DNA of 64,000 bases. It comes from Haloferax sp. Q22 (GTDB lineage: Archaea; Halobacteriota; Halobacteria; Halobacteriales; Haloferacaceae). The stretch is from the NCBI RefSeq assembly GCF_001482285.1, contig NZ_LOEP01000037.1:1-64000 (forward strand). The letters are read 5' to 3'. How positions within the stretch are numbered: the first letter of the stretch is position 1; every line of letters starts with the position of its first letter. The notes under the pieces were generated by a model. The model saw only the letters and a list, made by a program, of their open reading frames with translations, was not told the DNA's origin and ran no database searches. Shown here in pieces: positions 1 to 64,000 of this stretch. The position numbers were made by a program, and so were the translations under genes.

Positions 1-66
1 CTCGTCGTCGCAATCACCAACTACGAACGTGGAGACAATCCGGGAAGTACCGTGATCACGGTGTGA
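1..66 (+). CDS. C-terminal end of a gene cut by the window edge
   Basis: Frame 1 is open from the first base to a TGA at 64-66 and encodes a 21-residue tail ending STVITV. The stop lies just before the convergent toxin gene. The rest of the gene is outside the window, so no family can be named. It could be chance, because only 22 codons are visible. Confidence 0.4.
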   Translation, partial: LVVAITNYERGDNPGSTVITV

Positions 67-74
67 GAACTCTT

Positions 75-524
75 CTATGACACCCTCTCGAGGAGCAACC
101 GTGCCTCTGCAGCTGAGAGCTGTTCAGTTCGAACGAGAACCGAGAGGAGCGTCGGCGTCGTGACGAGTCGGGTATCAGCGAGTGAGGCGTGGATCAAGCC
201 CAGTTGGTTGAACTCGTCGCAGAGGAAGAGCCCAGCATCGAGCTTGTTTGCGAGGGTGACCGCCGCGTTCTCACCGTCATCGAGCGGAAACTCAGCATCG
301 AGGTCGACCGACTGTGTCGTGAATGACTCCGTTTGATCGAGGACGGCGGACGCAGCGTGCCCATGGACATCATCATAGGAGGCGATCTCACGGAGTTCAT
401 CGATGACCGCCGTTGGGACGACGACCTCGTACCGAGAAAGACAAAGTGCGAGTGGATCGGGCTCGTCGCCAGTAACGACCCCGAGACTCACGAGGGCGGA
501 GGCGTCTGCGATAAGCTGCGCCAT
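75..524 (-). CDS. PIN-domain-like toxin of a VapBC-type pair
   Basis: The 149-residue protein has PIN-fold features: an N-terminal hydrophobic strand ending in an Asp (LIADASALVSL, Asp7), an acidic helix (VIDELREI), a central DDGENAAVTLA segment and LFLCDEFNQL near residue 105. These supply the usual acidic metal-binding set of PIN ribonucleases. Its start codon directly abuts the stop of the upstream ribbon-helix-helix gene, so the two are surely co-transcribed and the antitoxin comes first. By family knowledge such proteins cut RNA when the antitoxin is degraded; that this one does so is inferred. Alternative: a non-toxic PIN-like regulator pair, which is common in haloarchaea. Confidence 0.75.
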   Translation of the reverse strand: MAQLIADASALVSLGVVTGDEPDPLALCLSRYEVVVPTAVIDELREIASYDDVHGHAASAVLDQTESFTTQSVDLDAEFPLDDGENAAVTLANKLDAGLFLCDEFNQLGLIHASLADTRLVTTPTLLSVLVRTEQLSAAEARLLLERVS

Positions 525-827
525 CTATACGTCGGCAACCTCGTCGATGAAGTCCTCGTCCAGTTGTTGTTTCAACACCCGGAGGTTGGCCGCCTCCTCG
601 GCGCCGACGAGCGCTTTGAGTTGCTCGAAGGTAATCTCGTCGTCGTAATAGGCGTCGGCAATTTCCTGGACGAGTGTGTCGTCGTGAGCGGCGTCTTGGA
701 GGTACTCCCGAAGCGCAGTCACGAGGACGTCTGTTCGGTCTTCCCCGAGGACTGCGGCCAGTGCATCCGCCCGGTCGATGAGCCGATTGGGGGCCCGAAA
801 CTGCACGCGTTTCTTCTCGGTGCTCAT
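525..827 (-). CDS. Ribbon-helix-helix antitoxin-like protein
   Basis: This is a protein of about 100 residues. The ATG at 827 (MSTEKKRVQFRAPNRL) is chosen over a start 60 bases upstream, because the RHH strand KKRVQFRAP follows directly and the longer version would run through the repeated operator-like sequence. The N-terminal half (strand, then DRADALAAVLGEDRTDVLVTALREYL) is a typical MetJ/Arc-type DNA-binding fold. The acidic C-terminal half is expected to wrap the PIN partner encoded immediately downstream. Autoregulation through the paired repeats just upstream is likely. Confidence 0.75.
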   Translation of the reverse strand: MSTEKKRVQFRAPNRLIDRADALAAVLGEDRTDVLVTALREYLQDAAHDDTLVQEIADAYYDDEITFEQLKALVGAEEAANLRVLKQQLDEDFIDEVADV

Positions 828-830
828 GAT

Positions 831-887
831 GTGTACATTGTGAGCCAACTCACTTAGTCGTTTTCGTGTGTACAGTGTGAGCCTCAC
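831..887 (-). promoter_or_regulatory. Twin operator-like repeats upstream of the toxin-antitoxin pair
   Basis: Two near-identical 16-base direct repeats, GTGTACAtTGTGAGCC (831-846) and GTGTACAgTGTGAGCC (868-883), start 37 bases apart. Each leads into an inverted repeat: GTGAG-ccaa-CTCAC at 840-853 and GTGAG-c-CTCAC at 877-887. They lie immediately upstream of the antitoxin ATG. RHH antitoxins generally bind tandem palindromes in their own promoter. Confidence 0.6.
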
Positions 888-928
888 TCGGGCCGGACAA
901 GGCAGGTATCAGTCAGTGATGTGGCCGA

Positions 929-1324
929 TCAACTGGCCTGCCACATCTTCTGTGCGGTCGTCCCCATGACCTTGAAGCCGTTTCTCGAATTTGCCGCGAG
1001 GATACCGGCGTCGGTCCCTTTGTCGGCGAGAACCATCGCAGGGGTGATACCGAAAAGCGCGACGTCGACGTCCCCGCTGGCGAATGCCTTGACGACGCTG
1101 GGGCCAGAGCTGAACCGCTCTATTGAGACCTCCGCTGGAACCTCCTCGTAGTAGCCCTCTTGTTCCATCACGTAGTGTTGTATGTTCGGGTAAATCGGGA
1201 CGTACGCGACGGTCACAGAGTCGAGTGACCCACCACTTTGACCGAGACAGCCAGCGATTCCCGTCGCAGCGACCGTGCTTACACCCGCTTTCTGGAGCAA
1301 TCTTCGTCGCGTGAGTTCGACCAT
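929..1324 (-). pseudogene. Truncated NitT/TauT-type ABC substrate-binding lipoprotein
   Basis: The protein is about 131 residues, starting at ATG 1324 (MVELTRRRLLQKAG). It has a Tat motif, a hydrophobic stretch and a lipobox cysteine (GIAGCLG). The following sequence (VAYVPIYPNIQHYVMEQEGYY, then ASGDVDVALFG) is the start of the SsuA/TauA/ThiY solute-binding fold. Intact family members are around 320-350 residues, so lobe 2 and the C-terminal part of lobe 1 are missing. The frame runs into unrelated sequence ending MWQAS just before the toxin-antitoxin control region. No permease or ATPase gene is nearby. It is most likely a remnant cut by the event that placed the toxin-antitoxin module here. 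Confidence 0.7.
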
Positions 1325-1676
1325 CGTTGTTGTTAACTTTAGAACAGAGTATAATAACAACTGTGATTTAGAGATGTGTCGTTAATATCAGTTCCCGATG
1401 GTCGGGTCAACGTCGAAGAAGTCGCTGGTGGCCGTAGTACGAGAGCGGTGAGTCGAAGAAGTGAGTCAGTATGAGAGACTCGTCCGGTGTGTACGGCCGT
1501 TTGACCGTTCATCTCGGACCTCACTGGCACGAGAAACTCGAAGTGCTGAGGTTGGAATCGGCTCCACTCTCAGACACGAATCGGACTGCAAACCACGATA
1601 TCCGACTATAGCGCTATTTCTCCGCCTACAGCGGACGGAGATGTCAGTCTGGGATATCCGAACGTGAAAAGCGAAG
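1325..1676. other. Gene-free interval with one TCCG-N7-CGGA palindrome
   Basis: No convincing gene is seen on either strand; the open frames lack the acidic bias of real haloarchaeal proteins. The segment 1330-1375 is AT-rich and probably carries the promoter of the truncated solute-binding gene. A palindrome TCCGCCTACAGCGGA lies at 1621-1635, matching the motif that recurs around the rhamnose locus. Confidence 0.5.
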
Positions 1677-2105
1677 TTAGCTCATATCCGCGAGCGGACC
1701 GAAGTCGTCGACCGGAAGTACCGAATAATCGATCGTAAGCGTGTCTTTCGTCGCTCTGATCTTCCCGACGAACGTCGAGATATCTTCGAGCGATCCCTCG
1801 AGAACGAACAATTCCATACAGTGGTGCCCGCCGACATGACTGTGGAAGTTCGACGCAACGATGTCCTCGTACTCGTGGCGAAGTCGCATCATCTTCTCTT
1901 CGACGCTCGTCGTCTCGTAATCGAAGACGACGGTAACGACGCCCATCAGTTCGCGGTCTTCAAGTTTCTTGTCCTCGAACTCACCGAGGAGGTTCCGACT
2001 CGCCTCTCGGAGCACTTCGCTCCGGCCAGTATATCCGTGGTCGTCCGAAAACTGGTCGATTCGCTCAAGTAGTTCTTCCGGCATCGAGACGCTAACGACG
2101 GCCAT
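1677..2105 (-). CDS. nikR: NikR-family nickel-responsive regulator
   Basis: The 142-residue protein has the usual NikR length. An N-terminal ribbon-helix-helix ([17 protein letters not shown], then [17 protein letters not shown]) is followed by an ACT-like tetramerization domain with the nickel site. His77, His88, His90 and Cys96 (in [14 protein letters not shown]) match the E. coli NikR ligands His76/His87/His89/Cys95. In the family, Ni(II) binding drives repression of nickel uptake genes. No nickel transporter is visible nearby; the adjacent truncated solute-binding gene may be a relic. An AT-rich TTTAATAT element about 33 bases upstream of the ATG fits a leaderless promoter. Confidence 0.9.
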
Positions 2106-2296
2106 ATAACAATTAAGCCGGCATCAAATATTAAACCTTATTATTCGATTGGGATGGAGTGATGAAGGGTTCCGACGAGACAACGTCGTTTGGAAAGGAC
2201 ACGAGTTTCGGCCACCGGTAAAGCGCAACCAGCACCGGTCTTCCGCGCTGAGTAGCCCGGTCTCAGCTACTGTCACTGGTCTACTGGACTGTCCTC

Positions 2297-3469
2297 CTAC
2301 GTCTCCCCAAGTGCAACCACGGCTCCGTCCGATTCGGGCATAAAAACCGCCGCTGGAGTCACGATGGCGCGACTGACGCCACCTGGAGTCGTGGTCCATC
2401 GCTCGTCTCCGGTTGCTCGAGAGAGCGCGGTGAGTTGCCCTTCGCTTCGGAAGAGAACAGTATCGCCGGCTACAGTCGGCGCTCCAACCGAGTCTCCGTC
2501 TGATTCGTGTGTCCAAGACTCCTCCCCGTTCCAGTCGACCGCGTAGACCGCGTTCCCAGCGGACACGTAAACGTGCTGACCATCGACCGCGAGGGGCCGT
2601 GCCCTTGGACCGCGGACATTGAACGACCACTGACGTGTACCATCCGTGTCGAACGCAGTTACGAGTTGGTGACTCTGCACAACGACTCCCTTCGAATGCG
2701 CCACTGGTCCCCCAGTCACGGCCCGCGTGTATGCTTCCCATTCTGTGTCACCAGTTGCGGCGTCCAACGCGACCACGCCGGTAGACCCCGACTGCGAACC
2801 GAGATAGAGCGTGTCGCCGAGAACGGCGACCGGTTCGGTGAACGTTCGTCCACCAGCCGCTGCGCCTACCTGTTGTGACCACTGCACGGACCCGTCCCAT
2901 GCCGATAGTGCGTGGACCCGGCCGCTCCAATCGGGGACGTAGACCGTTCCACCATCAATCGTGGGTGCCGCCGTGAGGCGGGCGTCGATGTCGACGAGCC
3001 AGTCCTCCTCGCCGTACCGCTTTCGAAATGCGACGATACGACCCTGTTCGAGTCCCCGTTTAGCCGTCACGACGATGTGGTCACCAGCTACTGCGGGTGG
3101 CCCATTCGGCTCCGAGCGAAGTGGCACCTGCCACCGTTCCTCGCCTGTCGCTGCGCTCAACGAGTGAAGCCGGTACCGATGGCGTGCCGTATCGGAAATC
3201 GCATCGACGGGGACGTATAGTCGTCCGGCGTCGACTGCCGGTGTTCCAGTAGCGCGTACCTGACTGAGGTCGGTTTGCCAGACCGTCTTCGGGTCCCTCG
3301 GACCCGATGCCACCCGTCGAGTATGACCGGGGTTTCGACCGCTCATCGGCCACGTTCCGTCGACGTCTCCGAGGTCTCCCGAGGGGCGAGACGGCGAGAG
3401 ACAGCCAGCAAGCGCAACACCTGTCGAACCGAGGGCTGTGAGGAGTTGGCGGCGCGTGTGGGAGGGCAC
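2297..3469 (-). CDS. Secreted PQQ-repeat (beta-propeller) lipoprotein
   Basis: The protein is 390 residues from a GTG at 3469. This start gives MPSHTRRQLLTALG, which matches the N-termini of paralogues at 11,344-15,200; a GTG at 3514 would add 15 residues. A Tat-type twin arginine, a hydrophobic core and a lipobox (ALAGCL) indicate export and lipid anchoring outside the cell. The body repeats blades of the form 'tPaVdgGtVYVpd..g.vhALsa.dGsvqWs', typical of PQQ-like/BamB WD40-type propellers. The ligand is unknown. In haloarchaea these proteins are numerous and uncharacterized, and quinoprotein active-site residues are not evident. It stands alone between nikR and the DUF3179 gene. Confidence 0.8.
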   Translation of the reverse strand: MPSHTRRQLLTALGSTGVALAGCLSPSRPSGDLGDVDGTWPMSGRNPGHTRRVASGPRDPKTVWQTDLSQVRATGTPAVDAGRLYVPVDAISDTARHRYRLHSLSAATGEERWQVPLRSEPNGPPAVAGDHIVVTAKRGLEQGRIVAFRKRYGEEDWLVDIDARLTAAPTIDGGTVYVPDWSGRVHALSAWDGSVQWSQQVGAAAGGRTFTEPVAVLGDTLYLGSQSGSTGVVALDAATGDTEWEAYTRAVTGGPVAHSKGVVVQSHQLVTAFDTDGTRQWSFNVRGPRARPLAVDGQHVYVSAGNAVYAVDWNGEESWTHESDGDSVGAPTVAGDTVLFRSEGQLTALSRATGDERWTTTPGGVSRAIVTPAAVFMPESDGAVVALGET

Positions 3470-3739
3470 GGCAGCCAATTCTCTCAGGAAATACGTAACT
3501 TCGGGGGTATCCACGAATCGGAAGCGCGGTTACTCACCTCCGAGGCGTTTCGCACGGAGCGAACGGGAGCATTTCGAACCGTACTACCCCAACGTTCGGG
3601 CTTCCCGAGCTGACGAGACGCGTTGCGTCTCGTTCACATCTCGTCAGCCCATCGACCCTGCGGACTCGTCGGAATCCGGTGGGTTTCGGGATGTCAGAAC
3701 GCAGAGCGTTCGGGGGACGTCTTCAGTCGCGAGAGGATG

Positions 3740-4882
3740 TCAACAGCCGTAGAGTCGTGCGGTTTCGTGGTCGCTCTGCCACGAGAACGCGAAGGTCCAG
3801 CGGGCAGGGAGCCGACTGAGAGTCCGCCCGTCCGTACTCTCCCCGGTTGCGACGTCCCACTTGGCCCCGTCTCCCACGAAGCGGTCGGGGTCGTCGGTTG
3901 CTTCGAAGCTGAACCCCGGCGCGTCATACGCAACGAGTTCGTCGTCGGTCGCAAACACGACGACATCGGTCTCCCCCACGGTCGCCCGGACGACGCCGTC
4001 AGCGGCCTCGACATGTGGCCTCGGGAAGCCGAGCGCGGCACCGTCGGTCGAAACGCCAAGGACCCGCGTTTTTGCCCGGAGCCCATCGAGCCCCTGGTTG
4101 TCCCATTCTCGGGTCCCACCATGGACGGGAGGAAAGCCGAACACACGACCGCTCTCGTAGAGCGCCATCGGTTCGCCATCGTACTGAACACTCCTCTCGG
4201 ACCGTCCGAGCACCCAATCCGACAGTTCGACACCCGCCTGCATCAGACGGAAAAATGGACGAATGCTGACGTCGCTGGAGCCGTGTTGGGGGTCTCGAGC
4301 GAGGTTGGCAGCACGGACGAACTTGGAGACGCCGTCAAGGAACTCCCGTCCTGCAGGGTTCGAAATCAAACGAGTGGCGGTCTTCTCGAACCGGTAGAAC
4401 AGATACGGTGTCGGCTCTTCGGGCGGGGCCAGCACGACGCCGGCTGGATACGCGTCTTGGAACGAGTTCCACGTCGTCATGCGTGCCGACTGAAGCGGCA
4501 GCGTCACCCCTTCGAGGTCACCGCTGAGCCCCTCACCGGTCGACTGCTTCCACTCCGTCCCCGTCTCGATATCGCGCATGACGAAGTTGTTGTCAGCGAG
4601 TTTCCCGGCGAACTCGAACGTGAGCTCCTGTTTCTCGATCGTCCGCTCGTATACGACACCGCTCCCACAGAGCGGACACCACGCTACGAGAACCGGCGTA
4701 CCATCGACCGTGTCGTTGACCATATGGTGGAGGTCGAGAATCGGGATTGGATACGCCCGTGCACTCTCGTCTGTCTCGACGACGAGAACCTCGTCGTTCG
4801 GATCGCCCGCGTAGTCCGTGACGAACCGTGGTGTGGTAATACTGGGGATGAACTCCGAGTCGAAGCCGTGGATTATCTCCAT
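3740..4882 (-). CDS. DUF3179 domain-containing protein
   Basis: The ATG at 4882 (MEIIHGF) is preferred over an upstream TTG. The 380-residue protein shows DUF3179 hallmarks: an N-terminal ITTPRFV segment, 'ESARAYPIPILDLHHMVNDTV', 'GTPVLVAWCPLCGSGVVYER' with a CPLC pair, and 'SFEATDDP' later. The biochemical role of DUF3179 is unknown; the paired cysteines could bind metal or form a disulfide. No signal peptide is obvious, unlike many members. It is flanked by non-coding stretches (3470-3739 and 4883-5090) and has no clear operon partner. Confidence 0.8.
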   Translation of the reverse strand: MEIIHGFDSEFIPSITTPRFVTDYAGDPNDEVLVVETDESARAYPIPILDLHHMVNDTVDGTPVLVAWCPLCGSGVVYERTIEKQELTFEFAGKLADNNFVMRDIETGTEWKQSTGEGLSGDLEGVTLPLQSARMTTWNSFQDAYPAGVVLAPPEEPTPYLFYRFEKTATRLISNPAGREFLDGVSKFVRAANLARDPQHGSSDVSIRPFFRLMQAGVELSDWVLGRSERSVQYDGEPMALYESGRVFGFPPVHGGTREWDNQGLDGLRAKTRVLGVSTDGAALGFPRPHVEAADGVVRATVGETDVVVFATDDELVAYDAPGFSFEATDDPDRFVGDGAKWDVATGESTDGRTLSRLPARWTFAFSWQSDHETARLYGC

Positions 4883-5090
4883 CAATTGATTCCTCGTCTG
4901 AACAACGGCGAGGAACAGCAATAAATATAATCTAACTGATAAGTTAGGAAGGGGTATCGAACTCAGTTACAGTGTCTCTCGAAAGGGAGTTACTGCGAGG
5001 TGAGTCCTGCCGGGCGTCTTCGAAGACAACGTGAGGGGTTCGACGGAAACAGAGGTGCTACCCGCTACTGAAGTAGTGAGATAACAGGAA

Positions 5091-5462
5091 CTACGATGTT
5101 TCGAGTTGATCGAGATAATCAAGATAGCTGTCCGTCCACTCGTCGACAGCTTCGATCACCTGCTCTAACGCGGTTCCGGCCTCGGTCAGCGAGTATTCCA
5201 CCTTGACGGGTCGGTCATCGATGACAGTACGCCGAACGAGATGATGTTCCTCGAGCGCCTCAAGCGACTCCGAGAGCACTTTGTCCGAGATACCATCGAT
5301 GCGTTCGTTGAGTTCGTTATACCGGAGTCCGTCCTCGACGAGCAACCGCTCGATAATCGTCCGAGTCCACTTGCGGCGGGTCAACCCTATCACGTCGGTA
5401 ACCGGCATTCCCTCGCCTTCGAAGACCGGGTCGAAGACGAATTCGTTGTCCGCTTGGTCCAT
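5091..5462 (-). CDS. HxlR-family winged-helix regulator
   Basis: The protein is 123 residues from ATG 5462; upstream in-frame codons lack family similarity. The sequence carries the HxlR pattern: 'GLTRRKWTRTIIERLL' (helix 1 with the conserved K-W), 'LRYNELNERIDGISDKVLSESLEALEEHHLVRR' (recognition helix) and 'VKVEYSLTEAGTALEQVI' (wing and dimerization helix). The conserved G-K-W entry motif is here R-K-W. HxlR proteins are often redox or metabolite sensors that regulate neighbouring genes. The nearest downstream gene is the DUF3179 protein, in the same orientation. Confidence 0.85.
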   Translation of the reverse strand: MDQADNEFVFDPVFEGEGMPVTDVIGLTRRKWTRTIIERLLVEDGLRYNELNERIDGISDKVLSESLEALEEHHLVRRTVIDDRPVKVEYSLTEAGTALEQVIEAVDEWTDSYLDYLDQLETS

Positions 5463-5580
5463 ACGTCTCGGTATCCGGTGCTGAGAACATAATCTTGCCC
5501 GTGACACCTGCGACGGTGGACAGTTTCCACGGTGTTCGAGGCCAGGAGACGACACGCTGTCAACCACGTATTCCTGACAC

Positions 5581-6469
5581 CGTTTCGAGGAGGTCTGCAC
5601 GCTCATCGGGAGAACACGCGCGAGGAGTTGCGGAACGAGTTGGCTTCGACTCACCGGCGAGATCGAGGAGTGGCAGGCAACCTACGATGTCGGGACGCGG
5701 AAGGAGTTCAAACAGTCGCCCTGACGAACGGTCGGACGCTCAACCGAAGCTACGAACCGATCGAACTCCCCGAGGGGACCGGCCACCTCTGGATGTATCG
5801 CGACACGACCGAGCAACGCGAGCGAGAGCAACAGCACCAGCACCAAAACGAGCGGCTGAGCGAGTTTGCGAGCGTCGTCAGCCACGACCTCCGGAACCCG
5901 CTAAACGTGGCCGCAGGGAACGTGGAACTGGCCCGCCAAGACCACGAAAGCGACCGTCTTGCGACCGCCGCGCGGGCGTTAGACCGCATCGACGACCTCA
6001 TCGAGGATCTGCTCACACTCGCCCGAAGGGGTGACAACGTCGGTGAACTGGAACCGGTGTCCTTGGATCCGCTCGTCTCCAACTGCTGGAGGACCATCGA
6101 AACGGCCGGCGCTGAACTCCAGACAGAGTTGACGGCGACGGTCATCGCCGACCGAAGCCGGCTCCAACAGCTCGTCGAGAACCTCATCAGGAACAGCATC
6201 GAACACGGTGGAGAGGGCGTGGCGGTGACGGTCGGTGAATTCTCGGGCGGGTTCTACGTGGAAGACGACGGTGTCGGCATCCCAGTCGAGCGCCGCGACA
6301 CCATCTTCGAGGCCGGCCACACAACCTCACGTACGGGCACGGATTCGGGCTCGCTATCGTCAAGCAGGTCGCCGAGGCCCACGGGTGGAGCGTCAGCGTC
6401 ACCGAATCAGATACTGGCGGGGCACGATTCGAGATTACGGGAGTCACGTTCGCTGCTGGCGACGACTGA
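5581..6469 (+). pseudogene. Frameshifted PAS/histidine kinase remnant
   Basis: One frame encodes a clear kinase core: 'ASVVSHDLRNPLNVAAGN' (H-box), 'LVENLIRNSIEHGG' (N-box), 'VEDDGVGIP' (G1) and 'IFEAGHTTS'. At about 6340 one G is missing compared with the expected GTGFGL box. The rest, [15 protein letters not shown] to the TGA at 6467-6469, continues in the next frame. Upstream, PAS-like pieces also alternate between frames: TREELRNELA in one, 'TGEIEEWQATYDVGTRKEFKQ' in another, then 'NGRTLNRSYEPIELPEGTGHLWMYRDTTEQ'. At least three shifts are needed to restore a kinase, so this is decay rather than a single sequencing error. Confidence 0.8.
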
Positions 6470-6559
6470 ACCCCGCGTCGGAAGTTTTTACAGGACCCGT
6501 GCGGACCGCTGTCACATGTACTATCACGGCGAATCCGACAGCGCGGCGCGGAGCGTCCG

Positions 6560-7414
6560 ATGACGATTACGAGCGATTGGGGCGAATGGTGGGCGCGAGA
6601 GGAACTCAACGGTGTCGATGTCGAGGAGGGGGTCTCGCTGTGGTATCTCGGCGTCGCCGGCTGGGCGATACGGACGCCGGAGACTGCCATCTACATCGAC
6701 CCGTACTTCAGTACCGAGCGGGACCGCGAGTACGTCGCGCGGATGTCGCCGGTGCCGATGGAGCCGCAGTGGGCGGACGCCTGCGACGCGGTCTTCTGCA
6801 CCCACGACCACCGCGACCACTTCTGGCCGCCCTCGTTCGGACCGCTTCTCGACCACGGCGGCGCTGTTCACGCACCCGTCGAGTGCTTCGAAAACTTCGA
6901 CGTGAGCGCAATCGGCGAGGCGAAGCGGACCGTCGTCGAACCCGGCGATAGTTACGAGGTCGGCGACCTCACGGTCCACGTCAGAGGCGGGTACGACCCA
7001 GACGCGGACGGCACGGTGACGTACGTTATCGAGCACGAGACGGGTACCATCTTCCACGGCGGCGACAACCGTCCCTGCGAGGCGTTCCACGAGATTGGTT
7101 CGGAGTTCGACATCGACCTCGGGATGCTCTCCTACGGCACTGACGCCCGCGTCGTCGAAGACGGCGAGGTCATCACGCGCAAACTCTACAACGACGCGGA
7201 CGAGATGGTCGAGGCCGCGAACGCGCTCGGCATCGACCGCCTGATTCCCGAGCACTGGCGGCGCTGGCGGTCGATTCACGCCAACCCCGGCGCGCTCTCG
7301 AAGGCGGCGACGACGTTCGAGTACCCGCACGTAATCGAGGAGGTCGAAGTCGGCGACCGCTTCCGACTCGACCGACCGGGTGTCGTCCCACCGGCGCGCC
7401 TCGGCGGTGAGTGA
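6560..7414 (+). CDS. MBL-fold metallohydrolase (UlaG-like)
   Basis: The protein is 284 residues. It has the metallo-beta-lactamase zinc motif HxHxDH at His82-Asp83-His84-Arg85-Asp86-His87 ('CTHDHRDHF'). Further features are 'IYIDPYF' after the first strands, 'IFHGGDN' with a metal-bridging Asp and a late 'PEHW' histidine. The spacing resembles UlaG/YtnP-like L-ascorbate-6-phosphate lactonase relatives. The substrate cannot be read from sequence. It is monocistronic, and a TTTTTAC element about 75 bases upstream may be its promoter. Start alternatives are few, and the ATG at 6560 gives the expected N-terminus. Confidence 0.85.
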   Translation: MTITSDWGEWWAREELNGVDVEEGVSLWYLGVAGWAIRTPETAIYIDPYFSTERDREYVARMSPVPMEPQWADACDAVFCTHDHRDHFWPPSFGPLLDHGGAVHAPVECFENFDVSAIGEAKRTVVEPGDSYEVGDLTVHVRGGYDPDADGTVTYVIEHETGTIFHGGDNRPCEAFHEIGSEFDIDLGMLSYGTDARVVEDGEVITRKLYNDADEMVEAANALGIDRLIPEHWRRWRSIHANPGALSKAATTFEYPHVIEEVEVGDRFRLDRPGVVPPARLGGE

Positions 7415-7516
7415 ATCTCCAACCCGTCTCCGAGTGCTTCTGCCCTCACGGCGATGTCGCGCAGCGCCCCCACCTCAAGGGCGATGTCGTACTGTACCGC
7501 AGAAACCGCAGTCGAG

Positions 7517-8563
7517 TCAGTCGGTGCGCGGAAGTTCAACGACGAAGACGCTCCCGGTCGGTTCGTTGTCTTCGACCCATACCTCGCCACCGTACTGCGT
7601 GACCAAGGTGTCGACGAGGTAGAGTCCAATGCCCGTGCCGGGGCTCTCGAGACCTCGCTCACCTTTTCCGAACACGATGTCTTTCTTGTCGTCGGGGATT
7701 CCCGGCCCGTTGTCGGCGATTCGAATCTCGACGTCGTCCGCTCGGACCGTACACGAGACCTCGACGCGAGGTGCGTCCGTGTCGTTGTGTTGGACCGCGT
7801 TGTTCAGGAGGTTCCGAAACACCGAACTGAGCATGCTATTCCCGGCGACCTCGACGTCGGGTATCGTCCCCTCGACTACGAACGTCGCCTCCGGGAAAGA
7901 CTCCTCGCGGAGCGATAGCTCGGTTTCGAGGATCGAGCGAAGCGGGACCGACGCGATGGTGAGACTATCGTCCGATACGACCGTCTCAACGTAGTCGCGC
8001 GCGACCTCGGTGAGTCCGACGACGTGCTCACCGCTGTCGAGAATTTTCTGGAGGTACTCGCTCCCGCTGGCATCGACGTGGTCTTCGAGTGTCTCGGCCC
8101 ACCCGAGTACGACTCCCATATCGTTGCGGATGTCGTGGCGGACGATTCGGTTCAGCAGTTCGAGTTCTCGCTCCCGGCGTTTCTGCTCCGTGATGTCCGT
8201 ACAGATACCGACGACCTCCGAGACGTCGCCGTCGTCATCGCGGAGGAGCACCTGCCGCGTCAGCACCCAGCGAACCGACCCGTCGGGTCGGACGACGCGA
8301 CCCTCGTACGCTTCGTCGTGGGCCCCTTGGGCCGAGGCCTCGATGTGCTGTCGCACCCGGTCGCGGTCCTCGGGATGGATGGCGTCGAGCAACCGCGTGA
8401 TGTCATCCACGACGTCATCGGGTGGAATCCCCCAGATGTCTTCGAAGCCGGCGCTGATATAGTCAAACTCGCCAGGGGTGGACACCGTCCAAAGCGCGAC
8501 CCCGTCAAGCTGGTCGAACAGGTCCTGGAAATCGCGCCGTCGGCCAAGCGAGCTGTTACGCAT
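7517..8563 (-). CDS. PAS-domain sensor histidine kinase
   Basis: The protein is 348 residues, cytoplasmic and without membrane segments. Residues about 10-130 form a PAS/PAC domain ending 'GICTDITEQKRRE'. Residues about 135-345 hold a kinase with phosphoacceptor His143 ('IVRHDIRNDMGVV'), an N-box 'FRNLLNNAVQH', G1 'DNGPGIP' and G2 'GTGIGLYL'. All catalytic boxes are intact, unlike the broken kinase 1 kb upstream. No receiver protein lies beside it, as is common for haloarchaeal orphan kinases, so its partner and signal are unknown. Confidence 0.9.
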   Translation of the reverse strand: MRNSSLGRRRDFQDLFDQLDGVALWTVSTPGEFDYISAGFEDIWGIPPDDVVDDITRLLDAIHPEDRDRVRQHIEASAQGAHDEAYEGRVVRPDGSVRWVLTRQVLLRDDDGDVSEVVGICTDITEQKRRERELELLNRIVRHDIRNDMGVVLGWAETLEDHVDASGSEYLQKILDSGEHVVGLTEVARDYVETVVSDDSLTIASVPLRSILETELSLREESFPEATFVVEGTIPDVEVAGNSMLSSVFRNLLNNAVQHNDTDAPRVEVSCTVRADDVEIRIADNGPGIPDDKKDIVFGKGERGLESPGTGIGLYLVDTLVTQYGGEVWVEDNEPTGSVFVVELPRTD

Positions 8564-8758
8564 ACAGGGGTGTTTCGGGGCAAGTCGAATAAGTACCGGT
8601 CACGGAGTCAGACGGCGGAGTAACCCGCGACAAAGCTCCAGCCTGAAGCGTGAGACCCCTTCGTGGACGAGCAAAATAGCACCCGACGACGCTCACCGCC
8701 GTCGACGACGAGACGCGGTGGCTCTCGGAGAACACGGGAAGTACCGCTCTCTCGACCT

Positions 8759-9769
8759 TCAGTACGGAGCGACGCAACTCGGACACATCGGCGGCGCGCC
8801 CTCGGGGAGGTCGACGCCGCAGTGGGGACACTCCCCGTCGGCGTCTGACGACGTAATCTCCGTGACCGCGTCGTCGGTCGTGTCTCGGACGCCGGCCAGC
8901 GACCCAACGCCTTCGGCCGGTGACTCCGTGGAGCCTCCCGCCGACGCAGCCCGGAGAAACCGGACCCGTTCGGCGACGAACGCAGCCGCCTCGTCGGATT
9001 CCGCGTCGAGCACCGAGTCCGGTACCCGAACCGCCTCGCCGCCCCCGCGGGCCAACAGTCCGAGTGCCTCGGCGGCGCGCCCCCGGACGAAGGCGTTCTC
9101 GTCGGCGAGTCGAGCCGAGAGCGCCGTCCGAGCCTCGGCGATTGAACCCGGCGCGCCGCAGCCGACGACCACCACCGCCGTACAGAGGTGATAGCGAACC
9201 AGTTCGTCACCGTCGTCGAGGTGTTCAGCGAGCGCCGAGACGCGGTGGCGGAGCCGGCCGGGGTCGCCGAGCGCGACGCATTCGAGCGCCTTCGCCAACT
9301 TCTGTTTCACCTCGGGTTCGTCGAACGAGAGGCCGACGCGGAGGTCCGCGAGCACTGCCGGCGAAGCGACCGCGTCGGGGTGTTCGAGCGCGACGTAGCC
9401 CAGCGCCTCGGCCGACCGGGCGCGGACGTAGTAGAACTCGTCCTCGTCGGCGAGTCGCTCGGCGAGCGACGGAATGGCGGGAGCGACCGCGTCGGGAGCG
9501 GCCGCCGCGACCGTGACGAGCGCCTTCGCAGTCAGCAATCGGACGGCGCGGTCGTCGTCGGTGAGAAACGGCGTGACGTCGGGGAGGAACGACTCGAACG
9601 CAGTCGGGCGGTCGTCGGCGAGACGTCGAAGCGCTCGGAGCGCCTGTTTCCGGTCCTCGGCCGACGCCGTTCGAAGCTCCCCGAGCGCCCCGCTCACCGC
9701 CTCGTAGGTGCTGTCTTCGACTGATTCGACGAGGCGCTCCAGCGGGGGTGCGTGGCGTGTGTCGTCCAT
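8759..9769 (-). CDS. HEAT-repeat protein with C-terminal zinc ribbon
   Basis: The protein is 336 residues from ATG 9769 (MDDTRHAPPL). Longer frames run into the transposable element and are rejected. The body is a series of about six alpha-helical HEAT-like repeats ('R.LTAKALVTVA', 'VRARSAEALGYVA', 'VRGRAAEALGLLA'). A linker follows, then a C-terminal zinc ribbon with CPHC and CPSC pairs. HEAT scaffolds bind proteins or nucleic acids; the specific partner is unknown. The TnpB element lies directly upstream and may separate this gene from its original promoter. Confidence 0.8.
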   Translation of the reverse strand: MDDTRHAPPLERLVESVEDSTYEAVSGALGELRTASAEDRKQALRALRRLADDRPTAFESFLPDVTPFLTDDDRAVRLLTAKALVTVAAAAPDAVAPAIPSLAERLADEDEFYYVRARSAEALGYVALEHPDAVASPAVLADLRVGLSFDEPEVKQKLAKALECVALGDPGRLRHRVSALAEHLDDGDELVRYHLCTAVVVVGCGAPGSIAEARTALSARLADENAFVRGRAAEALGLLARGGGEAVRVPDSVLDAESDEAAAFVAERVRFLRAASAGGSTESPAEGVGSLAGVRDTTDDAVTEITSSDADGECPHCGVDLPEGAPPMCPSCVAPY

Positions 9770-9822
9770 CGGTTCGTGCTCCTCGTTGGCGCAGTATCCC
9801 TTCGGTACAGCATTGACATCCT

Positions 9823-9842
9823 CCCGCGCCTGAAGACGCGGG
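9823..9842. repeat. Right-end hairpin of the TnpB element
   Basis: CCCGCG and CGCGGG form a 6-bp stem around an 8-base loop, 34 bases beyond the tnpB stop. It marks the element's right end and the likely 3' structure of its guide RNA. Confidence 0.6.
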
Positions 9843-9875
9843 AATCCCACGGCACCGCACCGCTGAGTTGGGATA

Positions 9876-11150
9876 TTACGGTTCGCGGTGAGCAACCTGT
9901 TCTCGTGGGGCGAAAACACCCTCACTACGGTCGAACAGGTGAACCGCTGGCTGTGCCAACCAGCCGTTATCCCTATCACCGCCATCCGTGGCGAGACTCG
10001 GGAGTACCTTTTGTCGAATATTCTCCGCACCATTCACGTCCGCGTTCGCCACCGTCTCGCACTCCTCACACACGTACAGTCCACGTTCAACGCGCTGATT
10101 CTTGTCTGTGTGACCACACACTGAACATGACTTCGACGTATCGCGTTCCGACACCAACTCCACGTCGATGCCTTCCGCTTCCGCCTTGTAGTCGAGAAGC
10201 GTTGTGAAGCGGTCGAACGCCCACCCGTGTAAGTCGAGGTTGCCGTGGTCGCCCCAATTCCGAGAGTCGCCCGTCTCGTCATCCTCTCGAATGCCGCCGA
10301 GGTCACCAACGACAAGCATCCCGACATCTCGTTCGACACACTGTTCCACGATTGCTTTCGAGAGGGAGTGTAAGAAGTGTGTCCGGCGACCAGTCCGCTT
10401 CCGGTCAAGACAAGTCGCCTCACGGGACGAGGAATCGTCGCACTTGGCCTTCTTTTTCGTGAAGTAGTATTCGTCCTCTTTGAGTGCGCCACCGGGGTAC
10501 AACACCGACTCGCCACCGAACGAGACGGCGGCAAAGTTGCAAATCCCAAGGTCAACACCAGCCACCTCGTCACCCGATGGTTCCGGGTCGATAGTGGTGC
10601 GACAGACGAACTGAAGTCGCCACTCGTCGCGTTTGTAGACGGCGCGAACCTGTTGAATATCCCACTCGGTTAGGTCAACATCTGGGCGAGTCTGGTACTC
10701 GCACAGTATGAAGTCTGAGCGGTGTTCTTTGAGGTTGCGGCCTTTCGAGAGGCGAACACGGGTGAACTGTGCATCGTGTTTGAAGCCAGCCGCTTTGAAC
10801 GACACGGTTGAACGTGGGTGGGAGTCTCCGTTTTTGCGGTAGCCGGGCGGTCGAGCACGGTCGTCGCCGTTCTGACGCTTGCCGAACCAGCCGTTGAACG
10901 CTTCAGCGAGTTCTTCGAGAACGCGCTGACTGGATTGAGAATGCAAGTCCGTGTAGCGTTCGTGGCTTTTGAGTTCGGCTTTGAGTTCCCCGTCATCGGG
11001 AATCTCGCCCGTTTCGTCCCACTGTTCTTGTGCGTAGTAGCGACCGACGTTCCAGAGTTTTGAGGCGGCCCATCCGAGTTGGTTGAGGTCGTCACGAACC
11101 TGTTGCTGGTTCGTGATCGTGGCCTCGAAGGTTCGGATGGTTCGACTCAT
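9876..11150 (-). CDS. tnpB: TnpB RNA-guided nuclease-family protein
   Basis: The protein is 424 residues. It has an N-terminal OrfB helix-turn-helix-like region and then a split RuvC nuclease: RuvC-I Asp200 in 'AGVDLGICN', RuvC-II around 'MLVVGDLGGIRED' and RuvC-III Asp371 in 'NADVNGAENIR'. A zinc finger uses Cys342, Cys345, Cys361 and Cys364. In the characterized TnpB of Deinococcus the RuvC-II position is Glu ('EDL'). Here the aligned residue is Gly282, so catalysis may use a nearby acid or be reduced. In the family, TnpB uses an RNA from the element's right end to cut DNA and keep the element at its site. Confidence 0.9.
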   Translation of the reverse strand: MSRTIRTFEATITNQQQVRDDLNQLGWAASKLWNVGRYYAQEQWDETGEIPDDGELKAELKSHERYTDLHSQSSQRVLEELAEAFNGWFGKRQNGDDRARPPGYRKNGDSHPRSTVSFKAAGFKHDAQFTRVRLSKGRNLKEHRSDFILCEYQTRPDVDLTEWDIQQVRAVYKRDEWRLQFVCRTTIDPEPSGDEVAGVDLGICNFAAVSFGGESVLYPGGALKEDEYYFTKKKAKCDDSSSREATCLDRKRTGRRTHFLHSLSKAIVEQCVERDVGMLVVGDLGGIREDDETGDSRNWGDHGNLDLHGWAFDRFTTLLDYKAEAEGIDVELVSERDTSKSCSVCGHTDKNQRVERGLYVCEECETVANADVNGAENIRQKVLPSLATDGGDRDNGWLAQPAVHLFDRSEGVFAPREQVAHREP

Positions 11151-11261
11151 TTTCTGTCTTCATAACTGGTTATGAATGCCGTTTTGTTAATAGTGGCGGT
11201 TGACGTGGAATATCCGGCTTACCATCGAACGGTGGTTGGTGTAGGGTATTGTCGGATTCAT

Positions 11262-11281
11262 CCTGCGCCTAAAGGCGCAGG
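11262..11281. repeat. Left-end hairpin of the TnpB element
   Basis: This is a perfect 9-bp stem (CCTGCGCCT / AGGCGCAGG) with an AA loop, 112 bases upstream of the tnpB start. It is the expected left-end recognition hairpin for a Y1 transposase. Confidence 0.65.
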
Positions 11282-11343
11282 TATTCTCCTTGATTCTGTA
11301 TAAGTTGGTGGGTGCGCCGCGCGCCGCCAACGCCGAGCGGGAC

Positions 11344-12600
11344 TCAGTCCAGCGGGAACCGCGCGACTGTGCCGTCGCCGACGTACGAGGCGAACACCGA
11401 CGCCGACTCGACGCGGAGCGAAAGCCGGCTGTGCGATTCGGGTTCGTACGCCCACCGCGTCTCGCCAGTCTCTCGGGCCAAAACCTCGAAGCCCCGGTCC
11501 CAAGCGGGGACGACACGAGAATCCGTGACGGCGAGCGAGTCGAGCGACGGGAGTCCGGTCACGGTGTGCCACCGCCGCGTGCCGTCGCGGCCGAAGCAGT
11601 CGACTCGGCCGAGAATCCCGCCGTCGGGGTCGTCGACGCGGCTCCCGACGAACACCGCGTCGTTCGTGGTCTCGACCGTCCGAATCATATAGCCCGCGGG
11701 GTTCGCCCATAGTTTCTCTCCCGTCTCGCGGTCAAACGCGAGCAGTTCCGCGTGCCCGTCCGCCCGGTTGCGAGTGAGGTACACCTGCGACCCGAGGACC
11801 ATCGTGCGCCCGGCGTCGCCGATGGGGGTTCGCCACCGAACGTTTCCGTCCGAGGGTTCGTAAGCCACCAGCGTCCCGTCCCACACGGCGACGACGAGTC
11901 GGGAGTCCGCGGCCACGTTTGGGAGCCACCGCTCAGGTTCGGTCCGCCACCGGACGCTCCCATCCGACGGCGAGAGCGAGACGACGCGCGATTCGGTCTC
12001 GCTCACCGGCACGCGAACCACGACCGAGTCGTCGGTGAGGCCGTCGAGGAAATACGACGAGACGGCCAGTTCGAAGCGTCGGTCGCCGGTCTGCGGGTCG
12101 TAGCCCGTGAGCGTGTTCTCCGGGCCCGCGAAGTCGAGTTCGGCGACGAGCGACTCGGTGCGGACGAGCCGCGCTCGGTGGGCCGTGCCCTCGTCCCGCC
12201 ACAGTTCGTCGCCCGAGGAATCGACGGCGTAGAGGTCGCCGTCGGTGCTGTGGACGTGGTACGGGCCGCCGGACGGCGGGGCGACGGGGCGCGTCTCTAT
12301 CGGGCCGCCCGTCTCGAACCGGAGTGCAGTCGACCCGTCCTCGCGCCGCAGGCCGTACAGCGCCTTGTCCTGCATCCCGGTGAGGACGAGGTCATCGGTG
12401 ACGGCGGGCGGACCGGCCATGAACGCCCCGTCGATGTCGCGTCGCCAGACCGGCCGTCTCCCGCCGAGATCCGGAATCGCGCTACAGCCGGCGATGGCGA
12501 GCGAGCCGACGGCCGCAAGGCCGCCGAGCACCTCGCGGCGGGAGACGTTTCGGTCCCGGGTTCCGTCCGACTCCGTCCGCCCCGAGCGCTCACTCGGCAT
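11344..12600 (-). CDS. Secreted PQQ-repeat lipoprotein (distal gene of pair)
   Basis: The protein is 418 residues. The N-terminus has a Tat signal (NVSRREVLGGLAAVG) and lipobox (AIAGCS), so the propeller sits outside the membrane. Repeated blades such as 'GDRRFELAVSSYF', 'DGSVRWRTEPERW' and 'GEKLWANPAGY' identify the PQQ-like/BamB class. Its ATG overlaps the end of the upstream paralogue by 11 bases, so the two are translated from one transcript. The TnpB element lies just beyond its 3' end. The ligand is unknown. Confidence 0.8.
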   Translation of the reverse strand: MPSERSGRTESDGTRDRNVSRREVLGGLAAVGSLAIAGCSAIPDLGGRRPVWRRDIDGAFMAGPPAVTDDLVLTGMQDKALYGLRREDGSTALRFETGGPIETRPVAPPSGGPYHVHSTDGDLYAVDSSGDELWRDEGTAHRARLVRTESLVAELDFAGPENTLTGYDPQTGDRRFELAVSSYFLDGLTDDSVVVRVPVSETESRVVSLSPSDGSVRWRTEPERWLPNVAADSRLVVAVWDGTLVAYEPSDGNVRWRTPIGDAGRTMVLGSQVYLTRNRADGHAELLAFDRETGEKLWANPAGYMIRTVETTNDAVFVGSRVDDPDGGILGRVDCFGRDGTRRWHTVTGLPSLDSLAVTDSRVVPAWDRGFEVLARETGETRWAYEPESHSRLSLRVESASVFASYVGDGTVARFPLD

Positions 12601-13780
12601 CGAGCACCTCCGAGTCGAGGCGGGCGAGTTGCCACTCCTGTCCGAGGTAGACGCCGTCGCCCGCTGTGACGGCCCAGTTCACCGTGCCGCCGTCTTGGTA
12701 GCCCTCGAACCGGTAGTCGCCGAGGAGAGTGCCGTCGGTCGCGTGGACGTACAGCGCGGTCGGGTCGAACGGGACGGTCCCGCTGTGCCCCCGGACGAGG
12801 ATATCCGACCCCACGACGGTCACCAGTCGGTCGCCGACGCGGGTCGGCCCGCAGGTCACGGGGCCGGCCAGTTCGCGCCGCCACAGCCGGGTTCCCGACT
12901 CGGCGTCGAAGGCGTACAGGAAGTAGTCCGCGCCGCCGACATACACGCGGCCGTCGGAGACGAGCGGCCGGGCGAACACGGTGTTTTGGAGCGGCGCGCG
13001 CCACCGAACCTCGCCGGTCGCCGCGTCGAGCGCCAGCAGTTCCTCGGTCGCGCTCCCGACGAAGACGGTGTCACCGGTGACCGTCACCGACGACGGCGAC
13101 GGACCCACGTCGACGCGCCACGATTCGGAGCCATCGGTGGCGAACCGACGGAGCGTTCCGTCGAGGACAGGCGCGACGACGCCGGCATCGGAGCCGTCGC
13201 CGGCAGGTGCGGCGGCGGGCGCACCGGCGAGCGAGGACGGAAGCTCGGCGCGGAAGCGTCGGTCGCCCTCCTCGCGGGACAGCCCGAGCAGTCGGTCCAC
13301 CACGTCGTTTTCCGTGCCCGAGATGGGGAAGACGACGGTGTCGTCGGCGACGACGGGCGGGTACTGAACGACGCCCGAGTCGGCTCTGTCGACGCCCGCC
13401 AACCCGGTGTTCCACGCTCGCTCGCCCGCCTCGTAATCGACCGCCGTGGCCCGCCCTGTCTTCGAGAACAGGTACGCGTAGTGGTCGTCGACACCGAGAG
13501 GCGACCGATAGCCCTTCCGGCCGGTCACCGCCCATCGCTCCTCGCCGGTCTCGGGGTCGAGCGCGGACACCATCGGGTCAGCGTGAAACGGGCTCCCGGT
13601 TCCGACGAGCAGGGGGCCGGACGGCGGGCGCAAGGCGCGGGTCGGAGTTCGCACGCCCGCCGTCCACGCGGTCGGCATCGGGAGCGAATCGTCGTGGCCC
13701 GTGAGGGTCGCACAGCCGGCGAGCCCGGCGGCGAGCGCCGGAATCGCCTTCAGCGCGTCGCGTCGCGAATAGGAGGGCAT
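12590..13780 (-). CDS. Secreted PQQ-repeat lipoprotein (proximal gene of pair)
   Basis: The protein is 396 residues, beginning MPSYSRRDALKAIPALAAGLAGC, a short Tat signal plus lipobox. The blades ('GERAWNTGLAG', 'GEVRWRAPLQNTVF', 'GTRLWRRELAG') repeat every 40-50 residues. It is transcribed away from a second PQQ pair that starts 128 bases away on the other strand. A TATTATC element about 25 bases upstream of the ATG fits a leaderless promoter. It is related to, but clearly diverged from, the neighbouring copies. Confidence 0.8.
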   Translation of the reverse strand: MPSYSRRDALKAIPALAAGLAGCATLTGHDDSLPMPTAWTAGVRTPTRALRPPSGPLLVGTGSPFHADPMVSALDPETGEERWAVTGRKGYRSPLGVDDHYAYLFSKTGRATAVDYEAGERAWNTGLAGVDRADSGVVQYPPVVADDTVVFPISGTENDVVDRLLGLSREEGDRRFRAELPSSLAGAPAAAPAGDGSDAGVVAPVLDGTLRRFATDGSESWRVDVGPSPSSVTVTGDTVFVGSATEELLALDAATGEVRWRAPLQNTVFARPLVSDGRVYVGGADYFLYAFDAESGTRLWRRELAGPVTCGPTRVGDRLVTVVGSDILVRGHSGTVPFDPTALYVHATDGTLLGDYRFEGYQDGGTVNWAVTAGDGVYLGQEWQLARLDSEVLDAE

Positions 13781-13908
13781 CAGCGAGGACGTGTGGCCCG
13801 GCTGATAATACTCCTGTTGGTTTCGACGGCGGCGCGACCGGCCGCGGCCGGCGGGTCTCCGAGCGGGGAGCCACGAAGGTTTTTATCCCGCGCCGAGACG
13901 GCGGGCGT
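13781..13908. promoter_or_regulatory. Divergent promoter of the two PQQ gene pairs
   Basis: These 128 bases hold outward-facing TATA-like elements: ATAATAC near 13804-13811 for the minus genes and TTTTTAT near 13880-13886 for the plus genes. A perfect 14-base palindrome CCGGCCGCGGCCGG at 13838-13851 lies between them. The palindrome is very GC-rich and could be compositional. Confidence 0.45.
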
Positions 13909-15198
13909 ATGCTCTCCAGACGAGAGGTGCTGGCCGCGGGCGGAGCCGCGCTCGCGGGTGGCCTCGCCGGCTGTGGTAGTTCCCCGCCGACCCCGGACGC
14001 GACGTTCGACGCGCCGACGACGGCGTGGCCGACCGCCGGCTACGACCCGCAGGCGACGGGTCACGCGCCCGCCGGCCCGACCGAGGGAACCGTCTCGTGG
14101 AGCGTCTCGCGGAGTTCCGCCGACCCACCGCTCTACGGCGCGCTCTCCCCGCCGGTCGTCGCCGACGGCACCGTCTACGTCGCCGGGCTCGCTACCCACT
14201 ATTACAGGCCGGACGACTTCGTGAGCCCACTGGCCGCAATCGACGCCGCATCCGGGTCGCTCCAGTGGGTCGAAGGCTTCGCGGACGGCCTCGGCGGCAG
14301 CCCCGCAGTCGCCGGTGACGGCTCCGGAACCGTCGTCATCGGCGGTTACGACGGCACGCTCCACGCCGTCGGAAGTGACGGGTCAAGCGAGTGGACCGCG
14401 GACCTCGGCGGCCGGCTCGGCACGCCGATGGCGTACGGAGACCGGCTGTACGTCGAAAGCGGCAGCGGTCGCCTGCACGCCGTCGGAAGCGACGGGAGTC
14501 GGCTGTGGGCCGCTGACAGACCGGGGCCGACGGAGCTCCTCGTCGGTCCGGACGAACCGGTCGAAACCACGATGCCCGTCGCCGACGACCGCGGCGTCTA
14601 TGCCGCCTTCACGCCGTTCGAGCGGGAGCGCGAGGCGGTCGTCGTCCTCGGCTACGACCACGGCGGCGGGCGGCGCTGGCGGACGGTGCTCGACGGGCGG
14701 TACGGCCGGTCACCCAACGGCCTCGCCGTCACCGACGACGTGCTGTACGCGACCGTCGGCGGAACCGTCTACGCGCTGGACCCCGACACCGGCGAGCAGC
14801 GGTGGCAGTTCGTAACCGGTTCGGCTGTGGCAGGCCCGCCGACGGTCGACGACGAGCGAGTCTATGTCGGCGGGAAGAACCTCTACGCGCTCTCGCGGAG
14901 CGAGGGCGTCGAACAGTGGCGTGTGGTGAACGAAGCGCCGCCGAGCTACGACCGCGACCCGACGGCACTCCCGTATCTCGCTCGTCCCCCCGTTGCCGAC
15001 GGGCGGGTCTACATCCGAACCGGAGCGGTCTCCGCCGCCGACGGGACGCGGCTGTGGGGCGGCGACGCCGACGAGTGGCTTCGGAGCGGGAACTACTTCG
15101 CCGAGCCGTACTACAGGCGGCCGGTGGCGTCGCCGGTCGTCACCGGGGACGCGATGTATCTGACCCACGCGCACCACGGGGTGGTGAAGGTCGCATGA
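13909..15198 (+). CDS. Secreted PQQ-repeat lipoprotein
   Basis: The protein is 429 residues with an N-terminus MLSRREVLAAGGAALAGGLAGCG (Tat plus lipobox). The propeller blades include 'GSLQWVEGFADGLGG', 'GSSEWTADLGG', 'GEQRWQFVTG' and 'GVEQWRVVNEA'. It ends in an ATGA overlap with the next PQQ gene, indicating translational coupling. The start follows a TTTTTAT element by about 25 bases, so leaderless translation is likely. The ligand and enzymatic role are unknown; a scaffold in surface assembly is as plausible as an enzyme. Confidence 0.8.
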   Translation: MLSRREVLAAGGAALAGGLAGCGSSPPTPDATFDAPTTAWPTAGYDPQATGHAPAGPTEGTVSWSVSRSSADPPLYGALSPPVVADGTVYVAGLATHYYRPDDFVSPLAAIDAASGSLQWVEGFADGLGGSPAVAGDGSGTVVIGGYDGTLHAVGSDGSSEWTADLGGRLGTPMAYGDRLYVESGSGRLHAVGSDGSRLWAADRPGPTELLVGPDEPVETTMPVADDRGVYAAFTPFEREREAVVVLGYDHGGGRRWRTVLDGRYGRSPNGLAVTDDVLYATVGGTVYALDPDTGEQRWQFVTGSAVAGPPTVDDERVYVGGKNLYALSRSEGVEQWRVVNEAPPSYDRDPTALPYLARPPVADGRVYIRTGAVSAADGTRLWGGDADEWLRSGNYFAEPYYRRPVASPVVTGDAMYLTHAHHGVVKVA

Positions 15199-16418
15199 CC
15201 GACACCGGCAAGCGACCGACTCGGCGACGGCTCTTGGCGAGTCTCGGAAGCGCCGCCGTCATCGGCGCGGCGGGCTGTCTCGGAACGCGGTCGGAACACA
15301 ACCCGACGAGCGGGGAGTGCCCCAAGTACGACCCCGTCGAACCCGCGACGACGGACTGGCGCGGCGTGATGGGCCCGGCGACGAACACCGGAGCCGTCGC
15401 GGCCGAGGCGATCCCCAAGGGCGACCTCGGAATAGACTGGACGGTGCCCGTCGAGACCTACGTCGGCCACCACGTCCCGGTCGTCGCCGACGACACCGTC
15501 TACGTCCACGACATGGACGACGAACTCTCCGCGGTCGACGCCGAGACCGGCGAGCGAGTGTGGACCAGACCGCTCGCCGACCCCGAACCCGCGCCCGCAG
15601 TCGGCGGCGGGACGCTCGTCGTCGTGACCAACGCGGAGACCCACGCGTTCGACGCGGCGACGGGAGACCGGCGCTGGAAGCGAGAAGACCTCGACGGCGG
15701 CATCTTCGGCGCGAGTCCTATCGTCGCGGGCGACACCGTCTACGTCCAATCTGGCGTGGCGACCCACGCGCTGGCGCGTTCGACCGGCGAGACCCGCTGG
15801 CGGGCCGCGACCGGGTTCCCCTCCGACTCGACGCCCGCGGTCGACGGCGACACGGTCTACACCGCCGGTGACGACACCTACGTCCGGGCGCTGGATACGG
15901 CCGACGGGACGGAGCGCTGGCGCGCGAAGACGAGCGCCCGAATCGCGTGTAACGTCTCGATCGTCGAGGGGACCGTCCTCGTCGGGACAGCGGCCGGAAA
16001 CGTGCTCGGATTCGACGCCGAGAGCGGCGAGGAGCGCTGGCGCTATCGGCTCGAACCGAGGAAGACGAGGGACGAAAGCCGCCCGAGGCGGCCCGAGACC
16101 ATCGCGACCGACGGCAGTCGAGTGTACGTCGCGACCGACGACCGACTGGTCACGCTCGCGCTGGCTGACGGGACCCGCTGTTGGGACAACCGGAACTACG
16201 CCGGGGGGTACGCGAGCGGCATCGCCGTCGGTGCGGGGAAGGTGTTCGTCCCGACGCACGACGACGGAGGCGGCGCAATGACCGTCCTCGACGCCCCCAC
16301 CGGGAGTACGCAACAGGAACTGATCGGAGACAAACGCCAACGCTTCGACATCGGCCCGAGCGTCGCCGGAGGCGGCGTCTACTTCGCCGGCCGGAGCGCC
16401 GTCGTTCGACTGAGTTAG
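15195..16418 (+). CDS. Secreted PQQ-repeat lipoprotein (coupled second gene)
   Basis: The protein is 407 residues. The ATG at 15195 overlaps the previous stop (ATGA) and gives MTDTGKRPTRRRLLASLG with a lipobox (GAAGCLG); the preceding GGTGAAGG could act as a ribosome site. The propeller blades include 'GERVWTRPLADPEP', 'GETRWRAATGFPSD', 'GTERWRAKTSAR' and 'GEERWRYRLEP'. A Cys near the mature N-terminus ('SGECPKYDP') is not shared with its neighbours. The convergent Bat-type regulator follows 66 bases downstream. Confidence 0.8.
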   Translation: MTDTGKRPTRRRLLASLGSAAVIGAAGCLGTRSEHNPTSGECPKYDPVEPATTDWRGVMGPATNTGAVAAEAIPKGDLGIDWTVPVETYVGHHVPVVADDTVYVHDMDDELSAVDAETGERVWTRPLADPEPAPAVGGGTLVVVTNAETHAFDAATGDRRWKREDLDGGIFGASPIVAGDTVYVQSGVATHALARSTGETRWRAATGFPSDSTPAVDGDTVYTAGDDTYVRALDTADGTERWRAKTSARIACNVSIVEGTVLVGTAAGNVLGFDAESGEERWRYRLEPRKTRDESRPRRPETIATDGSRVYVATDDRLVTLALADGTRCWDNRNYAGGYASGIAVGAGKVFVPTHDDGGGAMTVLDAPTGSTQQELIGDKRQRFDIGPSVAGGGVYFAGRSAVVRLS

Positions 16419-16484
16419 ACCGACCGCCGGGCGCGACTCGGCCGGTCAGGCCGTCGCTCGTTGGTTCTTCGGGTCGTTGGCTCG

Positions 16485-17171
16485 TCAGTTCGGAAGCGGC
16501 GGCCACGTCGTCGCCACCGTCTCCGCGATGAGCCGGGTCTGTGCCCGTCGGAGTCGCTCAGAGGCCGAGGAGGCGGTGATACCAAGTTCGTCGGCGACCT
16601 CCCGCAGGGTTGCCCCGCGGGGGATGTCGAAGTAGCCCAGTTCGTACGCCGTCCGGAGCGCCTCGTCCTGTCGGTCGGTGAGCCCCTCGCCCGGCGGTTC
16701 GGGGTCGCCGTCGCGGGCGAGTCGTCGGAGTTCGAAGCTGGCGTTCCGCCGCCAGAACGATGCGAACCGCCCGAATGCGTCGCGGTCCGCGAACCAGCCT
16801 GTCTGCCGCCAACCACTCTGTCGGACCTCGATGCGCTCGATAATGGCGTCGACGGTGGCGAGGGCCTCCAGTCCGGCGAGGTCGTCGAGGCTGTCTCCGA
16901 GTTGTTCTTCGAAGCTCAGCGCCGGAACAGCCTGATACCGGCGGGTCTCGCCCGACTCGCCGATGCGCGTCCAGTCGGCCACGTCGAAGGCGTCACCCAT
17001 GGCGGTTTCGAGCGCCCGCGTCTCTCCCCCGGTGACCGTCACGATGAACATCGGCCGCTCGCCGTGGTTGTACTGGAGTTCCAACGCGAGCGTCGCCTCC
17101 GGAACCGCCGCCGCGACCCCGGTCAGCGGGAGCGCGCCGCAGTCGATGTCGAACTCGGCGATGAGACCCAT
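16485..17171 (-). CDS. Bacterio-opsin-activator-type HTH regulator
   Basis: The protein is 228 residues. The C-terminal region 'LTDRQDEALRTAYELGYFDIPRGATLREVADELGITASSASERLRRAQTRLI' is the HTH_10/Bat-type DNA-binding domain found across haloarchaea. The N-terminal 150 residues resemble the GAF-like bacterioopsin/DmsR sensing part and have no recognizable cofactor motif. It converges on the PQQ genes and diverges from the alpha/beta hydrolase. A role in regulating either neighbour is inferred from position only. Confidence 0.85.
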   Translation of the reverse strand: MGLIAEFDIDCGALPLTGVAAAVPEATLALELQYNHGERPMFIVTVTGGETRALETAMGDAFDVADWTRIGESGETRRYQAVPALSFEEQLGDSLDDLAGLEALATVDAIIERIEVRQSGWRQTGWFADRDAFGRFASFWRRNASFELRRLARDGDPEPPGEGLTDRQDEALRTAYELGYFDIPRGATLREVADELGITASSASERLRRAQTRLIAETVATTWPPLPN

Positions 17172-17303
17172 ACGCCCGCTCTCTCGGCGGTCGATTATGG
17201 GCGTGTCGAAGCGGCCGAAACGGTCGATGCGCGTGGGAGCTACTTAAACGACCGCACGGCTGAGAGTGCGACTTAGCCGCCGCCGGCGACAAGCGAGACC
17301 GCG

Positions 17304-18122
17304 ATGCAACCGATTCGATTCGAACGCGGAACAGAACTGTCCGACGAGCGATTCGGGAGCGGCGCGCCGCTTCTGTGCTGTCACGGCGGGATGGCACCGC
17401 CGGCGTACTGGGACGCGGTCGTCCCGCACCTCAGCGGCTACGAGGTCGTCGTCCCGGAGCGACCCGGCTTCGGCACCTGTCTGGACGACGCCGAGACGAC
17501 GCCCGCCGAGGCGGTGCTGGAGCGCGAGGCCGAGTACGTCCGGGAACTCGTCGACGAGATTCGCGAGGCGACCGGACGCGACCCGGCGCTGTTCGGTCAC
17601 TCCTACGGCGCGCTCACGGCTCTCGAAGCGGCGACCGACGCGCGGGTGGCCGCCGTCGCCGCCTACGAGCCGGCGGTGCTCCCGGAGGCGTACCGAAGCG
17701 AGGCGGACCTCTCGGAGCGCATGGCCGCACTCATCGAGGCGGGAGAGCGGCGCGAGGCGGTCAAACGCTACGTCGAGCAGGTGCTCCATCCCGGCGGCAT
17801 CGACGACCTCGACGCGTGGCTCGACGAGTGGCCCGTCTGGCCCGACTGCGTGGCCCTCGCCGAAGCGGTCGTCCGGATGAACCGCGCCGTCGAGCGCTAC
17901 CGGCTTCCGACCCGCTTGGACGTGGACGCGCCCACCGTAGTCATGGCCGGCACCGGCGGCCCCGACTTCCTCCGTGAGAGCGCCCGGAACGTCCACGACG
18001 CCCTGCCGACCAGCCGGTTCGTCGAGTTCGACGCGCTCGGTCATGGCGGGCCCAGTGAGGACCCCGAACGGGTCGCGGATGCGGTCGACGCGTTCCTCCG
18101 TGACCGGGTCGATCACGCATAA
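17304..18122 (+). CDS. Alpha/beta-fold hydrolase
   Basis: The protein is 272 residues. It has an oxyanion-hole motif 'LLCCHGGMAPPAYW', nucleophile elbow 'GHSYG' with Ser100, and a C-terminal 'ALGHGGPSEDPERVADAVDAFL' carrying the catalytic His. The predicted acid lies in 'TVVMAGTGGPDFL' or nearby, although the usual Asp before the last strand is not obvious. Small-molecule esterase, lactonase or epoxide-type chemistry is possible and the substrate is unknown. It begins 132 bases from the divergent Bat-type regulator. Confidence 0.85.
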   Translation: MQPIRFERGTELSDERFGSGAPLLCCHGGMAPPAYWDAVVPHLSGYEVVVPERPGFGTCLDDAETTPAEAVLEREAEYVRELVDEIREATGRDPALFGHSYGALTALEAATDARVAAVAAYEPAVLPEAYRSEADLSERMAALIEAGERREAVKRYVEQVLHPGGIDDLDAWLDEWPVWPDCVALAEAVVRMNRAVERYRLPTRLDVDAPTVVMAGTGGPDFLRESARNVHDALPTSRFVEFDALGHGGPSEDPERVADAVDAFLRDRVDHA

Positions 18123-18129
18123 AAATCCC

Positions 18130-18153
18130 GATTACACGGGTACAGATGTAATC
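18130..18153. repeat. Inverted repeat after the alpha/beta hydrolase gene
   Basis: GATTACA (18130-18136) and TGTAATC (18147-18153) form perfect 7-base arms around a 10-base spacer, 8 bases after the hydrolase stop and 124 bases before the membrane-protein start. With AT-rich arms and a one-helical-turn spacer it looks more like an operator than a terminator. Confidence 0.4.
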
Positions 18154-18276
18154 ACAGTCTCGGAGATACGACCCGTCTCGCGTTCGTTTGCGACCGAATC
18201 GCGAGTCGGAGACCCGACGCGGGAGAGACGACCTGTCAACCAAACTTTCTTTGCTCGGTACGGAGACGTGGTCGGT

Positions 18277-19143
18277 ATGGCAGCCCTCCAATCCATCGGT
18301 ACAGCCGCCGGGACCCTCAGACGGAACCCGATACTGTTCGTCGTCGCCGCGGCGTTCAGCCTGATTCAACTCCCGTCGATGTTCGCGCAGGCGGTCAGCC
18401 CACTCATCGGAAGCATCATCTCGCTGGGATTCAGCGGACTCATGATATTTATCCTCCCGTTCTTCCTCGGTGGCGTCCTCGGCATGGCAAACGAGGCCAT
18501 CGACAGTCGAACCTCGCTCAGCACGTTCGTTAGCGAAGGAAAAACGCACTACGTCTCGCTGCTCGTGGTGTACTTCTCCCTGCTGGCCGTCAATCTCGTG
18601 TTGTCGTTCGTCGGGGTCTTCGCCTCGGTGTTCGTCGGCATCGCTGTCCTCGGAAGCAACGCCCAAGCGGGGACCGCCACGCTCGCGATTCTGGGCGTCG
18701 TCGTCCTCGCCGTGACCCTCACCTACCTCGCCGTGGTGTTCGTCTCGCAGTTCTTCGGCCACGCCATCGTCATCGACGACCTCGGCGCGGTCGACGGCAT
18801 CAAGCGGAGCGTCGCCTGCGTCAGGAACAACCTCGTATCGGTCCTCGGCTACACGGTCATCACCGGACTCGGTGGCCTCCTCGTCGGCGCGTTCGCTGTC
18901 GTCATTTCGTTCCTTCTCACCCCGTCGCTCCAGCATCAGGGGGCCGCAGTGACCGGTTCAGAAGCCGGTGCTCCCGCCGCGTCGGCGGTTTCGAGTCTCC
19001 CGACGGTCGGCGTCGTCGGCATGGTCGCCATCGCGGTCGGACTCGTGCTCGTCAGCGGTCTCGTCGGCGGGTTCTTCGCCGCCTACTCGACCGCGTTCTA
19101 CCGGTCGATTCGACCGGCGAACTCCGAGGGAGTAAACGCCTGA
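18277..19143 (+). CDS. Multi-pass membrane protein (DUF7847/glycerophosphodiesterase-membrane-domain-like)
   Basis: The protein is 288 residues from ATG 18277; the upstream in-frame part overlaps the hydrolase gene and is rejected. About six hydrophobic helices alternate with short loops ('NPILFVVAAAFSLIQLP', 'LVVYFSLLAVNLVLSF', 'LAILGVVVLAVTLTYLAVVFVSQF', 'VVGMVAIAVGLVLVSG'). The pattern 'GHAIVIDDLGAVDGIKRSVACVRNNLVSVLGY' is characteristic of haloarchaeal membrane proteins annotated DUF7847. Function is unknown. The ABC exporter genes follow in the same direction 87 bases downstream. Confidence 0.75.
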   Translation: MAALQSIGTAAGTLRRNPILFVVAAAFSLIQLPSMFAQAVSPLIGSIISLGFSGLMIFILPFFLGGVLGMANEAIDSRTSLSTFVSEGKTHYVSLLVVYFSLLAVNLVLSFVGVFASVFVGIAVLGSNAQAGTATLAILGVVVLAVTLTYLAVVFVSQFFGHAIVIDDLGAVDGIKRSVACVRNNLVSVLGYTVITGLGGLLVGAFAVVISFLLTPSLQHQGAAVTGSEAGAPAASAVSSLPTVGVVGMVAIAVGLVLVSGLVGGFFAAYSTAFYRSIRPANSEGVNA

Positions 19144-19229
19144 CACCGCCGCGAACCAACGCCATTTCTGTCGGTAGTGTATCAATTCGCAACCGTTAGG
19201 CGTCTGGGGGGCGAAACGCGGGCCGTCCC

Positions 19230-20006
19230 ATGCCCTCCACCAACGCGGACGTCGCCATCGAAGCGACTGACCTCAGGAAGTCCTACGGTTCCGAGGTCGC
19301 GCTCGACGGCGTCTCGCTGTCGATTCCGAGCGGAACGGTGTACGGATTCCTCGGGCCGAACGGCGCGGGGAAGACGACGACGATGCGCATCCTGACGGGG
19401 CTCTCACAGCCCACCTCGGGGTCGGTCCGCATCTGCGGCCTCGACGTGAGCGACCGTCGAAAACTCGCGCCGCACGTCGGCTACCTCCCGGAGACGCCGC
19501 CGCTGTACGACGAGTTCAGCGCGCGCGAGCAGCTCGACTACGTCGCCGACCTGCGCGACCTCCCGGCGGAGACCGCCGAGGCGCGCATCGACGACCTGCT
19601 CGACCAGTTTGGTCTCGTCGGCGACGCGAACAAGCGCATCGGCACGTACTCGAAGGGGATGAAACAGAAGACCGCGTTCATCCAGAGCGTGCTCCACGAG
19701 CCGGACGTGCTGTTTCTCGACGAGCCGACCTCCGGACTCGACCCCCGCGCGGCGAGACAGATTCGGACCTCCATCGGCGACGTGGCCGACGCGGGGGCGA
19801 CGGTCTTCCTCTCGACGCACATCCTCCCCGTGGTCGAGGCCGTCGCCGACGAGGTCGGCGTCCTGTTCGACGGGCGCGTCGTCGCCGAGGGGACGCCCGA
19901 CGAGGTGAAATCGCGCGCCCAGACGGGCGGCGAGGGCTCACTCGAAGACGCGTTCCTCGCGGTCACGAGCGGCGAGACGCAACTGTCGGGTGTCGCCGAC
20001 GAATGA
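19230..20006 (+). CDS. ABC transporter ATP-binding protein (exporter type)
   Basis: The protein is 258 residues with Walker A 'GPNGAGKTT', a signature written YSKGM rather than LSGGQ, Walker B 'VLFLDEPTSGLD' and switch 'STH'. It resembles the CcmA/NatA/BcrA class, which powers two-component exporters. It ends in ATGA overlap with the permease gene, so the two form one operon. The substrate is unknown. Confidence 0.92.
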   Translation: MPSTNADVAIEATDLRKSYGSEVALDGVSLSIPSGTVYGFLGPNGAGKTTTMRILTGLSQPTSGSVRICGLDVSDRRKLAPHVGYLPETPPLYDEFSAREQLDYVADLRDLPAETAEARIDDLLDQFGLVGDANKRIGTYSKGMKQKTAFIQSVLHEPDVLFLDEPTSGLDPRAARQIRTSIGDVADAGATVFLSTHILPVVEAVADEVGVLFDGRVVAEGTPDEVKSRAQTGGEGSLEDAFLAVTSGETQLSGVADE

Positions 20007-21631
20007 GCCTCCGACGAGACGTTCGCCACGGCCTGCGAATCGGGCGCGCCGAGTTCGTGCGGAGTCTCCGGGGGTACGCCTCCGAGACGCGCCGAATCAT
20101 CGGCCTCCTGTTGCTCTTGCTGTTCTTCGGTGGCACCCTCCTGTTTTCGCTCCCAGCCGTCTACGTCGTCGGCCGAGGCGCGCAGTCCGTGACCGAGATT
20201 CCCTTCTTCGACCTCGTCGCCACCGCGATACCGGTGGGGCTCACGCTCCTCGCGGCGTTCCGAACGCTCGAACGTATCGGCCGCGTCGAAAACGAGTCGC
20301 TCGTACTCACGACGGTTCATCCGCGGGCCGTCGTCATCGGGCTCATCACCGCCGAAATCTGTCGAATTGGTCTCTGGTTCGGGCTCCCGCTGGCAGTCGT
20401 CGCCGCGACGTTCACGGCCGGTCTCGGCGCGCCGTCCCTGTTGCTCACGACGGCCGTCGTCGCGGCCCCGCTGGCGTGCTGTACGACCGTCTGGGGCTAC
20501 GCGGTCGGCGTCGCCGTGCTCCGCGGGTTCAAGCGCTTGCCCGGCGTCCGGCGCACCCTCAAGGTCGTCGGCTTCGTCGCGATGGTGGGGCTCGTCCTCG
20601 TCTCGCAGTCGTTCGGCCGGTTGCTGGCCGAGGGGACGCTCCCGCTCGAGTGGCTGGCGGCGACGCTGACGTTCGGGCCGCTCGCAGACTACCTCGCGCT
20701 CGCATTCGTCGGGACTCCGGTCGCCAGACCGTTCTCGGCGGCCGCCATCGTCACCTTCGCGGCTATCGTCGCACTCACGCCCGTCGGCCTCGTCGTCGCC
20801 ACCCGGCAGGCGAGCGCCCTCTGGTTCACCGACCGCACGAGCGGAAGCGACCGAGTCTCGTCGGTGCCGAGCGCGAAGGCTGACGGCTCGTCCGGCGGCT
20901 TCTCGACGCCGGAGCCGCTGGCGGCGACGAACGGGGGCCACGTCGCGTGGGGCCTGCTCGTCCGCGGCGTCCGCCACCCCCAGAAGTTCACGCATCTCGT
21001 GATGCTGGTGTTCTTCCTCGGCCCGCTCGGGACGACCATCGTCCAGTCCTCGGCCGACGGCCTCGGACCGCTGCTCGCCGCGAGCGGGGCGGGCCTGGGA
21101 ACCTATCTCGCGGGCGCGACGTTCGGCCTCAACCCCATCGGCGACGACCACCCGCAGTTTCCGATGTTGCTGTTGACTCCGACCGCGCCCCGGACGCTGG
21201 TCCGCGGTCGCGTGCTCGCCGGCGTGATTCTCGGCGTTCCGGTCGCCGCGGCGCTCCCGCTGGCGACCGTCGCCCTCGGCACGTCGCCGCTGTCGGCGGT
21301 CGGCTTCGCGCTCGTCGGCGTCCTCATGTGCGTCGCCGCGGCGGCCTTCTCGGTCGGCATCGGCGCGGCGTACCCGATATACGAGGAACGCGAGTTCTGG
21401 GGCACGACGACCGTCGTTCCTTCGACGCTCGTGCTGATGGCGTTCATGTTCGTCGTCGGCCCCGGCACTGTCATCGGCCTCGTCGCCACGTGGTTCGGCG
21501 TGACCGGTCACCTCTCCGCGACGCCGCTTCTCGCCGCCGGACTCGGGCTGTACCTCCTGGTGACCGTCGGCGTCTCCTACGGCTCGTACCGGTACGCGGT
21601 TCGACGGTACCGGACGTACACGTTCGAGTGA
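20003..21631 (+). CDS. ABC transporter permease
   Basis: The protein is 542 residues with about 10-12 predicted membrane helices in two halves joined by a charged cytoplasmic loop around residues 285-320 ('SGSDRVSSVPSAKADGSSGG'). Such large permeases partner CcmA/NatA-like ATPases. The start overlaps the ATPase stop (ATGA). It could export a lipid, peptide or drug, or help assemble surface structures. The neighbouring secreted propeller proteins make an envelope role attractive but unproven. Confidence 0.85.
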   Translation: MSLRRDVRHGLRIGRAEFVRSLRGYASETRRIIGLLLLLLFFGGTLLFSLPAVYVVGRGAQSVTEIPFFDLVATAIPVGLTLLAAFRTLERIGRVENESLVLTTVHPRAVVIGLITAEICRIGLWFGLPLAVVAATFTAGLGAPSLLLTTAVVAAPLACCTTVWGYAVGVAVLRGFKRLPGVRRTLKVVGFVAMVGLVLVSQSFGRLLAEGTLPLEWLAATLTFGPLADYLALAFVGTPVARPFSAAAIVTFAAIVALTPVGLVVATRQASALWFTDRTSGSDRVSSVPSAKADGSSGGFSTPEPLAATNGGHVAWGLLVRGVRHPQKFTHLVMLVFFLGPLGTTIVQSSADGLGPLLAASGAGLGTYLAGATFGLNPIGDDHPQFPMLLLTPTAPRTLVRGRVLAGVILGVPVAAALPLATVALGTSPLSAVGFALVGVLMCVAAAAFSVGIGAAYPIYEEREFWGTTTVVPSTLVLMAFMFVVGPGTVIGLVATWFGVTGHLSATPLLAAGLGLYLLVTVGVSYGSYRYAVRRYRTYTFE

Positions 21632-21694
21632 CGGCGAGGGCGTCGTACGGACGCGAAACTCGGGGTCCGCAACCCCTGTGACGGCCCGCTGGCC

Positions 21695-22924
21695 TCAGTC
21701 GGCTACGCGGAACACGCCGGGGTTCCTGCCCGTCCCGGCGAAGTAGAGTTCCGACCCGCGGACCGACAGGCCACCGGTGGGTCGAACGTCGAGCGCCTTC
21801 GACCACAGTTCCTCGCTGGACGCCGCCGAGATGGCGGAGAGGCGGTCGTCGCTCGCCACGAACCGAGTATCGCCGGCGACGACCGGTGGGCGAGCGAACG
21901 TATCCGCATCGAGCGACAGCGTCCACTTCGTTGCGCCGTCGGCGGCGTCGAACGCGGCGAGACTCCCCCGCGAGGTCTGGGCGTGGAGCGTGTCGCCCGC
22001 GACGGCGGTCCGCGGGCTACCGTTCTCCGGGAGCGGAATCGACGCCTGCCACTGCGTCGACCCGTCTTCGAGGGCGAGGGCGAACACGTTCCCGCGGTGG
22101 GCGTTGTAGTAGAGGTGAGAGTCGCCCACCGCGAGCGGGACGCCACTCTGCGGGAGGTCCTCGCGCCGCCACCGCTCCTCGCCGGTCGCGGCGTCGAGTG
22201 CGGCGACGCCGTTCTGCTCGTGGTCGACGCCGGCCGGGGTGTAGACGACGCCGTCGCGGGCAACGAGCCCCGGTGACGCTGTCGAGGCGTCGTAGCTCCA
22301 TCGCTCCTCGCCGGTCGCGGGGTCGCGCCCGAAGACGGTCGACCCGCCGCCGTCGACGAGCGTTCCCGCGGCGAGGACCGGCGCGTTCGCGGGGGTCCCG
22401 TACCCGCCGTTGCTCGTCCGCCAGCACCGCTCGCCGGTCCGGGCGTCGTAGGCCGCGACGAACTCAGCGGTCGAGACGAACATGGCGTCGCCGGCGAACG
22501 TGGGCGTGGACTTGCCGTGCGCGTAATCGACGGTCCACGCGTCGTCGGAGTCGGCGGGAGCAGTCTCGGAATCGAGGTCGAGCGCGCGGTAGACGCCGTC
22601 CTCGCCGTCGCCGTCGCTGTAGCCGAGCACGCCGCGCCCGTCTGCGAGTGCGACCGACGTGGCGAGTGCGGCGTCGCCCGACGCGATTCGCTCGACGCTC
22701 GCGTCCGCCGAGGGGCCGGAGTCGGTCGTGTACCCGGTGTTGGCGAAGTCGCGCTGGTAGGTCGGCCACGCGCCCGTCACGTCGCCGACGGGCGCGTCGC
22801 GTCGGTAGTCTCGCTCGACATCAAGGGCACCCATTGCGCGGGCGACACAGCCTGAGAGCGACGCGAGGGCGGTCGCGCCGCCGGCCGCGAGGACGGCTCT
22901 GCGCGTGTGCATGTTGGAGGGCAT
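21695..22924 (-). CDS. Secreted PQQ-repeat lipoprotein
   Basis: The protein is 409 residues; ATG 22924 gives MPSNMHTRRAVLAAGGATAL with a lipobox (SLSGCV), and the internal ATG at 22912 is an alternative start. After the lipobox, 'GAWPTYQRDFANTGYTTDSG' is the usual opening of this haloarchaeal PQQ family. It is followed by blades such as 'GERCWRTSNGGYG', 'GEERWSYDAS', 'GEERWRREDLPQ' and 'GATKWTLSLDADTF'. It is the sixth copy in the window and converges on the ABC exporter operon. Confidence 0.8.
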   Translation of the reverse strand: MPSNMHTRRAVLAAGGATALASLSGCVARAMGALDVERDYRRDAPVGDVTGAWPTYQRDFANTGYTTDSGPSADASVERIASGDAALATSVALADGRGVLGYSDGDGEDGVYRALDLDSETAPADSDDAWTVDYAHGKSTPTFAGDAMFVSTAEFVAAYDARTGERCWRTSNGGYGTPANAPVLAAGTLVDGGGSTVFGRDPATGEERWSYDASTASPGLVARDGVVYTPAGVDHEQNGVAALDAATGEERWRREDLPQSGVPLAVGDSHLYYNAHRGNVFALALEDGSTQWQASIPLPENGSPRTAVAGDTLHAQTSRGSLAAFDAADGATKWTLSLDADTFARPPVVAGDTRFVASDDRLSAISAASSEELWSKALDVRPTGGLSVRGSELYFAGTGRNPGVFRVAD

Positions 22925-23029
22925 ACATGTTCGTGTCCCGCCGCGACCGTACTAACAGTTTCCCTCGAAGCGGCAGGGACGAGGGAGGGGGCCCGGCGGA
23001 GGCAGTAACCGCGGGGATGGCACCTCGTC

Positions 23030-23893
23030 CTACCGGTTCTCCACGAGCGCGTCGACCGGGTTGTCGAGGGCGAAATCGACGTTCTCGGACGGGTCGTCGG
23101 TCCGGGCTTCGAGGTCCGAGACGACCGACTCGGCGCGGTGTCGGAACGCGCGGAGCGTCTGTCTGCCCTCCTCTGTGAGTTCGAGGTAGCGACGGGTTCC
23201 GCGCTGGGCGACGGTGACGTAGCCCTGATGTTCGAGCGTCGCGGTGACGCGGTTGTCGAGGACGTTGTAGTCGCCGGTGACGGGTTCGTAGTCGTCGGCC
23301 TCGCCGTCGACGCGGCCGCGCATGAAGTCGAGGCCGTAGCGGGCCGCCTCGGTGATGAGCGTCTTCTTCTTCGCGTGTTTGGCGTCGGTGTCGTGGGCCT
23401 CGATGATGGCGAGCGCGGCGACTTGGTCCGGGGAGGGCGAGTCGATTTGATAGGTCGTCAGAAGCGACGCCCGCTCGAACCCCTCCGTGACCGGCGCGTC
23501 GAGGCCGTGCGGCCGGACCTCGGGGTCGACGACATACGGTTCGGCGTCGGTGCGTTCGTCCATGCAGGCCATCGTCGCGCCGACGGCCGCGCGCTTTGTG
23601 CCGGCGGTGACGTTGACGCGGACGAAGTCGTCCGGGTGCCAGTCGGCGATGGTCGTAATCGCGCCCATCACCTCGTACATGTCGAAGAGGTCGAGGTACT
23701 CGACATCGGGCGGGGTGCCGACCACGTCGGCGATTCGGTCGACGACCGCATCGTGGTAGGTCGGGCGCTCGACCGCGGGGTCCTCGTGTTCGAGGAGGTA
23801 GACCTTGTCCGGTCGGTCGTCCTCGATAGGGCCGACGATGCGGTCGTGTTCGCGCCACAGGGGGACGATGTGAACGCGGAGGTGTCGTTTCAT
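23030..23893 (-). CDS. HFX_2341-family regulator (CARF-like sensor plus winged helix)
   Basis: The protein is 287 residues. The N-terminal 150 form a Rossmann-like domain with 'HIVPLWREHDRIVGPIE', 'DKVYLLEHEDP' and 'FVRVNVTAGTKRAAVGATMAC'. The small-residue 'NVTAGTK' loop is the feature shared with CARF domains that bind cyclic oligonucleotides. The C-terminal part ('VLDNRVTATLEHQGYVTVAQRGTRRYLELTEEGRQTL') is a winged helix. The family is annotated as a transcription regulator. No CRISPR-cas gene is nearby, so the ligand and targets are open. A palindrome upstream suggests autoregulation. Confidence 0.8.
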   Translation of the reverse strand: MKRHLRVHIVPLWREHDRIVGPIEDDRPDKVYLLEHEDPAVERPTYHDAVVDRIADVVGTPPDVEYLDLFDMYEVMGAITTIADWHPDDFVRVNVTAGTKRAAVGATMACMDERTDAEPYVVDPEVRPHGLDAPVTEGFERASLLTTYQIDSPSPDQVAALAIIEAHDTDAKHAKKKTLITEAARYGLDFMRGRVDGEADDYEPVTGDYNVLDNRVTATLEHQGYVTVAQRGTRRYLELTEEGRQTLRAFRHRAESVVSDLEARTDDPSENVDFALDNPVDALVENR

Positions 23894-23939
23894 CTGTCAC
23901 TCTCGGCCACGACCGCCCGTGTCGAAAGTCATTCGGTTG

Positions 23940-23952
23940 GGAGATTCTCCCG
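23940..23952. promoter_or_regulatory. Palindrome upstream of the HFX_2341-type regulator
   Basis: GGGAGA-t-TCTCCC is a perfect 13-base palindrome starting 47 bases upstream of the regulator's start codon, in the promoter region. It is a candidate self-operator. Confidence 0.4.
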
Positions 23953-24454
23953 TGAGTGATCGGTAGAACGCCCATATACGTCGAATCAGGAGAAATACAC
24001 GGTACTCATGCTACTCACGTAACTTACGGTAGTTACCGAGGAACTGCCAACATGGGTTACCGACTACGAATAGTTGCCGCCGGCCGCGGTCCAACGGACC
24101 GGCGGTTGCGACCCGCCGACGGCGGCGCGACCAACGGTCCCCGGTCGCGTCCCCGCGGCGGAACCCGCGTCGGCGGACGACCCCCGGAACCCTCGTTCGG
24201 TGCGCTCGGGGCGTCGGCCAGTCCGCCGATACGCGCCCTCCAGCCCCCCTCGCTTCGGCCCTCCACCACCGGCCGACGCCCTGACAGCACCGGCTTTTCT
24301 TTCTCCGAATCGTCACTCGTCGCCCGACGAGCGCGACGCTCTCGACACACAACGGGCGCACGAAAAAGCGACCGAGCGTCCGCACCGCGAATCGCTCGGT
24401 CCGGTTCAGTTCGGTTTAGTCCGACTCAGTTCGGTCCGGGCCGGACCAGGCCAG
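23953..24454. other. Gene-free interval with inverted repeats
   Basis: No believable gene is seen; long frames on both strands are arginine- and serine-rich and out of character. Structures present are GTAACT (24019-24024) with AGTTAC (24031-24036), a strong GC-rich hairpin centred on GGTCC-aac-GGACC (24088-24100), and a repeated CAGTTCGGT element around 24400-24440 just past the PPC gene's stop, possibly its terminator region. Confidence 0.4.
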
Positions 24455-24862
24455 TCAGATGTCGAACACATCGAGACCGGTCTGTTCGTCGAGGTGGTGG
24501 GTCAGCGGCGTCTCGCCGAGGTGAATGACGACCTCGAACGTCCCGGAGACACGCGCGCCGGAACAGTGGCCGCCGAGCGTCTCGAAGTCGCGCGTGCCGA
24601 CCTGGATGTGCGTGTGAATCTTGTCGGGGCCGATGTTGCCGAGGAAGCTCGTCACCTCGAACTGGCCCGTGAACTCCTCTTCGAGGTACTCCTGGTCGCC
24701 CACGTCGTAGTGGCCGAGCGTGACGGAGTCGACCGCGCCGATGCCCGTGAGAAAGCCGTGTTCGATGTCGAACTCGTCGCGCACCGTCGCGAGCGAGTCG
24801 AGAACCTGTTCGCCGGGGTCCAGCCTGACGACGACCGTGTCGTCTTCTTTGACGTAGTCCAT
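24455..24862 (-). CDS. PPC (DUF296) domain protein
   Basis: The 135-residue protein consists of one PPC domain: 'VVVRLDPGEQVLDSLATV', 'GFLTGIGAVDSVTLGHYD', 'SFLGNIGPDKIHTHIQVG', 'GGHCSGARVSGTFEVVIH'. The His cluster (HTH and GGH) forms the conserved metal-binding site of archaeal PPC trimers. In plants this domain occurs with AT-hooks; stand-alone archaeal copies have no assigned role, and DNA binding is usually presumed. The gene appears monocistronic, with AT-rich DNA upstream. Confidence 0.88.
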   Translation of the reverse strand: MDYVKEDDTVVVRLDPGEQVLDSLATVRDEFDIEHGFLTGIGAVDSVTLGHYDVGDQEYLEEEFTGQFEVTSFLGNIGPDKIHTHIQVGTRDFETLGGHCSGARVSGTFEVVIHLGETPLTHHLDEQTGLDVFDI

Positions 24863-25465
24863 AGTTGTGCCCGAGCGTCCGGTACAGCGCCGGCGGCGTA
24901 ATATGTTTTGAAAGGCTCAACGTTGCGGGAGGAACGGTGCTACTAAAAATGTATTTTTTCAGTATATATTTCAAAATGATCAATAGTTCTATACTTTGAG
25001 TCGAGTCCTCTCTTCGACACCCGGCCGAACGCGTTCACATCGAATCGGCGACCGCGGACCTCGTCCCCGTACTTGGCAGTTTCCCCGGAGTATCAGCCTA
25101 TTATAACCCGCCCAGTCCTCGGATAAACGGAACCAGTCAGCGGCACCGTCGTCGGAATCGAAGACTACCGCGGAAACCAGACTCAGTCCGACCGCGCTCG
25201 ACACGGACGCGCATCTCTGACGCACAGAACGTGGGAGAGAGTCCGGCACAGAGACCCTGTAGTGCGTTCTTTCGCCGGAAAGTGTTATCGCGACTCACGG
25301 TCGAGACGTGTCGAACCGACAGAGAGACCAACCGACGACGAATCGCTCAAGGGCATTCGAACGATCGATAGTAATTGGCAGAGTTTGATATACCACTATT
25401 TTTGATATATCTGGCCACCAACTCGGCGCACTCGGAACTGTCCGTGACCACGGTTGCCCGGCGCG
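24863..25465. other. Gene-free, partly AT-rich interval
   Basis: About 600 bases without a convincing gene. The stretch 24935-24990 is strongly AT-rich (TATTTTTT, AGTATATATTTC) and could hold a promoter. A direct repeat TTTGATATA occurs near 25384 and 25401, shortly downstream of the SDR gene's stop. Candidate frames lack acidic composition and family resemblance. Confidence 0.4.
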
Positions 25466-26197
25466 TCACCGGAGCATCGATCCGCCGTCGACCGTCAGCA
25501 CCGTCCCCGTCATGTAGCCCGCGCCGTCGCAGAGGAACGCGACCACCTCGGCGACTTCCTCGGGCGTTCCGATGCGTTCGAGCGGGAGTTCGGCGGCGTA
25601 CTCGGCGAGCGCCTCCTCGGTCCAGAGGTTCGACTCGGTGAGAAGCGGCGTCTCGACGAGCCCCGGCGCGACGCAGTTGACGCGCACCTCGGGGCCGAGC
25701 TGTTTCGCCAGCCCCTTCGTCAGCCCGAAGACGCCCGCCTTCGACGATGAGTAGTGGACGCCGCCGGTGGCGCTCCCGCGGAGACCGGCGACGCTCGACA
25801 CGTTGACGATGGCACCGGCACCCTCGCCGCGCTCGACCATGCCCGGGGCGACGGCGCGGGCGACGACGTACTGTCCCTTGAGGTTCACGCCGAGGACGCG
25901 GTCCCACTCGTCGGGGTCGAGGTCCGCGAGGGAGACGGCCCGCGAGATACCCGCGTTGTTCACGAGCGCCGCCACGTCGGCGACCGATTCGACCGCCGTC
26001 ACGGCGTCCGCGACCGCGTCGGGGTCGCGAACGTCGACCGCGAACTCGTGGACGCGCTCGTCGTCCCAGTCGGTCTCGCCGGTCTCGATGTCGAAGCAGG
26101 CGACGTAGTCGTAGTCCGCTCGGAGCCGCTCGACGACCGCTCGCCCGATACCGCTGGACGCGCCGGTCACGATTGCCGCGCGCTGGTGGTCCGTCAT
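25466..26197 (-). CDS. SDR-family oxidoreductase (FabG-like)
   Basis: The protein is 243 residues from ATG 26197; the far longer in-frame extension antisense to the LLM gene is rejected. It is a classical short-chain dehydrogenase with nucleotide motif 'TGASSGIG', 'NNAG', catalytic Ser in 'VNVSSVAG' and Tyr/Lys in 'YSSSKAG', ending 'GTVLTVDGGSML'. The acidic residue after strand 2 (CFDIE) favours NAD(H). The substrate is unknown. It is divergent from the LLM oxidoreductase, with about 170 bases between them. Confidence 0.88.
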   Translation of the reverse strand: MTDHQRAAIVTGASSGIGRAVVERLRADYDYVACFDIETGETDWDDERVHEFAVDVRDPDAVADAVTAVESVADVAALVNNAGISRAVSLADLDPDEWDRVLGVNLKGQYVVARAVAPGMVERGEGAGAIVNVSSVAGLRGSATGGVHYSSSKAGVFGLTKGLAKQLGPEVRVNCVAPGLVETPLLTESNLWTEEALAEYAAELPLERIGTPEEVAEVVAFLCDGAGYMTGTVLTVDGGSMLR

Positions 26198-26261
26198 GTG
26201 GGTCGAGACGGCGCGGACCGTAGTACGTGTTGGGGTGGCGGCGAGCGGTACTGTCGCGGTC

Positions 26262-26301
26262 GAGAGTGATGCGAGTGGTACGATTGAGAGTGATGCGAGT
26301 G
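26262..26301. repeat. 16-base direct repeat in a divergent promoter region
   Basis: GAGAGTGATGCGAGTG occurs at 26262-26277 and again at 26286-26301, followed by further GATGC/AAGCGATGC units. It is a small slippage-prone tract between the SDR and LLM starts. Confidence 0.6.
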
Positions 26302-26368
26302 ATGCAAGCGATGCGTCCAAGGCGAGTGAAGTGGTAACTGTTTTCGTGGTCGCGCGTGAGCCGTTCGT

Positions 26369-27322
26369 ATGCAGTTCGCAGTCAACGTTCCGACCAGCGC
26401 CGGCGACTCCGTTCACTCCCAGTTGGCGTTCTGCGACGAGATTTCGTGGGACGCGCAGGTTGGGTTCGCCGTGGCGATGGAGAACCTCGGCTTCGACGGC
26501 GTCGCCGTCCCCGACCACGTCATGACCGGCAGTGGCCCCACGACGGAGTGTTTCATCACGCTGGCCGCCATCGCCCGCGAGACGGAGGACGTGTACCTCT
26601 ACCCGAAGACGGTGAACAACCACTTCCGGAACCCCGCGCTCCTCGCCAAGCAGGCCGCGACGCTCGACGCCGTGAGCGACGGGCGACTCAAACTCGGCAT
26701 GGGGGCCGGCTGGAAGGAGAGCGAGGCGCGGGCCTACGGCTACGACTGGCCCGACGCGCCGACTCGGCTCCGGATGCTGGAGGAGTCGATTCGGATGCTC
26801 AAGCGCCTGTGGACCGAGGAGACGGTCAGCTTCGACGGCGACTACTACACCCTGGACGAGGCGATGTGCCGGCCCCACCCAGTCCAAGACCCGCATCCTC
26901 CCATCATGGTCGGCGGCGGCGGCGAGTCGTTCACGCTCCGAATCACCGCCCAGTACGCCGACTCGTGGAACTTCTGGGGGCCGCCGGAAGTGATGCAACA
27001 CAAACTGGACGTGCTGGAACGCCACTGCGAGGGCTACGGCCGGCCGTTCGAGGAGATCGAGCGCTCGTGGTTCGCCCGGTGTCTGATACGCGAGAACGAG
27101 GCTGAACTCGACGCGCTCCTTGACGAGCACTTCCCGCGGTTCAAGCCCGAGAACGTCGCCGACAGCGAGTACCCGCTCGTCGGCACGCCCGAACAGGTCC
27201 GCAAGCGACTGGAGACGTTCGCCGAGATGGGCTTCGGCGAGGTCGTCGTGGAGTTCGTCGACTTCCCCGAGGCGACGAGCGCCGAACTGTTCGCCGAGCG
27301 CGTCGCGCCGACATTCCGGTAA
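26369..27322 (+). CDS. LLM-class flavin/F420-dependent oxidoreductase
   Basis: The protein is 317 residues with the luciferase-like monooxygenase TIM barrel: 'GFDGVAVPDHVM', 'VYLYPKTVNNHFRNPALLAKQAATLDAVSDGRLKLGMGAGWKESE', 'HPVQDPHPPIMVGGGG'. In archaea these usually use F420. It has a close relative at 44485-45513, which shares the 'RNPALxAKxAATLDxxSDGR' and 'PVQDPHPPI' blocks. The substrate is unknown. The next gene, of the polysaccharide-deacetylase family, follows in the same direction 85 bases on, so co-transcription is possible. Confidence 0.88.
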   Translation: MQFAVNVPTSAGDSVHSQLAFCDEISWDAQVGFAVAMENLGFDGVAVPDHVMTGSGPTTECFITLAAIARETEDVYLYPKTVNNHFRNPALLAKQAATLDAVSDGRLKLGMGAGWKESEARAYGYDWPDAPTRLRMLEESIRMLKRLWTEETVSFDGDYYTLDEAMCRPHPVQDPHPPIMVGGGGESFTLRITAQYADSWNFWGPPEVMQHKLDVLERHCEGYGRPFEEIERSWFARCLIRENEAELDALLDEHFPRFKPENVADSEYPLVGTPEQVRKRLETFAEMGFGEVVVEFVDFPEATSAELFAERVAPTFR

Positions 27323-27407
27323 CTCGCGGGGCGGGAGAGACGAGAGGCCGCCAGCGTTCGGGTGCGACATGGAAACAGCTATCACATCTATTTTCGTACG
27401 TCAAAGC

Positions 27408-28232
27408 GTGACTCACCACAGCGTCTGCCTCACCTTCGACTTCGACGGCGTCTCCTCGTGGATACACTCCTTCGAGTCGCCGGACAGCCCGACGAAACTG
27501 TCGAGAGGACTCTTCGGGGTCGACGTGGGCGCGCCCCGCGTCCTCGACCTCTTGGACGAGTTCGGCGTCGAGACCACGTGGTTCACGCCGGGCCACACCA
27601 TCGATAGCTTCCCCGAGGCCGCCGAGGAGGTGTGGAGCCGCGGCCACGACATCCAACACCACGGCTGGTCGCACACCCGCCCGCGACAGTACGAGTCGCG
27701 AGAGGCCGAGTACGACGACGTGAAACGCGGCGTCGAGAGCATCGTGGACCTCACGGGGCGCCGGCCGACCGGCTACCGCTCGCCGTCGTGGGACTTCTCG
27801 ACCCACACGCTCGGCATCCTCGACGAACTCGGCTTCGAGTGGGACTCCAGCCAGATGGCGACCGACTTCGAGCCGTACCGCGTCCGCGAGGGGTGGGCCG
27901 CGCCCGCCGACGCCCCCTTCGAGCGCGGCACCGAGACCGACATCGTCGAGGTGCCCGTCTCGTGGCAACGCGACGACTTCCCGGCGTTCGCGTTCAACCG
28001 CAAGCGGGGCTACGCGAACGAGAAAGCGGTGTTCCGCCAGTGGCGCGAGCAGTTCGACTGGATGGTCGACAACGTCGACGGCGGCGTCTTCGTCCTCACG
28101 ATGCACCCGCAGGTCATCGGGCAGTCACACCGGCTCGCCCGGCTCGAATCGTTCGTCGAACACGTCGCCGACGCGCCGGGCGTCGTCTTCGAAACCGTGG
28201 ACGAAGTCGCCGACCGATTCGGGTCGGCGTGA
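27408..28232 (+). CDS. Polysaccharide-deacetylase-family (NodB-fold) protein
   Basis: The protein is 274 residues from GTG 27408 (VTHHSVCLTFDFDG). An in-frame ATG at 27369 would add 13 residues and is possible. NodB motifs are present: 'TFDFDGVSSWI' (metal Asp), 'TWFTPGHTIDSFPEA', 'GHDIQHHGWSH' (H-x(3)-H type pair), 'RPTGYRSPSWDFS' and 'FVLTMHPQVIGQSHR'. There is no signal peptide, so it acts in the cytoplasm. This group includes PuuE-type allantoinases and peptidoglycan-deacetylase-like amide hydrolases. With the amide-uptake operon next door, small cyclic or N-acyl amides are a fair guess. Confidence 0.85.
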   Translation: MTHHSVCLTFDFDGVSSWIHSFESPDSPTKLSRGLFGVDVGAPRVLDLLDEFGVETTWFTPGHTIDSFPEAAEEVWSRGHDIQHHGWSHTRPRQYESREAEYDDVKRGVESIVDLTGRRPTGYRSPSWDFSTHTLGILDELGFEWDSSQMATDFEPYRVREGWAAPADAPFERGTETDIVEVPVSWQRDDFPAFAFNRKRGYANEKAVFRQWREQFDWMVDNVDGGVFVLTMHPQVIGQSHRLARLESFVEHVADAPGVVFETVDEVADRFGSA

Positions 28233-28259
28233 GGGCGAGGGAAAGACGGAGACGCTTTT

Positions 28260-30758
28260 TCAGGAGTAGTGGTGACAGCTGACGATACGGTCGAGTTCGT
28301 CGGGCGACTCCAGCGCTGGCACCTCGGAGGTACAGACGCTCGGCTCGACGAACGTCTCCGTCAGGAGCGACGCGGCGTCGCGCCACGCGCCGTCGGCCGC
28401 GAGCGAGAGCGCGTGCTCGACGGTCGTGCCGGCGTCGCCGGCGGGAAGCCCGTCCGGGAAGTAGGTCGCACGAGCGTCGTCGGCGACGATATCCGGGGAC
28501 TCGCGCTGGACGGCTCTGACGAACCGGCGCACGCGGTCCCACTCCTCGTCGCCGAGGTCGAGTTCCGCCGGGGCGACGAGGCTCGGACAGCGGGTGTGGA
28601 ACCGACAGCCGCTCGGCGGGTGAATCGGCGACGGCACGTCGCCGGACAGCGGGACGGTCTCGCGGGACACCCGCGGGTCGGGCACCGGAATCGACGAGAG
28701 TAGCGCGCGGGTGTAGGGATGCTTCGGCGACTCGAACAGGTCGTCCTTGTCGGCGAGTTCGACCAGTTCGCCGAGGTACATCACGGCCACGCGGTCGCAG
28801 ACGTGGCGGATGACGCTCAGGTCGTGGCTGATGAAGAGGTACGTCAGGCCGAACTCCTCCTGAAGCGCTTTCATCGTGTTGAGCACCTGCGCCTGCACCG
28901 ACGCGTCGAGCGCCGAGGTCGGCTCGTCGCAGACGATGAAGTCGGGGTCGACCGAGAGCGCCCGCGCGAGGTTGACCCGCTGGCGCTGACCGCCGGAGAA
29001 CTGGTGGGGGTAGCGGTTGTAGTGGTCGGCGTCGAGACCGACCGTCTCCAGCAGTTCGCGTGCCCGCCCCTCGCGGTTGCCCTCGTAGAGCCCGTGGGCC
29101 TGCATCGGCTCCTCGACGATTTCGCCGACGGTCATCCGCGGGTCGAGCGACGCCTGCGGATCCTGAAAGACGAACTGCATGCGCTTGCGGCGCTTCCGAA
29201 GCTCCTCTTTCGACAGTTCGGCGAGGTTCTCCCCGTCGAAGACGATGTCTCCGGAGGTCGGGTCGACCAACCGGAGGAGCGTTCGCGCGAGCGTCGACTT
29301 CCCGCACCCGGACTCGCCGACGAGGCCGAGGGTCTCGCCGGGCAGGATGTCGAACGAGACGCCGTCGACCGCGCGGACGTACTCGCGCTCGACCGAGAAG
29401 GGGAGCAGTCCCGCGTCGCGGTCGAACCGGAGGCGGTCGAGGAAGCCGTCGCTCGCGTCGAAATACTTCCGCAGGTCGCGCACGCTGAGCAGCGGGTCGG
29501 CGTCGGGGTCGAAGGTTGAACCGGTCCCAGTCTCGGTGACCTCTCCGGTCTCGGAGGCGGCCGACTCGGAGACGGACTCGGCGTCGTCGAGCGGTTCGCT
29601 CTCCCAGTAGCCCGCCTCGGCGAACGCGTCGTTGCGCAGGCACGCCGCCCGGTGTGGTGCGGCGGCGACTTCGGTGAGGGTGGTGCCGTCAGCGGTGGTG
29701 GAGGCGGTGGTTGGACCGTCGTCAGCGGAGGCTGTGGCGCTCGCGCTCGCGTCACCGGAGCCCTTGTCCCCGCCGTCGACGCGCCGAGCGTCGGGGTGGG
29801 ACTGGAGGCACGCCTCTCGGGCGTGCGGGCACCGCGTGTGGAAGCGGCAGCCCTGCGGCGGGTTGATGGCTTCCGGCATGATGCCCTCGATGGGCGACAG
29901 GCCGTCCACGTCGCGGTCAGGTCGCGGAATCGACCCGAGGAGCGCCTCGGTGTAGGGGTGTTTCGTGTCGTGAAAGAGGTCGTCGACGGTCGCCTGCTCG
30001 ACGATTTCGCCGAGGTACATCACGGCGACGCGGTCGCATATCTCGGCGACGACGCCCATGTCGTGGGTGACCCAGACGAACGACGTGTCGTAGCGCGCCG
30101 CGAGGTCCTTCACGAGGTCGAGAATCTGCGCCTCGACGGTCACGTCGAGTGCGGTGGTCGGCTCGTCAGCGATGACGAGACTCGGTTCGCACGCGAACGC
30201 CATCGCGATGAGGACGCGCTGGCGCATCCCGCCGGAGAACTCGTGGGGGTAGTCGTCCATCCGGCGTTCGGCCTCGGGGATACCGACCTCGCGGAGGCGC
30301 TCGACGGCGATGGCTTTGGCCTTGGCCGTCGACACGTCGCGGTTGAGCCCGATAATCTCGCTCAACTGCTCGCCGACGGTGAACACCGGGTTGAGGCTCT
30401 CCGTGGGGTCCTGAAATATCATCGCGATTTCGCGGCCCCGGATGCGCTCGCGGATCTCGCGGCTCGACAGCATCTCGGGGTCCTGCCGGGGTTCGTCGTC
30501 GGGGTCGTCGCCGCGCTCGACGCCGACGAGCAGGTCGTCTTCGAAGCGGACCTCGCCGTTGACGATGACGCCCGGCGAGTCGATGAGGCGCATGATGCTC
30601 CGCGCCGCGACGCTCTTTCCGGCGCCGCTCTCGCCGACTAACCCGAGCACTTCGCCGCGCTGTACCTCGAACGAGATACCGTCGACGGCCCGGACGGTCC
30701 CCGCGTCGGTGCGGAAGTGGGTGTGCAGGTCGCGGACGGTGAGTAGCGTATCAGACAT
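28260..30758 (-). CDS. Fused double ATPase of a peptide-type ABC importer (DppD-DppF)
   Basis: The protein is 832 residues with two complete ATP-binding units. Half 1 has Walker A 'GESGAGKS', signature 'FSGGMRQRV' and an oligopeptide-transporter C-terminal domain with '[11 protein letters not shown]'. A low-complexity Ala/Ser/Thr/acidic linker of about 90 residues follows. Half 2 has 'GESGCGKS', 'FSGGQRQRV' and again '[10 protein letters not shown]'. In bacteria these are usually two genes. The C-terminal CRFHTRCP segments bind a [4Fe-4S] cluster in some homologues. It is the last gene of a binding protein-permease-permease-ATPase operon. Confidence 0.92.
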
Positions 30759-30938
30759 TGGTCGTGGAGTGGTGGGGGGCGTCGGTGCGTGAGATGGGTG
30801 CCTCTGCAGAACCGCAAGAGCAAGTTCCGACGCCGCCCCGGGGAGGGAGCGATAGTTCAGCGGGCGAACGGCTGGCGGAGGCCGGGCGACTCCCGGCCCC
30901 GCGGCGAACGGTCGGTGAGATGTGTCGTCCGTTCATCG

Positions 30939-31919
30939 TCAGTCGTTCGACCGCGGGTCGATTGCGTCGCGCAGGCCGTCGCCCAGCAGGTTGAAGCCGA
31001 TGACCGTCGCGAGAATCGCGAGGCCCGGCCAGATGCTGAACCACGGGTTGACGATCATGTACTGCCGCGAGTGGGCGAGCATCTGCCCCCACGACGGCGT
31101 CGGGGGCTGGACCCCGAACCCGAGGAACGACAGCGACGCGACGATGAGGATGTTCACGCCGACCTGCAGCGTCGATTGGACGAGCACCGGCGCGAAACTG
31201 TTGGGGATGATGTGGCGGAAGATGATGTGGCGGTCGCGCACGCCGGCGGCCTTCGCGGCCTCGACGTACTCCATCTCCCGGACGCTCAGCACCTGCGAGC
31301 GAATCAGGCGCGTGAACACCGGAATCGTCGTGATGGAGACGCCGACGATGGCGATGCCGAGTTCCTTGCCGAACGCGGACATGATGGCGATGACGAGGAT
31401 GAGGAACGGAATCGCGTACAGCGATTCGACGAATCGCTGGAGCACGTCGTCCACCCAGCCGCCGTAGTAGCCGGAGACCGCACCGACGACCGTCCCGATG
31501 GTCATCCCGATGCCCGTCGCGATGAGACCCACCTGGACGGCGATGCGGGTGCCGTAGACCAACCTGACGAGCACGTCGCGGCCGCGGTGGTCCGTCCCGA
31601 GCGGGTGTGCCCACGTCCCCGTTCCGAAGCTGTTTTCGATGCCGACTGGCGGGAGCAAGATTGTGCTTCCCGCCGGGTCGTTCTCCGGATGATACCAGAA
31701 CGTCGCCGCGAACTGGTAGTCGAACAGGTCGGCGTCGATGGTCGTCAACAGCGCGACGACCGTCACGAGCCCGATAACGTAGAGGCCGACGCGCGACGCC
31801 GAGTTGCGCTTGAGTTGTTGGACGACCTGTGACGTGCGCGAGACGGCGGAGCGCTCGTCGGCGTCCGCGACGCCGCCCGTTCGGGCCGAGTCGCCGACGG
31901 CGGCCGTCGAATCACTCAC
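30939..31919 (-). CDS. Peptide-type ABC importer permease (DppC-like)
   Basis: The protein is about 326 residues. The GTG at 31919 gives an 8-base overlap with the preceding gene; another GTG at 31928 is possible. It has an N-terminal membrane helix, a large external loop ('GTGTWAHPLGTDHRGRDVLVRLVYG', the hallmark of DppC/OppC), then five helices with the EAA-type loop 'YVEAAKAAGVRDRHIIFRHIIPN'. It pairs with the DppB-like permease encoded just upstream. A 180-base gap separates it from the fused ATPase gene. Confidence 0.9.
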   Translation of the reverse strand: MSDSTAAVGDSARTGGVADADERSAVSRTSQVVQQLKRNSASRVGLYVIGLVTVVALLTTIDADLFDYQFAATFWYHPENDPAGSTILLPPVGIENSFGTGTWAHPLGTDHRGRDVLVRLVYGTRIAVQVGLIATGIGMTIGTVVGAVSGYYGGWVDDVLQRFVESLYAIPFLILVIAIMSAFGKELGIAIVGVSITTIPVFTRLIRSQVLSVREMEYVEAAKAAGVRDRHIIFRHIIPNSFAPVLVQSTLQVGVNILIVASLSFLGFGVQPPTPSWGQMLAHSRQYMIVNPWFSIWPGLAILATVIGFNLLGDGLRDAIDPRSND

Positions 31920-32919
31920 CGGCACCACCCCCGTAGGAGATGCGCGGGTCGATGACCGCGTACAGCACGTCCACGACGAGCACGCCGAGGACGAACACGA
32001 TGGCGAAGAATATCGTCGTGCCCATGATAAGCTGGTAGTCCTGCGCCCGGACCGCGGTGATGATGAGGTTCCCCATCCCGTTGATGTTGAAGACCGTCTC
32101 GGTCAGCACCGCGCCGCCGAGGGCGGTCGTCATCTGGATGCCGATGACGGTGAGCACCGGCAGTTGCGCGTTCTTGAACGCCTGCCGCCGGAGGATGGTT
32201 CGCTCGGAGACGCCGTAGGCGCGGGCGAGTTGGACGTAGTCCTTGTTGAGCACTTCGAGCATCGACGACCGCTCGATGCGCGTGATGGCCGCCATCTGGA
32301 GCGTCCCCAGCGTGATAGAGGGGAGTATCAGATGCGACGCGGCAGTCACGAGCACGTCCAGTCTCGACGTCGCCCCGTCGACCGACGCGGGGTCGGCCCA
32401 CGGCATGATGAGCCCGCTCGGCGGCAGGAGGTCGCCGTAGTACGCGAACACGATGATGAGCAGCAGGCCGACCCAGAAGCTCGGCGTGCTGACGCCGATG
32501 AGCGACGTGACGCGGGCGAGGTGGTCGTAGCCGTTGTTACGGTTCTTGGCGGCGAAGATGCCCAGCGGAATCGCGGAGCCGATTGCGAGGGTGAAACTCG
32601 ACGCGAGGAGCAGCAGCGTCACCGGAAGCCGCTCGAAAATCTTCTCCGTCACCGCGACTCCACCGTAGTGGATGCTCGTCCCGAAGTCGCCCGTCGCGAC
32701 CGCCGCGAGATACCTGACGTACCGGACGTACAGCGGTTGGTCGAGGCCGTACTTCGCGCGGGCGGCCTCGATGGCCGCTGCGTCGGCGGCCGGCCCGACG
32801 AGAATGCGAACCGGGTCGCCGGGAATCGAGTTGATGAGGACGAACGTGACCGTAACGACGAACAGCAAGACCGGAACGATTTGGAGTAATCGCCGTCCGA
32901 TGTAACCGGTTGTCGTCAT
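31912..32919 (-). CDS. Peptide-type ABC importer permease (DppB-like)
   Basis: The protein is 335 residues. It begins 'GYIGRRLLQIVPVLLFVVTVTFVLINSIPGDPVR', the standard DppB/OppB opening helix, and contains the EAA loop 'YVQLARAYGVSERTILRRQAFKNAQLPVLT'. About six membrane helices are predicted. The stop overlaps the DppC-like start, showing tight coupling. The binding-protein gene lies 60 bases upstream in the same operon. Confidence 0.92.
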   Translation of the reverse strand: MTTTGYIGRRLLQIVPVLLFVVTVTFVLINSIPGDPVRILVGPAADAAAIEAARAKYGLDQPLYVRYVRYLAAVATGDFGTSIHYGGVAVTEKIFERLPVTLLLLASSFTLAIGSAIPLGIFAAKNRNNGYDHLARVTSLIGVSTPSFWVGLLLIIVFAYYGDLLPPSGLIMPWADPASVDGATSRLDVLVTAASHLILPSITLGTLQMAAITRIERSSMLEVLNKDYVQLARAYGVSERTILRRQAFKNAQLPVLTVIGIQMTTALGGAVLTETVFNINGMGNLIITAVRAQDYQLIMGTTIFFAIVFVLGVLVVDVLYAVIDPRISYGGGAGE

Positions 32920-32979
32920 GGATGGAGTGGATGGGGAGTGAGCATATAACGTTTGGTAACTGTTACCGACAGGACAACG

Positions 32980-34626
32980 TCATCTGTCGACGGAGACGTT
33001 GTTGTAGCCGGTGAGGAGCCGCGGGTTCTGCGGCGAGACCGGGTGGACTTGGAAGTCGCTGACGACGGACTTCACGCCGTAGGAGTTCTTGTAGTTGAAC
33101 GCGGGGAGGTGGACTTTGTCCTCCAAGAGCGTCGAGATGGCGGACTGGTAGAGCTGTTGGCGCTCGTCGCGGTCGGTCGACTCGCGCGCGCCCTTAATCT
33201 GCTCCATCACCTCGTCGTTCTTGTAGTAGACGCCCTGGTTCACGCCCTCGGACTCCTCGTGGAACAGGTTGAACATGAAGTCGTCCGGGTCGGGGTAGCG
33301 GACCCACCCGAGGACGTAGATGTTGTAGTCCGAGGCGTTGCCGGTGTACGCGCGGCTGAGCATCGCGCCCCAGTCGAGCCGTTCGACGTGGGCCTCGTAG
33401 CCGGCCTCCTTGATGCCGTTGGCGATAGAGAGGCCGATGTTCTCGCGGTTGTCGTCCGGCGGGACGATAATCTTCGCGTCCCAGTCGGCGGGGACGCCAG
33501 CCTCTTCGAACAGCGCCGTCGCCTGCTCGATGTCCTTGTCGTTCGGAATCTCCATCCACTCTTCGAGCGGCATGTCCCACTCTTCGACCATCGGCCCCGG
33601 AAGCGGGCCGTACTGGCGGAGTCCAGCCGGGTCGATGTAGCGGTCGACCGCGTCGTCCATCGAGAAGCTGTAGTCGATGGCCTCGCGGACGCGCTTGTCG
33701 GCGGTCGGCCCCTCGTTGCAGTTGAACGCGACGTAGAAGTATCCGACACTCTCGATCTCGGAGATGCTCGTGTCTTCGGTGCTCTCGACGGTGTCCCAGA
33801 GCCGCGGCGGAATCGTCTCGATGACGTCCACGTCGCCCGTCCGGAGGTTGGTGACGCGCGTCGTCGACTCCGTGATGGGCGTGAACTCGACGCCCGCGAC
33901 GTTGGGCAGTTCGTCGCCCCAGTAGTCGTCCCAGCGTTCGAGGGTGACGTAGTTGCTCTCCTCCCACTCGACGAACTTGAACGGACCCGACCCGATGGGC
34001 TGTTGGGTGCTGAACACCTCTTTGTCCTCCTCGCGGACGGCCTCCGGCACGATCTGGTGGGTGAGGACGTGCTGGAACATCGCGTAGGGGTTCGAGAGGT
34101 CGAACTGGACGGTCGTCTCGTCGATTGCCTCGACAGAGTCGATAACGCTGAAGATGCCCAAGAGGGGCGTCTCCTCCTCGATTGGCGCGCGGAACGAGTA
34201 GGCCACGTCCTCGGCGGTGACCGGGTCGCCGTTGTGGAACATCGCGTTATCGACGATTTCGACGATGTAGCGGGTGTTGTCCCGCTCGATGGTCGGCATG
34301 CTCGTCGCGAGGTTCGGGACCACGTCGGTCCCCTCGCCATAGGTGTACAGCTGACTGAACACCCGGTTCGCGACGAGCGCGTCGGGGTTCGAAAGCTGCG
34401 TTATCGGGTCGAATCGGACGGGGTTCAGCGACTGTCCGATGTTTATCGTCGCGTCGGAACTCCCGGAGGACGTCTCCGTTCCGCCGCTCGTGGTCGTTCC
34501 GCCGCCCCCGTCGCCTTCGGTCGTCGTTTCGGAACCGGAGTCGGACGTACAGCCGGCGAGCAAGACGGGGATCGACGCACCCGTCGCTTTCAGTATGTTT
34601 CTACGTGAGACACTCTCTCTCATCAT
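32980..34626 (-). CDS. Peptide-type (family 5) ABC solute-binding lipoprotein
   Basis: The protein is 548 residues. The N-terminus RRNILKATGASIPVLLAGCTSD is a Tat signal with lipobox, followed by a Gly/Ser/Thr/Glu linker. The body matches SBP_bac_5 ('NPVRFDPITQLSNPDALVANRVFSQLYTYGEG', 'NAMFHNGDPVTAEDVAYSF', 'PIGSGPFKFVEWEESNYVTLERWDDYWG'). It delivers peptides, opines or similar molecules to the permeases encoded downstream. It is the first gene of the operon, and a palindrome and a shared motif lie in its promoter. Confidence 0.92.
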   Translation of the reverse strand: MMRESVSRRNILKATGASIPVLLAGCTSDSGSETTTEGDGGGGTTTSGGTETSSGSSDATINIGQSLNPVRFDPITQLSNPDALVANRVFSQLYTYGEGTDVVPNLATSMPTIERDNTRYIVEIVDNAMFHNGDPVTAEDVAYSFRAPIEEETPLLGIFSVIDSVEAIDETTVQFDLSNPYAMFQHVLTHQIVPEAVREEDKEVFSTQQPIGSGPFKFVEWEESNYVTLERWDDYWGDELPNVAGVEFTPITESTTRVTNLRTGDVDVIETIPPRLWDTVESTEDTSISEIESVGYFYVAFNCNEGPTADKRVREAIDYSFSMDDAVDRYIDPAGLRQYGPLPGPMVEEWDMPLEEWMEIPNDKDIEQATALFEEAGVPADWDAKIIVPPDDNRENIGLSIANGIKEAGYEAHVERLDWGAMLSRAYTGNASDYNIYVLGWVRYPDPDDFMFNLFHEESEGVNQGVYYKNDEVMEQIKGARESTDRDERQQLYQSAISTLLEDKVHLPAFNYKNSYGVKSVVSDFQVHPVSPQNPRLLTGYNNVSVDR

Positions 34627-34630
34627 TGAC

Positions 34631-34646
34631 GCCGAATCATTTCGGC
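34631..34646. promoter_or_regulatory. Palindrome at the dpp-like operon start
   Basis: GCCGAA-tcat-TTCGGC, a perfect 16-base palindrome, lies 5 bases before the solute-binding gene's ATG. It sits between the likely TATA element (TTATG near 34655) and the start, a position suited to blocking initiation. Confidence 0.45.
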
Positions 34647-34667
34647 ATCACCAACATAAGCGTTTGC

Positions 34668-34681
34668 ATACTGTGCGTTTG
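34668..34681. promoter_or_regulatory. ATACTGTGCGTAT-type site, dpp-like operon
   Basis: ATACTGTGCGTTTG differs from the perfect near-palindrome ATAC-TGTGC-GTAT at one arm base. It lies upstream of the likely TATA element of the solute-binding gene. Matching sites occur at 34731-34744 and 37223-37236. Confidence 0.5.
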
Positions 34682-34720
34682 TTTCCCCCTTATCCACTCA
34701 GGCTGCCGCTTCGTGAAATA

Positions 34721-34744
34721 TTATATACGACAACTGTGCGTATC
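34721..34744 (+). promoter_or_regulatory. Creatininase-gene promoter with TATA box and candidate operator
   Basis: TTATATAC at 34721-34728 lies 22-29 bases upstream of the ATG at 34750, fitting a leaderless promoter. The candidate operator CAACTGTGCGTATC at 34731-34744 fills the space between TATA box and start, where a bound regulator would repress. Confidence 0.55.
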
Positions 34745-34749
34745 TCCGT

Positions 34750-35490
34750 ATGGACTCAACGGAGTCACAGTCACTCCTAGCGGAGATGACGTGGCAGGAA
34801 GCCGAAACCGCGTTCGACGAGGCGGACTTCGTCGTGCTCCCCTGCGGAGCAACCGAACAGCACTCGACGCACCTCCCGACCTCGGTCGACTCCATCCGAG
34901 CGGAGAACCTGACCGCGGAACTCGCCGCGGCGGCCCCGGAACACGACCTGAACCTCCTCGTTCTGCCGGTCCTCCCGTACGGCTACTCGGAGCACCACAT
35001 CAACTACGCGGGGACCGTCTCGCTCGGAGCCGACACGTACCAAGAGATAATCATCGACGTGGGCCGGTCGGTCCAGCGCCACGGCGCGACCCGGTTTCTC
35101 GTCGCCAACTTCCACGGAGGCAACATCGAGCCGCACAAACTCGCACTCGACCGGCTCCAGCGCGACCACGGACTCGACTCGTACTACGCCCACTGGACAG
35201 ACTTCGCCCGCGACCAGTTAGAAGAGCGATTCGGCACCGAGTGGGGTCACGCCGGCGAGTACGAGACGAGCGTCATCGAACACTACCGCCCCGAACTCGT
35301 CCACGGCGACCGCAAGACGCCGCAGACGAAGAAGAACCGCTACGAGGTCCGCCAGTACGCCCACTTCGACGACCTGACCGTGGAGGGCGGCCTCGGCGAC
35401 CCGACGCAGTCCGACCCCGAGTTCCTCGAAGCAGTCATCGAGGCGACGACCGAGCGAATCCTGACGCACCTTCAGTCGGAACTGGAGTAA
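34750..35490 (+). CDS. Creatininase-family amidohydrolase
   Basis: The protein is 246 residues. The family pattern is clear: 'VLPCGATEQHSTHLPTSVDSIRAENLTAELA' with metal ligands Glu/His/Asp, 'HHINYAGTVSLGADTYQEIIIDVGRSVQRHGATRFLVANFHGGN' and 'WGHAGEYETSVI' with the late metal Glu. The family opens amide or cyclic amide bonds (creatinine, N-formylated flavin precursors, 3-dehydro-scyllo-inosose). The substrate here is unknown. It diverges from the dpp-like importer and shares a promoter motif with it, so it probably acts on an imported amide. Confidence 0.88.
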   Translation: MDSTESQSLLAEMTWQEAETAFDEADFVVLPCGATEQHSTHLPTSVDSIRAENLTAELAAAAPEHDLNLLVLPVLPYGYSEHHINYAGTVSLGADTYQEIIIDVGRSVQRHGATRFLVANFHGGNIEPHKLALDRLQRDHGLDSYYAHWTDFARDQLEERFGTEWGHAGEYETSVIEHYRPELVHGDRKTPQTKKNRYEVRQYAHFDDLTVEGGLGDPTQSDPEFLEAVIEATTERILTHLQSELE

Positions 35491-35568
35491 CGCGGCGCTC
35501 GACGACCGAGAAACGGACGATAGCGAGCGAACCCCCGAACGAAACGAGATTTTACCGACGACTACCGC

Positions 35569-36981
35569 CTACAGCGTGAGGTGGAACGGCGGTTCCGTCC
35601 CCTCCGGCAGCGCTGACTCGTACTCGCCGGGCACCGACGCCTCGAACTCCTCGCGGGCCGCCGCCACCAGCGCGTCGTCCGAAAAGAGGTCGAGCGTTGT
35701 CGCCGCGAGGACCTTCGCGGCGTACACGGCCGCCTTCGAGCCGAAGCTCCCGTTGGCGGCGACCGCCTGCCACGTGTGCGAGGGCGTCCCCACCGGCCAC
35801 GCCGCCGCCCAGAACTGCGCGGTCGGCGTAATCCAGCTCACGTCGCCGACGTCCGTTGAACCGTTGAGGACGGTCCCCACGTCGTAGGAAGGCTGGGCGT
35901 CCGGATACAGCACCGACGAGCGCGCCGCCTCGCGGCGCTCCTCGGAGAGCTGCGCCGTCCGCGCCTCGATGGTCTCCGCCGAGAGCGTCTCCTGAAGCTC
36001 CGCGGCGAACTCGCGGTCCTCGTCGGTGTACGGGATGGGACCGGCGAGTCGCATGTTCTCCAGCAGTGTATCGGACAGCGCGTGGTTCGCCACGTAGTCG
36101 TAACAGCCGGTGTGGAACCGACGGGAGACCGTCGTCTGGGTCATGAGCGCCGCGCCCTCGGCCACGTCGTCGAGCCAGTCGGTGATCCGGTCGACCTCGT
36201 CGCGGGTCGGCGCGCGGACGTAGAACCACGCCGTCGCCTCCGCGGGGACGACGTTCGGCGCGCCGCCGCCGTCGGGGATGGTGTAGTGGATACGGGCGTC
36301 GTCGGAGACGTGCTCGCGCATGAACTCCGACCCGGTGTTCAGCAGTTCGACCGCGTCGAGCGCGCTCCGACCCGACTGGGGGCTATCGGCGGCGTGGGCC
36401 GACTCGCCGTGGAACGTGTACTCGACGGAGTTCATCGCGAGCGTCTGCGCCATGAACGGCGCGCTGAGGTGGCTCGGATGCCACGTGAGCGCCGCGTCGA
36501 GGTCGTCGAACACCCCGTCGCGGGCCATAAACACCTTACCGACGAGTATCTCTTCGGCGGGACAGCCGAAGAACGTGACCGTCCCCTCGGCCCGCCCGTC
36601 GTCGATGGCGCGCTTCGCAGCGAGGGCAGCCCCGACGCCGGCGACGCCGAACAGATTATGTCCACAGCCGTGGCCCGGTGCGCCAGCCTCGACGGGTTCC
36701 CTGCTCGACGACACCGTCTGCGACAGTCCGGGCAGGGCGTCGTACTCACCGAGGATACCGACGTGCGGCTCGCCCTCGCCGTAGGTCGCGCTGAACGCCG
36801 TCGGCATCCCGCCGATACCCTCGGTGACGTCGAATCCGGCGTCGCGGAGAACCGACGAGAGCAACTCGGCTGATTCGGTCTCGTGAAGCCCGAGTTCGGG
36901 CGTCTCCCAGAGCGACTCGGTGAGCGAGACGAGTTCCGCCTCCAGCGACTCGACCGTCTCGAACGTCTCGTTGTGATTCAT
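35569..36981 (-). CDS. M20-family amidohydrolase (AbgB-like)
   Basis: The protein is 470 residues with M20D features: 'VGILGEYDALPGLSQ', 'APGHGCGHNLFGVAGVGAALAAK' (metal His/Cys region), 'GTVTFFGCPAEEILVGKVFMA' (catalytic Glu pair), 'HPSHLSAPFMAQTLAMNSVEYTFHGESAHAADSPQSGRSALDAVELL' (dimerization domain) and a late 'TPSHTW'. It resembles p-aminobenzoyl-glutamate hydrolase subunit B and related N-acyl amino acid hydrolases. It lies convergent to the creatininase gene and divergent from the IclR gene, completing an amide-utilization set. Confidence 0.9.
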   Translation of the reverse strand: MNHNETFETVESLEAELVSLTESLWETPELGLHETESAELLSSVLRDAGFDVTEGIGGMPTAFSATYGEGEPHVGILGEYDALPGLSQTVSSSREPVEAGAPGHGCGHNLFGVAGVGAALAAKRAIDDGRAEGTVTFFGCPAEEILVGKVFMARDGVFDDLDAALTWHPSHLSAPFMAQTLAMNSVEYTFHGESAHAADSPQSGRSALDAVELLNTGSEFMREHVSDDARIHYTIPDGGGAPNVVPAEATAWFYVRAPTRDEVDRITDWLDDVAEGAALMTQTTVSRRFHTGCYDYVANHALSDTLLENMRLAGPIPYTDEDREFAAELQETLSAETIEARTAQLSEERREAARSSVLYPDAQPSYDVGTVLNGSTDVGDVSWITPTAQFWAAAWPVGTPSHTWQAVAANGSFGSKAAVYAAKVLAATTLDLFSDDALVAAAREEFEASVPGEYESALPEGTEPPFHLTL

Positions 36982-37131
36982 TGCGTCTCGTGCGTTTTGA
37001 CTGGAGAAACGATAATAACACTTCCGGAACGGTGGACGTTCAAGCTCCGAAGCCGGGTTGAAGATTGAGATTCACGAGCGACGAATATAGAAAACGAAAG
37101 ATGTCAAAACCGATAGAACGACCAAATCCCG

Positions 37132-37155
37132 GCGGTTCGAGGGTTCTCGAACCGC
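37132..37155. repeat. Perfect 10-base-arm inverted repeat
   Basis: GCGGTTCGAG (37132-37141) and CTCGAACCGC (37146-37155) flank GGTT, between the M20 amidohydrolase and the divergent IclR gene. It resembles a tRNA T-arm only superficially. An operator or an RNA hairpin in a long leader is possible. Confidence 0.5.
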
Positions 37156-37222
37156 TCTCAGCCGGATTCGCCCGTCAGGGCTGCCGACTCCGAGGCGGAG
37201 AGCCACCTCCCGAATTAGACGG

Positions 37223-37236
37223 ATACTGTGCGTATT
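37223..37236. promoter_or_regulatory. ATACTGTGCGTAT-type site between M20 and IclR genes
   Basis: ATACTGTGCGTATT carries the full near-palindrome ATAC-TGTGC-GTAT, the best of the three copies. It is about 55 bases upstream of the TATA-like CTAGTAT (37291-37297) preceding the IclR start. The remaining bases of the 36982-37317 gap show no gene. Confidence 0.5.
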
Positions 37237-37317
37237 GTTCACAAACACCTCGTTTCGGCGTCGGTGGGGTCTTGATTCGTCATCTAACAACTAGTATTCG
37301 GGAGAGGCGAAAGCACT

Positions 37318-38109
37318 ATGTGCGATGGTGACGACCCGCAGGTAATGACCGAAAACGCGAACGACCGCTCGCTCAAAACGACGGTCACAACCCTCAGAAT
37401 CGTCGAATTACTCAGGGAACGCGACGGTGCCGGCGTGACCGAAATCGCCCGCGAACTCGACATCGCACCGAGCACCGCACACACCCACGTGACGACTCTC
37501 GAATCCCAGGAATACGTGGTTAAAGAGGGTGATACCTATCACCTCGGGCTTCGCTTTCTCGGTCTCGGGAACTTCGTCCGGACGCGAAAACGCCGTTTTG
37601 GGAAAGCCGAACACTACACCAACGTGCTCGCCGAAGAGTCCGAGCGGCGCTCCATCTTCACCGTCGAAGAGCACGGCCGAGGAGTGTACGTCCACACCTC
37701 ACCCGGAAAACACGGCGTCTGGACGCAGTCGACAGTGGGAAAGCGTGTCTACCTCCACTCGACGGCGAGCGGAAAGGCTATCCTCGCCCACATGCCGACA
37801 GAACGAGTCCACGAGATCGTCGAGCGAGTCGGCCTCCCGAAGGAGACGGAGCAGACGATTCACGACGAGGGGGCACTGTTCGACGAACTCGCCGAAATCA
37901 GAGAGCGCGGCTACGCACTGAACGTCGAAGAGCAGATTAGCGGCGTCCGCGCGGTCGGGGCCCCCGTGTTGGGACCTGACGGCGGCGTGTTCGGCGCGCT
38001 GAGCGTCGCCGGCCCCTCCAACCGGATGAAAGGCGAGCAGTTCGACCGTCTCACCGAAGTCCTCCTCGGCATCGCCGAGGAACTCGAACTGAGCATCGCG
38101 CTCTCCTGA
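37318..38109 (+). CDS. IclR-family regulator (amide-uptake locus)
   Basis: The protein is 263 residues from ATG 37318; ATG 37345 (MTENAN) is an alternative. An N-terminal winged helix ('TTVTTLRIVELLRERDGAGVTEIARELDIAPSTAHTHVTTLESQEYVVKEGDTYHLGLRFLGLG') is followed by an IclR effector domain ('SIFTVEEHGRGVYVHTS', 'LHSTASGKAILAHMP', 'GVRAVGAPVLGPDGGVFGALSVAGPSNRM'). It is one of three IclR proteins in the window. The recurring ATACTGTGCGTAT motif near its own promoter and those of the importer and creatininase makes it the prime candidate regulator. Confidence 0.9.
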   Translation: MCDGDDPQVMTENANDRSLKTTVTTLRIVELLRERDGAGVTEIARELDIAPSTAHTHVTTLESQEYVVKEGDTYHLGLRFLGLGNFVRTRKRRFGKAEHYTNVLAEESERRSIFTVEEHGRGVYVHTSPGKHGVWTQSTVGKRVYLHSTASGKAILAHMPTERVHEIVERVGLPKETEQTIHDEGALFDELAEIRERGYALNVEEQISGVRAVGAPVLGPDGGVFGALSVAGPSNRMKGEQFDRLTEVLLGIAEELELSIALS

Positions 38110-38245
38110 GCGCGCCGCACCGCCGCCGTCGATCCTCATTCCGTGACACTCCCAATAGTGTAACTCGAAACGAGATGTGCCGTCCGCGACGCGACTCAGC
38201 GGGGGGTGCGAAAAAACGAGAAAAACAAACGGCGTCGGTGCGGCG

Positions 38246-40195
38246 TTACGCCGGCGAGTAGCGCGGGTAGGAACTGTCGACGGCCTGCGCGTCCTCTTCG
38301 AGGAGGGCGACGGCGAGGAAGTCGGCGTAGTCCGCGAAGTAGTCCACGAGCCGCGAGATGCGGTTCGAGTCGATGGCCTCAAGTGAGTCGAGGACCATGA
38401 ACGGGACCGTCTCGTAGACGTCGTGGATGAGGTAGCCCGCGAGCGCGAACACGAGGCCGGTCACCTCGCGCTCGGACTCCGAGAGGTGGGCGACGGAGTC
38501 CTCGTAACTCACACCGTCTTCGTTCGTCCGGATGACGTGGAGGTCGAACACCGACTTCGTGACCTTCTTTCGGCCCTCCCGAACCCGCTTTTCGGTGCGT
38601 TCGATCCAGATGCGGTCGAGGTTGTCGTATTCGAGCACGTCGAGCACGTCGTCCATGTGGGTGTTGAACTCCTCGACGGCCTCGGATTCGAGGCGCTTGA
38701 TGCGCGTCCGAAGCTCCGCGAGTTCGTCTTCGATGTCCTCGCGGGCCGCTTCGAGTTCGTCGCGCTCGTCGAGTTTGCGCTCGATGTCCGCGATTTCGTC
38801 TTCGACGCCCTCGAGGTCGCTGCGGAGGCGGCCGAGGTCGTATTCGAGCTGGTTCGCCTCGCGGTGGAGGTCGAGCAGGTCGCCGTGTTCCTCGCTTTCG
38901 AGTTCGTCGACGGTCTGTTCGAGCGAGTCGATTTCGTCTTCGAGGTCCGAGCGGTCGGACTTGAGGTCCTCGATGCGCTCTTGGCGCGTCTCGCGCTCGC
39001 TTTCGATTTCGGACAGGCGGCGCTCGATGCGGTCGCGCTCGCGCTGGCGGCGCTCGTGGGTGGACTTCTCGTCTTCGAGTTCGGAGAGCTGTTCGCGGTG
39101 CGCGCGGTTGTCCTCGAGTTTCTCCTCGCGGAGCGTCCGGAGGCGTTCGAGCGTCCCTTCGATTTCGGACTTGTCGACCTCGGAGCCGCACGTCCAGCAG
39201 ACGACCTGGTCGTCGCCGAGCAGTTGGTCGGTGACGCTGCCGCCGGAGTCGTCGGCGTCGCGGAGCGCATCCACGACGTCAGAGGAGGTGCCAGAGAGCA
39301 TCTCCTCGTTGAACTGAATCACGGACTGAAGCTCGTTGACGGTCGACTGAATCTGCTGGCGGCGCGTCCGGAGGCGGCTGATTTCGGACTCGATTTCGTC
39401 GATTTTGCCGCCGGCGACCTCGGGGAGATCCTCGGCGTCGTCCTCCAGTTCGTCCTCCTCGGATTCGAGGGCGTCGAGGCTCTGTTTTTCCGTCTCGATG
39501 CGGCGGTCCACGTCGTTGATGTCGCGGCGCTTGCTCCGGAGGTCACCGAGTTTGGATTCGAGCTCGCTCTCGACTTCCTGTCGCTCGCTGACGCTGGCGT
39601 CGTACTCCTCGACTTCCTGTTCTTTCTCGGCGAGTTCGTCTTCCTTCTCCTCGATTTGGTCTTCGAGTTTCGTCCGCCGGCGTTCGAGCTGCGGCAGGCG
39701 GTCCGAGAGGTTGCTGAGCGTCGAGAGCTCGTCGGCGATGTCGCGTTTCTCCTGCTGGAGCGACTCGATCTGCTCGTTGATGGACTCGACGTCCACCGGA
39801 CGCATGATGAGGTCGCGGAGGTCGTCGCCGCGGGCGACCGCCTGTCGGGCGTCGTTCGTCTCGAGCAGGAACGCGAAGAGGTCCGCGAGGTCCGGGTCGT
39901 CGAGGACCGGATTCCCGCCGGAGATGACCGTGTCGCCCTGCCGCTCGAACGTCCGGGTGTACGTCTCGTCACCGATGGTGAGTTCGACCGACCCCTCGTC
40001 GGCGTCGCCCTTGAGCGCCACGTCGTCGCTCCCGTGGGCGGCCATGATGGACCGCAAAAGCGACGTTCGGTTCGTAGCGTTCCGTCCCGCCAGGACCGTC
40101 ACGCCCGGCTCGAACGACGTTGACAGGTTGTCGATGCCACCGATGTTCTCGACCGAAAGGTGGACTTTGGATTTTGACACTTGTTCTGAACTCAT
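38246..40195 (-). CDS. sph3: Archaeal SMC-related (Sph-type) coiled-coil ATPase
   Basis: The protein is about 649 residues. ATG 40195 (MSSEQVSKSKVHLSV) is preferred because it directly precedes the conserved first strand; a start 24 bases upstream is possible. The ATPase head has 'TVLAGRNATNRTSLLRSIMAAHG', a P-loop lacking the usual GK but typical of haloarchaeal SMC-related proteins. Long antiparallel coiled coils follow, then a Rad50-like hook CWTC in the middle. The C-terminal head has 'HLSESEREVTGLVFALAGYL' and Walker B 'VPFMVLDSLEAID'. The neighbouring rdfA-like gene identifies it as the Sph3 type that works with RdfA in rod-shape development of Haloferax. The symbol is inferred from synteny. 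Confidence 0.82.
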   Translation of the reverse strand: MSSEQVSKSKVHLSVENIGGIDNLSTSFEPGVTVLAGRNATNRTSLLRSIMAAHGSDDVALKGDADEGSVELTIGDETYTRTFERQGDTVISGGNPVLDDPDLADLFAFLLETNDARQAVARGDDLRDLIMRPVDVESINEQIESLQQEKRDIADELSTLSNLSDRLPQLERRRTKLEDQIEEKEDELAEKEQEVEEYDASVSERQEVESELESKLGDLRSKRRDINDVDRRIETEKQSLDALESEEDELEDDAEDLPEVAGGKIDEIESEISRLRTRRQQIQSTVNELQSVIQFNEEMLSGTSSDVVDALRDADDSGGSVTDQLLGDDQVVCWTCGSEVDKSEIEGTLERLRTLREEKLEDNRAHREQLSELEDEKSTHERRQRERDRIERRLSEIESERETRQERIEDLKSDRSDLEDEIDSLEQTVDELESEEHGDLLDLHREANQLEYDLGRLRSDLEGVEDEIADIERKLDERDELEAAREDIEDELAELRTRIKRLESEAVEEFNTHMDDVLDVLEYDNLDRIWIERTEKRVREGRKKVTKSVFDLHVIRTNEDGVSYEDSVAHLSESEREVTGLVFALAGYLIHDVYETVPFMVLDSLEAIDSNRISRLVDYFADYADFLAVALLEEDAQAVDSSYPRYSPA

Positions 40196-40273
40196 ACCTT
40201 GACCAAATAGGTACACCAATATAAAATCATCCGTTGAATCAAGGAGAATGTGACGGAACTAATTATGTAACGC

Positions 40274-40897
40274 CTAGTTCGACGCGTCCTCGTCGCAGTC
40301 GCACCCTCCCCGCCGGAGCAGTTCGACGACCTCGTACTGCGTCCCGCAGTCGCGGCAGTACACCTGCGTGTCCACGAGGACGTCGAAGTCGCCGAGCCGG
40401 AGCTTGCTCGTGTTACGGAGCGAGCTCAGGCTCTGTTCGATGACCGCGACCAGTCGGCCGCGGAGCCGCTGGATGGACTCGACGACGTTGTCGACTCTGT
40501 TCCCGGACGAGGACTCTTTCGAGACGCCGCGAATCTCCGTCAAATAGGTGTAGACCGCCTGGTGAGAGACGAAATCGGAGAGCAGTTGGTCGACATCGAC
40601 GCCGCGGGATTGGAGCGTGTTTTTCGCCTGAACGCGCATCCCCTCCGTGGTCTCGTCCCCGGTGAGGAGCGTGTACAGGTTCTCCACCTCACCTTCGAGA
40701 ACGTCCTCGCCCGCCTCGCGGAGCGCGGCGTCGAGCACCTTCTCGTTCATCAGGTCCGCGAGGTCACGGAGGCTGTCGCTGTCCTCAGGAGCCGTCCAGC
40801 GGTCGGCGAGCTGCTCGCCGAATCCGTCCAAGTCGTACGTTTCGATGACCCGTTCTACCTTGCTTAGGCGACGGTTCGTGCTTTGATCGGTACCCAT
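40274..40897 (-). CDS. rdfA: Rod-determining factor RdfA family protein
   Basis: The protein is 207 residues. The sequence 'KVERVIETYDLDGFGEQLADRW', 'SLRDLADLMNEKVLDAALREAG', 'GVDVDQLLSDFVSHQAVYTYLTEIRGVS' and a C-terminal zinc-type segment 'VYCRDCGTQYEVVELLRRGGCDCDE' are characteristic of the RdfA family. In Haloferax volcanii, RdfA is required for rod-shaped cells and is encoded beside an SMC-like protein. Here rdfA is first, with the SMC-like gene 78 bases downstream in the same direction, so an operon is likely. Confidence 0.82.
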   Translation of the reverse strand: MGTDQSTNRRLSKVERVIETYDLDGFGEQLADRWTAPEDSDSLRDLADLMNEKVLDAALREAGEDVLEGEVENLYTLLTGDETTEGMRVQAKNTLQSRGVDVDQLLSDFVSHQAVYTYLTEIRGVSKESSSGNRVDNVVESIQRLRGRLVAVIEQSLSSLRNTSKLRLGDFDVLVDTQVYCRDCGTQYEVVELLRRGGCDCDEDASN

Positions 40898-41728
40898 TAC
40901 CCGTGATTCACACGGTAACGTAAAATATCTTCAGGTTTGGAGAGCGATTCGTCACACTCGGCGAGGCGCGTTCGTCGGAACCGAACCGTTACTATCCGGC
41001 AATGTCGGATGATATGGAGTTCGGTAACTCACGCGGAGACCGAGTAGTAACGCGGAGCTGGAGTCGAGAACGCAGACGCTACGTAACAACGGGAGACGGC
41101 CGAAAAATGGAGCATCAATGGGACGTTGTGCTCGAGAGGTAGCCATCCCACGCGTTCATGAGTACCAGTTGGGCAGGCGTACTCGGTGGGGGCTACCGCG
41201 CGTACAGTATGACTGACGTACTGATGGCTATCGTGCTGGTCGCACGAGATGCTGATCACACATGGGTCAGATTGCTCCGACCATGTGCTACTACGAATCA
41301 CACCCATATAATAATTATGTACTTGGCAACCGTTGTGAGTAGCGTGTGAATCACGCCCGAAGCCGCCGGTTCGACGCCGATGCTCGAAGGAGACCAGGAG
41401 CCGCCGGGCATTGGCGACATTCCGCGACGCGGGTCGAGACGGCCCATCACGGGCGTCTCAGGAACCCCGGCTCCCGCCGTCGCGTCAGTTCGCGTCGGGT
41501 CTCCGGACCAACTGACTGCCGAGATACGACGCAAAATACGTCCGACGATGCCGGACGAGAATCGTTCGTCGTGAGCACCGATGCGAAACCGACGTATTGA
41601 ATCCTAGAGTATCGATTTCAGCCGTATCAGTGTCTTCGGACAGCAGTCGACGAAGTGGACGTATCGAAGCAAATAAACGGGACGCCGGCGGTGGTGGTGA
41701 AACGCCTCGAAGCCCGTCGAAAGAGGCG
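40898..41728. other. Long gene-free interval between rdfA and the rhamnose locus
   Basis: About 830 bases with no convincing gene; the frames are basic or neutral and match nothing I recognize. It contains a TCCG-N7-CGGA palindrome (TCCGGCAATGTCGGA, 40995-41009), about 100 bases upstream of rdfA. It also has repeated ACGCGGAG units near 41031 and 41050, and an AT-rich patch near 41307-41325. It may be an old insertion scar or a large control region. Confidence 0.45.
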
Positions 41729-42526
41729 CTAGTGCTTGAGGTAGCCGCCGTCGACAGCGATGGACTCGCCGGTTATCCAGTCGCCCTCCTCGGAGAGCAG
41801 GAGGACCGCGACGTGACCGACTTCCTCGGGTTGACCGATTCGGTCGAGGATGTGCACGTCGAGCGTCTCCGCGAGGATTTCGTCCGGCGACTTGCCCGAC
41901 TGCTCGGCGTGTTCGTCGAGCCACGCCTCGACCATCGGCGTCTCGACGGTGCCGGGCTTGAGCGCGTTGACGGTGATGCCGTGGTCGCTCAGTTCCTTCG
42001 CCAGCACGGTCGTGAAGGCGAGAACGGCCGCCTTGGACGCGCCGTACGCACCCTGTCCGGCGAACGGTCGCTCCGCGCCGACCGACGAGATGTTGACGAT
42101 GCTCCCCTCGATTTCGCGGTCGACCATCCGGGCGGCGACGGCCTTGGAGACGAGGAACGTCCCCTTGGCGTTCACTTCGAAGTGGAGATCCCAGTCGTCT
42201 TCGGTCGTTTCGAGAAGCGGGATAGCCTGCTGAACGCCCGCGTTGTTCACGAGGCCGTGGATGTCGCCGAGCGACTCGACCGCGGCGTCAACGGCGGTTT
42301 CGACGCCCTCGGCGTCGGTCACGTCGACCTCGTACACCTCGGCCTCGCCGCCCTCCTCGCGAACGAGTTCGGCCGTCTCCGCGGCCACCTCGGGCTTCGT
42401 GTCGAAAATCGATACGTCAGCTCCGGCGCGGGCGCAGCGGACCGCAATGCCGCGGCCGATGCCGCGCGCACCGCCGGTGACGACGATATGCCTGTCTCTC
42501 AGTCGGGTGTCTGTGTGCGTGCTCAT
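41729..42526 (-). CDS. SDR dehydrogenase, probable sugar-acid (2-keto-3-deoxy-L-rhamnonate) or rhamnose dehydrogenase
   Basis: The protein is 265 residues with classical SDR motifs: 'TGGARGIGRGIA', 'NNAGVQQAIPLLETT', Ser in 'VNISSVGA', 'YGASKAAV' and a C-terminal 'GESIAVDGGYLKH'. The residue after strand 2 is Asp (IFDTK), favouring NAD+. In the known diketo-hydrolase route, SDRs catalyse the oxidation of L-rhamnose and of 2-keto-3-deoxy-L-rhamnonate. Its position next to the FAH-family hydrolase gene favours the second role. A TATAAATAA element about 25 bases upstream of the ATG fits a leaderless promoter. Confidence 0.82.
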   Translation of the reverse strand: MSTHTDTRLRDRHIVVTGGARGIGRGIAVRCARAGADVSIFDTKPEVAAETAELVREEGGEAEVYEVDVTDAEGVETAVDAAVESLGDIHGLVNNAGVQQAIPLLETTEDDWDLHFEVNAKGTFLVSKAVAARMVDREIEGSIVNISSVGAERPFAGQGAYGASKAAVLAFTTVLAKELSDHGITVNALKPGTVETPMVEAWLDEHAEQSGKSPDEILAETLDVHILDRIGQPEEVGHVAVLLLSEEGDWITGESIAVDGGYLKH

Positions 42527-42577
42527 AGTCGGTAGTACCGGGATATCGTATAAATAATTGCGCTGTACGCCGGCCGG

Positions 42578-43429
42578 TTACTCGTCGCGCTCGGCGACGA
42601 CGGGGTTGGTGAGCGTGCCGATGCCCTCGATTTCCACGTCGACGCTGTCGCCCGGCACGAGCAGTTCCGGCGGGTCGCGGAAGATGCCGACACCGCCGGG
42701 CGTGCCGGTGGAGATAACGTCACCGGGTCGGAGTGTCGTGATGTTACTGATGTACTCGACGACCTCGTCGACGCCGAAGATGAACTCGGAGGTGTTGGAC
42801 TCCTGTTTCGTCTCGCCGTTGACGCGGCAGGCGACGTCGAGGTTGTGCGGGTCGAGGTCGCCCTGGGGGACGAACGTCGGCCCCATCGGGGCGAACGTGT
42901 CGTAGCTCTTGCCGCGGAAGAACTGGCCGTCGTCGAACTGGGCGTCGCGGCCGCTCACGTCGTTGATGGCCGTGTAGCCCGCGACGTAGTCGAAGGCGTC
43001 CTCGGCGTCGACGTTCTTGGCCGTCTGGCCGATGACGACGCCGAGTTCGACCTCGTAGTCGACCTCGTCGATGGCCGACGGGTGGACGATGGGGTCGCCG
43101 GGGTTCGTGACGGACGTGCCGGCCTTCCCGAACAGGAGCGGACGTTCGGGCACCTCTTCATCCTGTTCTTCGGCGTGGTCGTGGTAGTTGAGTCCGACGC
43201 AGACGATTTTTCCGGGGCGCGGCACGGGCGCGAGGAGCTTCACGTCCTCGACGGGGACCGACTGGTCCTCGGCGGCGTCTGCGGCGTCCTCGACGACGGT
43301 GAGGAAGCCGGGGCTGTTCAGGTTCTGGACGGTGACGTCTTCGCGGAGGCCGGAGAGCGGGACGACGTCGTCGTCGCGGCGGACGCCCCATTCGGGGGCA
43401 CCGCCCGCGGTGTATCGAACGAGTTGCAT
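42578..43429 (-). CDS. FAH-family hydrolase, probable diketo-deoxy-rhamnonate hydrolase
   Basis: The protein is 283 residues from ATG 43429 (MQLVRYTAGG); upstream in-frame codons lack similarity. The fumarylacetoacetase core is intact: 'IVCVGLNYHDHAEE', metal pair in 'EVDYEVELGVVIGQTA', 'GYTAINDVSGRDAQF', 'DTFAPMGPTFVPQGDL' and 'RPGDVISTGTPGGVG'. In the diketo-hydrolase L-rhamnose pathway, a FAH-family enzyme splits 2,4-diketo-3-deoxy-L-rhamnonate into pyruvate and L-lactate. Other FAH enzymes (oxaloacetate decarboxylase, acylpyruvase) are possible, but the neighbours make this role best. Confidence 0.85.
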   Translation of the reverse strand: MQLVRYTAGGAPEWGVRRDDDVVPLSGLREDVTVQNLNSPGFLTVVEDAADAAEDQSVPVEDVKLLAPVPRPGKIVCVGLNYHDHAEEQDEEVPERPLLFGKAGTSVTNPGDPIVHPSAIDEVDYEVELGVVIGQTAKNVDAEDAFDYVAGYTAINDVSGRDAQFDDGQFFRGKSYDTFAPMGPTFVPQGDLDPHNLDVACRVNGETKQESNTSEFIFGVDEVVEYISNITTLRPGDVISTGTPGGVGIFRDPPELLVPGDSVDVEIEGIGTLTNPVVAERDE

Positions 43430-43513
43430 CGTTACACTCTGCCACACCGTGATACGTAACTGTTGCGCTCTACGCAGCATTGCGACGGTCGAGGTGGGTC
43501 CGCGGTCCGCCGA

Positions 43514-44272
43514 CTACGAGTACGTCAGGTTCACTTCGATGACGTTCGCGCTCTTGAGAATCTGGTTCGGCAGTTCCTCGGTAAAGCGCTCCTCGCGCAT
43601 CCGGCTTTTCGGCCCCGAGACGCTCACGGCGGCGATGGCGTAGTCGTCCTCGTTGAGTATCGGCGCGGCCACACAGCGCATGCCCTTGACGCGCTCTTCG
43701 TCGTCGTACGAGTAGCCGCGCTCGCGGACCTGCTCCAACACGTCGAACAGTTCCTCGCGGTCCGTGATAGAGCGGTCCGTCACCGCCTCTAACCCGTGGC
43801 GGTCGAGGATTCGCTCGACTTCCTCCCGCGGCCGGTTCGCCATGATTGACTTCCCGAGGGCCGTCGTCTGCAGCGGGACACGCATCCCCGAGTGGGTGTC
43901 CAGCCGGACGGCGTCGGGGCCCCGCGACCGGTACAGGAAGACGCCGACGCCGTGTTCCTCTATCATCAGGTTCGCGTGCTCGCCGGTCACCTGCGCGAGC
44001 TCGTTTATCTCGGGACGCGCGATTTTGAACACCTTCTGGCGAGACCGCGCGTGAGCGCCTAACTGGAGGAACCGCGTGCTGACGTAGTAGGTGTCGCCCT
44101 CCTTGACGAGGTACTCCTGTTGCTCCAGCGTCCGCAGATGGTCGTGAATCGTGCTGGTCGGCTTGTCCAGTTGCTTGGCTACCTCCGAGACGCCCGCCCC
44201 GTCGAGCTCCCGCAGGAGATCGACGAGTTCGAGCGAGATTTTGACCGCGTTGACCGGAACGTCCTTCGCCAT
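43514..44272 (-). CDS. IclR-family regulator (rhamnose locus)
   Basis: The protein is 252 residues. The winged helix ('NAVKISLELVDLLRELDGAGVSEVAKQLDKPTSTIHDHLRTLEQQEYLVKEGDTYYVSTRFLQLG') is followed by the effector domain ('HANLMIEEHGVGVFLYRSRGPDAVRLDTHSGMRVPLQTTALGKSIMANRP', 'GMRCVAAPILNEDDYAIAAVSVSGP'). A TCCG-N7-CGGA palindrome lies 35 bases before its start codon, suggesting autoregulation and control of surrounding genes. It is placed centrally in the rhamnose genes, transcribed in the same direction. Confidence 0.9.
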   Translation of the reverse strand: MAKDVPVNAVKISLELVDLLRELDGAGVSEVAKQLDKPTSTIHDHLRTLEQQEYLVKEGDTYYVSTRFLQLGAHARSRQKVFKIARPEINELAQVTGEHANLMIEEHGVGVFLYRSRGPDAVRLDTHSGMRVPLQTTALGKSIMANRPREEVERILDRHGLEAVTDRSITDREELFDVLEQVRERGYSYDDEERVKGMRCVAAPILNEDDYAIAAVSVSGPKSRMREERFTEELPNQILKSANVIEVNLTYS

Positions 44273-44304
44273 AGTTGGTTATGAATCCTCATCCCTCAAA
44301 TGTC

Positions 44305-44323
44305 TTTCCGCTATGGCCGGAAA
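44305..44323. promoter_or_regulatory. Palindrome upstream of the rhamnose-locus IclR gene
   Basis: TTTCCG-ctatggc-CGGAAA has perfect 6-base arms around 7 bases, a shape resembling IclR-family operators. Its core is one of seven TCCG-N7-CGGA sites seen in non-coding DNA of the window. Confidence 0.55.
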
Positions 44324-44484
44324 TGAGGAGGTGTTACGAGCGATGAACTCCGTGTGGGAAATTTAAATAATCTAGATAATTCAGATATTGTGGCTATTCA
44401 GGTAGACGAATGACGCGAAGATAGCAAGAAAGAAAGCGAGTACCCGAGGCGACCGAGCGCGGCGCGCTCGACCCGTGGGACGTC

Positions 44485-45513
44485 TCAGTTAAACTGCGGG
44501 ATGACTTCGTCCGCGAACAGTTCCATGCCGTCGGTGTCGGGGAAGTCGATGAACCAGCCCTGGAACTTCGTCACGCCCGCGTCGATGCGGCGCTCGATAG
44601 CTTCCGCGCACTCCTCGGGCGTCCCCATGATGAAGTACTCGCGGGCGTCTTCCTCCGTCACGATGGGCGCTTGGTCCTGGTACTCCGCTTCGAACTGGAT
44701 GGGCGTCATCAGGTCGAGCAGGCGGTCGAACTTCTCCTCGTCGCGCGTGCAGATGACGTGGCCGTCCCACGAGTACTCGATTTCGTCGGGGTCGCGGCCG
44801 ACGGTCTCGCAGTGGTCTTCGATGACGCCGATTTTGTGTTCGAGCGTCTCCACGTCGCCGTTGAACACGTCGGTGTTCCACACGTCGGCGTGTTTGGCGA
44901 CGAGTTTGAGCGTGACCTCCTCGCCCTGTCCGCCGACGAGGATGGGCGGATGGGGGTCCTGTACGGGACCGGGGACGCAGTAGGCGTCCTCGATTTGGTA
45001 GTGCTTGCCGTCGAAGCTCGCGCCGTCGCTGCCGGCAGCCCACATGCGCTTCATGAGGCGGATGGACTCGTCGAGGCGCATCAGGCGCTCGAAACCGTCG
45101 CGGTACTCCCAGCCGTAGGCGTCGTACTCCGGCTCGTGCCAGCCCGCGCCGAGGCCGAGTTCCAGCCGCCCGTCGGAAATCACGTCGAGCGTGGCCGCCA
45201 TCTTGGCGACGAGCGCCGGGTTGCGGTAGTCGTTACAGAGGACGAGCGAGCCGAGGTTGATGTCCTCGGTGAAACCAGCGATGGCCGACAGCAGCGTCCA
45301 GCACTCGTACTCGGCGTGGTCGCGGCCCAACAGCAGGTGGTCGGGTGCCCACACCGCGTCGAAGCCGAGTTCCTCCGCCTTTTGGACGCCCATCTTGGTC
45401 GTCTCCCAGTCGAGCGACTCGTACTGCGGCGTGTCGCGGTGCGTCGGCTCGGTCCCCTCGTCGGGCGCGCCGGCGAAGACGGGGACGTTGTACTCGAAAC
45501 TGATGTCAGACAT
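44485..45513 (-). CDS. LLM-class flavin/F420-dependent oxidoreductase
   Basis: The protein is 342 residues from ATG 45513 (MSDISFEYNVPVF); the longer in-frame sequence overlaps the dehydratase gene. The LLM barrel shows 'GFDAVWAPDHLLLGRDHAEYECWTLLSAIAGFTEDINLGSLVLCNDYRNPALVAKMAATLDVISDGRLELGLGAGWHEPE' and 'PVQDPHPPILVGGQG'. It is related to the LLM gene at 26369. No LLM step is known in the rhamnose pathway, so it may oxidize a side product or a methylated or modified sugar. It starts 2 bases after the dehydratase stop, so it is surely in that operon. Confidence 0.86.
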   Translation of the reverse strand: MSDISFEYNVPVFAGAPDEGTEPTHRDTPQYESLDWETTKMGVQKAEELGFDAVWAPDHLLLGRDHAEYECWTLLSAIAGFTEDINLGSLVLCNDYRNPALVAKMAATLDVISDGRLELGLGAGWHEPEYDAYGWEYRDGFERLMRLDESIRLMKRMWAAGSDGASFDGKHYQIEDAYCVPGPVQDPHPPILVGGQGEEVTLKLVAKHADVWNTDVFNGDVETLEHKIGVIEDHCETVGRDPDEIEYSWDGHVICTRDEEKFDRLLDLMTPIQFEAEYQDQAPIVTEEDAREYFIMGTPEECAEAIERRIDAGVTKFQGWFIDFPDTDGMELFADEVIPQFN

Positions 45514-45515
45514 CG

Positions 45516-46721
45516 TTACTCGATGGCGAAGTGTTCGAGCGCCTCGCGGTTCAGTTGGGTGCTGACACCGGGTTCGTCGGGGAGCGGGATCGACCCGTTC
45601 TCCGGCGACGGCGGGTTCTGGAAGATGGCGTCGGCGTAGGTCGACTCGCGTTTCTCCTGGCGCTCCTCGAACCACTCGGGGGTCGGGAAGTACTCCGCCA
45701 TCGGCATGTTCGTGTGGCCGGCGATGGCGTGGAGCGTCGGGTTCGTTCCGGCGTGCGGGATGACGGGAACGTCGTGGACTTCGGCCATGTCGGCGACCTT
45801 CTGGAGTTCCGTGATACCGCCGACGCGACCCACGTCGGGCTGGAGGATGTCGACCGCACCTTCTTCGAGGAGGTCCTCGTGGCCCCAGCGGGTGAACTCG
45901 TGTTCGCCGCCCGAAATCGGCATCGGCGCGGCCTCGCGGACCTCGGCGTAGCCGGAGATGTCGTCGGCGATGACCGGCTCCTCGACCCACGCCATGTCGT
46001 ACTTGCCGAGGCGCTGGGTCATCTCCTTGGCGTACTTGACCGACCAGCCCATGTAGGCGTCGCCCGCGATTTCGATGTCGTCGCCGACGGCGTCGCGGAC
46101 CGTCGCGACGATTTCCTCGTTCTTCTTCATGCCCGCGCGGCCGTCCTCGGGGCCGTGGAGGAAGCGGAGTTTCATCGCGTCGAAGCCCTCCTCGACGTAC
46201 TGGATGGCCTCGCGCTCGAGTTTCTCCATGTCGACGGGGTGGAGGTTCGACGCGTAGGCGGGAATCTCGTCTTTAGTGGGGCCGCCGAGCAGTTCGTACA
46301 CCGGCTTGCCGGCGTCCTTCCCGGCGATGTCCCACAGCGCCTGGTCGACCGCGCTGATGGCCATGACCGCGACGCCCTTCCGGCCGAACGGGAGCGTAGC
46401 GCGGTACATCTGTTCCCAGAGGAGTTCGCGCTGCATCGGGTTCTCGCCGACCACGATTTTCGAGAGCGTCTCCTCGACGACGGTGGCGATGGCACCCGTG
46501 CCCCAGTTACCGACGCCGACGCCGGTGATGCCGGCGTCCGTCTCGACCTCGACGACCACGTCACCCACGGGGCCCATCCACTTGCGGCGGGCCTGCGGGT
46601 TCTCCCCGTCGACGTTGCGGTACTCGTCGTACTTCGACATGATGGTGACGAGCGGGAATTCGATGAACTCGCCCCACGACTCGTTGCTGATTTTCGTCGC
46701 TGAGATGTCTGTAATCTCCAT
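45516..46721 (-). CDS. Enolase-superfamily acid-sugar dehydratase, probable L-rhamnonate dehydratase
   Basis: The protein is 401 residues. Metal ligands are Asp221 ('AGDAYMGWSV'), Glu247 ('WVEEPV') and Glu273 ('SGGEHEF'), with catalytic His323 ('VIPHAGTNP'), the mandelate-racemase-type set. Blocks 'LHGPEDGRAGMKKNEEIV', 'DILQPDVGRVGGITEL' and the C-terminal 'NGSIPLPDEPGVSTQLNREAL' align well with bacterial L-rhamnonate dehydratase. It would convert L-rhamnonate to 2-keto-3-deoxy-L-rhamnonate. Other deoxy-sugar acids (L-fuconate) remain possible. It is first in a pair with the LLM gene. Confidence 0.86.
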   Translation of the reverse strand: MEITDISATKISNESWGEFIEFPLVTIMSKYDEYRNVDGENPQARRKWMGPVGDVVVEVETDAGITGVGVGNWGTGAIATVVEETLSKIVVGENPMQRELLWEQMYRATLPFGRKGVAVMAISAVDQALWDIAGKDAGKPVYELLGGPTKDEIPAYASNLHPVDMEKLEREAIQYVEEGFDAMKLRFLHGPEDGRAGMKKNEEIVATVRDAVGDDIEIAGDAYMGWSVKYAKEMTQRLGKYDMAWVEEPVIADDISGYAEVREAAPMPISGGEHEFTRWGHEDLLEEGAVDILQPDVGRVGGITELQKVADMAEVHDVPVIPHAGTNPTLHAIAGHTNMPMAEYFPTPEWFEERQEKRESTYADAIFQNPPSPENGSIPLPDEPGVSTQLNREALEHFAIE

Positions 46722-46905
46722 GATTTGTTTGGTACGACCTCACATCCAATCGGCACGGGTAAAATAGTTTCTGTCGTTGAGCGACCGGTGGCCCGGAGAG
46801 GTCGCTGTTTCGTCGGTCGGCCCCGCCGTCAGTCGGTCAAAGAAGCCTCGAATCGGTCGGTGATGAGACGGCGACGCCTCGGTGGGGAGCTTCTTTCGCG
46901 TCGTT

Positions 46906-47940
46906 TCAGCCGTCGAACTGGAAGACCGGCTTGCAGGTCTCGGAGTCGAGGAAGGCCTCGAACGCCTCGGCCGGCTCATCGACGCTGTAGGAGGTGTCGA
47001 GAATCTTGTCGACCGCGATCTCGCCGCGCTCCATCAGGCGGAGCGCCTGCTCGAAGTTGGTCCACGTCGAGCCGTAGGAGGTGTTGATGTCGATTTCACC
47101 GCGGACAGTCGAGGTGAGGCTGAGTTCGCTCGGCGAGTTCGGGATGCCGACGACGACGATTTGGCCGCCCTTGCGGACCACGTCGTTCCCGGAGACAACG
47201 CCGCTGTGGTGGCCCGTCGCGTCGAAGACCACGTCGAAGCCGATGCCGTCGGTCTGGCTCTCGACCCGCTCGTCGAGGCCGCCTTCCTCCTGGAGGTTCA
47301 CCGTGTCGATGCCGAGGTCTTCGAGTAGCGGGAGGCGATACGCCGCGTCCTGTCCGAGGCCGGAGACGACGACGTTCGCGCCGAGGGAGTCGGCGACGGC
47401 GGCGACGAGCATGCCGATGGGGCCCGGCCCTTCGACGAGGACGTTGTCGCCGGGCGTCGTCACCGACTGGTCGAGGACCGCGCGCGTGGCGATGCTCGTT
47501 GGCTCGGTGATGGCGGCGTGCCGGAGGGGAACGCCCTCGGGCACCGCGTGGACGTGTTCGGGCGTGACGGTGACGTACTCCGTGTACGCGCCGTCGCGGT
47601 GCATGCCCGTAATAGAGAAGTTCTGGCAGACGTTGGGCTGGCCGTTCTGACACTGGAAGCAGTGGCCGCAGTCGTGAATCGGCTCCTCGACGACCTTGTC
47701 GCCGACCTCGAACGTCTCGACGTTCTCGCCGACTTCCGTGACCGTCCCGGAGTACTCGTGGCCCATGATGCGCGGGATGGGAATCCACTCGTAGCCGCCG
47801 TCGTACTTGTAGGCGTGGGCGTCGCTACCACAGAGACCCGCGGTGTGGACCTTGATGAGCAGTTCGTCTGCACTGGGAGTGGGAACCTCCCGCTCTTGTG
47901 TCTCTACCGAGCGCGGCCCGGTCTGAATAATGGCTTTCAT
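46906..47940 (-). CDS. Zinc-dependent alcohol/polyol dehydrogenase
   Basis: The protein is 344 residues from ATG 47940 (MKAIIQTGPRSVE). It is a medium-chain dehydrogenase: catalytic zinc site 'GLCGSDAH' and 'GHEYSG', structural zinc set 'CGHCFQCQNGQPNVC', and a nucleotide domain with 'EGPGPIGMLVAAVADSLGANVVV'. It is similar to threonine/sorbitol dehydrogenases. In this locus it may oxidize L-rhamnose, L-fucose or a related sugar, or handle lactaldehyde. It is a single gene with its own promoter carrying an imperfect palindrome. Confidence 0.87.
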   Translation of the reverse strand: MKAIIQTGPRSVETQEREVPTPSADELLIKVHTAGLCGSDAHAYKYDGGYEWIPIPRIMGHEYSGTVTEVGENVETFEVGDKVVEEPIHDCGHCFQCQNGQPNVCQNFSITGMHRDGAYTEYVTVTPEHVHAVPEGVPLRHAAITEPTSIATRAVLDQSVTTPGDNVLVEGPGPIGMLVAAVADSLGANVVVSGLGQDAAYRLPLLEDLGIDTVNLQEEGGLDERVESQTDGIGFDVVFDATGHHSGVVSGNDVVRKGGQIVVVGIPNSPSELSLTSTVRGEIDINTSYGSTWTNFEQALRLMERGEIAVDKILDTSYSVDEPAEAFEAFLDSETCKPVFQFDG

Positions 47941-47969
47941 AGTTGCAAATGACCGTGTGGGATCGTCTC

Positions 47970-47986
47970 GTTTACACCATGTGAAC
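47970..47986. promoter_or_regulatory. Imperfect palindrome upstream of the zinc dehydrogenase
   Basis: GTTtACAccATGTgAAC keeps seven of eight arm pairs. It lies between an ATATTAAT element (47993-48000) and the dehydrogenase start, a place where a repressor could act. Confidence 0.35.
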
Positions 47987-48123
47987 ACACCGATTAATAT
48001 GTTTGGGTGCGGGCGGAGAATTTCGGCCGTAGCGCGGCTGCAGCCGCGGCTACACCGGGCAAGCTGTTGGCTATATCCGGCGACATGCCTTGTGTCCGCC
48101 ATCACGAACAGTAAGACGACGGC

Positions 48124-48993
48124 TCACCCGAGGTCGACGTGCCGCCGGAACGACTTCCCGGTCAGCCACGACCGGTCGGCCGTCGACAGCGAGTCGACCT
48201 GTTTGAGCCAGTTGCACGCCTCCGCGTAGCTGGCAACGTCGCTGACGTTCGGGTAGTCGGAGCCCCAGACGACCCGCTCGCGACCGAAGGTGTCGAGGAG
48301 CCACCGGACGTGGTCGTGCATGTCGGCGTAGGGGAACGCCGAGTCGGACATGTGGACGATTTCCGAGACCTTCACCGCGACCGAGTCGTGTTCCGCGAGG
48401 TCGGCGAACCGGCTGAACGTGCCCTCGTCGGTGGGCGTCTCCGGGCCCGCGTGGGCGAAGTGGTCGAACAGGTAGGTGAGTTCGGGATACGACTCGACGA
48501 GTTCGAGCGCCTGGTCGAGCTGGCCGTGGTCGCAGAGAATCTGAACCGTGGCGTCGTGTTCGACCGCGACCTCCCAAAAGGCGGTCTCCTCGACGCTCTC
48601 TCGGAGCCACGTCACGCTCGGGTCGAACGTCTCCCACATCCGGTCGTACGGGCAGGCCGCGCCGAGTCGGAAGCCGAAGACGCCGTCGGTCTCCATGCAG
48701 CGGTCGAGGCGGTCGACGGCGTCGTCGGCGAACGGGTCGAGCATCACGATGCCGTGGAGTCGGTCGTACTCCGCGGCGACCCGTCGGGTGTACCAGTTGT
48801 CCGTCCAGTCGCAGATAGGGTAGCCCACGACGACGGCCTCGTCAACGCCGTTTCGGTCCATGTCGGCGAGCAGGCGTTCGGCGGTGTAGACGGTGTGTAC
48901 GTCGAAACTGTCCACGAGGTCCAAGATGGGGCCGTTGGTCCACGGGTGTTCCGGACTCGCCGCACCCCACGCGTGGGTATGAGTATCTATCAT
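48124..48993 (-). CDS. Amidohydrolase-family lactonase, probable sugar-acid lactonase
   Basis: The protein is 289 residues with a TIM-barrel amidohydrolase of the COG3618/PF04909 type: 'MIDTHTHAWG' (HxH metal motif), 'FGFRLGAACPYDRMW', 'YLFDHFAHAGPE' and 'RVVWGSDYPNVSD' with the catalytic Asp. The group includes L-rhamnono- and L-fucono-lactonases, which open the lactone made by sugar dehydrogenases. It is divergent from the mutarotase gene, sharing a 79-base promoter region. Alternative: a decarboxylase of the same fold. Confidence 0.84.
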   Translation of the reverse strand: MIDTHTHAWGAASPEHPWTNGPILDLVDSFDVHTVYTAERLLADMDRNGVDEAVVVGYPICDWTDNWYTRRVAAEYDRLHGIVMLDPFADDAVDRLDRCMETDGVFGFRLGAACPYDRMWETFDPSVTWLRESVEETAFWEVAVEHDATVQILCDHGQLDQALELVESYPELTYLFDHFAHAGPETPTDEGTFSRFADLAEHDSVAVKVSEIVHMSDSAFPYADMHDHVRWLLDTFGRERVVWGSDYPNVSDVASYAEACNWLKQVDSLSTADRSWLTGKSFRRHVDLG

Positions 48994-49072
48994 TACAATC
49001 GACGACGGGCGTTCCCGTACTAAATCTTACCCGCCGAAAAGCTAAGACGGGTGCCATCGAATCGGAGGCCGT

Positions 49073-49375
49073 ATGGCGCGAATCGCGTTCCACCTAGAGA
49101 TTAAAGACGGCAAGCGAGAGGAGTACCGAACGAAACACGAGAACGTCCCCGAGGCGCTCGAATCCGCCTATCTGGACTCTGACGCCGGCCTTCAGACGTA
49201 CAGCGTCTTCGAGAAGGACGGCCACGTCTTCGGCTTCATGGAAGTCGACGACCCGGAAGCCATCCAGGAAGTAATGGACAACAGCGAGGCGCAAGCCGAC
49301 TGGGCGGAGGTCATGAGCGGCATCACCGTCGAGACCGACGACAGTTGGATGGACGAAGTCTACCGGATGGTCTGA
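49073..49375 (+). CDS. rhaM: L-rhamnose mutarotase
   Basis: The protein is 100 residues, the usual length of RhaM/RhaU. The sequence 'FHLEIKDGKREEYRTKHENVPEALESAYLDSDAGLQTYSVFEKDGHVFGFMEVDDPEA' and the C-terminal 'WMDEVYRMV' match the family, with the catalytic His in 'KHENV' and the Tyr and Trp of the sugar pocket. It interconverts alpha and beta L-rhamnose. GGAGG 5 bases before the ATG (49064-49068) is a good ribosome site. It is the clearest evidence that the locus handles L-rhamnose. Confidence 0.88.
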   Translation: MARIAFHLEIKDGKREEYRTKHENVPEALESAYLDSDAGLQTYSVFEKDGHVFGFMEVDDPEAIQEVMDNSEAQADWAEVMSGITVETDDSWMDEVYRMV

Positions 49376-49916
49376 CGTTCGAGGGCGAAGAATATCCGGC
49401 CATGGCGGAGGATCCGCCATCCACAACGAATTTCTCACCGAGAATACTGCTGGACGAATTACCCCAATCTCGCAGTTACCGCGAGGTAGCGGCGCACAAA
49501 TAGCCGCATCTCGGCGAAATCGTTCACTCCGGTCCATCCGGATACTCATCCGCCACTGGCGGAAACCCGGTACGGCCCGAGTCGACCGTCGAGGGTCACC
49601 CGCTAACAGAGTAGTACGACGACTCGATGTACGCGATTGCCGTCTAAGCGGGTTGTACGGCCCCAACCATTACATCCATAAACTTGTAATTTAAAATTGT
49701 TTCTACGCGGAGTGCCACGGATATATCTCGGAGCGCAGCTTCGACCGGCCGGACTGAACGACCACCGCGGGAGAGGGCAATGAAAAACACGGTACTGTTC
49801 CATTTAGGCCTCTACGCGCCGTATCCAGTCGATTCAGTTCTGGAACCGGTGTCAGAAGACCGTCCGGCCATGCCGGATGCCTTTCCGGCGTGAGCGACTG
49901 GTCGACCGACTGCGGT
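49376..49916. promoter_or_regulatory. Convergent gene-free interval holding four TCCG-N7-CGGA palindromes
   Basis: No convincing gene is seen in 541 bases between two converging genes. Palindromes occur at 49395-49409 (TCCGGCCATGGCGGA), 49528-49542 (TCCGGTCCATCCGGA), 49549-49563 (TCCGCCACTGGCGGA) and 49863-49877 (TCCGGCCATGCCGGA). A further inverted repeat ATGGCGG/CCGCCAT spans 49402-49420. An AT-rich stretch near 49675-49700 could be a promoter for an unrecognized RNA. Convergent gaps are usually short, so this one is odd. Confidence 0.55.
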
Positions 49917-51014
49917 TCACCACGACGTGATTGGAACCTCACGGAGCGGTCCCGGAAGCGGGATATCAACCGTCGAATCGGTGTAGTGCGAGAGGTAGAA
50001 CCCGACGATGATTTCGAGCGAACGGGTCGCCGCGACGCCGGGCGAGTAGTTCTCCGTCGTCCCGTCGAGGAGGTCCTGCACGTGGGCCGCCGCGTTGGCG
50101 AACGACCCCTTGTAGTCCGATTCCCACGTCCACGCGCCCTCGATGCCGGGGAGCGGTCGCTCGACGTGTTCGCCGTCTTCGAGCGACCAGTAGCGCCACT
50201 CGCCGTCGTCGTTGTTCATGTAGAGCTTGCCCTCGGTGCCGATGAAGCTCAGCGTCATCGACGAGATGTCGCGCGGAATCGTGCAGTCCACGGTGACGAA
50301 CGTGCCGTCGTCCATGACGACGTGCCCGCCGCCGCCGGCGTCGACGACCGACTCCGTGGCGTCCAGCGCGTCGAGCGCCTCGTTCTCGCCGGTGATGTGC
50401 CCGCTCACCCGCGACGCCCGCGCGTCGAGGAGGTAGACGAGCGTGTCGAGGACGTGCGTGGAGTTCCGCATGAGTTCCATCCGGTACTGCGCGCTCACGG
50501 ACTTCACGTCGCCGAGGATGCCCTCCTCGCGGACGAGGTCGCGGAGTTGTCGAAGCTTGTCCGTGAACCGAAAGGAGTGGTTGATGACGAGTTCCGTCTC
50601 GGTCTCGTCGCAGACGGCAACCATCTCCTCGGCGTCGCTGACGGACGACGCGATGGGTTTCTCGCACCTGATGACAGACGGGTCGGCGGCGGAGCGCGCG
50701 GCGTCGACGACGTGGTCGCGGTGGAGGAACGACGGCGTGCAGACCGACACGACGTCGAGGTCCTCGGCTTCGAGCATCGCCTCGTGGCCGACGTACCGGC
50801 GGTCCGCGGGGATGTCCCACGCCTCGCCGAAGGTGTCCAGTTTCGACTCGTCCACGTCGGCGACGGCGATGAGTTCGATGTCGTCGGTCGCGGCGTAGCC
50901 ACCCGCGTGACTCGCGTCGATTTTCTCTCTGCCGATGGCCTCCTCGTCGTGCATGCCGAGGATGCCCATCCCTGCGATGCCGCCCGTGCCGATGATGCCT
51001 GCGTGGTAGGTCAT
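49917..51014 (-). CDS. Gfo/Idh/MocA-family oxidoreductase
   Basis: The protein is 365 residues with Rossmann start 'AGIIGTGGIAGMGILGMH', 'VSVCTPSFLHRDHVVDAARS', the catalytic 'CEKPIASS' (EKP motif) and 'HVLDTLVYLLD' in the substrate domain. These NAD(P)-dependent enzymes act on sugars, inositols or sugar nucleotides. Placed next to the GH105 gene, 100 bases upstream in the same direction, it may process the sugar released by that enzyme or a modified uronate. Confidence 0.87.
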   Translation of the reverse strand: MTYHAGIIGTGGIAGMGILGMHDEEAIGREKIDASHAGGYAATDDIELIAVADVDESKLDTFGEAWDIPADRRYVGHEAMLEAEDLDVVSVCTPSFLHRDHVVDAARSAADPSVIRCEKPIASSVSDAEEMVAVCDETETELVINHSFRFTDKLRQLRDLVREEGILGDVKSVSAQYRMELMRNSTHVLDTLVYLLDARASRVSGHITGENEALDALDATESVVDAGGGGHVVMDDGTFVTVDCTIPRDISSMTLSFIGTEGKLYMNNDDGEWRYWSLEDGEHVERPLPGIEGAWTWESDYKGSFANAAAHVQDLLDGTTENYSPGVAATRSLEIIVGFYLSHYTDSTVDIPLPGPLREVPITSW

Positions 51015-51114
51015 GGTGTCTTCTGTCGCTCGCGTTCGTTCGTCAATGTTCGCCGGAGCGCATAACTGTGGTGCCGGGGCCGAAAGCGTCGAAAGGACGC
51101 TGGGGTCGAAGGTC

Positions 51115-52182
51115 TCAGTCGAGCGCGGCCGCGGCCATGAGGAACCAACCCTGCCCGTAGGGCGTGTCCGTCAGGGGTGCTTCGGGACCGCCCGGCGGCC
51201 CGGCGACGCGGTTGACTGCGCCGTCCTCGCCGACGACGCGGGAGACGGCCGCGAGCCCGTCTTCGGCGGGTTGGCGGTAGGTCTCCTCGTCGAGGATACC
51301 GAGGTCGATGCCGCGGGCGAACGCGTAGGCGAACATGAGCGTCCCCGACGACTCAAGCGGCGTGTGCGGGTCGTCGACGAGATTGTGCCAGAAACCGCTG
51401 CCGTCCTGCAGCGGGAGAAGCGCCTCGCAGTGCGACCGGAACAGGTCGATGAGGTCGTCGCGCTTCGGGTGGTCCTCGGGGAGCCGTTCGAGCACGTCAG
51501 CCGACGCGGCGGCGGCCCAGCCGTTGCCGCGCGCCCAGAACGCGCCCTGCGGGTAGTGGTTCGGCTGTTCGACCCAGATGTGACGGAACAGGCCCGTGTG
51601 GCCGTCGCGGAGGTGCGCGGCGTGAATCAGAATCTGGTCGACCGCCTCGTCGAAGGCGTCGTCGTCGCCCGCGGCCGCGCCGTAGCGGGCGAGGAACGGG
51701 CACATCATGTAGACGGAGTCGATCCACAGCGACTTGATGCCCGCGAGTTCGGGGTCGTGGTGGGGGATGCCGCCGTCTTCGGTCCGCTCGAAGGACAGAA
51801 GCGACTCGTAGGCGCGTTCGGCCGCGTCGAGGTAGCGGTTCTCGCCTGTACTGTCGTAAAAGTCGAGGACGCCGTGGCCGATGGCGGTGCTGTTGTTCGT
51901 GTTCATGCACTTCTTGACGGTCAGCTCCCAGCTCGCCTCGTACTCGCGGCCGTGGCTGAAAACCTCAATCGGGTAGCTCGGGCCGTAGCTCAACTGCCCG
52001 GCGTCGTTCTGGGTCGCCACCGCGGTGTCGACGAAGTGCTTCGCGCGCTCGATCGACTCGTCTCCACCCTCGGCGAGCAGGCCGTTGATGGCGACGCCGG
52101 CAATCCACGACTGTCCGTCGATGTCCAACGACCGGAGATACGACGCGGCGCGCTGGACTGGTGTAGGCTCGTCTGTTGGCAT
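51115..52182 (-). CDS. GH105/GH88-type unsaturated uronyl hydrolase
   Basis: The protein is 355 residues from ATG 52182 (MPTDEPTPVQRAA). It is an (alpha/alpha)6-barrel glycoside hydrolase: 'IDSVYMMCPFLARYGA' carries the probable catalytic Asp (equivalent to the YteR 'DxxYM' Asp), 'WVEQPNHYPQGAFWARGNGWAAAASADVL' is the family signature, and it closes with 'DTPYGQGWFLMAAAAL'. The family removes the unsaturated uronic acid left at oligosaccharide ends by polysaccharide lyases, for example unsaturated galacturonosyl-rhamnose. There is no signal peptide, so it works inside the cell on imported oligosaccharides. This strongly implies lyase-generated substrates. Confidence 0.87.
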   Translation of the reverse strand: MPTDEPTPVQRAASYLRSLDIDGQSWIAGVAINGLLAEGGDESIERAKHFVDTAVATQNDAGQLSYGPSYPIEVFSHGREYEASWELTVKKCMNTNNSTAIGHGVLDFYDSTGENRYLDAAERAYESLLSFERTEDGGIPHHDPELAGIKSLWIDSVYMMCPFLARYGAAAGDDDAFDEAVDQILIHAAHLRDGHTGLFRHIWVEQPNHYPQGAFWARGNGWAAAASADVLERLPEDHPKRDDLIDLFRSHCEALLPLQDGSGFWHNLVDDPHTPLESSGTLMFAYAFARGIDLGILDEETYRQPAEDGLAAVSRVVGEDGAVNRVAGPPGGPEAPLTDTPYGQGWFLMAAAALD

Positions 52183-52320
52183 GAGTACAGTACCCACACG
52201 AATACGTGCGAGGATGAAAAATGTATCCCATGGCGTCGCGCCACCACCTGACGGCGGCCGTGCGCGCCGGTCGGTCAGCCGGTCCGAAACCGAGGAGCGC
52301 TCGTTCGTCGCAACAGACTC

Positions 52321-52347
52321 GTTCCCCAGGCGGGAACAGATATATAC
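52321..52347 (+). promoter_or_regulatory. IclR promoter with palindrome and TATA box
   Basis: GTTCCCC-agg-CGGGAAC (52321-52337) is an inverted repeat followed at once by GATATATAC (TATA box, about 52339-52347), 24-32 bases before the leaderless ATG at 52371. Similar 17-base sites recur at 56913, 57067 and 57132. Confidence 0.6.
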
Positions 52348-52370
52348 GGCTCGGGTCCGACTGTCACACC

Positions 52371-53144
52371 ATGAGCCCCCAACCGAACAAACGCCCCGGC
52401 CGAACAATCCGCTCGGTCCAGATAGCGTTCAATATCATCGACCTCCTGCAGGAGGAGGCGGGCATCGGGGTGACGCGAATCGCCGACGAGCTCGGCCACT
52501 CGAAGAGCACGGTCCACAGCCACCTCCGAACGCTCGAAGAGCGGCGCGTCATCGTCCGCGAGGGCGACGGCTACCGTCTCGGTCTGCGCTTCCTCGACGT
52601 CGCCTCACACGTCCGCGACCAGATAGGCAACTTCGACATCGTCCAAAAGGAGGTCGACTCGCTGGCCGAGGAGACGGGCGAAATCGTCCAGTTCGGCGTC
52701 GAGGAGTACGGGATGGTCTCGTACCTCCACAAGGCGCAGGGCGAACACGCCGTCGAGACGCTGTCGAGGGTGGGAACCCAACAGCCGATGTACTCCACGT
52801 CGCTCGGCAAGACGATTCTCGCGTACCTCCCTCCCGAGCGCATCGAGGAAATCGCGGCGGCGATGGAGTACGAACCCAAGACGTCGAACACCATCACCGG
52901 ACCCGAAGAGCTGTTCGAGGAACTCGAGACCATCCGCGAGCAAGGGTACGGCATCGACGACGAGGAGAACATCAACGGCCTGCGCTGCGTCTCCGCACCG
53001 GTCAAGAACGACGAGACAATCCTCGGCGCGATCAGCATCACCGGCCCGTCGAGCCGGTTTACCGAGGACCGCCTGCACGGCGAACTCGCGGACTACGTCC
53101 GGAGCGCCGCGAACGTCATCGAACTGAACACGAAGTTCTCCTGA
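52371..53144 (+). CDS. IclR-family regulator (uronate half of the locus)
   Basis: The protein is 257 residues from ATG 52371; in-frame upstream codons precede the promoter and are rejected. Winged helix 'RSVQIAFNIIDLLQEEAGIGVTRIADELGHSKSTVHSHLRTLEERRVIVREGDGYRLGLRFLDVASHVRD', then effector domain 'EIVQFGVEEYGMVSYLHKAQGEHAVETLSRVGTQQPMYSTSLGKTILAYLPPERI' and 'GLRCVSAPVKNDETILGAISITGP'. It is divergent from the GH105 gene. The palindrome abutting its TATA box suggests autoregulation. Confidence 0.9.
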   Translation: MSPQPNKRPGRTIRSVQIAFNIIDLLQEEAGIGVTRIADELGHSKSTVHSHLRTLEERRVIVREGDGYRLGLRFLDVASHVRDQIGNFDIVQKEVDSLAEETGEIVQFGVEEYGMVSYLHKAQGEHAVETLSRVGTQQPMYSTSLGKTILAYLPPERIEEIAAAMEYEPKTSNTITGPEELFEELETIREQGYGIDDEENINGLRCVSAPVKNDETILGAISITGPSSRFTEDRLHGELADYVRSAANVIELNTKFS

Positions 53145-53163
53145 GCGCGTGGGGGCCCGCGGC

Positions 53164-54615
53164 TCAGTAGTTCTCGTAGATGGTCTTCACCGACGAGAAG
53201 AAGTCGAGGCCGGCGTCGCCCTGCTCGCGGTACGTGTTGGTGGACGAGTCCTTGTAGCCGCCGAAGGGGACGTGGAGTTCGAGACCGGTCGTCTTCTCGT
53301 TGATTTTCGCGACGCCCGCTTCGACCTCGTTGACGAAGCGCTTGCCTTCGCTGAGGTCCTGCGTGACGATGCTGGCCGACAGGCCATAGTCAACATCGTT
53401 GGCGAGGTCGAGCGCGTCCTCGAAGGAGTCAGCCTTGACGACCGCCAGCACGGGTCCGAAAATCTCCTCTTGGGCGATGCGAGCGTCGTTTTCGACGCCG
53501 GAGAACACGGTCGGCTCGACGAAGTAGCCGTCGTCGTAGTCGTCGCCGGAGAGCCGGCTGCCGCCGGCTTCGAGCGTCGCACCCTCCGAAGCGCCGATGT
53601 CGATGTATTCGAGCGTCGAGGACAGTTCGTTCTCGGAGACGTGCGGGCCCATGTCGGGGTCGTCGAGCCCGTCGCCGACGACGAGCGACTCGGCGTAGTC
53701 AGAGATGGCCGCGACGAACTCGTCGTACACGTCCTCGTGGACGATGGCGCGCGAGGTGGCCGTACACGACTGGCCGGTCGTGCCGAACGCGCCGACGCCG
53801 ACGGTCTCGGCGGCGTCTTCGATGTCCGCGCTGGGCATCACGACGGTCGGGTTCTTCCCGCCCATCTCACACTGGACGCGCTTGAGGTCGACCGCGGCCG
53901 TCTCGGCGACCATCGTCCCCACGGCGGTGCTGCCGGTGAAGGAGACGCCGTCGATGCGCTCGCTCTCGATGAGCGGGCCGCCGACCTCGCTGCCGGAGCC
54001 GGTGATGGTGTTCGCCACGCCGGCCGGGAGGCCCGCGTCGTCGAGGCATTCGAGGACAATGGAGACGACGCCCGGAGCTTCGGACGCCGGCTTGAGGACG
54101 ACCGTGTTGCCGGCGGCGAGCGCCGGGGCGAGCTTCCAGACAGGGATGGCGATGGGGTAGTTCCACGGCGTGATGAGCGCGACCGTGCCGAGGGGTTCGT
54201 GCTTCGTGTAGAGGTCCTTCCCGGGGGCGCTGGCGGACTTGACGGTGCCGCCGAAGTCCCGGGCCTTCGCGCCGTAGTAGTGGAAGATGTCGATGGCGCG
54301 CTGTACCTCGCCGCCCGCCTCGGAGCGCGTCTTGCCCTCCTCGCGGACGAGCACCTCGGTCGCCTCTTCTTTCCGCGCTTCGAGGTTGTTGCCGGCCTCG
54401 CGGAGAATCGCGCCGCGGGACGGGCCGGGTGTCGACGCCCACTCGTCCTGCGCGGCGACAGCCGCGTCAAGCGCCGCCTCGACGTCCGCTTCGGAGGACG
54501 CTGGGTGGATGCTGACGACTTCGCCGGCCGCCGCGGGGTTCGTCACTTCGAACGTCTCTCCCGACTGGGGGTCGGTCCATTCGCCGTCGATGAAGTTACC
54601 GTAAGTTCTCGACAT
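53164..54615 (-). CDS. Aldehyde dehydrogenase, probable 2-oxoglutarate-semialdehyde dehydrogenase
   Basis: The protein is 483 residues from ATG 54615 (MSRTYGNFIDGEW). The aldehyde dehydrogenase core has Asn152 ('TPWNYP'), Glu250 ('CEMGGKNP') and catalytic Cys284 in 'GQSCTATSR'. The 'G-Q-x-C-T-A-T-S-R' context is typical of ketoglutarate-semialdehyde dehydrogenases, which finish oxidative pentose and uronate pathways. Lactaldehyde or succinate-semialdehyde activity cannot be excluded. With the KdgD-like and uronate dehydrogenase genes nearby, the ketoglutarate semialdehyde role is favoured. Confidence 0.87.
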   Translation of the reverse strand: MSRTYGNFIDGEWTDPQSGETFEVTNPAAAGEVVSIHPASSEADVEAALDAAVAAQDEWASTPGPSRGAILREAGNNLEARKEEATEVLVREEGKTRSEAGGEVQRAIDIFHYYGAKARDFGGTVKSASAPGKDLYTKHEPLGTVALITPWNYPIAIPVWKLAPALAAGNTVVLKPASEAPGVVSIVLECLDDAGLPAGVANTITGSGSEVGGPLIESERIDGVSFTGSTAVGTMVAETAAVDLKRVQCEMGGKNPTVVMPSADIEDAAETVGVGAFGTTGQSCTATSRAIVHEDVYDEFVAAISDYAESLVVGDGLDDPDMGPHVSENELSSTLEYIDIGASEGATLEAGGSRLSGDDYDDGYFVEPTVFSGVENDARIAQEEIFGPVLAVVKADSFEDALDLANDVDYGLSASIVTQDLSEGKRFVNEVEAGVAKINEKTTGLELHVPFGGYKDSSTNTYREQGDAGLDFFSSVKTIYENY

Positions 54616-54755
54616 ACGAGTTAGCCATGCACACCCATCACTAAGTAAGCTTCTCATGCCGAGCGGCGACGCCCACCGCGCGCTCGTGACCGTCGCAAGG
54701 CGTGAGCGAAGCGAATTTGGAGCGTTCAGAAGGATACCGACGAGGCGCGACCGCC

Positions 54756-55664
54756 TCAGAGCAGGAACTGAAGGACGACGAAGAGCGTCGCGACCGAGAC
54801 GGCTGTCGTGGCGAACACGTTCATCGACGCGAGGTCGGCGTCGCCACCGAGTTCGTTCGCGTAGACGAACGACGAGACGGCGGTCGGCGTCGCGAGCATC
54901 GTCACGCCGGCCTGGACCGTCGTCCAACTCGATGCGAACGTCGAGAACACGGCGAAAGCGAGGAGCGGCATCAGAACGACCTTGCTGCCGACGACGGCCC
55001 CGACGGTGCGGAAGTCGAACGACTCAGTGGAGATAGTGAGCGACGCGCCGATGGAGAGCAGTGCCACGGGGAGGGCGAGCGAGGCGAGCGCGTCGAGGCC
55101 CGTCAGGAGGACACCGGGGACGCCGAGGCCGAGCCCGGAAAAGGAGAGGCCCAGCACGAGTGCGGGGATGACCGGCGTCTTGAGCACGCCGACAAACTCC
55201 TCTCTGAACGATACGTCAGCGCCGTTGACGAGGACAAGGACGGTGATGGTCAGCGGGACGTGCGTGAGCGCGCCGACGCCGAGGATGACGGCCGCTTTCG
55301 CCGACGCCAGCGACCCGAACGTCGAACTGACGAGCGGGAGGCCGAGGAAGCCGAGATTAGAGTAGTACGACTGGACGATGGCGACGCTGCGAACCGAGTC
55401 CGGCGACACCCGGCGGTGGACGACCCACCCGACGGCGAGCATCGTAAAGAGGACGAGCCAGAAGCCCAGAAGGAGCGTCGGCTCGATGACCTCGCGAATC
55501 GGTTGGTCGTACGTCGAGGTGAACACGAGCGCGGGGAGCGCGAAGGCGAACGCGAAGAACGTGAGTTTGTCGCGACGGCTACTGTCGAGGAGACCGAGAC
55601 GCTTCGCTAGCGCCCCGAGGCAGAGCACCCCGAGCATGTAGCCCAGATTTGCGGCGACGGTCAT
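54756..55664 (-). CDS. AEC-family membrane carrier
   Basis: The protein is 302 residues from ATG 55664 (MTVAANLGYMLGVLCLGALAKRLG). About ten membrane helices are arranged in two fivefold halves. 'SYYSNLGFLGLPLVSSTFG' and 'TMLATPTAVSSFVYANELGGD' are the family's conserved crossover segments. AEC proteins carry malate, malonate or other organic acids. Here it may move a sugar acid or pathway end-product such as lactate. It lies between the aldehyde dehydrogenase and esterase genes, all on the minus strand. Confidence 0.85.
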   Translation of the reverse strand: MTVAANLGYMLGVLCLGALAKRLGLLDSSRRDKLTFFAFAFALPALVFTSTYDQPIREVIEPTLLLGFWLVLFTMLAVGWVVHRRVSPDSVRSVAIVQSYYSNLGFLGLPLVSSTFGSLASAKAAVILGVGALTHVPLTITVLVLVNGADVSFREEFVGVLKTPVIPALVLGLSFSGLGLGVPGVLLTGLDALASLALPVALLSIGASLTISTESFDFRTVGAVVGSKVVLMPLLAFAVFSTFASSWTTVQAGVTMLATPTAVSSFVYANELGGDADLASMNVFATTAVSVATLFVVLQFLL

Positions 55665-55762
55665 ACCCTTCCATCGAACAGGGGGGTCCTTCCGTGTTAC
55701 GCTCGCGGAGATTCCGTTCGGGTAATTCGACCACGAGAGCACCTGAGTCGCGCATATCCCGG

Positions 55763-56800
55763 TTAATCGTCCATGAGAGATTCGAGCTCGCGCGCGAGGC
55801 GCTCGCCGATGCGAATCATCGCGTCGTCGCCGGGGTGAACGAGGTCGGTCGTCATCCCGCTGGCGGTCGGCAAGAGGTCGGGCCCCTCGACGAGATGGAC
55901 GTTGTCGTAGCCGCACTCGGCGACCACGTCGCGGAGGTGCTCGCGGAACGTCTCGGAGAGCGTCGCTTCCTCGTGATCGCGCTTGTACTCGCGCACGTGC
56001 GGGAACAGCGTGATGCAGGCGACGGGTTTCGTCGGGTTCGCCGCGGCGACGGTCTCGACCATGTCCGCGGCCCGTTCGCGGAACTCGTCGGGCGAGAACC
56101 GACCGACCATATTCACTGAAAGCGAGAGCGTCGCCACGTCCCAGTCGTCGCGGGCGGCGATGTGCTCGGCCATCGCGGGGTCACAATAGGCGGTCCCGCA
56201 GGAGCCGAGGTTTATCGGGTCCGCGCCGAGCCGCCGGGCCGTCTGGTTGACGTACGTGAGCATCTCCGCCGACGGGTCCTCGCCCTCCGTAATCGACGTG
56301 CCGTACGCGAGGTATCGGAGACTGGGAACTTCGTCGGCAGTCGGCGGCCGCCGCGCGCCCTCGACGTCGTGGTAGTAGATGTGGCCGCCGCGGTGGTCGC
56401 CGGGGAAGATGAGTCGGCACACCTCGGGCGCGTAGCGCATCTCGCCGGTGGCGTCGGGGTCGAGGTCGGAAAGCGACTCCGGGGGAGACAGTTCGACCGT
56501 CTTCGGTTCCGGCCCGAGCGTGAACTCCTCACCTGTCGCCTGAAAATCCCCCCAGAACGGACGAACGAGGCTGTCGCGCTCCTCGGAAGAGAGCGTGATG
56601 CGGACCGTCTCCGCCTCCGGGACGAACCGAATCTCGGTCCCCGCCGGGTGGGACATCCGCGTCTGCGCGCCGGTGTTCAGGCCGCTCCTGACCGCCTCCG
56701 GAACGCGGAGCAATCGAAGACCCTCACGGGGTCGAACCCGTTGGAGCGCCCTGACGTTGTGGAACTGAATGTCGTCGTGCTGGATATCGTCGTGCTGCAT
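55763..56800 (-). CDS. SGNH/GDSL-type hydrolase, possible carbohydrate esterase
   Basis: The protein is 345 residues from ATG 56800, about 30 bases after a GATAAGTA element; a GTG at 56827 is an alternative. An N-terminal beta domain of about 130 residues is followed by the SGNH core: 'YLAYGTSITEG' (nucleophile Ser), 'NLGSCGTAYC' (Gly block), 'SLSVNMVGRF' (Asn block) and 'DLVHPGDDAMIRIGERL' (Asp-x-x-His). Such enzymes remove acetyl groups from polysaccharides, including rhamnogalacturonan. There is no signal peptide, so it would act on imported fragments. Confidence 0.82.
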   Translation of the reverse strand: MQHDDIQHDDIQFHNVRALQRVRPREGLRLLRVPEAVRSGLNTGAQTRMSHPAGTEIRFVPEAETVRITLSSEERDSLVRPFWGDFQATGEEFTLGPEPKTVELSPPESLSDLDPDATGEMRYAPEVCRLIFPGDHRGGHIYYHDVEGARRPPTADEVPSLRYLAYGTSITEGEDPSAEMLTYVNQTARRLGADPINLGSCGTAYCDPAMAEHIAARDDWDVATLSLSVNMVGRFSPDEFRERAADMVETVAAANPTKPVACITLFPHVREYKRDHEEATLSETFREHLRDVVAECGYDNVHLVEGPDLLPTASGMTTDLVHPGDDAMIRIGERLARELESLMDD

Positions 56801-56912
56801 ACCGTGTGAGTCTCGCACACGCCACACCTACTTATCGCTACCTCCGGCGACCGACGCGCGGCGATGGGCGCGACGAAACTGGACGGGGACTGACGCCGAA
56901 TTGGCATCGTCG

Positions 56913-57148
56913 GTTCCCGAGGCGGGAAAATTACAGGCATATGTTTGTAATGTATCGGCGGCTATAGCGCCGAATTCGCGCATTCACCGTGTGGGACGCA
57001 CAGCCGACCAATACCTCAAACCACCTAAACACCATCATAAGCCCACTTAGAGCCTCAAACACCCGAGTTCGCCACCGGGGAACGTGAAACCCATCCAGAG
57101 TGAAGGATTGGGCACAATTCGCCGAATGTTCGTTCCCCACCGGCGAAC
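56913..57148. promoter_or_regulatory. Three GTTCsCC-N3-GGsGAAC sites in a gene-free interval
   Basis: The gap 56801-57444 shows no gene but holds 17-base sites GTTCCCGAGGCGGGAAA (56913-56929), GTTCGCCACCGGGGAAC (57067-57083) and GTTCCCCACCGGCGAAC (57132-57148). The last two are 65 bases apart and read nearly as inverted copies of each other. The nearest start is the esterase at 56800, about 113 bases from the first site. Confidence 0.55.
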
Positions 57149-57444
57149 AAAATGGAGTGTGACGCCGATCTCGTGCGGTCAATCTCGGGGATATAGTCGC
57201 TCAACTGCCGGAAGTGAGGGTGTATCGCGATTGTTGTGGGTCGGTAGTCCGGTGAGACACGAACGGATCAGTGAGACGTGGAAATGTCTCAACAGCGGAG
57301 TGAGGGAACCGCGAGGCGGCGAAGAATGGGTGGGACGCTTCCGACGGATGTCGTCGAGCGGCGTCAGACAGGTGTGGTGAGCGTGGTCAGTCGGTGTCGG
57401 TGCGGTCGGAGCCGTCGGTTCGTGCTCCGGTCGCAGTCGTCGGT

Positions 57445-58383
57445 TCAGTCGATGACGCGGGCGATGCCGTCGTCGAGTTCCTCGTACAGTTCCTCGGCGC
57501 GGCGCTCGTCGCCGGCCGACAGCGGGCGGATCGGCTCGCGGACGTTCCCCCCGTGCAGGCCGGCCAGTTCGAGCCCCTTCTTCACCACCGGGACGCTTAT
57601 CGCGCCGGGGAGGTCGTTGTCCTGGCCCGTCTCGCCGCGGAGGTCTTGGAACGGAAGCGTCAGGTCGCGAATCTCGCGGGCGAGCGCCCAGTTCTCCTCG
57701 GAGAGCGCCTCGAACAGCGCGAGACCGATTTCCGGGCGGAAGTTACTGACGCCCGCGGAGAATCCCTCGATACCCTCGTTCCAGAACGAGACGGCGAAGG
57801 GCTCCGCGAGGCCGTCCACCCAGACCACGTCGTCGTCCGCGGCGGCGACGGCGGAGCCGAGTTTGACCGGGTCCTCGATGGCGTACTTGACGCCGACGAC
57901 GCCCTCGATGCGCGAGAGGTCGCGGAGGAAAGAGACCGAGGGGTCGAAGCCGCGGACGTAGGGAACGAGCGGCGTGTCGGTCGCGGCGTCGAGTTTCTCG
58001 TAGTAGCGGAGTAGTCCGCGCTCGTGGACGTAGGTGTGGTCCGGCGGCATGACCATCATCGCGTCCACGCCGATGCGGTCGTAAGCTTCCATCAGGTCGG
58101 TCGCAGCCTTCGTCGACCCGCCGACGCCGGCGAGGACGCAGGCGCTGTCGGGGAGTGCTTCGACGCTCGTCTCCGTCACGTCGACGCGCTCCTGTTGGGA
58201 CAGCGAGTGATATTCGCTGATGTTCGCGGCCGCGAGGAACGACGAGATACCGTCGCCGGAAAGCGACTTCGCGTTGGCTTCGAGTTTGTCGTGTTCTATC
58301 TCCAGGTCGTCGTCGAACGGCGTAAGCAAGCCGACGGCGACGCCACGGAGACGACTACGTACACGGTCGTCTGCGAGTGGCAT
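57445..58383 (-). CDS. DHDPS/NAL-family lyase, probable 5-dehydro-4-deoxyglucarate dehydratase (KdgD-like)
   Basis: The protein is 312 residues from ATG 58383 (MPLADDRVRSRL). The class I aldolase-type barrel has Schiff-base Lys166 ('GVVGVKYAIED') and Tyr142 ('VPYVRGF'). Blocks 'GISSFLAAANISEYHSLS', 'WVDGLAEPFAVSFWNEGIEGFSAGVSNFRPEIGLALFEAL' and 'VKKGLELAGLHGGNVREPIRPL' resemble KdgD, which dehydrates and decarboxylates 5-keto-4-deoxyglucarate to 2-oxoglutarate semialdehyde. A KDG-type aldolase is the main alternative. It diverges from the uronate dehydrogenase gene. Confidence 0.82.
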   Translation of the reverse strand: MPLADDRVRSRLRGVAVGLLTPFDDDLEIEHDKLEANAKSLSGDGISSFLAAANISEYHSLSQQERVDVTETSVEALPDSACVLAGVGGSTKAATDLMEAYDRIGVDAMMVMPPDHTYVHERGLLRYYEKLDAATDTPLVPYVRGFDPSVSFLRDLSRIEGVVGVKYAIEDPVKLGSAVAAADDDVVWVDGLAEPFAVSFWNEGIEGFSAGVSNFRPEIGLALFEALSEENWALAREIRDLTLPFQDLRGETGQDNDLPGAISVPVVKKGLELAGLHGGNVREPIRPLSAGDERRAEELYEELDDGIARVID

Positions 58384-58443
58384 GGTAGAGTCAATCTTGG
58401 TCAACCCTGATAAAGCCATCGTCAGTCCCGAATCCGGTGTTCG

Positions 58444-58459
58444 CGGGCGAGATCGCCCG
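58444..58459. promoter_or_regulatory. Palindrome between KdgD-like and uronate dehydrogenase genes
   Basis: CGGGCGA-ga-TCGCCCG is a perfect 16-base palindrome about 60 bases upstream of the KdgD-like start, in the divergent control region. The uronate dehydrogenase has a TTTATTAC box at 58580-58587, 23-30 bases before its leaderless ATG. Confidence 0.45.
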
Positions 58460-58609
58460 TGAGTTACGTCATTGGGACACAGTAGTCAGGCTTCGCGACC
58501 GGACGACGGGGACGACACGGAGGGGGTTCACCGCGGGCGGGGACTCGGCGCGAAGTCGGATTTCGCGGTCACCCATCAATTTATTACGATTTGGTCAGAG
58601 TGGATTCGT

Positions 58610-59449
58610 ATGGACGTCTTGATGACCGGCGTCTATGGCCGGTGCGGCACCGCAGTCATAGACCACCTGCACGACGACGACGCCTACGACTTCACGTACT
58701 TCAACCGCTCCGACCGCCCCGACGACCACCCCTACGGCGGCTACGACACCGTCGTCGGTGACGTGTCCGACTACGACGCACTCAACGACGCCGCGGAGGG
58801 ACAGGACGCCATGATTCACATGGCGGCGTACCCCTACACCGACGGCACGTGGGAGGACATCTTCGAGCCCAACATCATCGGGATGTACAACGCCCTCGAA
58901 GTCGCCCGCGAGAACGAGATCGAATCGTTCGTCTTCCTCTCGACCAACCACGTCATGGGCGGCTACGAGGACGAGTTCTCCCCCGAGATTTACGAACCGG
59001 GACACGGACTCGTCATCGGCCACGACGACCCCGTCCGCCCCGACTCGTTCTACGGCGCGTCGAAGGCCTACGGCGAGGACATGGGCCGGTACTACGTCGA
59101 GAACTACGAATACCCCAAGCAGTTCTACGCCCTCCGGGTGTGCAGCGTCCGGATGCCGGAGTACGACCACCCCTACGGCGACGCCGAGCAGGCCGTCGAG
59201 AACGGCGAGTTCGAGCGCGGGAGCGCCGAGTATGAAGAGACCGTCGGGCGCATGAAGGCGATGTGGCAGTCCCGCCGCGACTTTGCCCACGAAATCGACT
59301 GCTGTCTGCAGGACGACGACGTCGAGTTCGGCATCTTCAGCGGCGTGAGCGACAACCAGCGCCGGTGGTACGACCTCGAACACGCCCGCTCGCAGATCGG
59401 CTACCACCCGCAGGACGACGGCGAGGAGTGGGACAGCCCGCCGAAGTAG
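58610..59449 (+). CDS. Uronate dehydrogenase-like NAD-dependent sugar dehydrogenase
   Basis: The protein is 279 residues from ATG 58610 (MDVLMTGVYGRCG). It is an extended-SDR fold: glycine motif 'TGVYGRCG', 'GDVSDYDAL', 'FLSTNHVMGGYE' and the catalytic pair Tyr148/Lys152 in 'YGASKAYGEDMGRYY'. The 'STNHVMG' and 'YGASKAxGE' blocks are typical of uronate dehydrogenase, which oxidizes galacturonate or glucuronate to the aldarolactone. It would feed the KdgD-like and aldehyde dehydrogenase steps; no aldarate dehydratase is visible, unless the enolase-family protein at 45516 has that role. Other epimerase-family functions are possible. Confidence 0.84.
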   Translation: MDVLMTGVYGRCGTAVIDHLHDDDAYDFTYFNRSDRPDDHPYGGYDTVVGDVSDYDALNDAAEGQDAMIHMAAYPYTDGTWEDIFEPNIIGMYNALEVARENEIESFVFLSTNHVMGGYEDEFSPEIYEPGHGLVIGHDDPVRPDSFYGASKAYGEDMGRYYVENYEYPKQFYALRVCSVRMPEYDHPYGDAEQAVENGEFERGSAEYEETVGRMKAMWQSRRDFAHEIDCCLQDDDVEFGIFSGVSDNQRRWYDLEHARSQIGYHPQDDGEEWDSPPK

Positions 59450-59589
59450 TCCCGAAGTCCGAGCCACGTCCCGCTGTCTGTCCCGTCTGTTCCGTTTTCG
59501 ATTCTTCCGTCGACGCGTCGTCGCTGACGCAAGCGAATCTGATTCTGCAATTAAATTTATGTACGTTTGTTAAAAACGGATTCGTGGGT

Positions 59590-61248
59590 ATGAAAGACAC
59601 ACCCACAGCTAGCGATTCGAACGGAGCCTCGCTCACCAGACGAACTGCGCTCGCGCTCCTCGGCGGCACCGGCGTCGCGGCGCTGTCCGGCACCGCGGCC
59701 GCCCAGTCCGATGAGGAACGCGACGGCGACGGCGAAGAGAACCGCGGGGACGGTCCCGGAAACGACGGAAAGCCGTGGAATCGCGACGTCGACGCGAACG
59801 GCAACAGTCTGTATAACCTCGCGTCGCTCGACGTGGACCACATCTACACCTCGGCGCGCGACGCCAACGTTATCGTCTGGAAGGACGACGACGGAACGTT
59901 CCACGCGGACGGCGCGGACGGCGAAGTCGCGTCGGGCGACAGCGTCGTTCCAGTCGCGCAGGCGGCCGTCGACAGCCTCACCGAGGGGCGGACGTGGAAC
60001 GAGAAAGTTCTCATCGCCTCGCCCGGCGAGATTACGGGCGGGGACGGCAGCCTTGAACTCCCGAGTTACACGACCCTCGACGCGCCAACCACGCTCTCGA
60101 TTCCCGACGGGGAGTCGGTGCCACCGGTCGTTCGGGCCGTCGGCGCGGAACACATCGAAGTGGAATCGCTCGTCGTCGAGGGACCGGCGGCGATGGGTAT
60201 CCGACTTACCAGCTGTTCGAACGTCCGTCTCGGCGACATCCGCATCACGGGCGTGACGAGCGACGGCATCCGCATCGACGGCCGGGGCGACGCGCCCCGG
60301 TCGACCGACATCCAGATGGGGCAGATATACGTCGAGGGGAACGGCCACCACGGCGTCGAGACCTACGGGGTCGATCGCATCCAAATCGAGCAGGTCGTCG
60401 GCAACGACCCCGCAAGCTGCGTCGTCCTCCTCAACGACACCGTCGACGCGACGGTGAACAGCGTCGTCGGCCTCGAACCGGGCGGTCCCGCGGGCTACGC
60501 GACGTTCCGCGTCGCCAACGGTGCACACGACGTGACGGTCGGCGAGGTCGTCAGCCGCGGTGGCAACCGGGGCGTCTTCGGCGTCTCCGAGTGTTACGAC
60601 ATCACCATCGGCCACGTCAACATCGAGGGCGCGGAGGACCAGGGCATTCTCATCCAGAACTGCCGGGACTTCACCGTGCAGGGCGGCGTCGTCAAGAACA
60701 CGAACGGCGACGGCGTCCGCATCGACTCGCGGAACGACGGCGAACAGCTTCCCGCGGAAGGTATCTCGGTTAGCAACCTCCGCGTCTACGACGACCGCGA
60801 CGAGCCAAAACAGACGTGGGGAATCCTCGAAACCGGGCCGGCGTGCAACCATAACCGCATCGTCAACAACGACGTGCGAGGCGGCGGGACAACCCGGAAC
60901 ATCGGGATTTTCTCGAACACGACGGTCGTGCGGGACAACGTCGGCGGCGGCTTCGCCGACGGCGAGGTGACGCTGTCGGCCGGCGAATCGCCCGCGGCCC
61001 GCGTCGAGGGCGTCAGCGAGTTCCCCGACGTGACCATCCCGGGGAGCGTCGACGAACCGGAGGACTTCGAGGCGTCGGCACTGTCGGTCCGCGCGAAGCC
61101 CGCGACGACGGGGTCGTCGGAGACGTACGCGTGGGAGAGCTACGTGGAGTGGAACGGCTCCGCCGGGAGTTGGGACCTCGTCTTCGAGTGGCGCACTGAC
61201 CCCAACGTCGATGTGACGCTCGACTACGTCGTGGACAAGACGCGCTGA
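59590..61248 (+). CDS. Tat-exported right-handed beta-helix protein, possible polysaccharide lyase
   Basis: The protein is 552 residues from ATG 59590. The Tat signal 'SLTRRTALALLGGTGVAALSGTAAAQ' has a signal-peptidase-type AQ site and no lipobox. An acidic Asp/Glu/Gly linker follows. Residues about 150-430 are parallel beta-helix rungs ('NVRLGDIRITGVTSDGIRIDGRG', 'DITIGHVNIEGAEDQGILIQNCRDFTVQGGVVKNTNGDGVRI'). A C-terminal beta domain ends 'WDLVFEWRTDPNVDVTLDYVV'. Beta-helices of this kind include pectate/rhamnogalacturonan lyases and glycosidases; catalytic residues cannot be assigned by eye. Its place beside uronate genes suggests an extracellular depolymerase. Confidence 0.78.
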   Translation: MKDTPTASDSNGASLTRRTALALLGGTGVAALSGTAAAQSDEERDGDGEENRGDGPGNDGKPWNRDVDANGNSLYNLASLDVDHIYTSARDANVIVWKDDDGTFHADGADGEVASGDSVVPVAQAAVDSLTEGRTWNEKVLIASPGEITGGDGSLELPSYTTLDAPTTLSIPDGESVPPVVRAVGAEHIEVESLVVEGPAAMGIRLTSCSNVRLGDIRITGVTSDGIRIDGRGDAPRSTDIQMGQIYVEGNGHHGVETYGVDRIQIEQVVGNDPASCVVLLNDTVDATVNSVVGLEPGGPAGYATFRVANGAHDVTVGEVVSRGGNRGVFGVSECYDITIGHVNIEGAEDQGILIQNCRDFTVQGGVVKNTNGDGVRIDSRNDGEQLPAEGISVSNLRVYDDRDEPKQTWGILETGPACNHNRIVNNDVRGGGTTRNIGIFSNTTVVRDNVGGGFADGEVTLSAGESPAARVEGVSEFPDVTIPGSVDEPEDFEASALSVRAKPATTGSSETYAWESYVEWNGSAGSWDLVFEWRTDPNVDVTLDYVVDKTR

Positions 61249-61379
61249 AGCGGCCGTCGCACTCGGCGGCTGCGGGCCGACGGCCGATGTGGGCGACTGC
61301 CGACGGCTGATGACGAACGACTGCGCGGGTCGATAAGTCCGAAAAAACGAGGTGACGGTTCAGGCCGTCTCGACGACAC

Positions 61380-61841
61380 TCACTCGGTGTGAAGCGTCAC
61401 GTAGCCGTCGAAGTTGAGAATCACGAACTGCGCGAGGTCGCCGAACAGCGCCTTCCCGGTCGGCGAGCGGTTCCGGCCGAGGATGAACACGTGGTCCGCG
61501 CCCTCCTCTTCTGCGACTTCGATGACCGTCTCGGCGCGCTCTTTCTCACTCGCGATTCGCGGGACGATTTCGTAGGACACCTCGTCGTCGGTCCCGAAGA
61601 CCGCTCGGGCGACTTCCTCGGCGTCGTTCATCGCACCCTTGAACGCGTCCTGTTCCGTGTACGACGTGTGCTCGACGTCGCCGATGGTGTCGAGGACTTC
61701 CTGGGTCTCCTCGAACTCGTCTTCGGTGAGCGTGACGAGGAGGACGAGGTCGGCGTCCGCGCCGAGCGCGTGTTCTCTGGCCTCCCGGAGGAGGTCCGCG
61801 TGCGAGTCAGTGTTCTCGATGAGTACTAATCCTCTGTCCAT
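61380..61841 (-). CDS. Universal stress protein family (UspA-like)
   Basis: The protein is 153 residues with the alpha/beta USP fold: 'RGLVLIENTDSHADLLREAREHALGADADLVLLVT', 'RAETVIEVAEEEGADHVFILGRNRSPTGKALFGDLAQFVILN'. The C-terminal 'GRNRSPTGKALFGD' is a variant of the ATP-binding G-x2-G-x9-G-S loop, with Asp in place of the usual glycine-serine end, so nucleotide binding may be altered. The gene is monocistronic, converging with the beta-helix gene. The role is probably general stress signalling unrelated to the sugar locus. Confidence 0.85.
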   Translation of the reverse strand: MDRGLVLIENTDSHADLLREAREHALGADADLVLLVTLTEDEFEETQEVLDTIGDVEHTSYTEQDAFKGAMNDAEEVARAVFGTDDEVSYEIVPRIASEKERAETVIEVAEEEGADHVFILGRNRSPTGKALFGDLAQFVILNFDGYVTLHTE

Positions 61842-62029
61842 GCACCTGCATTTCGTCTCGTCTTATCTAAGTCTACCGCAGGAACAGACGGCGCGGGCGG
61901 GGTTGGCGGGAGTACGAGCCACCGGCCCGTGCACCTTCTCCCCCGCGTGCGACGCTCGACTCGTCGCCTGGTGGAGCAGTTGCCCGGCGGGGCAGTATAC
62001 TGAAATACACCGCGGTACTCTACGTAGGC

Positions 62030-62251
62030 ATGCCCGAAACGAGTCTCGCCGACGTGCTCCGCGACTACGAGACCCGGATGAAGTTCGTCCTCGTCATCTC
62101 GCTGGCCTCTATCGTCCTGTTACTCATCTCGCTTCCGTCTATCGAACCGGGGACGACGACCCACGCGCTCGTCTACCTCCAACTGACGACGTTCGGCGGG
62201 TTGGCGGTCGCGATGCTCGGCCTGCTCTTGTGGACGGCCAGAAGCGCGTGA
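62030..62251 (+). CDS. Small two-helix membrane protein
   Basis: The protein is 73 residues. A charged N-terminus (MPETSLADVLRDYETRMK) is followed by two membrane helices ('FVLVISLASIVLLLISLP' and 'GGLAVAMLGLLLWTA') separated by a short loop. It matches no family I recognize. It lies alone between the UspA gene and the solute-binding gene, and a palindrome follows its stop by 17 bases. The codon pattern and hydrophobicity support a real gene. Confidence 0.65.
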   Translation: MPETSLADVLRDYETRMKFVLVISLASIVLLLISLPSIEPGTTTHALVYLQLTTFGGLAVAMLGLLLWTARSA

Positions 62252-62267
62252 GAGATGTTCATCAAAC

Positions 62268-62280
62268 CCTGACAGTCAGG
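62268..62280. promoter_or_regulatory. Palindrome upstream of the terminal solute-binding gene
   Basis: CCTGAC-a-GTCAGG, a perfect 13-base palindrome, is about 60 bases upstream of the TATA-like TATATTA (62339-62345) that precedes the solute-binding gene at 62375. Confidence 0.35.
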
Positions 62281-62374
62281 AATTACAACGAGGATAGTGA
62301 TTTTCTCTGGCACGGCCAGTATGGACAAATCCAGTATCTATATTAACCGGGAGTATCATGATAGATGATACCGC

Positions 62375-64000
62375 ATGGCTGGAAAACGTTCAACCAACTG
62401 GAAGAGACGAGACCTTATCAAATACGGGGCGGTCGCTGGCACAGCGGGACTGGCTGGCTGTTTCGATAGCTCGGGGCAGACGACCGAAGACGGCAGCACC
62501 GAAGACGGCACGGACAGCGGTACGAGCACTGAGGGCGGCGCGACCATCGCCGACGACACTCTCGACTACCCCGCGGGCCGACCCGCGACGGACGTGCAGT
62601 TCAACCGCTACAGCCTCGGCAACTACGCGCACACCCTGCAGGACCAACTGTTCGAGGAAGTCGCGCGCGGCTACGCCGACGGGACGGTCCGACCCGACCT
62701 GCTCGAAGACATGAGCGTCGACGGGCGGACGCTCACGCTGACGTTCCCCGAGGGGTTCAAGTGGTGGAACGGCGACGACCTGACGGCCGAAGACTACTAC
62801 ATCGGCCTCGAAATCGACCGCCTGCAGTCGCCTGAACAGTCGCCCATCGAGAGCAACACGCTCGTGGACGACTACACCATCGAGCGGACGTTCAAGACGG
62901 CCGTCTCGCCCAACCTCATGAAGGCGAACGTCGCCGAGACGTTCGTCAACACCCCGCGGTCGGTCTACCGCGAATACCTCACGCGCTACGAGGAAGCATC
63001 GAGTGACAGCGAGCGCGAGAGCGTGACGAGCGACCTCCTCGACATGAGCATCACCACCCAACAGCTCATCGACGAGGGGCTCGGCAACGCGCTGTACCGC
63101 GTCACCGGCTTCAACTCCTCGGAGACCATCCTCGAGAAGTTCGAAGACCACCCGTACGCGAGCCGCACGGACATTCCGAACGTCCGCATCATCCCCGAAA
63201 CGACCTCCGACGTGGAGTCGCTGTCGGTGAACGACCAACTCGACATGAACCCCGACGTGCTCATGTCGGAGTCCCAGCAGTCCCGGTACCCGGACAACAT
63301 CGAGAACGTCTACCGGCTCAACTGGTTCCGTACCCAGAAGTTCACGTTCAACTTCAAGAACGAGCACATCGCGAGGCTCCCCGTCCGACGCGCCATCGTC
63401 AACGCGGTGGACTTCGAGTCGATGGTCGCTGCGATGCGACAGGCCGGAACCGTCGGCGCGCCCGCCGAGAACCAGACGGCCCTGCGCTCGACGATTCACG
63501 AGGAGTACCTCGGCTCCGACTTCGTCGACCAGCTCATCGACTACCCGGTCGGCAAGGACCTCGAAACCGCGACGCAACTGCTCGAAGACGCCGGCTACAC
63601 CAAGGAGAACGGCACGTGGGTCGACCCCGACGGCGAGTCCTTCACGTTCACCGTCCTCACGCAGAACAACAACACCCAGGTGCAGGCCACGAAGGTCTTC
63701 AACGACCAGCTCAACGCGTTCGGCATCCAGACGAAGATTAGCACGGTCAGCTCGACCGACTACTACCAGCGCCTCCAAACGTACGAGGCGGACATCTTCT
63801 GGATATGGCACGTCGCGAAGGCGCTGTGGCACCCGACGGCGTACTTCTCGAACAACTTCTACGGCATCGAGGTCGGCGACCCCTCCAGCGGGAACGAGAC
63901 CGGCCCGACGGGCAAGCCCTTTACGACGACCATCCCGAGCGAGGTCGGCGCGACCGAGATTTCGGGCAGCGGCAAGGAGATTCAGCCCGCACAGCTGATG
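62375..64000 (+). CDS. Family-5 ABC solute-binding lipoprotein, cut by the window edge
   Basis: The frame stays open to the end of the window (542 codons). ATG 62375 gives MAGKRSTNWKRRDLIKYGAV with a Tat motif and lipobox (GLAGCF), then a Glu/Asp/Gly/Thr linker. SBP_bac_5 features follow ('FNRYSLGNYAHTLQDQLFEEV', 'FPEGFKWWNGDDLTAEDYYIGLEID', 'FRTQKFTFNFKNEHIARLPVRRAIVNAVDFES'). A TATATTA element lies 30-36 bases upstream. Permease and ATPase genes are expected beyond the window. Some members of this family bind oligosaccharides, so it may import polysaccharide fragments for this locus. It is only distantly similar to the binding protein at 32980. Confidence 0.85.
   Translation, partial: MAGKRSTNWKRRDLIKYGAVAGTAGLAGCFDSSGQTTEDGSTEDGTDSGTSTEGGATIADDTLDYPAGRPATDVQFNRYSLGNYAHTLQDQLFEEVARGYADGTVRPDLLEDMSVDGRTLTLTFPEGFKWWNGDDLTAEDYYIGLEIDRLQSPEQSPIESNTLVDDYTIERTFKTAVSPNLMKANVAETFVNTPRSVYREYLTRYEEASSDSERESVTSDLLDMSITTQQLIDEGLGNALYRVTGFNSSETILEKFEDHPYASRTDIPNVRIIPETTSDVESLSVNDQLDMNPDVLMSESQQSRYPDNIENVYRLNWFRTQKFTFNFKNEHIARLPVRRAIVNAVDFESMVAAMRQAGTVGAPAENQTALRSTIHEEYLGSDFVDQLIDYPVGKDLETATQLLEDAGYTKENGTWVDPDGESFTFTVLTQNNNTQVQATKVFNDQLNAFGIQTKISTVSSTDYYQRLQTYEADIFWIWHVAKALWHPTAYFSNNFYGIEVGDPSSGNETGPTGKPFTTTIPSEVGATEISGSGKEIQPAQLM

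Follow-up and report, generated by a model that had tools for sequence, protein, structure and literature searches.

Predicted operators of the IclR-family regulator RhcR around the L-rhamnose catabolic cluster of Haloferax sp. Q22, with a conserved array in a convergent intergenic gap

The window, a 64,000-nt stretch of the genome of Haloferax sp. Q22, contains eight exact copies of the 15-bp palindrome TCCG-N7-CGGA, seven of which surround the L-rhamnose (rhc) cluster (Table 1). Sequence comparison across haloarchaea indicates that these repeated palindromes are almost certainly operators of RhcR, the haloarchaeal regulator of L-rhamnose breakdown, an IclR-family protein predicted to be encoded within the cluster. 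We hold with high confidence that the seven sites are recognized by the product of gene 43514-44272 and, the output of the gap array aside, operate in the manner proposed below. RhcR, together with XacR, GacR, and MscR, is listed among the haloarchaeal IclR regulators of sugar catabolism in PMC11519228. An operator sequence for RhcR was not found in the literature examined, and an earlier description of the motif is possible. With a defined operator assigned by comparison to one archaeal IclR clade, the RhcR regulon becomes testable.

Table 1. Predicted regulatory sites and associated genes in the window.
Feature	Position	Strand	Remarks
Gap site 1, predicted RhcR operator	49395-49409		20 bp past rhaM stop codon; arms 8/8 invariant in 8 genomes
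Gap site 2, predicted RhcR operator	49528-49542		Arms invariant, inner bases 2/7 invariant; 133 bp from site 1 in 8/8 genomes
Gap site 3, predicted RhcR operator	49549-49563		Arms invariant, inner bases 1/7 invariant; 21 bp (two helical turns) from site 2 in 8/8 genomes
Gap site 4, predicted RhcR operator	49863-49877		Arms invariant; 313-315 bp from site 3 in 8/8 genomes
Second palindrome ATTAC-N12-GTAAT, putative regulator site	49669-49690		Arms 10/10 invariant in 8 genomes; N12-specific
Conserved block GAATTTmTCA	49427-49439		Sole other conserved block of the gap; possible core promoter role
Predicted RhcR operator at rhcR promoter	44307-44321		35 bp before start codon; position shared by orthologues in many genera
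Predicted RhcR operator near rdfA	40995-41009		98 bp before rdfA; kept in relatives
Predicted RhcR operator	41541-41555		174 bp past SDR stop codon; kept in relatives
IclR-family regulator, RhcR orthologue, probable binder	43514-44272	-	Neighbourhood, tree
L-rhamnose catabolic (rhc) cluster	41729-49375		Haloarcula homologue annotation, Pfam

The number of palindromes in the window does not differ significantly from that expected by composition, with eight observed versus 6.1 ± 2.4 in dinucleotide shuffles, and the argument of the first-pass annotation that base composition could hardly explain the copies is not supported for their number. Genome-wide, the pattern occurs 133 times, versus 75 for the reversed pattern. 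Placement is a different matter: as that annotation had noted for its seven copies, every site in the window is intergenic and none is coding, although only 16.7% of the window is intergenic and 83% is coding (p ~6e-7). The seven coordinates given earlier all proved exact, but the list was incomplete, an eighth site at 41541 (TCCGACGATGCCGGA) having been overlooked. The 3.98-Mb genome has exactly three copies of the core TCCGGCVATGNCGGA, each of them within 40995-49877, and the only one-mismatch copies with intact arms in the whole genome are those at 41541 and 44307. Beyond the window, the comparison of coding and intergenic DNA covered the fetched loci and the first 15 matches elsewhere in the genome, 11 of them coding and 4 intergenic. 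In the loci of the RhcR clade, TCCG-N7-CGGA reaches 6.07 copies per 10 kb in intergenic DNA versus 0.27 in coding DNA, so the operator proposal withstood this density comparison, as it did in the window.

The copy at 1621-1635 stands apart. It does not share the core, carrying the off-profile sequence CCTACAG between its arms; it lies 42 bp 3' of the stop codon of a nikR-like gene, and it is kept only in near-identical relatives. Because of its inner sequence and its narrow conservation, this copy was rejected as a member of the RhcR set, and it is probably unrelated to the regulator. The site also sits within a strong predicted hairpin.

The cluster comprises SDR, rhcF, rhcR, LLM oxidoreductase, rhcD, rhcE, and rhcC genes on the minus strand, and rhaM on the plus strand. 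The Haloarcula homologues are annotated as rhcC, rhcD, rhcE, rhcF, and L-rhamnose mutarotase, with consistent Pfam assignments. Judged by this neighbourhood, gene 43514-44272 is the RhcR orthologue.

The idea that the palindromes are IclR operators, and those of this gene in particular, is strongly supported by comparison, as the promoter site follows the IclR tree. The comparison drew on 80 haloarchaeal loci encoding IclR relatives, with genes in the fetched loci called by a simple caller. The same 15-mer was located directly upstream of the start codons of RhcR orthologues in many genera (Haloferax, Halogeometricum, Haloarcula, Natrialba, Halegenticoccus, Halocatena, Halosimplex, Natrinema, and others), abutting BRE/TATA and usually leaving 33-38 bp between its 3' edge and the IclR start codon. 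In a maximum-likelihood tree, the promoter site was found in 33 of the 40 members of one clade (support 99/99), in 19 of 19 members of the RhcR subclade, and in 0 of 43 proteins outside the 40-member clade; it is thus present at orthologue promoters and absent from those of paralogues, some of the counts being inflated by near-identical species. On this tree, the presence of the promoter site requires 5 changes versus 26 in shuffles. Among the RhcR neighbourhoods of the clade, it is absent for three proteins (L097, L098, and L100).

The loci of the RhcR clade also define the motif itself. The N7 spacing alone is enriched, in intergenic DNA only, where 120 copies occur, and the operator profile over its 15 bp is TCCG-R-Y-A-W-T-R-Y-CGGA. 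In the loci of other IclR proteins, density is 0.83 per 10 kb.

Other local proteins were considered as binders, given that the window holds two further IclR genes (37318-38109 and 52371-53144) as well as rdfA and SMC-related genes, to which the palindromes could be linked as centromere-like sites; rdfA/SMC pairs do occur near some RhcR-type loci. We regard this reading as very unlikely, since both additional IclR proteins fall outside the site-bearing clade and their promoters lack the site, and most site-bearing loci of the RhcR clade contain no rdfA/SMC genes within the fetched 20 kb.

Conservation within the genus was evaluated in eight genomes, namely Q22 and syntenic stretches from seven congeneric genomes; the close relatives are named Haloferax species. 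The seven sites round the rhc cluster are kept in all seven relatives. Flanking genes are mostly ~92-96% identical, whereas the gap at 49376-49916 (541 bp), toward which rhaM (+) and a GFO/IDH/MocA oxidoreductase gene (-) converge, drops to ~55% between two clades. Within this gap, the arm columns of the four operators are invariant (32/32), versus 135/459 columns in the rest (~5e-23 if columns are independent), while the inner bases of sites 2 and 3 drift. The spacing of the four gap sites is held in all genomes, unlike that of the two sites close to rdfA, which are 476 to 577 bp apart. In our reading of the alignment, this conservation of arms and spacing is the trace of binding sites and not of a decaying repeat.

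The same observations bear on two further explanations. The remains of a small dispersed repeat, raised by the first-pass annotation and in keeping with several copies within a short stretch, can practically be dismissed. Only the arms are conserved, and they have been constrained far longer than their surroundings; inner bases are not kept, flanks are unrelated, the core is confined to one 9-kb stretch and absent elsewhere in the genome, and the distribution of sites follows the regulator tree in other genera. The palindromes might also act as RNA hairpins, such as terminators or 3'-end stabilizers, as those at 1621, 49395, and 49863 are foldable and lie 20-42 bp past stop codons. This is highly improbable, because inspection of the eight-genome alignment revealed identical arms without covariation and freely varying inner bases, and many sites occupy promoters, where one of them keeps a constant distance upstream of TATA.

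In the gap, the operators are accompanied by the second palindrome, ATTAC-N12-GTAAT, often in the fuller form ATTACA-N3-RTAY-N3-TGTAAT. Its spacing is specific: the 1.84 Mb of fetched sequence yielded 43 copies at N12 versus 0-1 for other spacings, and this genome has 10 versus 0 for the control. Haloferax genomes carry 6-20 copies each, in many cases next to IclR genes in sugar clusters, and the palindrome accompanies RhcR sites in other genera. It points to a further regulator associated with sugar loci throughout the genus. A TrmB-family gene next to one copy was considered as the source of the binder and was not supported, since no more than 4 of 9 close orthologues have the motif nearby. 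Copies in the window are located at 18131-18152, 49669-49690, and 56930-56951.

Regarding the mode of action, one RhcR dimer would occupy each 15-bp site through contacts with the TCCG/CGGA arms, and the pair at 49528/49549 would fit an RhcR tetramer bound to a single helical face. IclR tetramers typically use tandem sites separated by 18-22 nt (PMC8222616); the window holds this one pair only, and another is present in locus L091 (20 bp). Wider spacings across genera revealed no clear helical-phasing rule by eye. At rhcR-type promoters, the operator is followed at ~5 bp by an A/T (TATA-like) run and at ~35 bp by the start codon, so that it abuts the BRE of what is probably a leaderless promoter. 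From this position, RhcR probably represses its own gene by competing with TFB; a negative semi-palindrome has been reported at the xacR promoter (PMC6085418). Other promoters of other genera have their closest site some 60-125 bp ahead of the start codon, a placement that fits activation, and RhcR bound upstream would probably activate these catabolic targets. Activation is the mode reported for haloarchaeal IclR sugar regulators, including RhcR (PMC11519228). Because a predicted operator precedes rdfA in Haloferax, this gene may also belong to the RhcR regulon.

The four-site array and the second palindrome would together serve the rhc cluster as a compound control region. These conserved regulator sites lie in a convergent gap, where no promoter is annotated and which annotation and most motif scans would pass over. 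In the rhcC/rhaM divergent promoter, an RhcR palindrome was not found even when one arm mismatch was allowed, and the idea of a weak site there was accordingly rejected; the gap array must therefore either work distally or have another target. Its most likely action would be leftward on rhcC, from 400-880 bp upstream of that gene, across rhaM, an output that, judged by position, we place just short of an even chance. The divergent promoter itself (48994-49072) displays long invariant runs in the eight genomes.

Operators in convergent gaps were also identified across several genera, in loci L095, L148, L097, L098, L093, L135, and L101, several of these arrays being accompanied by the ATTAC palindrome. 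In L095 and L148 the array follows rhaM, the first spacing in L095 again being 133, and in L097 and L098 it is located between rhcC and rhcE. With approximate gene boundaries from the simple caller, operator density per 10 kb is 9.4 in convergent, 5.9 in divergent, and 4.8 in tandem gaps. This recurrence, together with the conserved AT-rich block beside gap site 1, possibly a core promoter element on either strand, favours another role for the array, as the control region of an unannotated transcript with its promoter inside 49376-49916. Such a transcript would be either a small RNA or a long leader that reads through rhaM in antisense and on into rhcC. In Haloarcula, moreover, the module precedes an SDR gene that converges with rhaM, and it may therefore once have driven a gene in the Haloferax gap. 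No Rfam match above threshold was obtained, however, no conserved small ORF was found in the gap in the eight-genome alignment, and no TATA-like element keeps a constant distance to the sites across the two clades. We consider a hidden transcript a realistic prospect, although somewhat less than an even one; it concerns the role of the array and not the identity of its sites. One small ORF (49780-49893, 37 codons, after an SD-like run) was rejected because its start codon is lost in relatives; the frame itself is partly kept in close relatives.

More generally, we tentatively suggest that RhcR and a second regulator may share conserved compound regions in convergent gaps of several genera, which could either start unannotated RNAs or act distally on the rhc promoters in an enhancer-like manner. 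If true, this would represent an archaeal enhancer-like arrangement in which spacing is fixed while sequence drifts.

The predicted operator resembles known elements in part. The consensus of bacterial IclR group 1 operators is GKTYCRYW3-4RYGRAMC (PMC8222616), and the Haloferax sites likewise are short palindromes with TYCR/YGRA-type arms, located near their own regulator gene and in some cases arranged as tandem pairs about two turns apart. They do not match this consensus, as N7 separates the arms, giving 15 bp with a spacer about two bases longer, and the outer GK/MC is missing; they also differ in being located at archaeal promoters and in arrays within convergent gaps. Haloarchaeal promoters such as sptA and xacR contain semi-palindromic cis-elements of positive or negative action, and a distant enhancer has been reported for sptA (PMC6085418). 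Like those elements, the palindromes described here adjoin BRE/TATA or WW; they differ in sequence, and a conserved multi-site array in a convergent gap does not feature in PMC6085418.

Gene content around the cluster varies among relatives. Relatives L068, L070, L071, and L072 carry an ABC sugar transporter of ~5 kb between rhcE and rhcC, which is absent here (47941-48123) and from H. gibbonsii and H. prahovense. The rdfA and SMC-related gene pair (38246-40897) adjoins the rhc cluster here and likewise in Haloarcula litorea (L170), and it is also present near RhcR-type IclR genes in loci L135 and L152.

Follow-up and report, generated by a model that had tools for sequence, protein, structure and literature searches.

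Organization of the locus

The window, by which we mean the whole stretch of 64,000 nucleotides that was analysed, carries a gene for an exported beta-helix protein among genes of sugar catabolism. The genes are listed below with the basis of each assignment.

42578 to 48993, reverse strand: rhamnose catabolism genes (amidohydrolase, zinc alcohol dehydrogenase, LLM protein, enolase-type dehydratase, IclR, FAA hydrolase)
49073 to 49375, forward strand: L-rhamnose mutarotase, rhaM (PF05336)
51115 to 52197, reverse strand: GH88/GH105 family gene (PF07470, 211 bits)
52221 to 53144, forward strand: IclR-type regulator (by eye; orthologues at the same place in the relatives' stretches L032 and L036)
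53164 to 54657, reverse strand: aldehyde dehydrogenase (PF00171)
55763 to 56827, reverse strand: SGNH/GDSL esterase (PF14606, PF13472)
57445 to 58419, reverse strand: DHDPS/KdgA family aldolase (PF00701)
58610 to 59449, forward strand: NAD-dependent epimerase/dehydratase family gene (PF01370)
59590 to 61248, forward strand: gene for an exported right-handed beta-helix protein of 552 residues (open reading frame)
62375 to 64000, forward strand: start of an ABC importer, a solute-binding protein gene running off the window (by eye, BLAST labels)

The original prediction placed the beta-helix gene next to uronate catabolism genes. Pfam confirms this at the family level and extends it to rhamnose catabolism; the more specific name of uronate dehydrogenase for the gene at 58610 to 59449 is read by eye. 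Among the rhamnose genes, the amidohydrolase, the enolase-type dehydratase and the FAA hydrolase are based on Pfam and the others on inspection by eye. In Halopiger, an annotated L-rhamnonate dehydratase lies within a comparable set of genes. The permeases and ATPases of the importer follow the solute-binding gene, past the window. An AT-rich string of 23 bases (59553-59575) was considered as a shared operator and rejected, as it recurs in the window once, far off and with 8 mismatches.

Further along the contig, 9-12 kb downstream, a sulfatase-like and a GH28 gene stand back to back (L088 8257-11351; contig about 70.3-73.4 kb), which hints at a sulfated substrate in Haloferax. The GH28 gene is found at about 71.7-73.4 kb of the contig, 10.5 kb past the beta-helix gene; GH28 genes number two in the carrier genome. 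A search of this genome with the models of PL1 (E up to 0.001), PL11 and PL22 gave no match, which fits a missing lyase.

Start codon and domain organization of the beta-helix protein

The gene starts at the ATG at 59590 and ends with a TGA stop codon at 61246-61248. Upstream, the frame stays open as far as a GTG at 59263. In the relatives L035 and L036, however, the open frame begins no more than 42 and 66 bases ahead of the homologous ATG, which supports the ATG at 59590 as the start. Residues are numbered here on the 552-residue protein; mature numbering and alignment columns are 60 lower. The protein is organized as follows, all on the forward strand.

59590 to 59709, forward strand: Tat signal peptide, about residues 1-40 (by eye)
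59710 to 59769, forward strand: acidic linker, residues 41-60 (read from the sequence)
59770 to 60009, forward strand: N-terminal module and helix cap, residues 61-140 (sequence comparisons)
60130 to 60939, forward strand: right-handed beta-helix core, residues 181-450 (AlphaFold2 model, fold matches)
60952 to 61245, forward strand: C-terminal all-beta domain, residues 455-552, kept in the long subfamily (alignment, separate fold prediction)

Secretion by the Tat pathway, as originally predicted, agrees with a motif read by eye, LTRRTALALLGG, in which the arginine pair is residues 17-18, and with an AAA-type cleavage site near residue 38. The linker is indeed acidic, with D or E at 9 of its 20 positions, and no anchor was seen by eye in the protein. 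Part of the N-terminal module (V.VWKD.DGT..ADG) is common to otherwise different proteins of haloarchaea and viral contigs (L014-L016, L038, L039), and is perhaps a common attachment module. The C-terminal domain was predicted, by itself, as six strands with a mean pLDDT of 71, in agreement with the beta domain expected there. A known fold for this domain was rejected: Foldseek gave no match at E up to 0.001, and the weak likeness to the C-terminal domains of phage tailspikes and depolymerases has a best VIA-align Z of 6.5, within the chance range.

Family matches and predicted fold

That no known lyase signature is visible in the protein was borne out by the model searches, in which no lyase family model of Pfam or NCBIfam matched it. 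Pfam gave only generic matches below threshold, Beta_helix at 24.6 bits (cut-off 25.9) and NosD at 17.9 (cut-off 23.6), and the NCBIfam scan gave nothing near a cut-off. PL1 (PF00544) and GH28 (PF00295) were unmatched at E up to 1. Within Pfam and NCBIfam, PL9, PL3, PL6, PL31 and other beta-helix lyase families gave no match either. A single-sequence search of PDB chains had no match at E up to 1. Two weak matches to tail-spike or tail proteins were found in PHROGs (E 5e-4 and 3e-3); a phage origin was rejected, the protein having no match among phage records at E up to 0.001. Two viral contigs match solely in the N-terminal part, and one of them (L038) lacks the residue cluster described below.

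The AlphaFold2 model, built from eight aligned rows, is only moderate (mean pLDDT 63) with poorly predicted termini. Within mature residues 121-390, however, 26 of the 27 ten-residue blocks have a mean pLDDT of 60 or more (range 54 to 91) and the strands are stacked. Together with Beta_helix matches, at E up to 0.1, in 37 of 39 family members, this supports the beta-helix rungs proposed for the protein. Foldseek placed the AlgE4 and AlgE6 C5-epimerase modules first (E about 1e-4), and VIA-align of the predicted model gave Z 30.4-30.9 for them, at 2.6-2.9 Å over 323-331 residues. The predicted model thus has the right-handed beta-helix A-module fold of AlgE-type epimerases. Phi29 gp12 came next (Z 28.5, 3.5 Å, 350 residues), and other helices, at Z 27 or less, followed; the beta-helix adhesin PfbA was present among the VIA-align matches. 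AlgE4 was also the top match when a profile was searched against PDB sequences (E 2.2e-4), with residues in the second half aligned. With 39 rows, it was found at 3e-4, ranked after seven designed 'Pizza' proteins, which were discounted as propeller repeats since their match is confined to profile positions 72-141. Of the two HMM alignments to AlgE4, the first had another register and low confidence, and was discarded. Comparison of a predicted structure with PL1, PL9 and GH28 had been put forward as a check. The comparison led instead to AlgE epimerases as the best fold match, and the PL1 and GH28 Pfam models stayed unmatched.

A conserved polar cluster on successive rungs

Conservation was assessed in 46 distinct members of less than 95% identity, two of 48 rows (L038 and L016, which have the N-terminal module only) having been removed. 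Conservation and the strands of the AlphaFold2 model define the following feature.

60271 to 60570, forward strand: candidate active-site cluster on successive rungs (R228, H254, E257, Y259, N282, Y303, R307, R327)

R228, H254, E257 and N282 are invariant (46/46 each), as are Y303 and R307 (45/45 each), while R327 (44/46) and Y259 (42/46) are nearly so. E257 is the sole invariant carboxylate of the cluster; position 283 is D or E in 40/46 members and position 230 is D in 37/46. Outside the cluster, R134 (44/44) and T161 (46/46) are also invariant. The cluster residues fall within the motifs GIRID, HHGVETYG, VLLNDT, GYATFR and RG of consecutive strands, and strand alternation suggests that the cluster side chains would face outward. 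The modelled helix thus holds an active-site-like cluster, with six invariant polar residues on successive rungs. The two actinobacterial relatives described below retain the cluster residues.

When rungs are counted from the profile alignment, the first residues of successive rungs, 150/174/197/226/250/275 in AlgE4, would pair with 226/255/278/303/328/352 of the window protein. Published text on AlgE4 names Tyr149, Asp152, His154 and Asp178 as its catalytic residues (PMC7385640). By rung counting, which is not a residue-level superposition, these stand opposite D225, R228, D230 and Y259, and so appear not to be kept in the window protein. Since the cluster lies, by this count, at the AlgE4 catalytic level but is made of other residues, it resembles an enzyme site at an equivalent position with a different chemistry.

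Distribution of the family

The carrier genome has one copy of the gene. In the class draw, 45 of 391 haloarchaeal genomes match the family profile (E up to 1e-10); four fragment-only genomes (G423, G034, G286, G165) were removed, leaving 41 with the helix, one partial. Within the genus Haloferax, 6/15 genomes have the helix gene, and close relatives of 93-96% identity occur in Haloferax prahovense, H. gibbonsii, H. marisrubri and H. massiliensis. A copy of 90% identity was found in Halorubrum lipolyticum. In that Halorubrum genome (L035), the dehydrogenase is 94% and the aldolase 82% identical, and the flanks are partly different, a pattern that suggests gene transfer between this Halorubrum and Haloferax. 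Candidatus Halobonum (L037 10001-13614) has a tandem pair, with 73% and 60% identity to the window protein; the second copy bears an additional C-terminal extension.

Sixteen records of the plasmid collection match, including Haloterrigena, Halopiger, Natrinema, Halostagnicola, Halomontanus and Halocatena; bacterial records of this collection number three, Treponema (26%) and the two actinobacteria named below. Most of the plasmid records are annotated as 'RICIN domain-containing' or 'right-handed parallel beta-helix' protein. The actinobacterial relatives are those of Nonomuraea gerenzanensis (36.9%, E 3e-36) and Cellulosimicrobium protaetiae (33.3%, E 3e-25); in the set used for conservation, the two proteins have 31-35% identity. 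The phylum draw outside Halobacteria gave one partial match (G569, profile 33-156). The C-terminal domain divides the family into two subfamilies, a long one that has it and a short one that lacks it. Of nine relatives scanned whole, four have a ricin-type domain over the cut-off and one a laminin-G-type domain.

Loci of relatives and natural absence of the gene

Pfam confirms PL11, PL22, GH78, GH4, GH28 and GH115 genes as neighbours in other haloarchaea. Among stretches with the long subfamily, 19/26 hold PL11, PL22, GH78, GH28 or GH105, and 21/26 hold one of these or a rhamnose/uronate gene, counts that are approximate and non-independent because they use BLAST labels and a home-made gene caller and because some stretches share a genome or belong to closely related species. 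Three of the five stretches without any marker hold GH115. For the short subfamily, the same approximate count gives the CAZyme set in 3/10 stretches and a CAZyme or rhamnose/uronate gene in 4/10, six being marker-less. The near-duplicates L033 and L055, and also L088-L091, were dropped from these counts.

Two plasmid loci illustrate the setting. By annotation, that of Haloterrigena turkmenica pHTUR01 has rhamnogalacturonan lyases, GH78, a GDSL esterase, an oligogalacturonate lyase and GH115, and that of Halopiger xanaduensis pHALXA01 has rhaM, GH78, GH28, an oligogalacturonate lyase and an L-rhamnonate dehydratase. Two PL11 and a GH105 are described in H. turkmenica (PMC3102087). Outside the archaea, one actinobacterial relative lies beside GH3 and PL8 genes, the Nonomuraea protein being two genes from a PL8 lyase, and the other lies beside GH43 genes. 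Co-location with rhamnose/uronate catabolism or pectin CAZymes, as in a haloarchaeal utilisation locus, is therefore observed.

Co-occurrence across the class draw points the same way. The long subfamily is present in 27 genomes of 15 genera, and rhaM is found in 27/27 of them and in 32/364 others (Fisher p 1e-25), while strong PL11 matches occur in 14/41 helix genomes and in 4/350 helix-less ones (p 5e-12); the genome counts are phylogenetically non-independent and common ancestry inflates both p-values. Four of 22 genomes with weak PL11 matches (G213, G404, G313, G325) were dropped. In 12 of the 14 co-occurring genomes, the helix gene and PL11 lie within 17 kb. The association with PL11 weakens when the long subfamily is taken by itself (8/27), and that with rhaM weakens in genomes that have the short subfamily only (5/14).

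The original prediction argued that the locus needs an outside enzyme to make the unsaturated ends that GH105 removes. Several findings speak against this argument. GH88/105 is present in 8/15 Haloferax genomes, including all 6 with the helix gene, and 2 of these 8 (L090/L091; G233, G265) lack the helix gene and keep GH88/105, rhaM and the importer. In both, the genes from the solute-binding protein through the amidohydrolase are conserved at about 93-98% identity, and a spacer of 87 bases between the dehydrogenase and a universal stress gene (L090 8207-8293, L091 8015-8101) replaces the helix gene; comparison of the spacer with the helix gene gave short, chance-like matches only. These conserved helix-less loci show the gene to be an add-on to a locus able to exist without it. 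Moreover, PF07470 spans both GH88 and GH105, and in NCBIfam the window gene matches, at E up to 0.01, a beta-galactosidase model only, with a score far under the cut-off, so that the premise of unsaturated ends is unproven. The two GH28 genes of the carrier genome, and the known lyases PL11 and PL22 beside relatives, also speak against the lyase step.

Proposed function

We consider it highly probable that the beta-helix protein is a secreted enzyme for a polymer of the rhamnogalacturonan I class. The fuller statement, that it is a secreted beta-helix lyase of a new family acting on rhamnogalacturonan I or a related rhamnose-uronate polymer, is one in which we place slightly less than even confidence. 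We infer catalysis, substrate and lyase chemistry from an export signal read by eye, a predicted fold, and the observed invariance of the cluster and context of the locus. What stands of the lyase-type protein first proposed is an exported beta-helix outside the PL and GH models tested, with an invariant, active-site-like cluster and a family place in pectin or rhamnogalacturonan loci; the lyase chemistry itself is a proposal.

In the mechanism that we propose, the enzyme would attack the polymer outside the cell and pass oligosaccharides to the adjoining importer and catabolic genes. The polymer would lie along the outer face of the parallel sheet, where R228, R307 and N282 could bind and neutralise the uronate carboxylate. 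H254, aided by E257 and Y303 or Y259, could then take the C5 proton and protonate the leaving group in a beta-elimination. The 4,5-unsaturated ends so produced would be stripped by the GH88/105 enzyme after import, and the released rhamnose and uronate would feed into the pathways of the window. The presence of sulfatase and GH115 neighbours makes ulvan-like or glucuronate-bearing polymers possible.

A glycoside hydrolase of GH28-like fold could act instead on rhamnogalacturonan or its side chain, using E257 and D/E283 or D230 as acid and base. The weak kinship with GH28 keeps this reading alive: 12/39 family members match GH28 weakly (best E 3.7e-4), 4/39 match a rhamnogalacturonidase model weakly (best E 3.3e-4), and comparison with a profile of nine haloarchaeal GH28s aligned 99 columns at 90% probability. 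The frequent carboxylates at positions 283 and 230 would suit a hydrolase, and relatives already adjoin the dedicated lyases PL11 and PL22, so that an extra lyase is unneeded there. On the other hand, the window protein itself has no GH28 match, and one relative scored 18.2 for GH28, below the cut-off of 22.9. The profile alignment is local, its stretch coming after most of the residue cluster. The catalytic aspartates of GH28 lie in the motifs NTD and DD, with GHG. This set is not conserved in the family alignment or consensus, for which a GH28 of the carrier genome (L086) served for comparison. We therefore regard a hydrolase as rather unlikely. A lyase is preferred on three grounds: Arg, His, Tyr and Asn abound in the cluster, where just one carboxylate is invariant; the best fold kin carry out lyase or epimerase chemistry; and the genome lacks PL1, PL11 and PL22 matches. 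Epimerases and lyases of the AlgE fold are described as having a common first step (PMC7385640).

That shared fold could also indicate a polysaccharide C5-epimerase, or another enzyme that modifies the polymer without cutting its chain. AlgE is the best match by fold and is matched by profile, and His, Tyr and Arg are present in the cluster. The Tyr, Asp, His, Asp set of AlgE is apparently lost, however, and the loci examined are catabolic. Degradation loci seldom need an epimerase, and we find this reading improbable. Slightly more improbable still is a non-catalytic glycan-binding or cell-surface adhesion protein, which the fold match to PfbA and the lectin-type domains of some relatives would favour, since six polar residues invariant from archaea to actinobacteria on neighbouring rungs exceed the usual needs of binding, no anchor is visible by eye and the neighbours are degradative.

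Comparison with known systems

With the AlgE4/AlgE6 A-modules, the protein shares the right-handed beta-helix, the best structural match, a profile match, and a conserved polar cluster that rung counting places at the corresponding height of the helix. It differs in being 15% identical, in having Arg, His, Glu, Tyr, Asn and Arg apparently in place of Tyr149/Asp152/His154/Asp178, and in belonging to catabolic loci of other sugars. AlgE7, which has an AlgE-type module, is also a lyase. The polygalacturonases and rhamnogalacturonan hydrolases of GH28 have in common with the family a beta-helix, similar loci and a weak profile kinship to some members, but the window protein is unmatched by their model and the aspartate set is not seen.

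PL11 and PL22 lyases are beta-propeller folds. Those of haloarchaeal pectin loci share with the beta-helix protein the loci and probably the polymer, but no Pfam family, and neither of their models is matched in the carrier genome. RbmB lyase and phage tailspike depolymerases likewise have a beta-helix lyase or hydrolase fold, and the C-terminal domain of tailspikes is faintly alike; they differ by an identity of about 8-16% in structural alignments, the lack of any phage record match and the catabolic setting here.

The family was not found in literature on haloarchaeal pectin and rhamnogalacturonan, rhamnogalacturonan lyase families or haloarchaeal beta-helix lyases. Judged by Pfam and NCBIfam, it would be a new carbohydrate-active beta-helix family with its own residue signature, for which a CAZy family may exist. 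More tentatively, and with doubt outweighing belief, we propose that the window protein founds a new polysaccharide lyase family of haloarchaea and actinobacteria, with an Arg-His-Glu-Asn-Tyr-Arg site on an AlgE-like helix, cleaving rhamnogalacturonan I or a similar polymer. If true, it would be the best candidate for the depolymerising lyase of a rhamnose-uronate polymer in a Haloferax genome without a PL1, PL11 or PL22 match.

The family is located in candidate loci for the use of pectic polymers by haloarchaea, whose genomes carry lyase genes. One study describes cultured haloarchaea with PL genes that did not grow on pectin or rhamnogalacturonan, and considers that these enzymes may have an unknown activity (PMC9726719); the lack of growth counts against the function proposed here. 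The defined residue set and the natural pairs of Haloferax genomes with and without the gene make the pectic-polymer question directly testable.

Two minor observations concern the genes around these loci. The LLM-class flavin-dependent oxidoreductase (window 44485-45990) is repeatedly close to a rhamnonate-dehydratase-like gene (L037, L040, L043, L093, L094, L101, L105). An SMC-like coiled-coil gene near the Haloferax locus (38246-40897) seemingly recurs, by eye, in another haloarchaeal family (L045 17217-19187).
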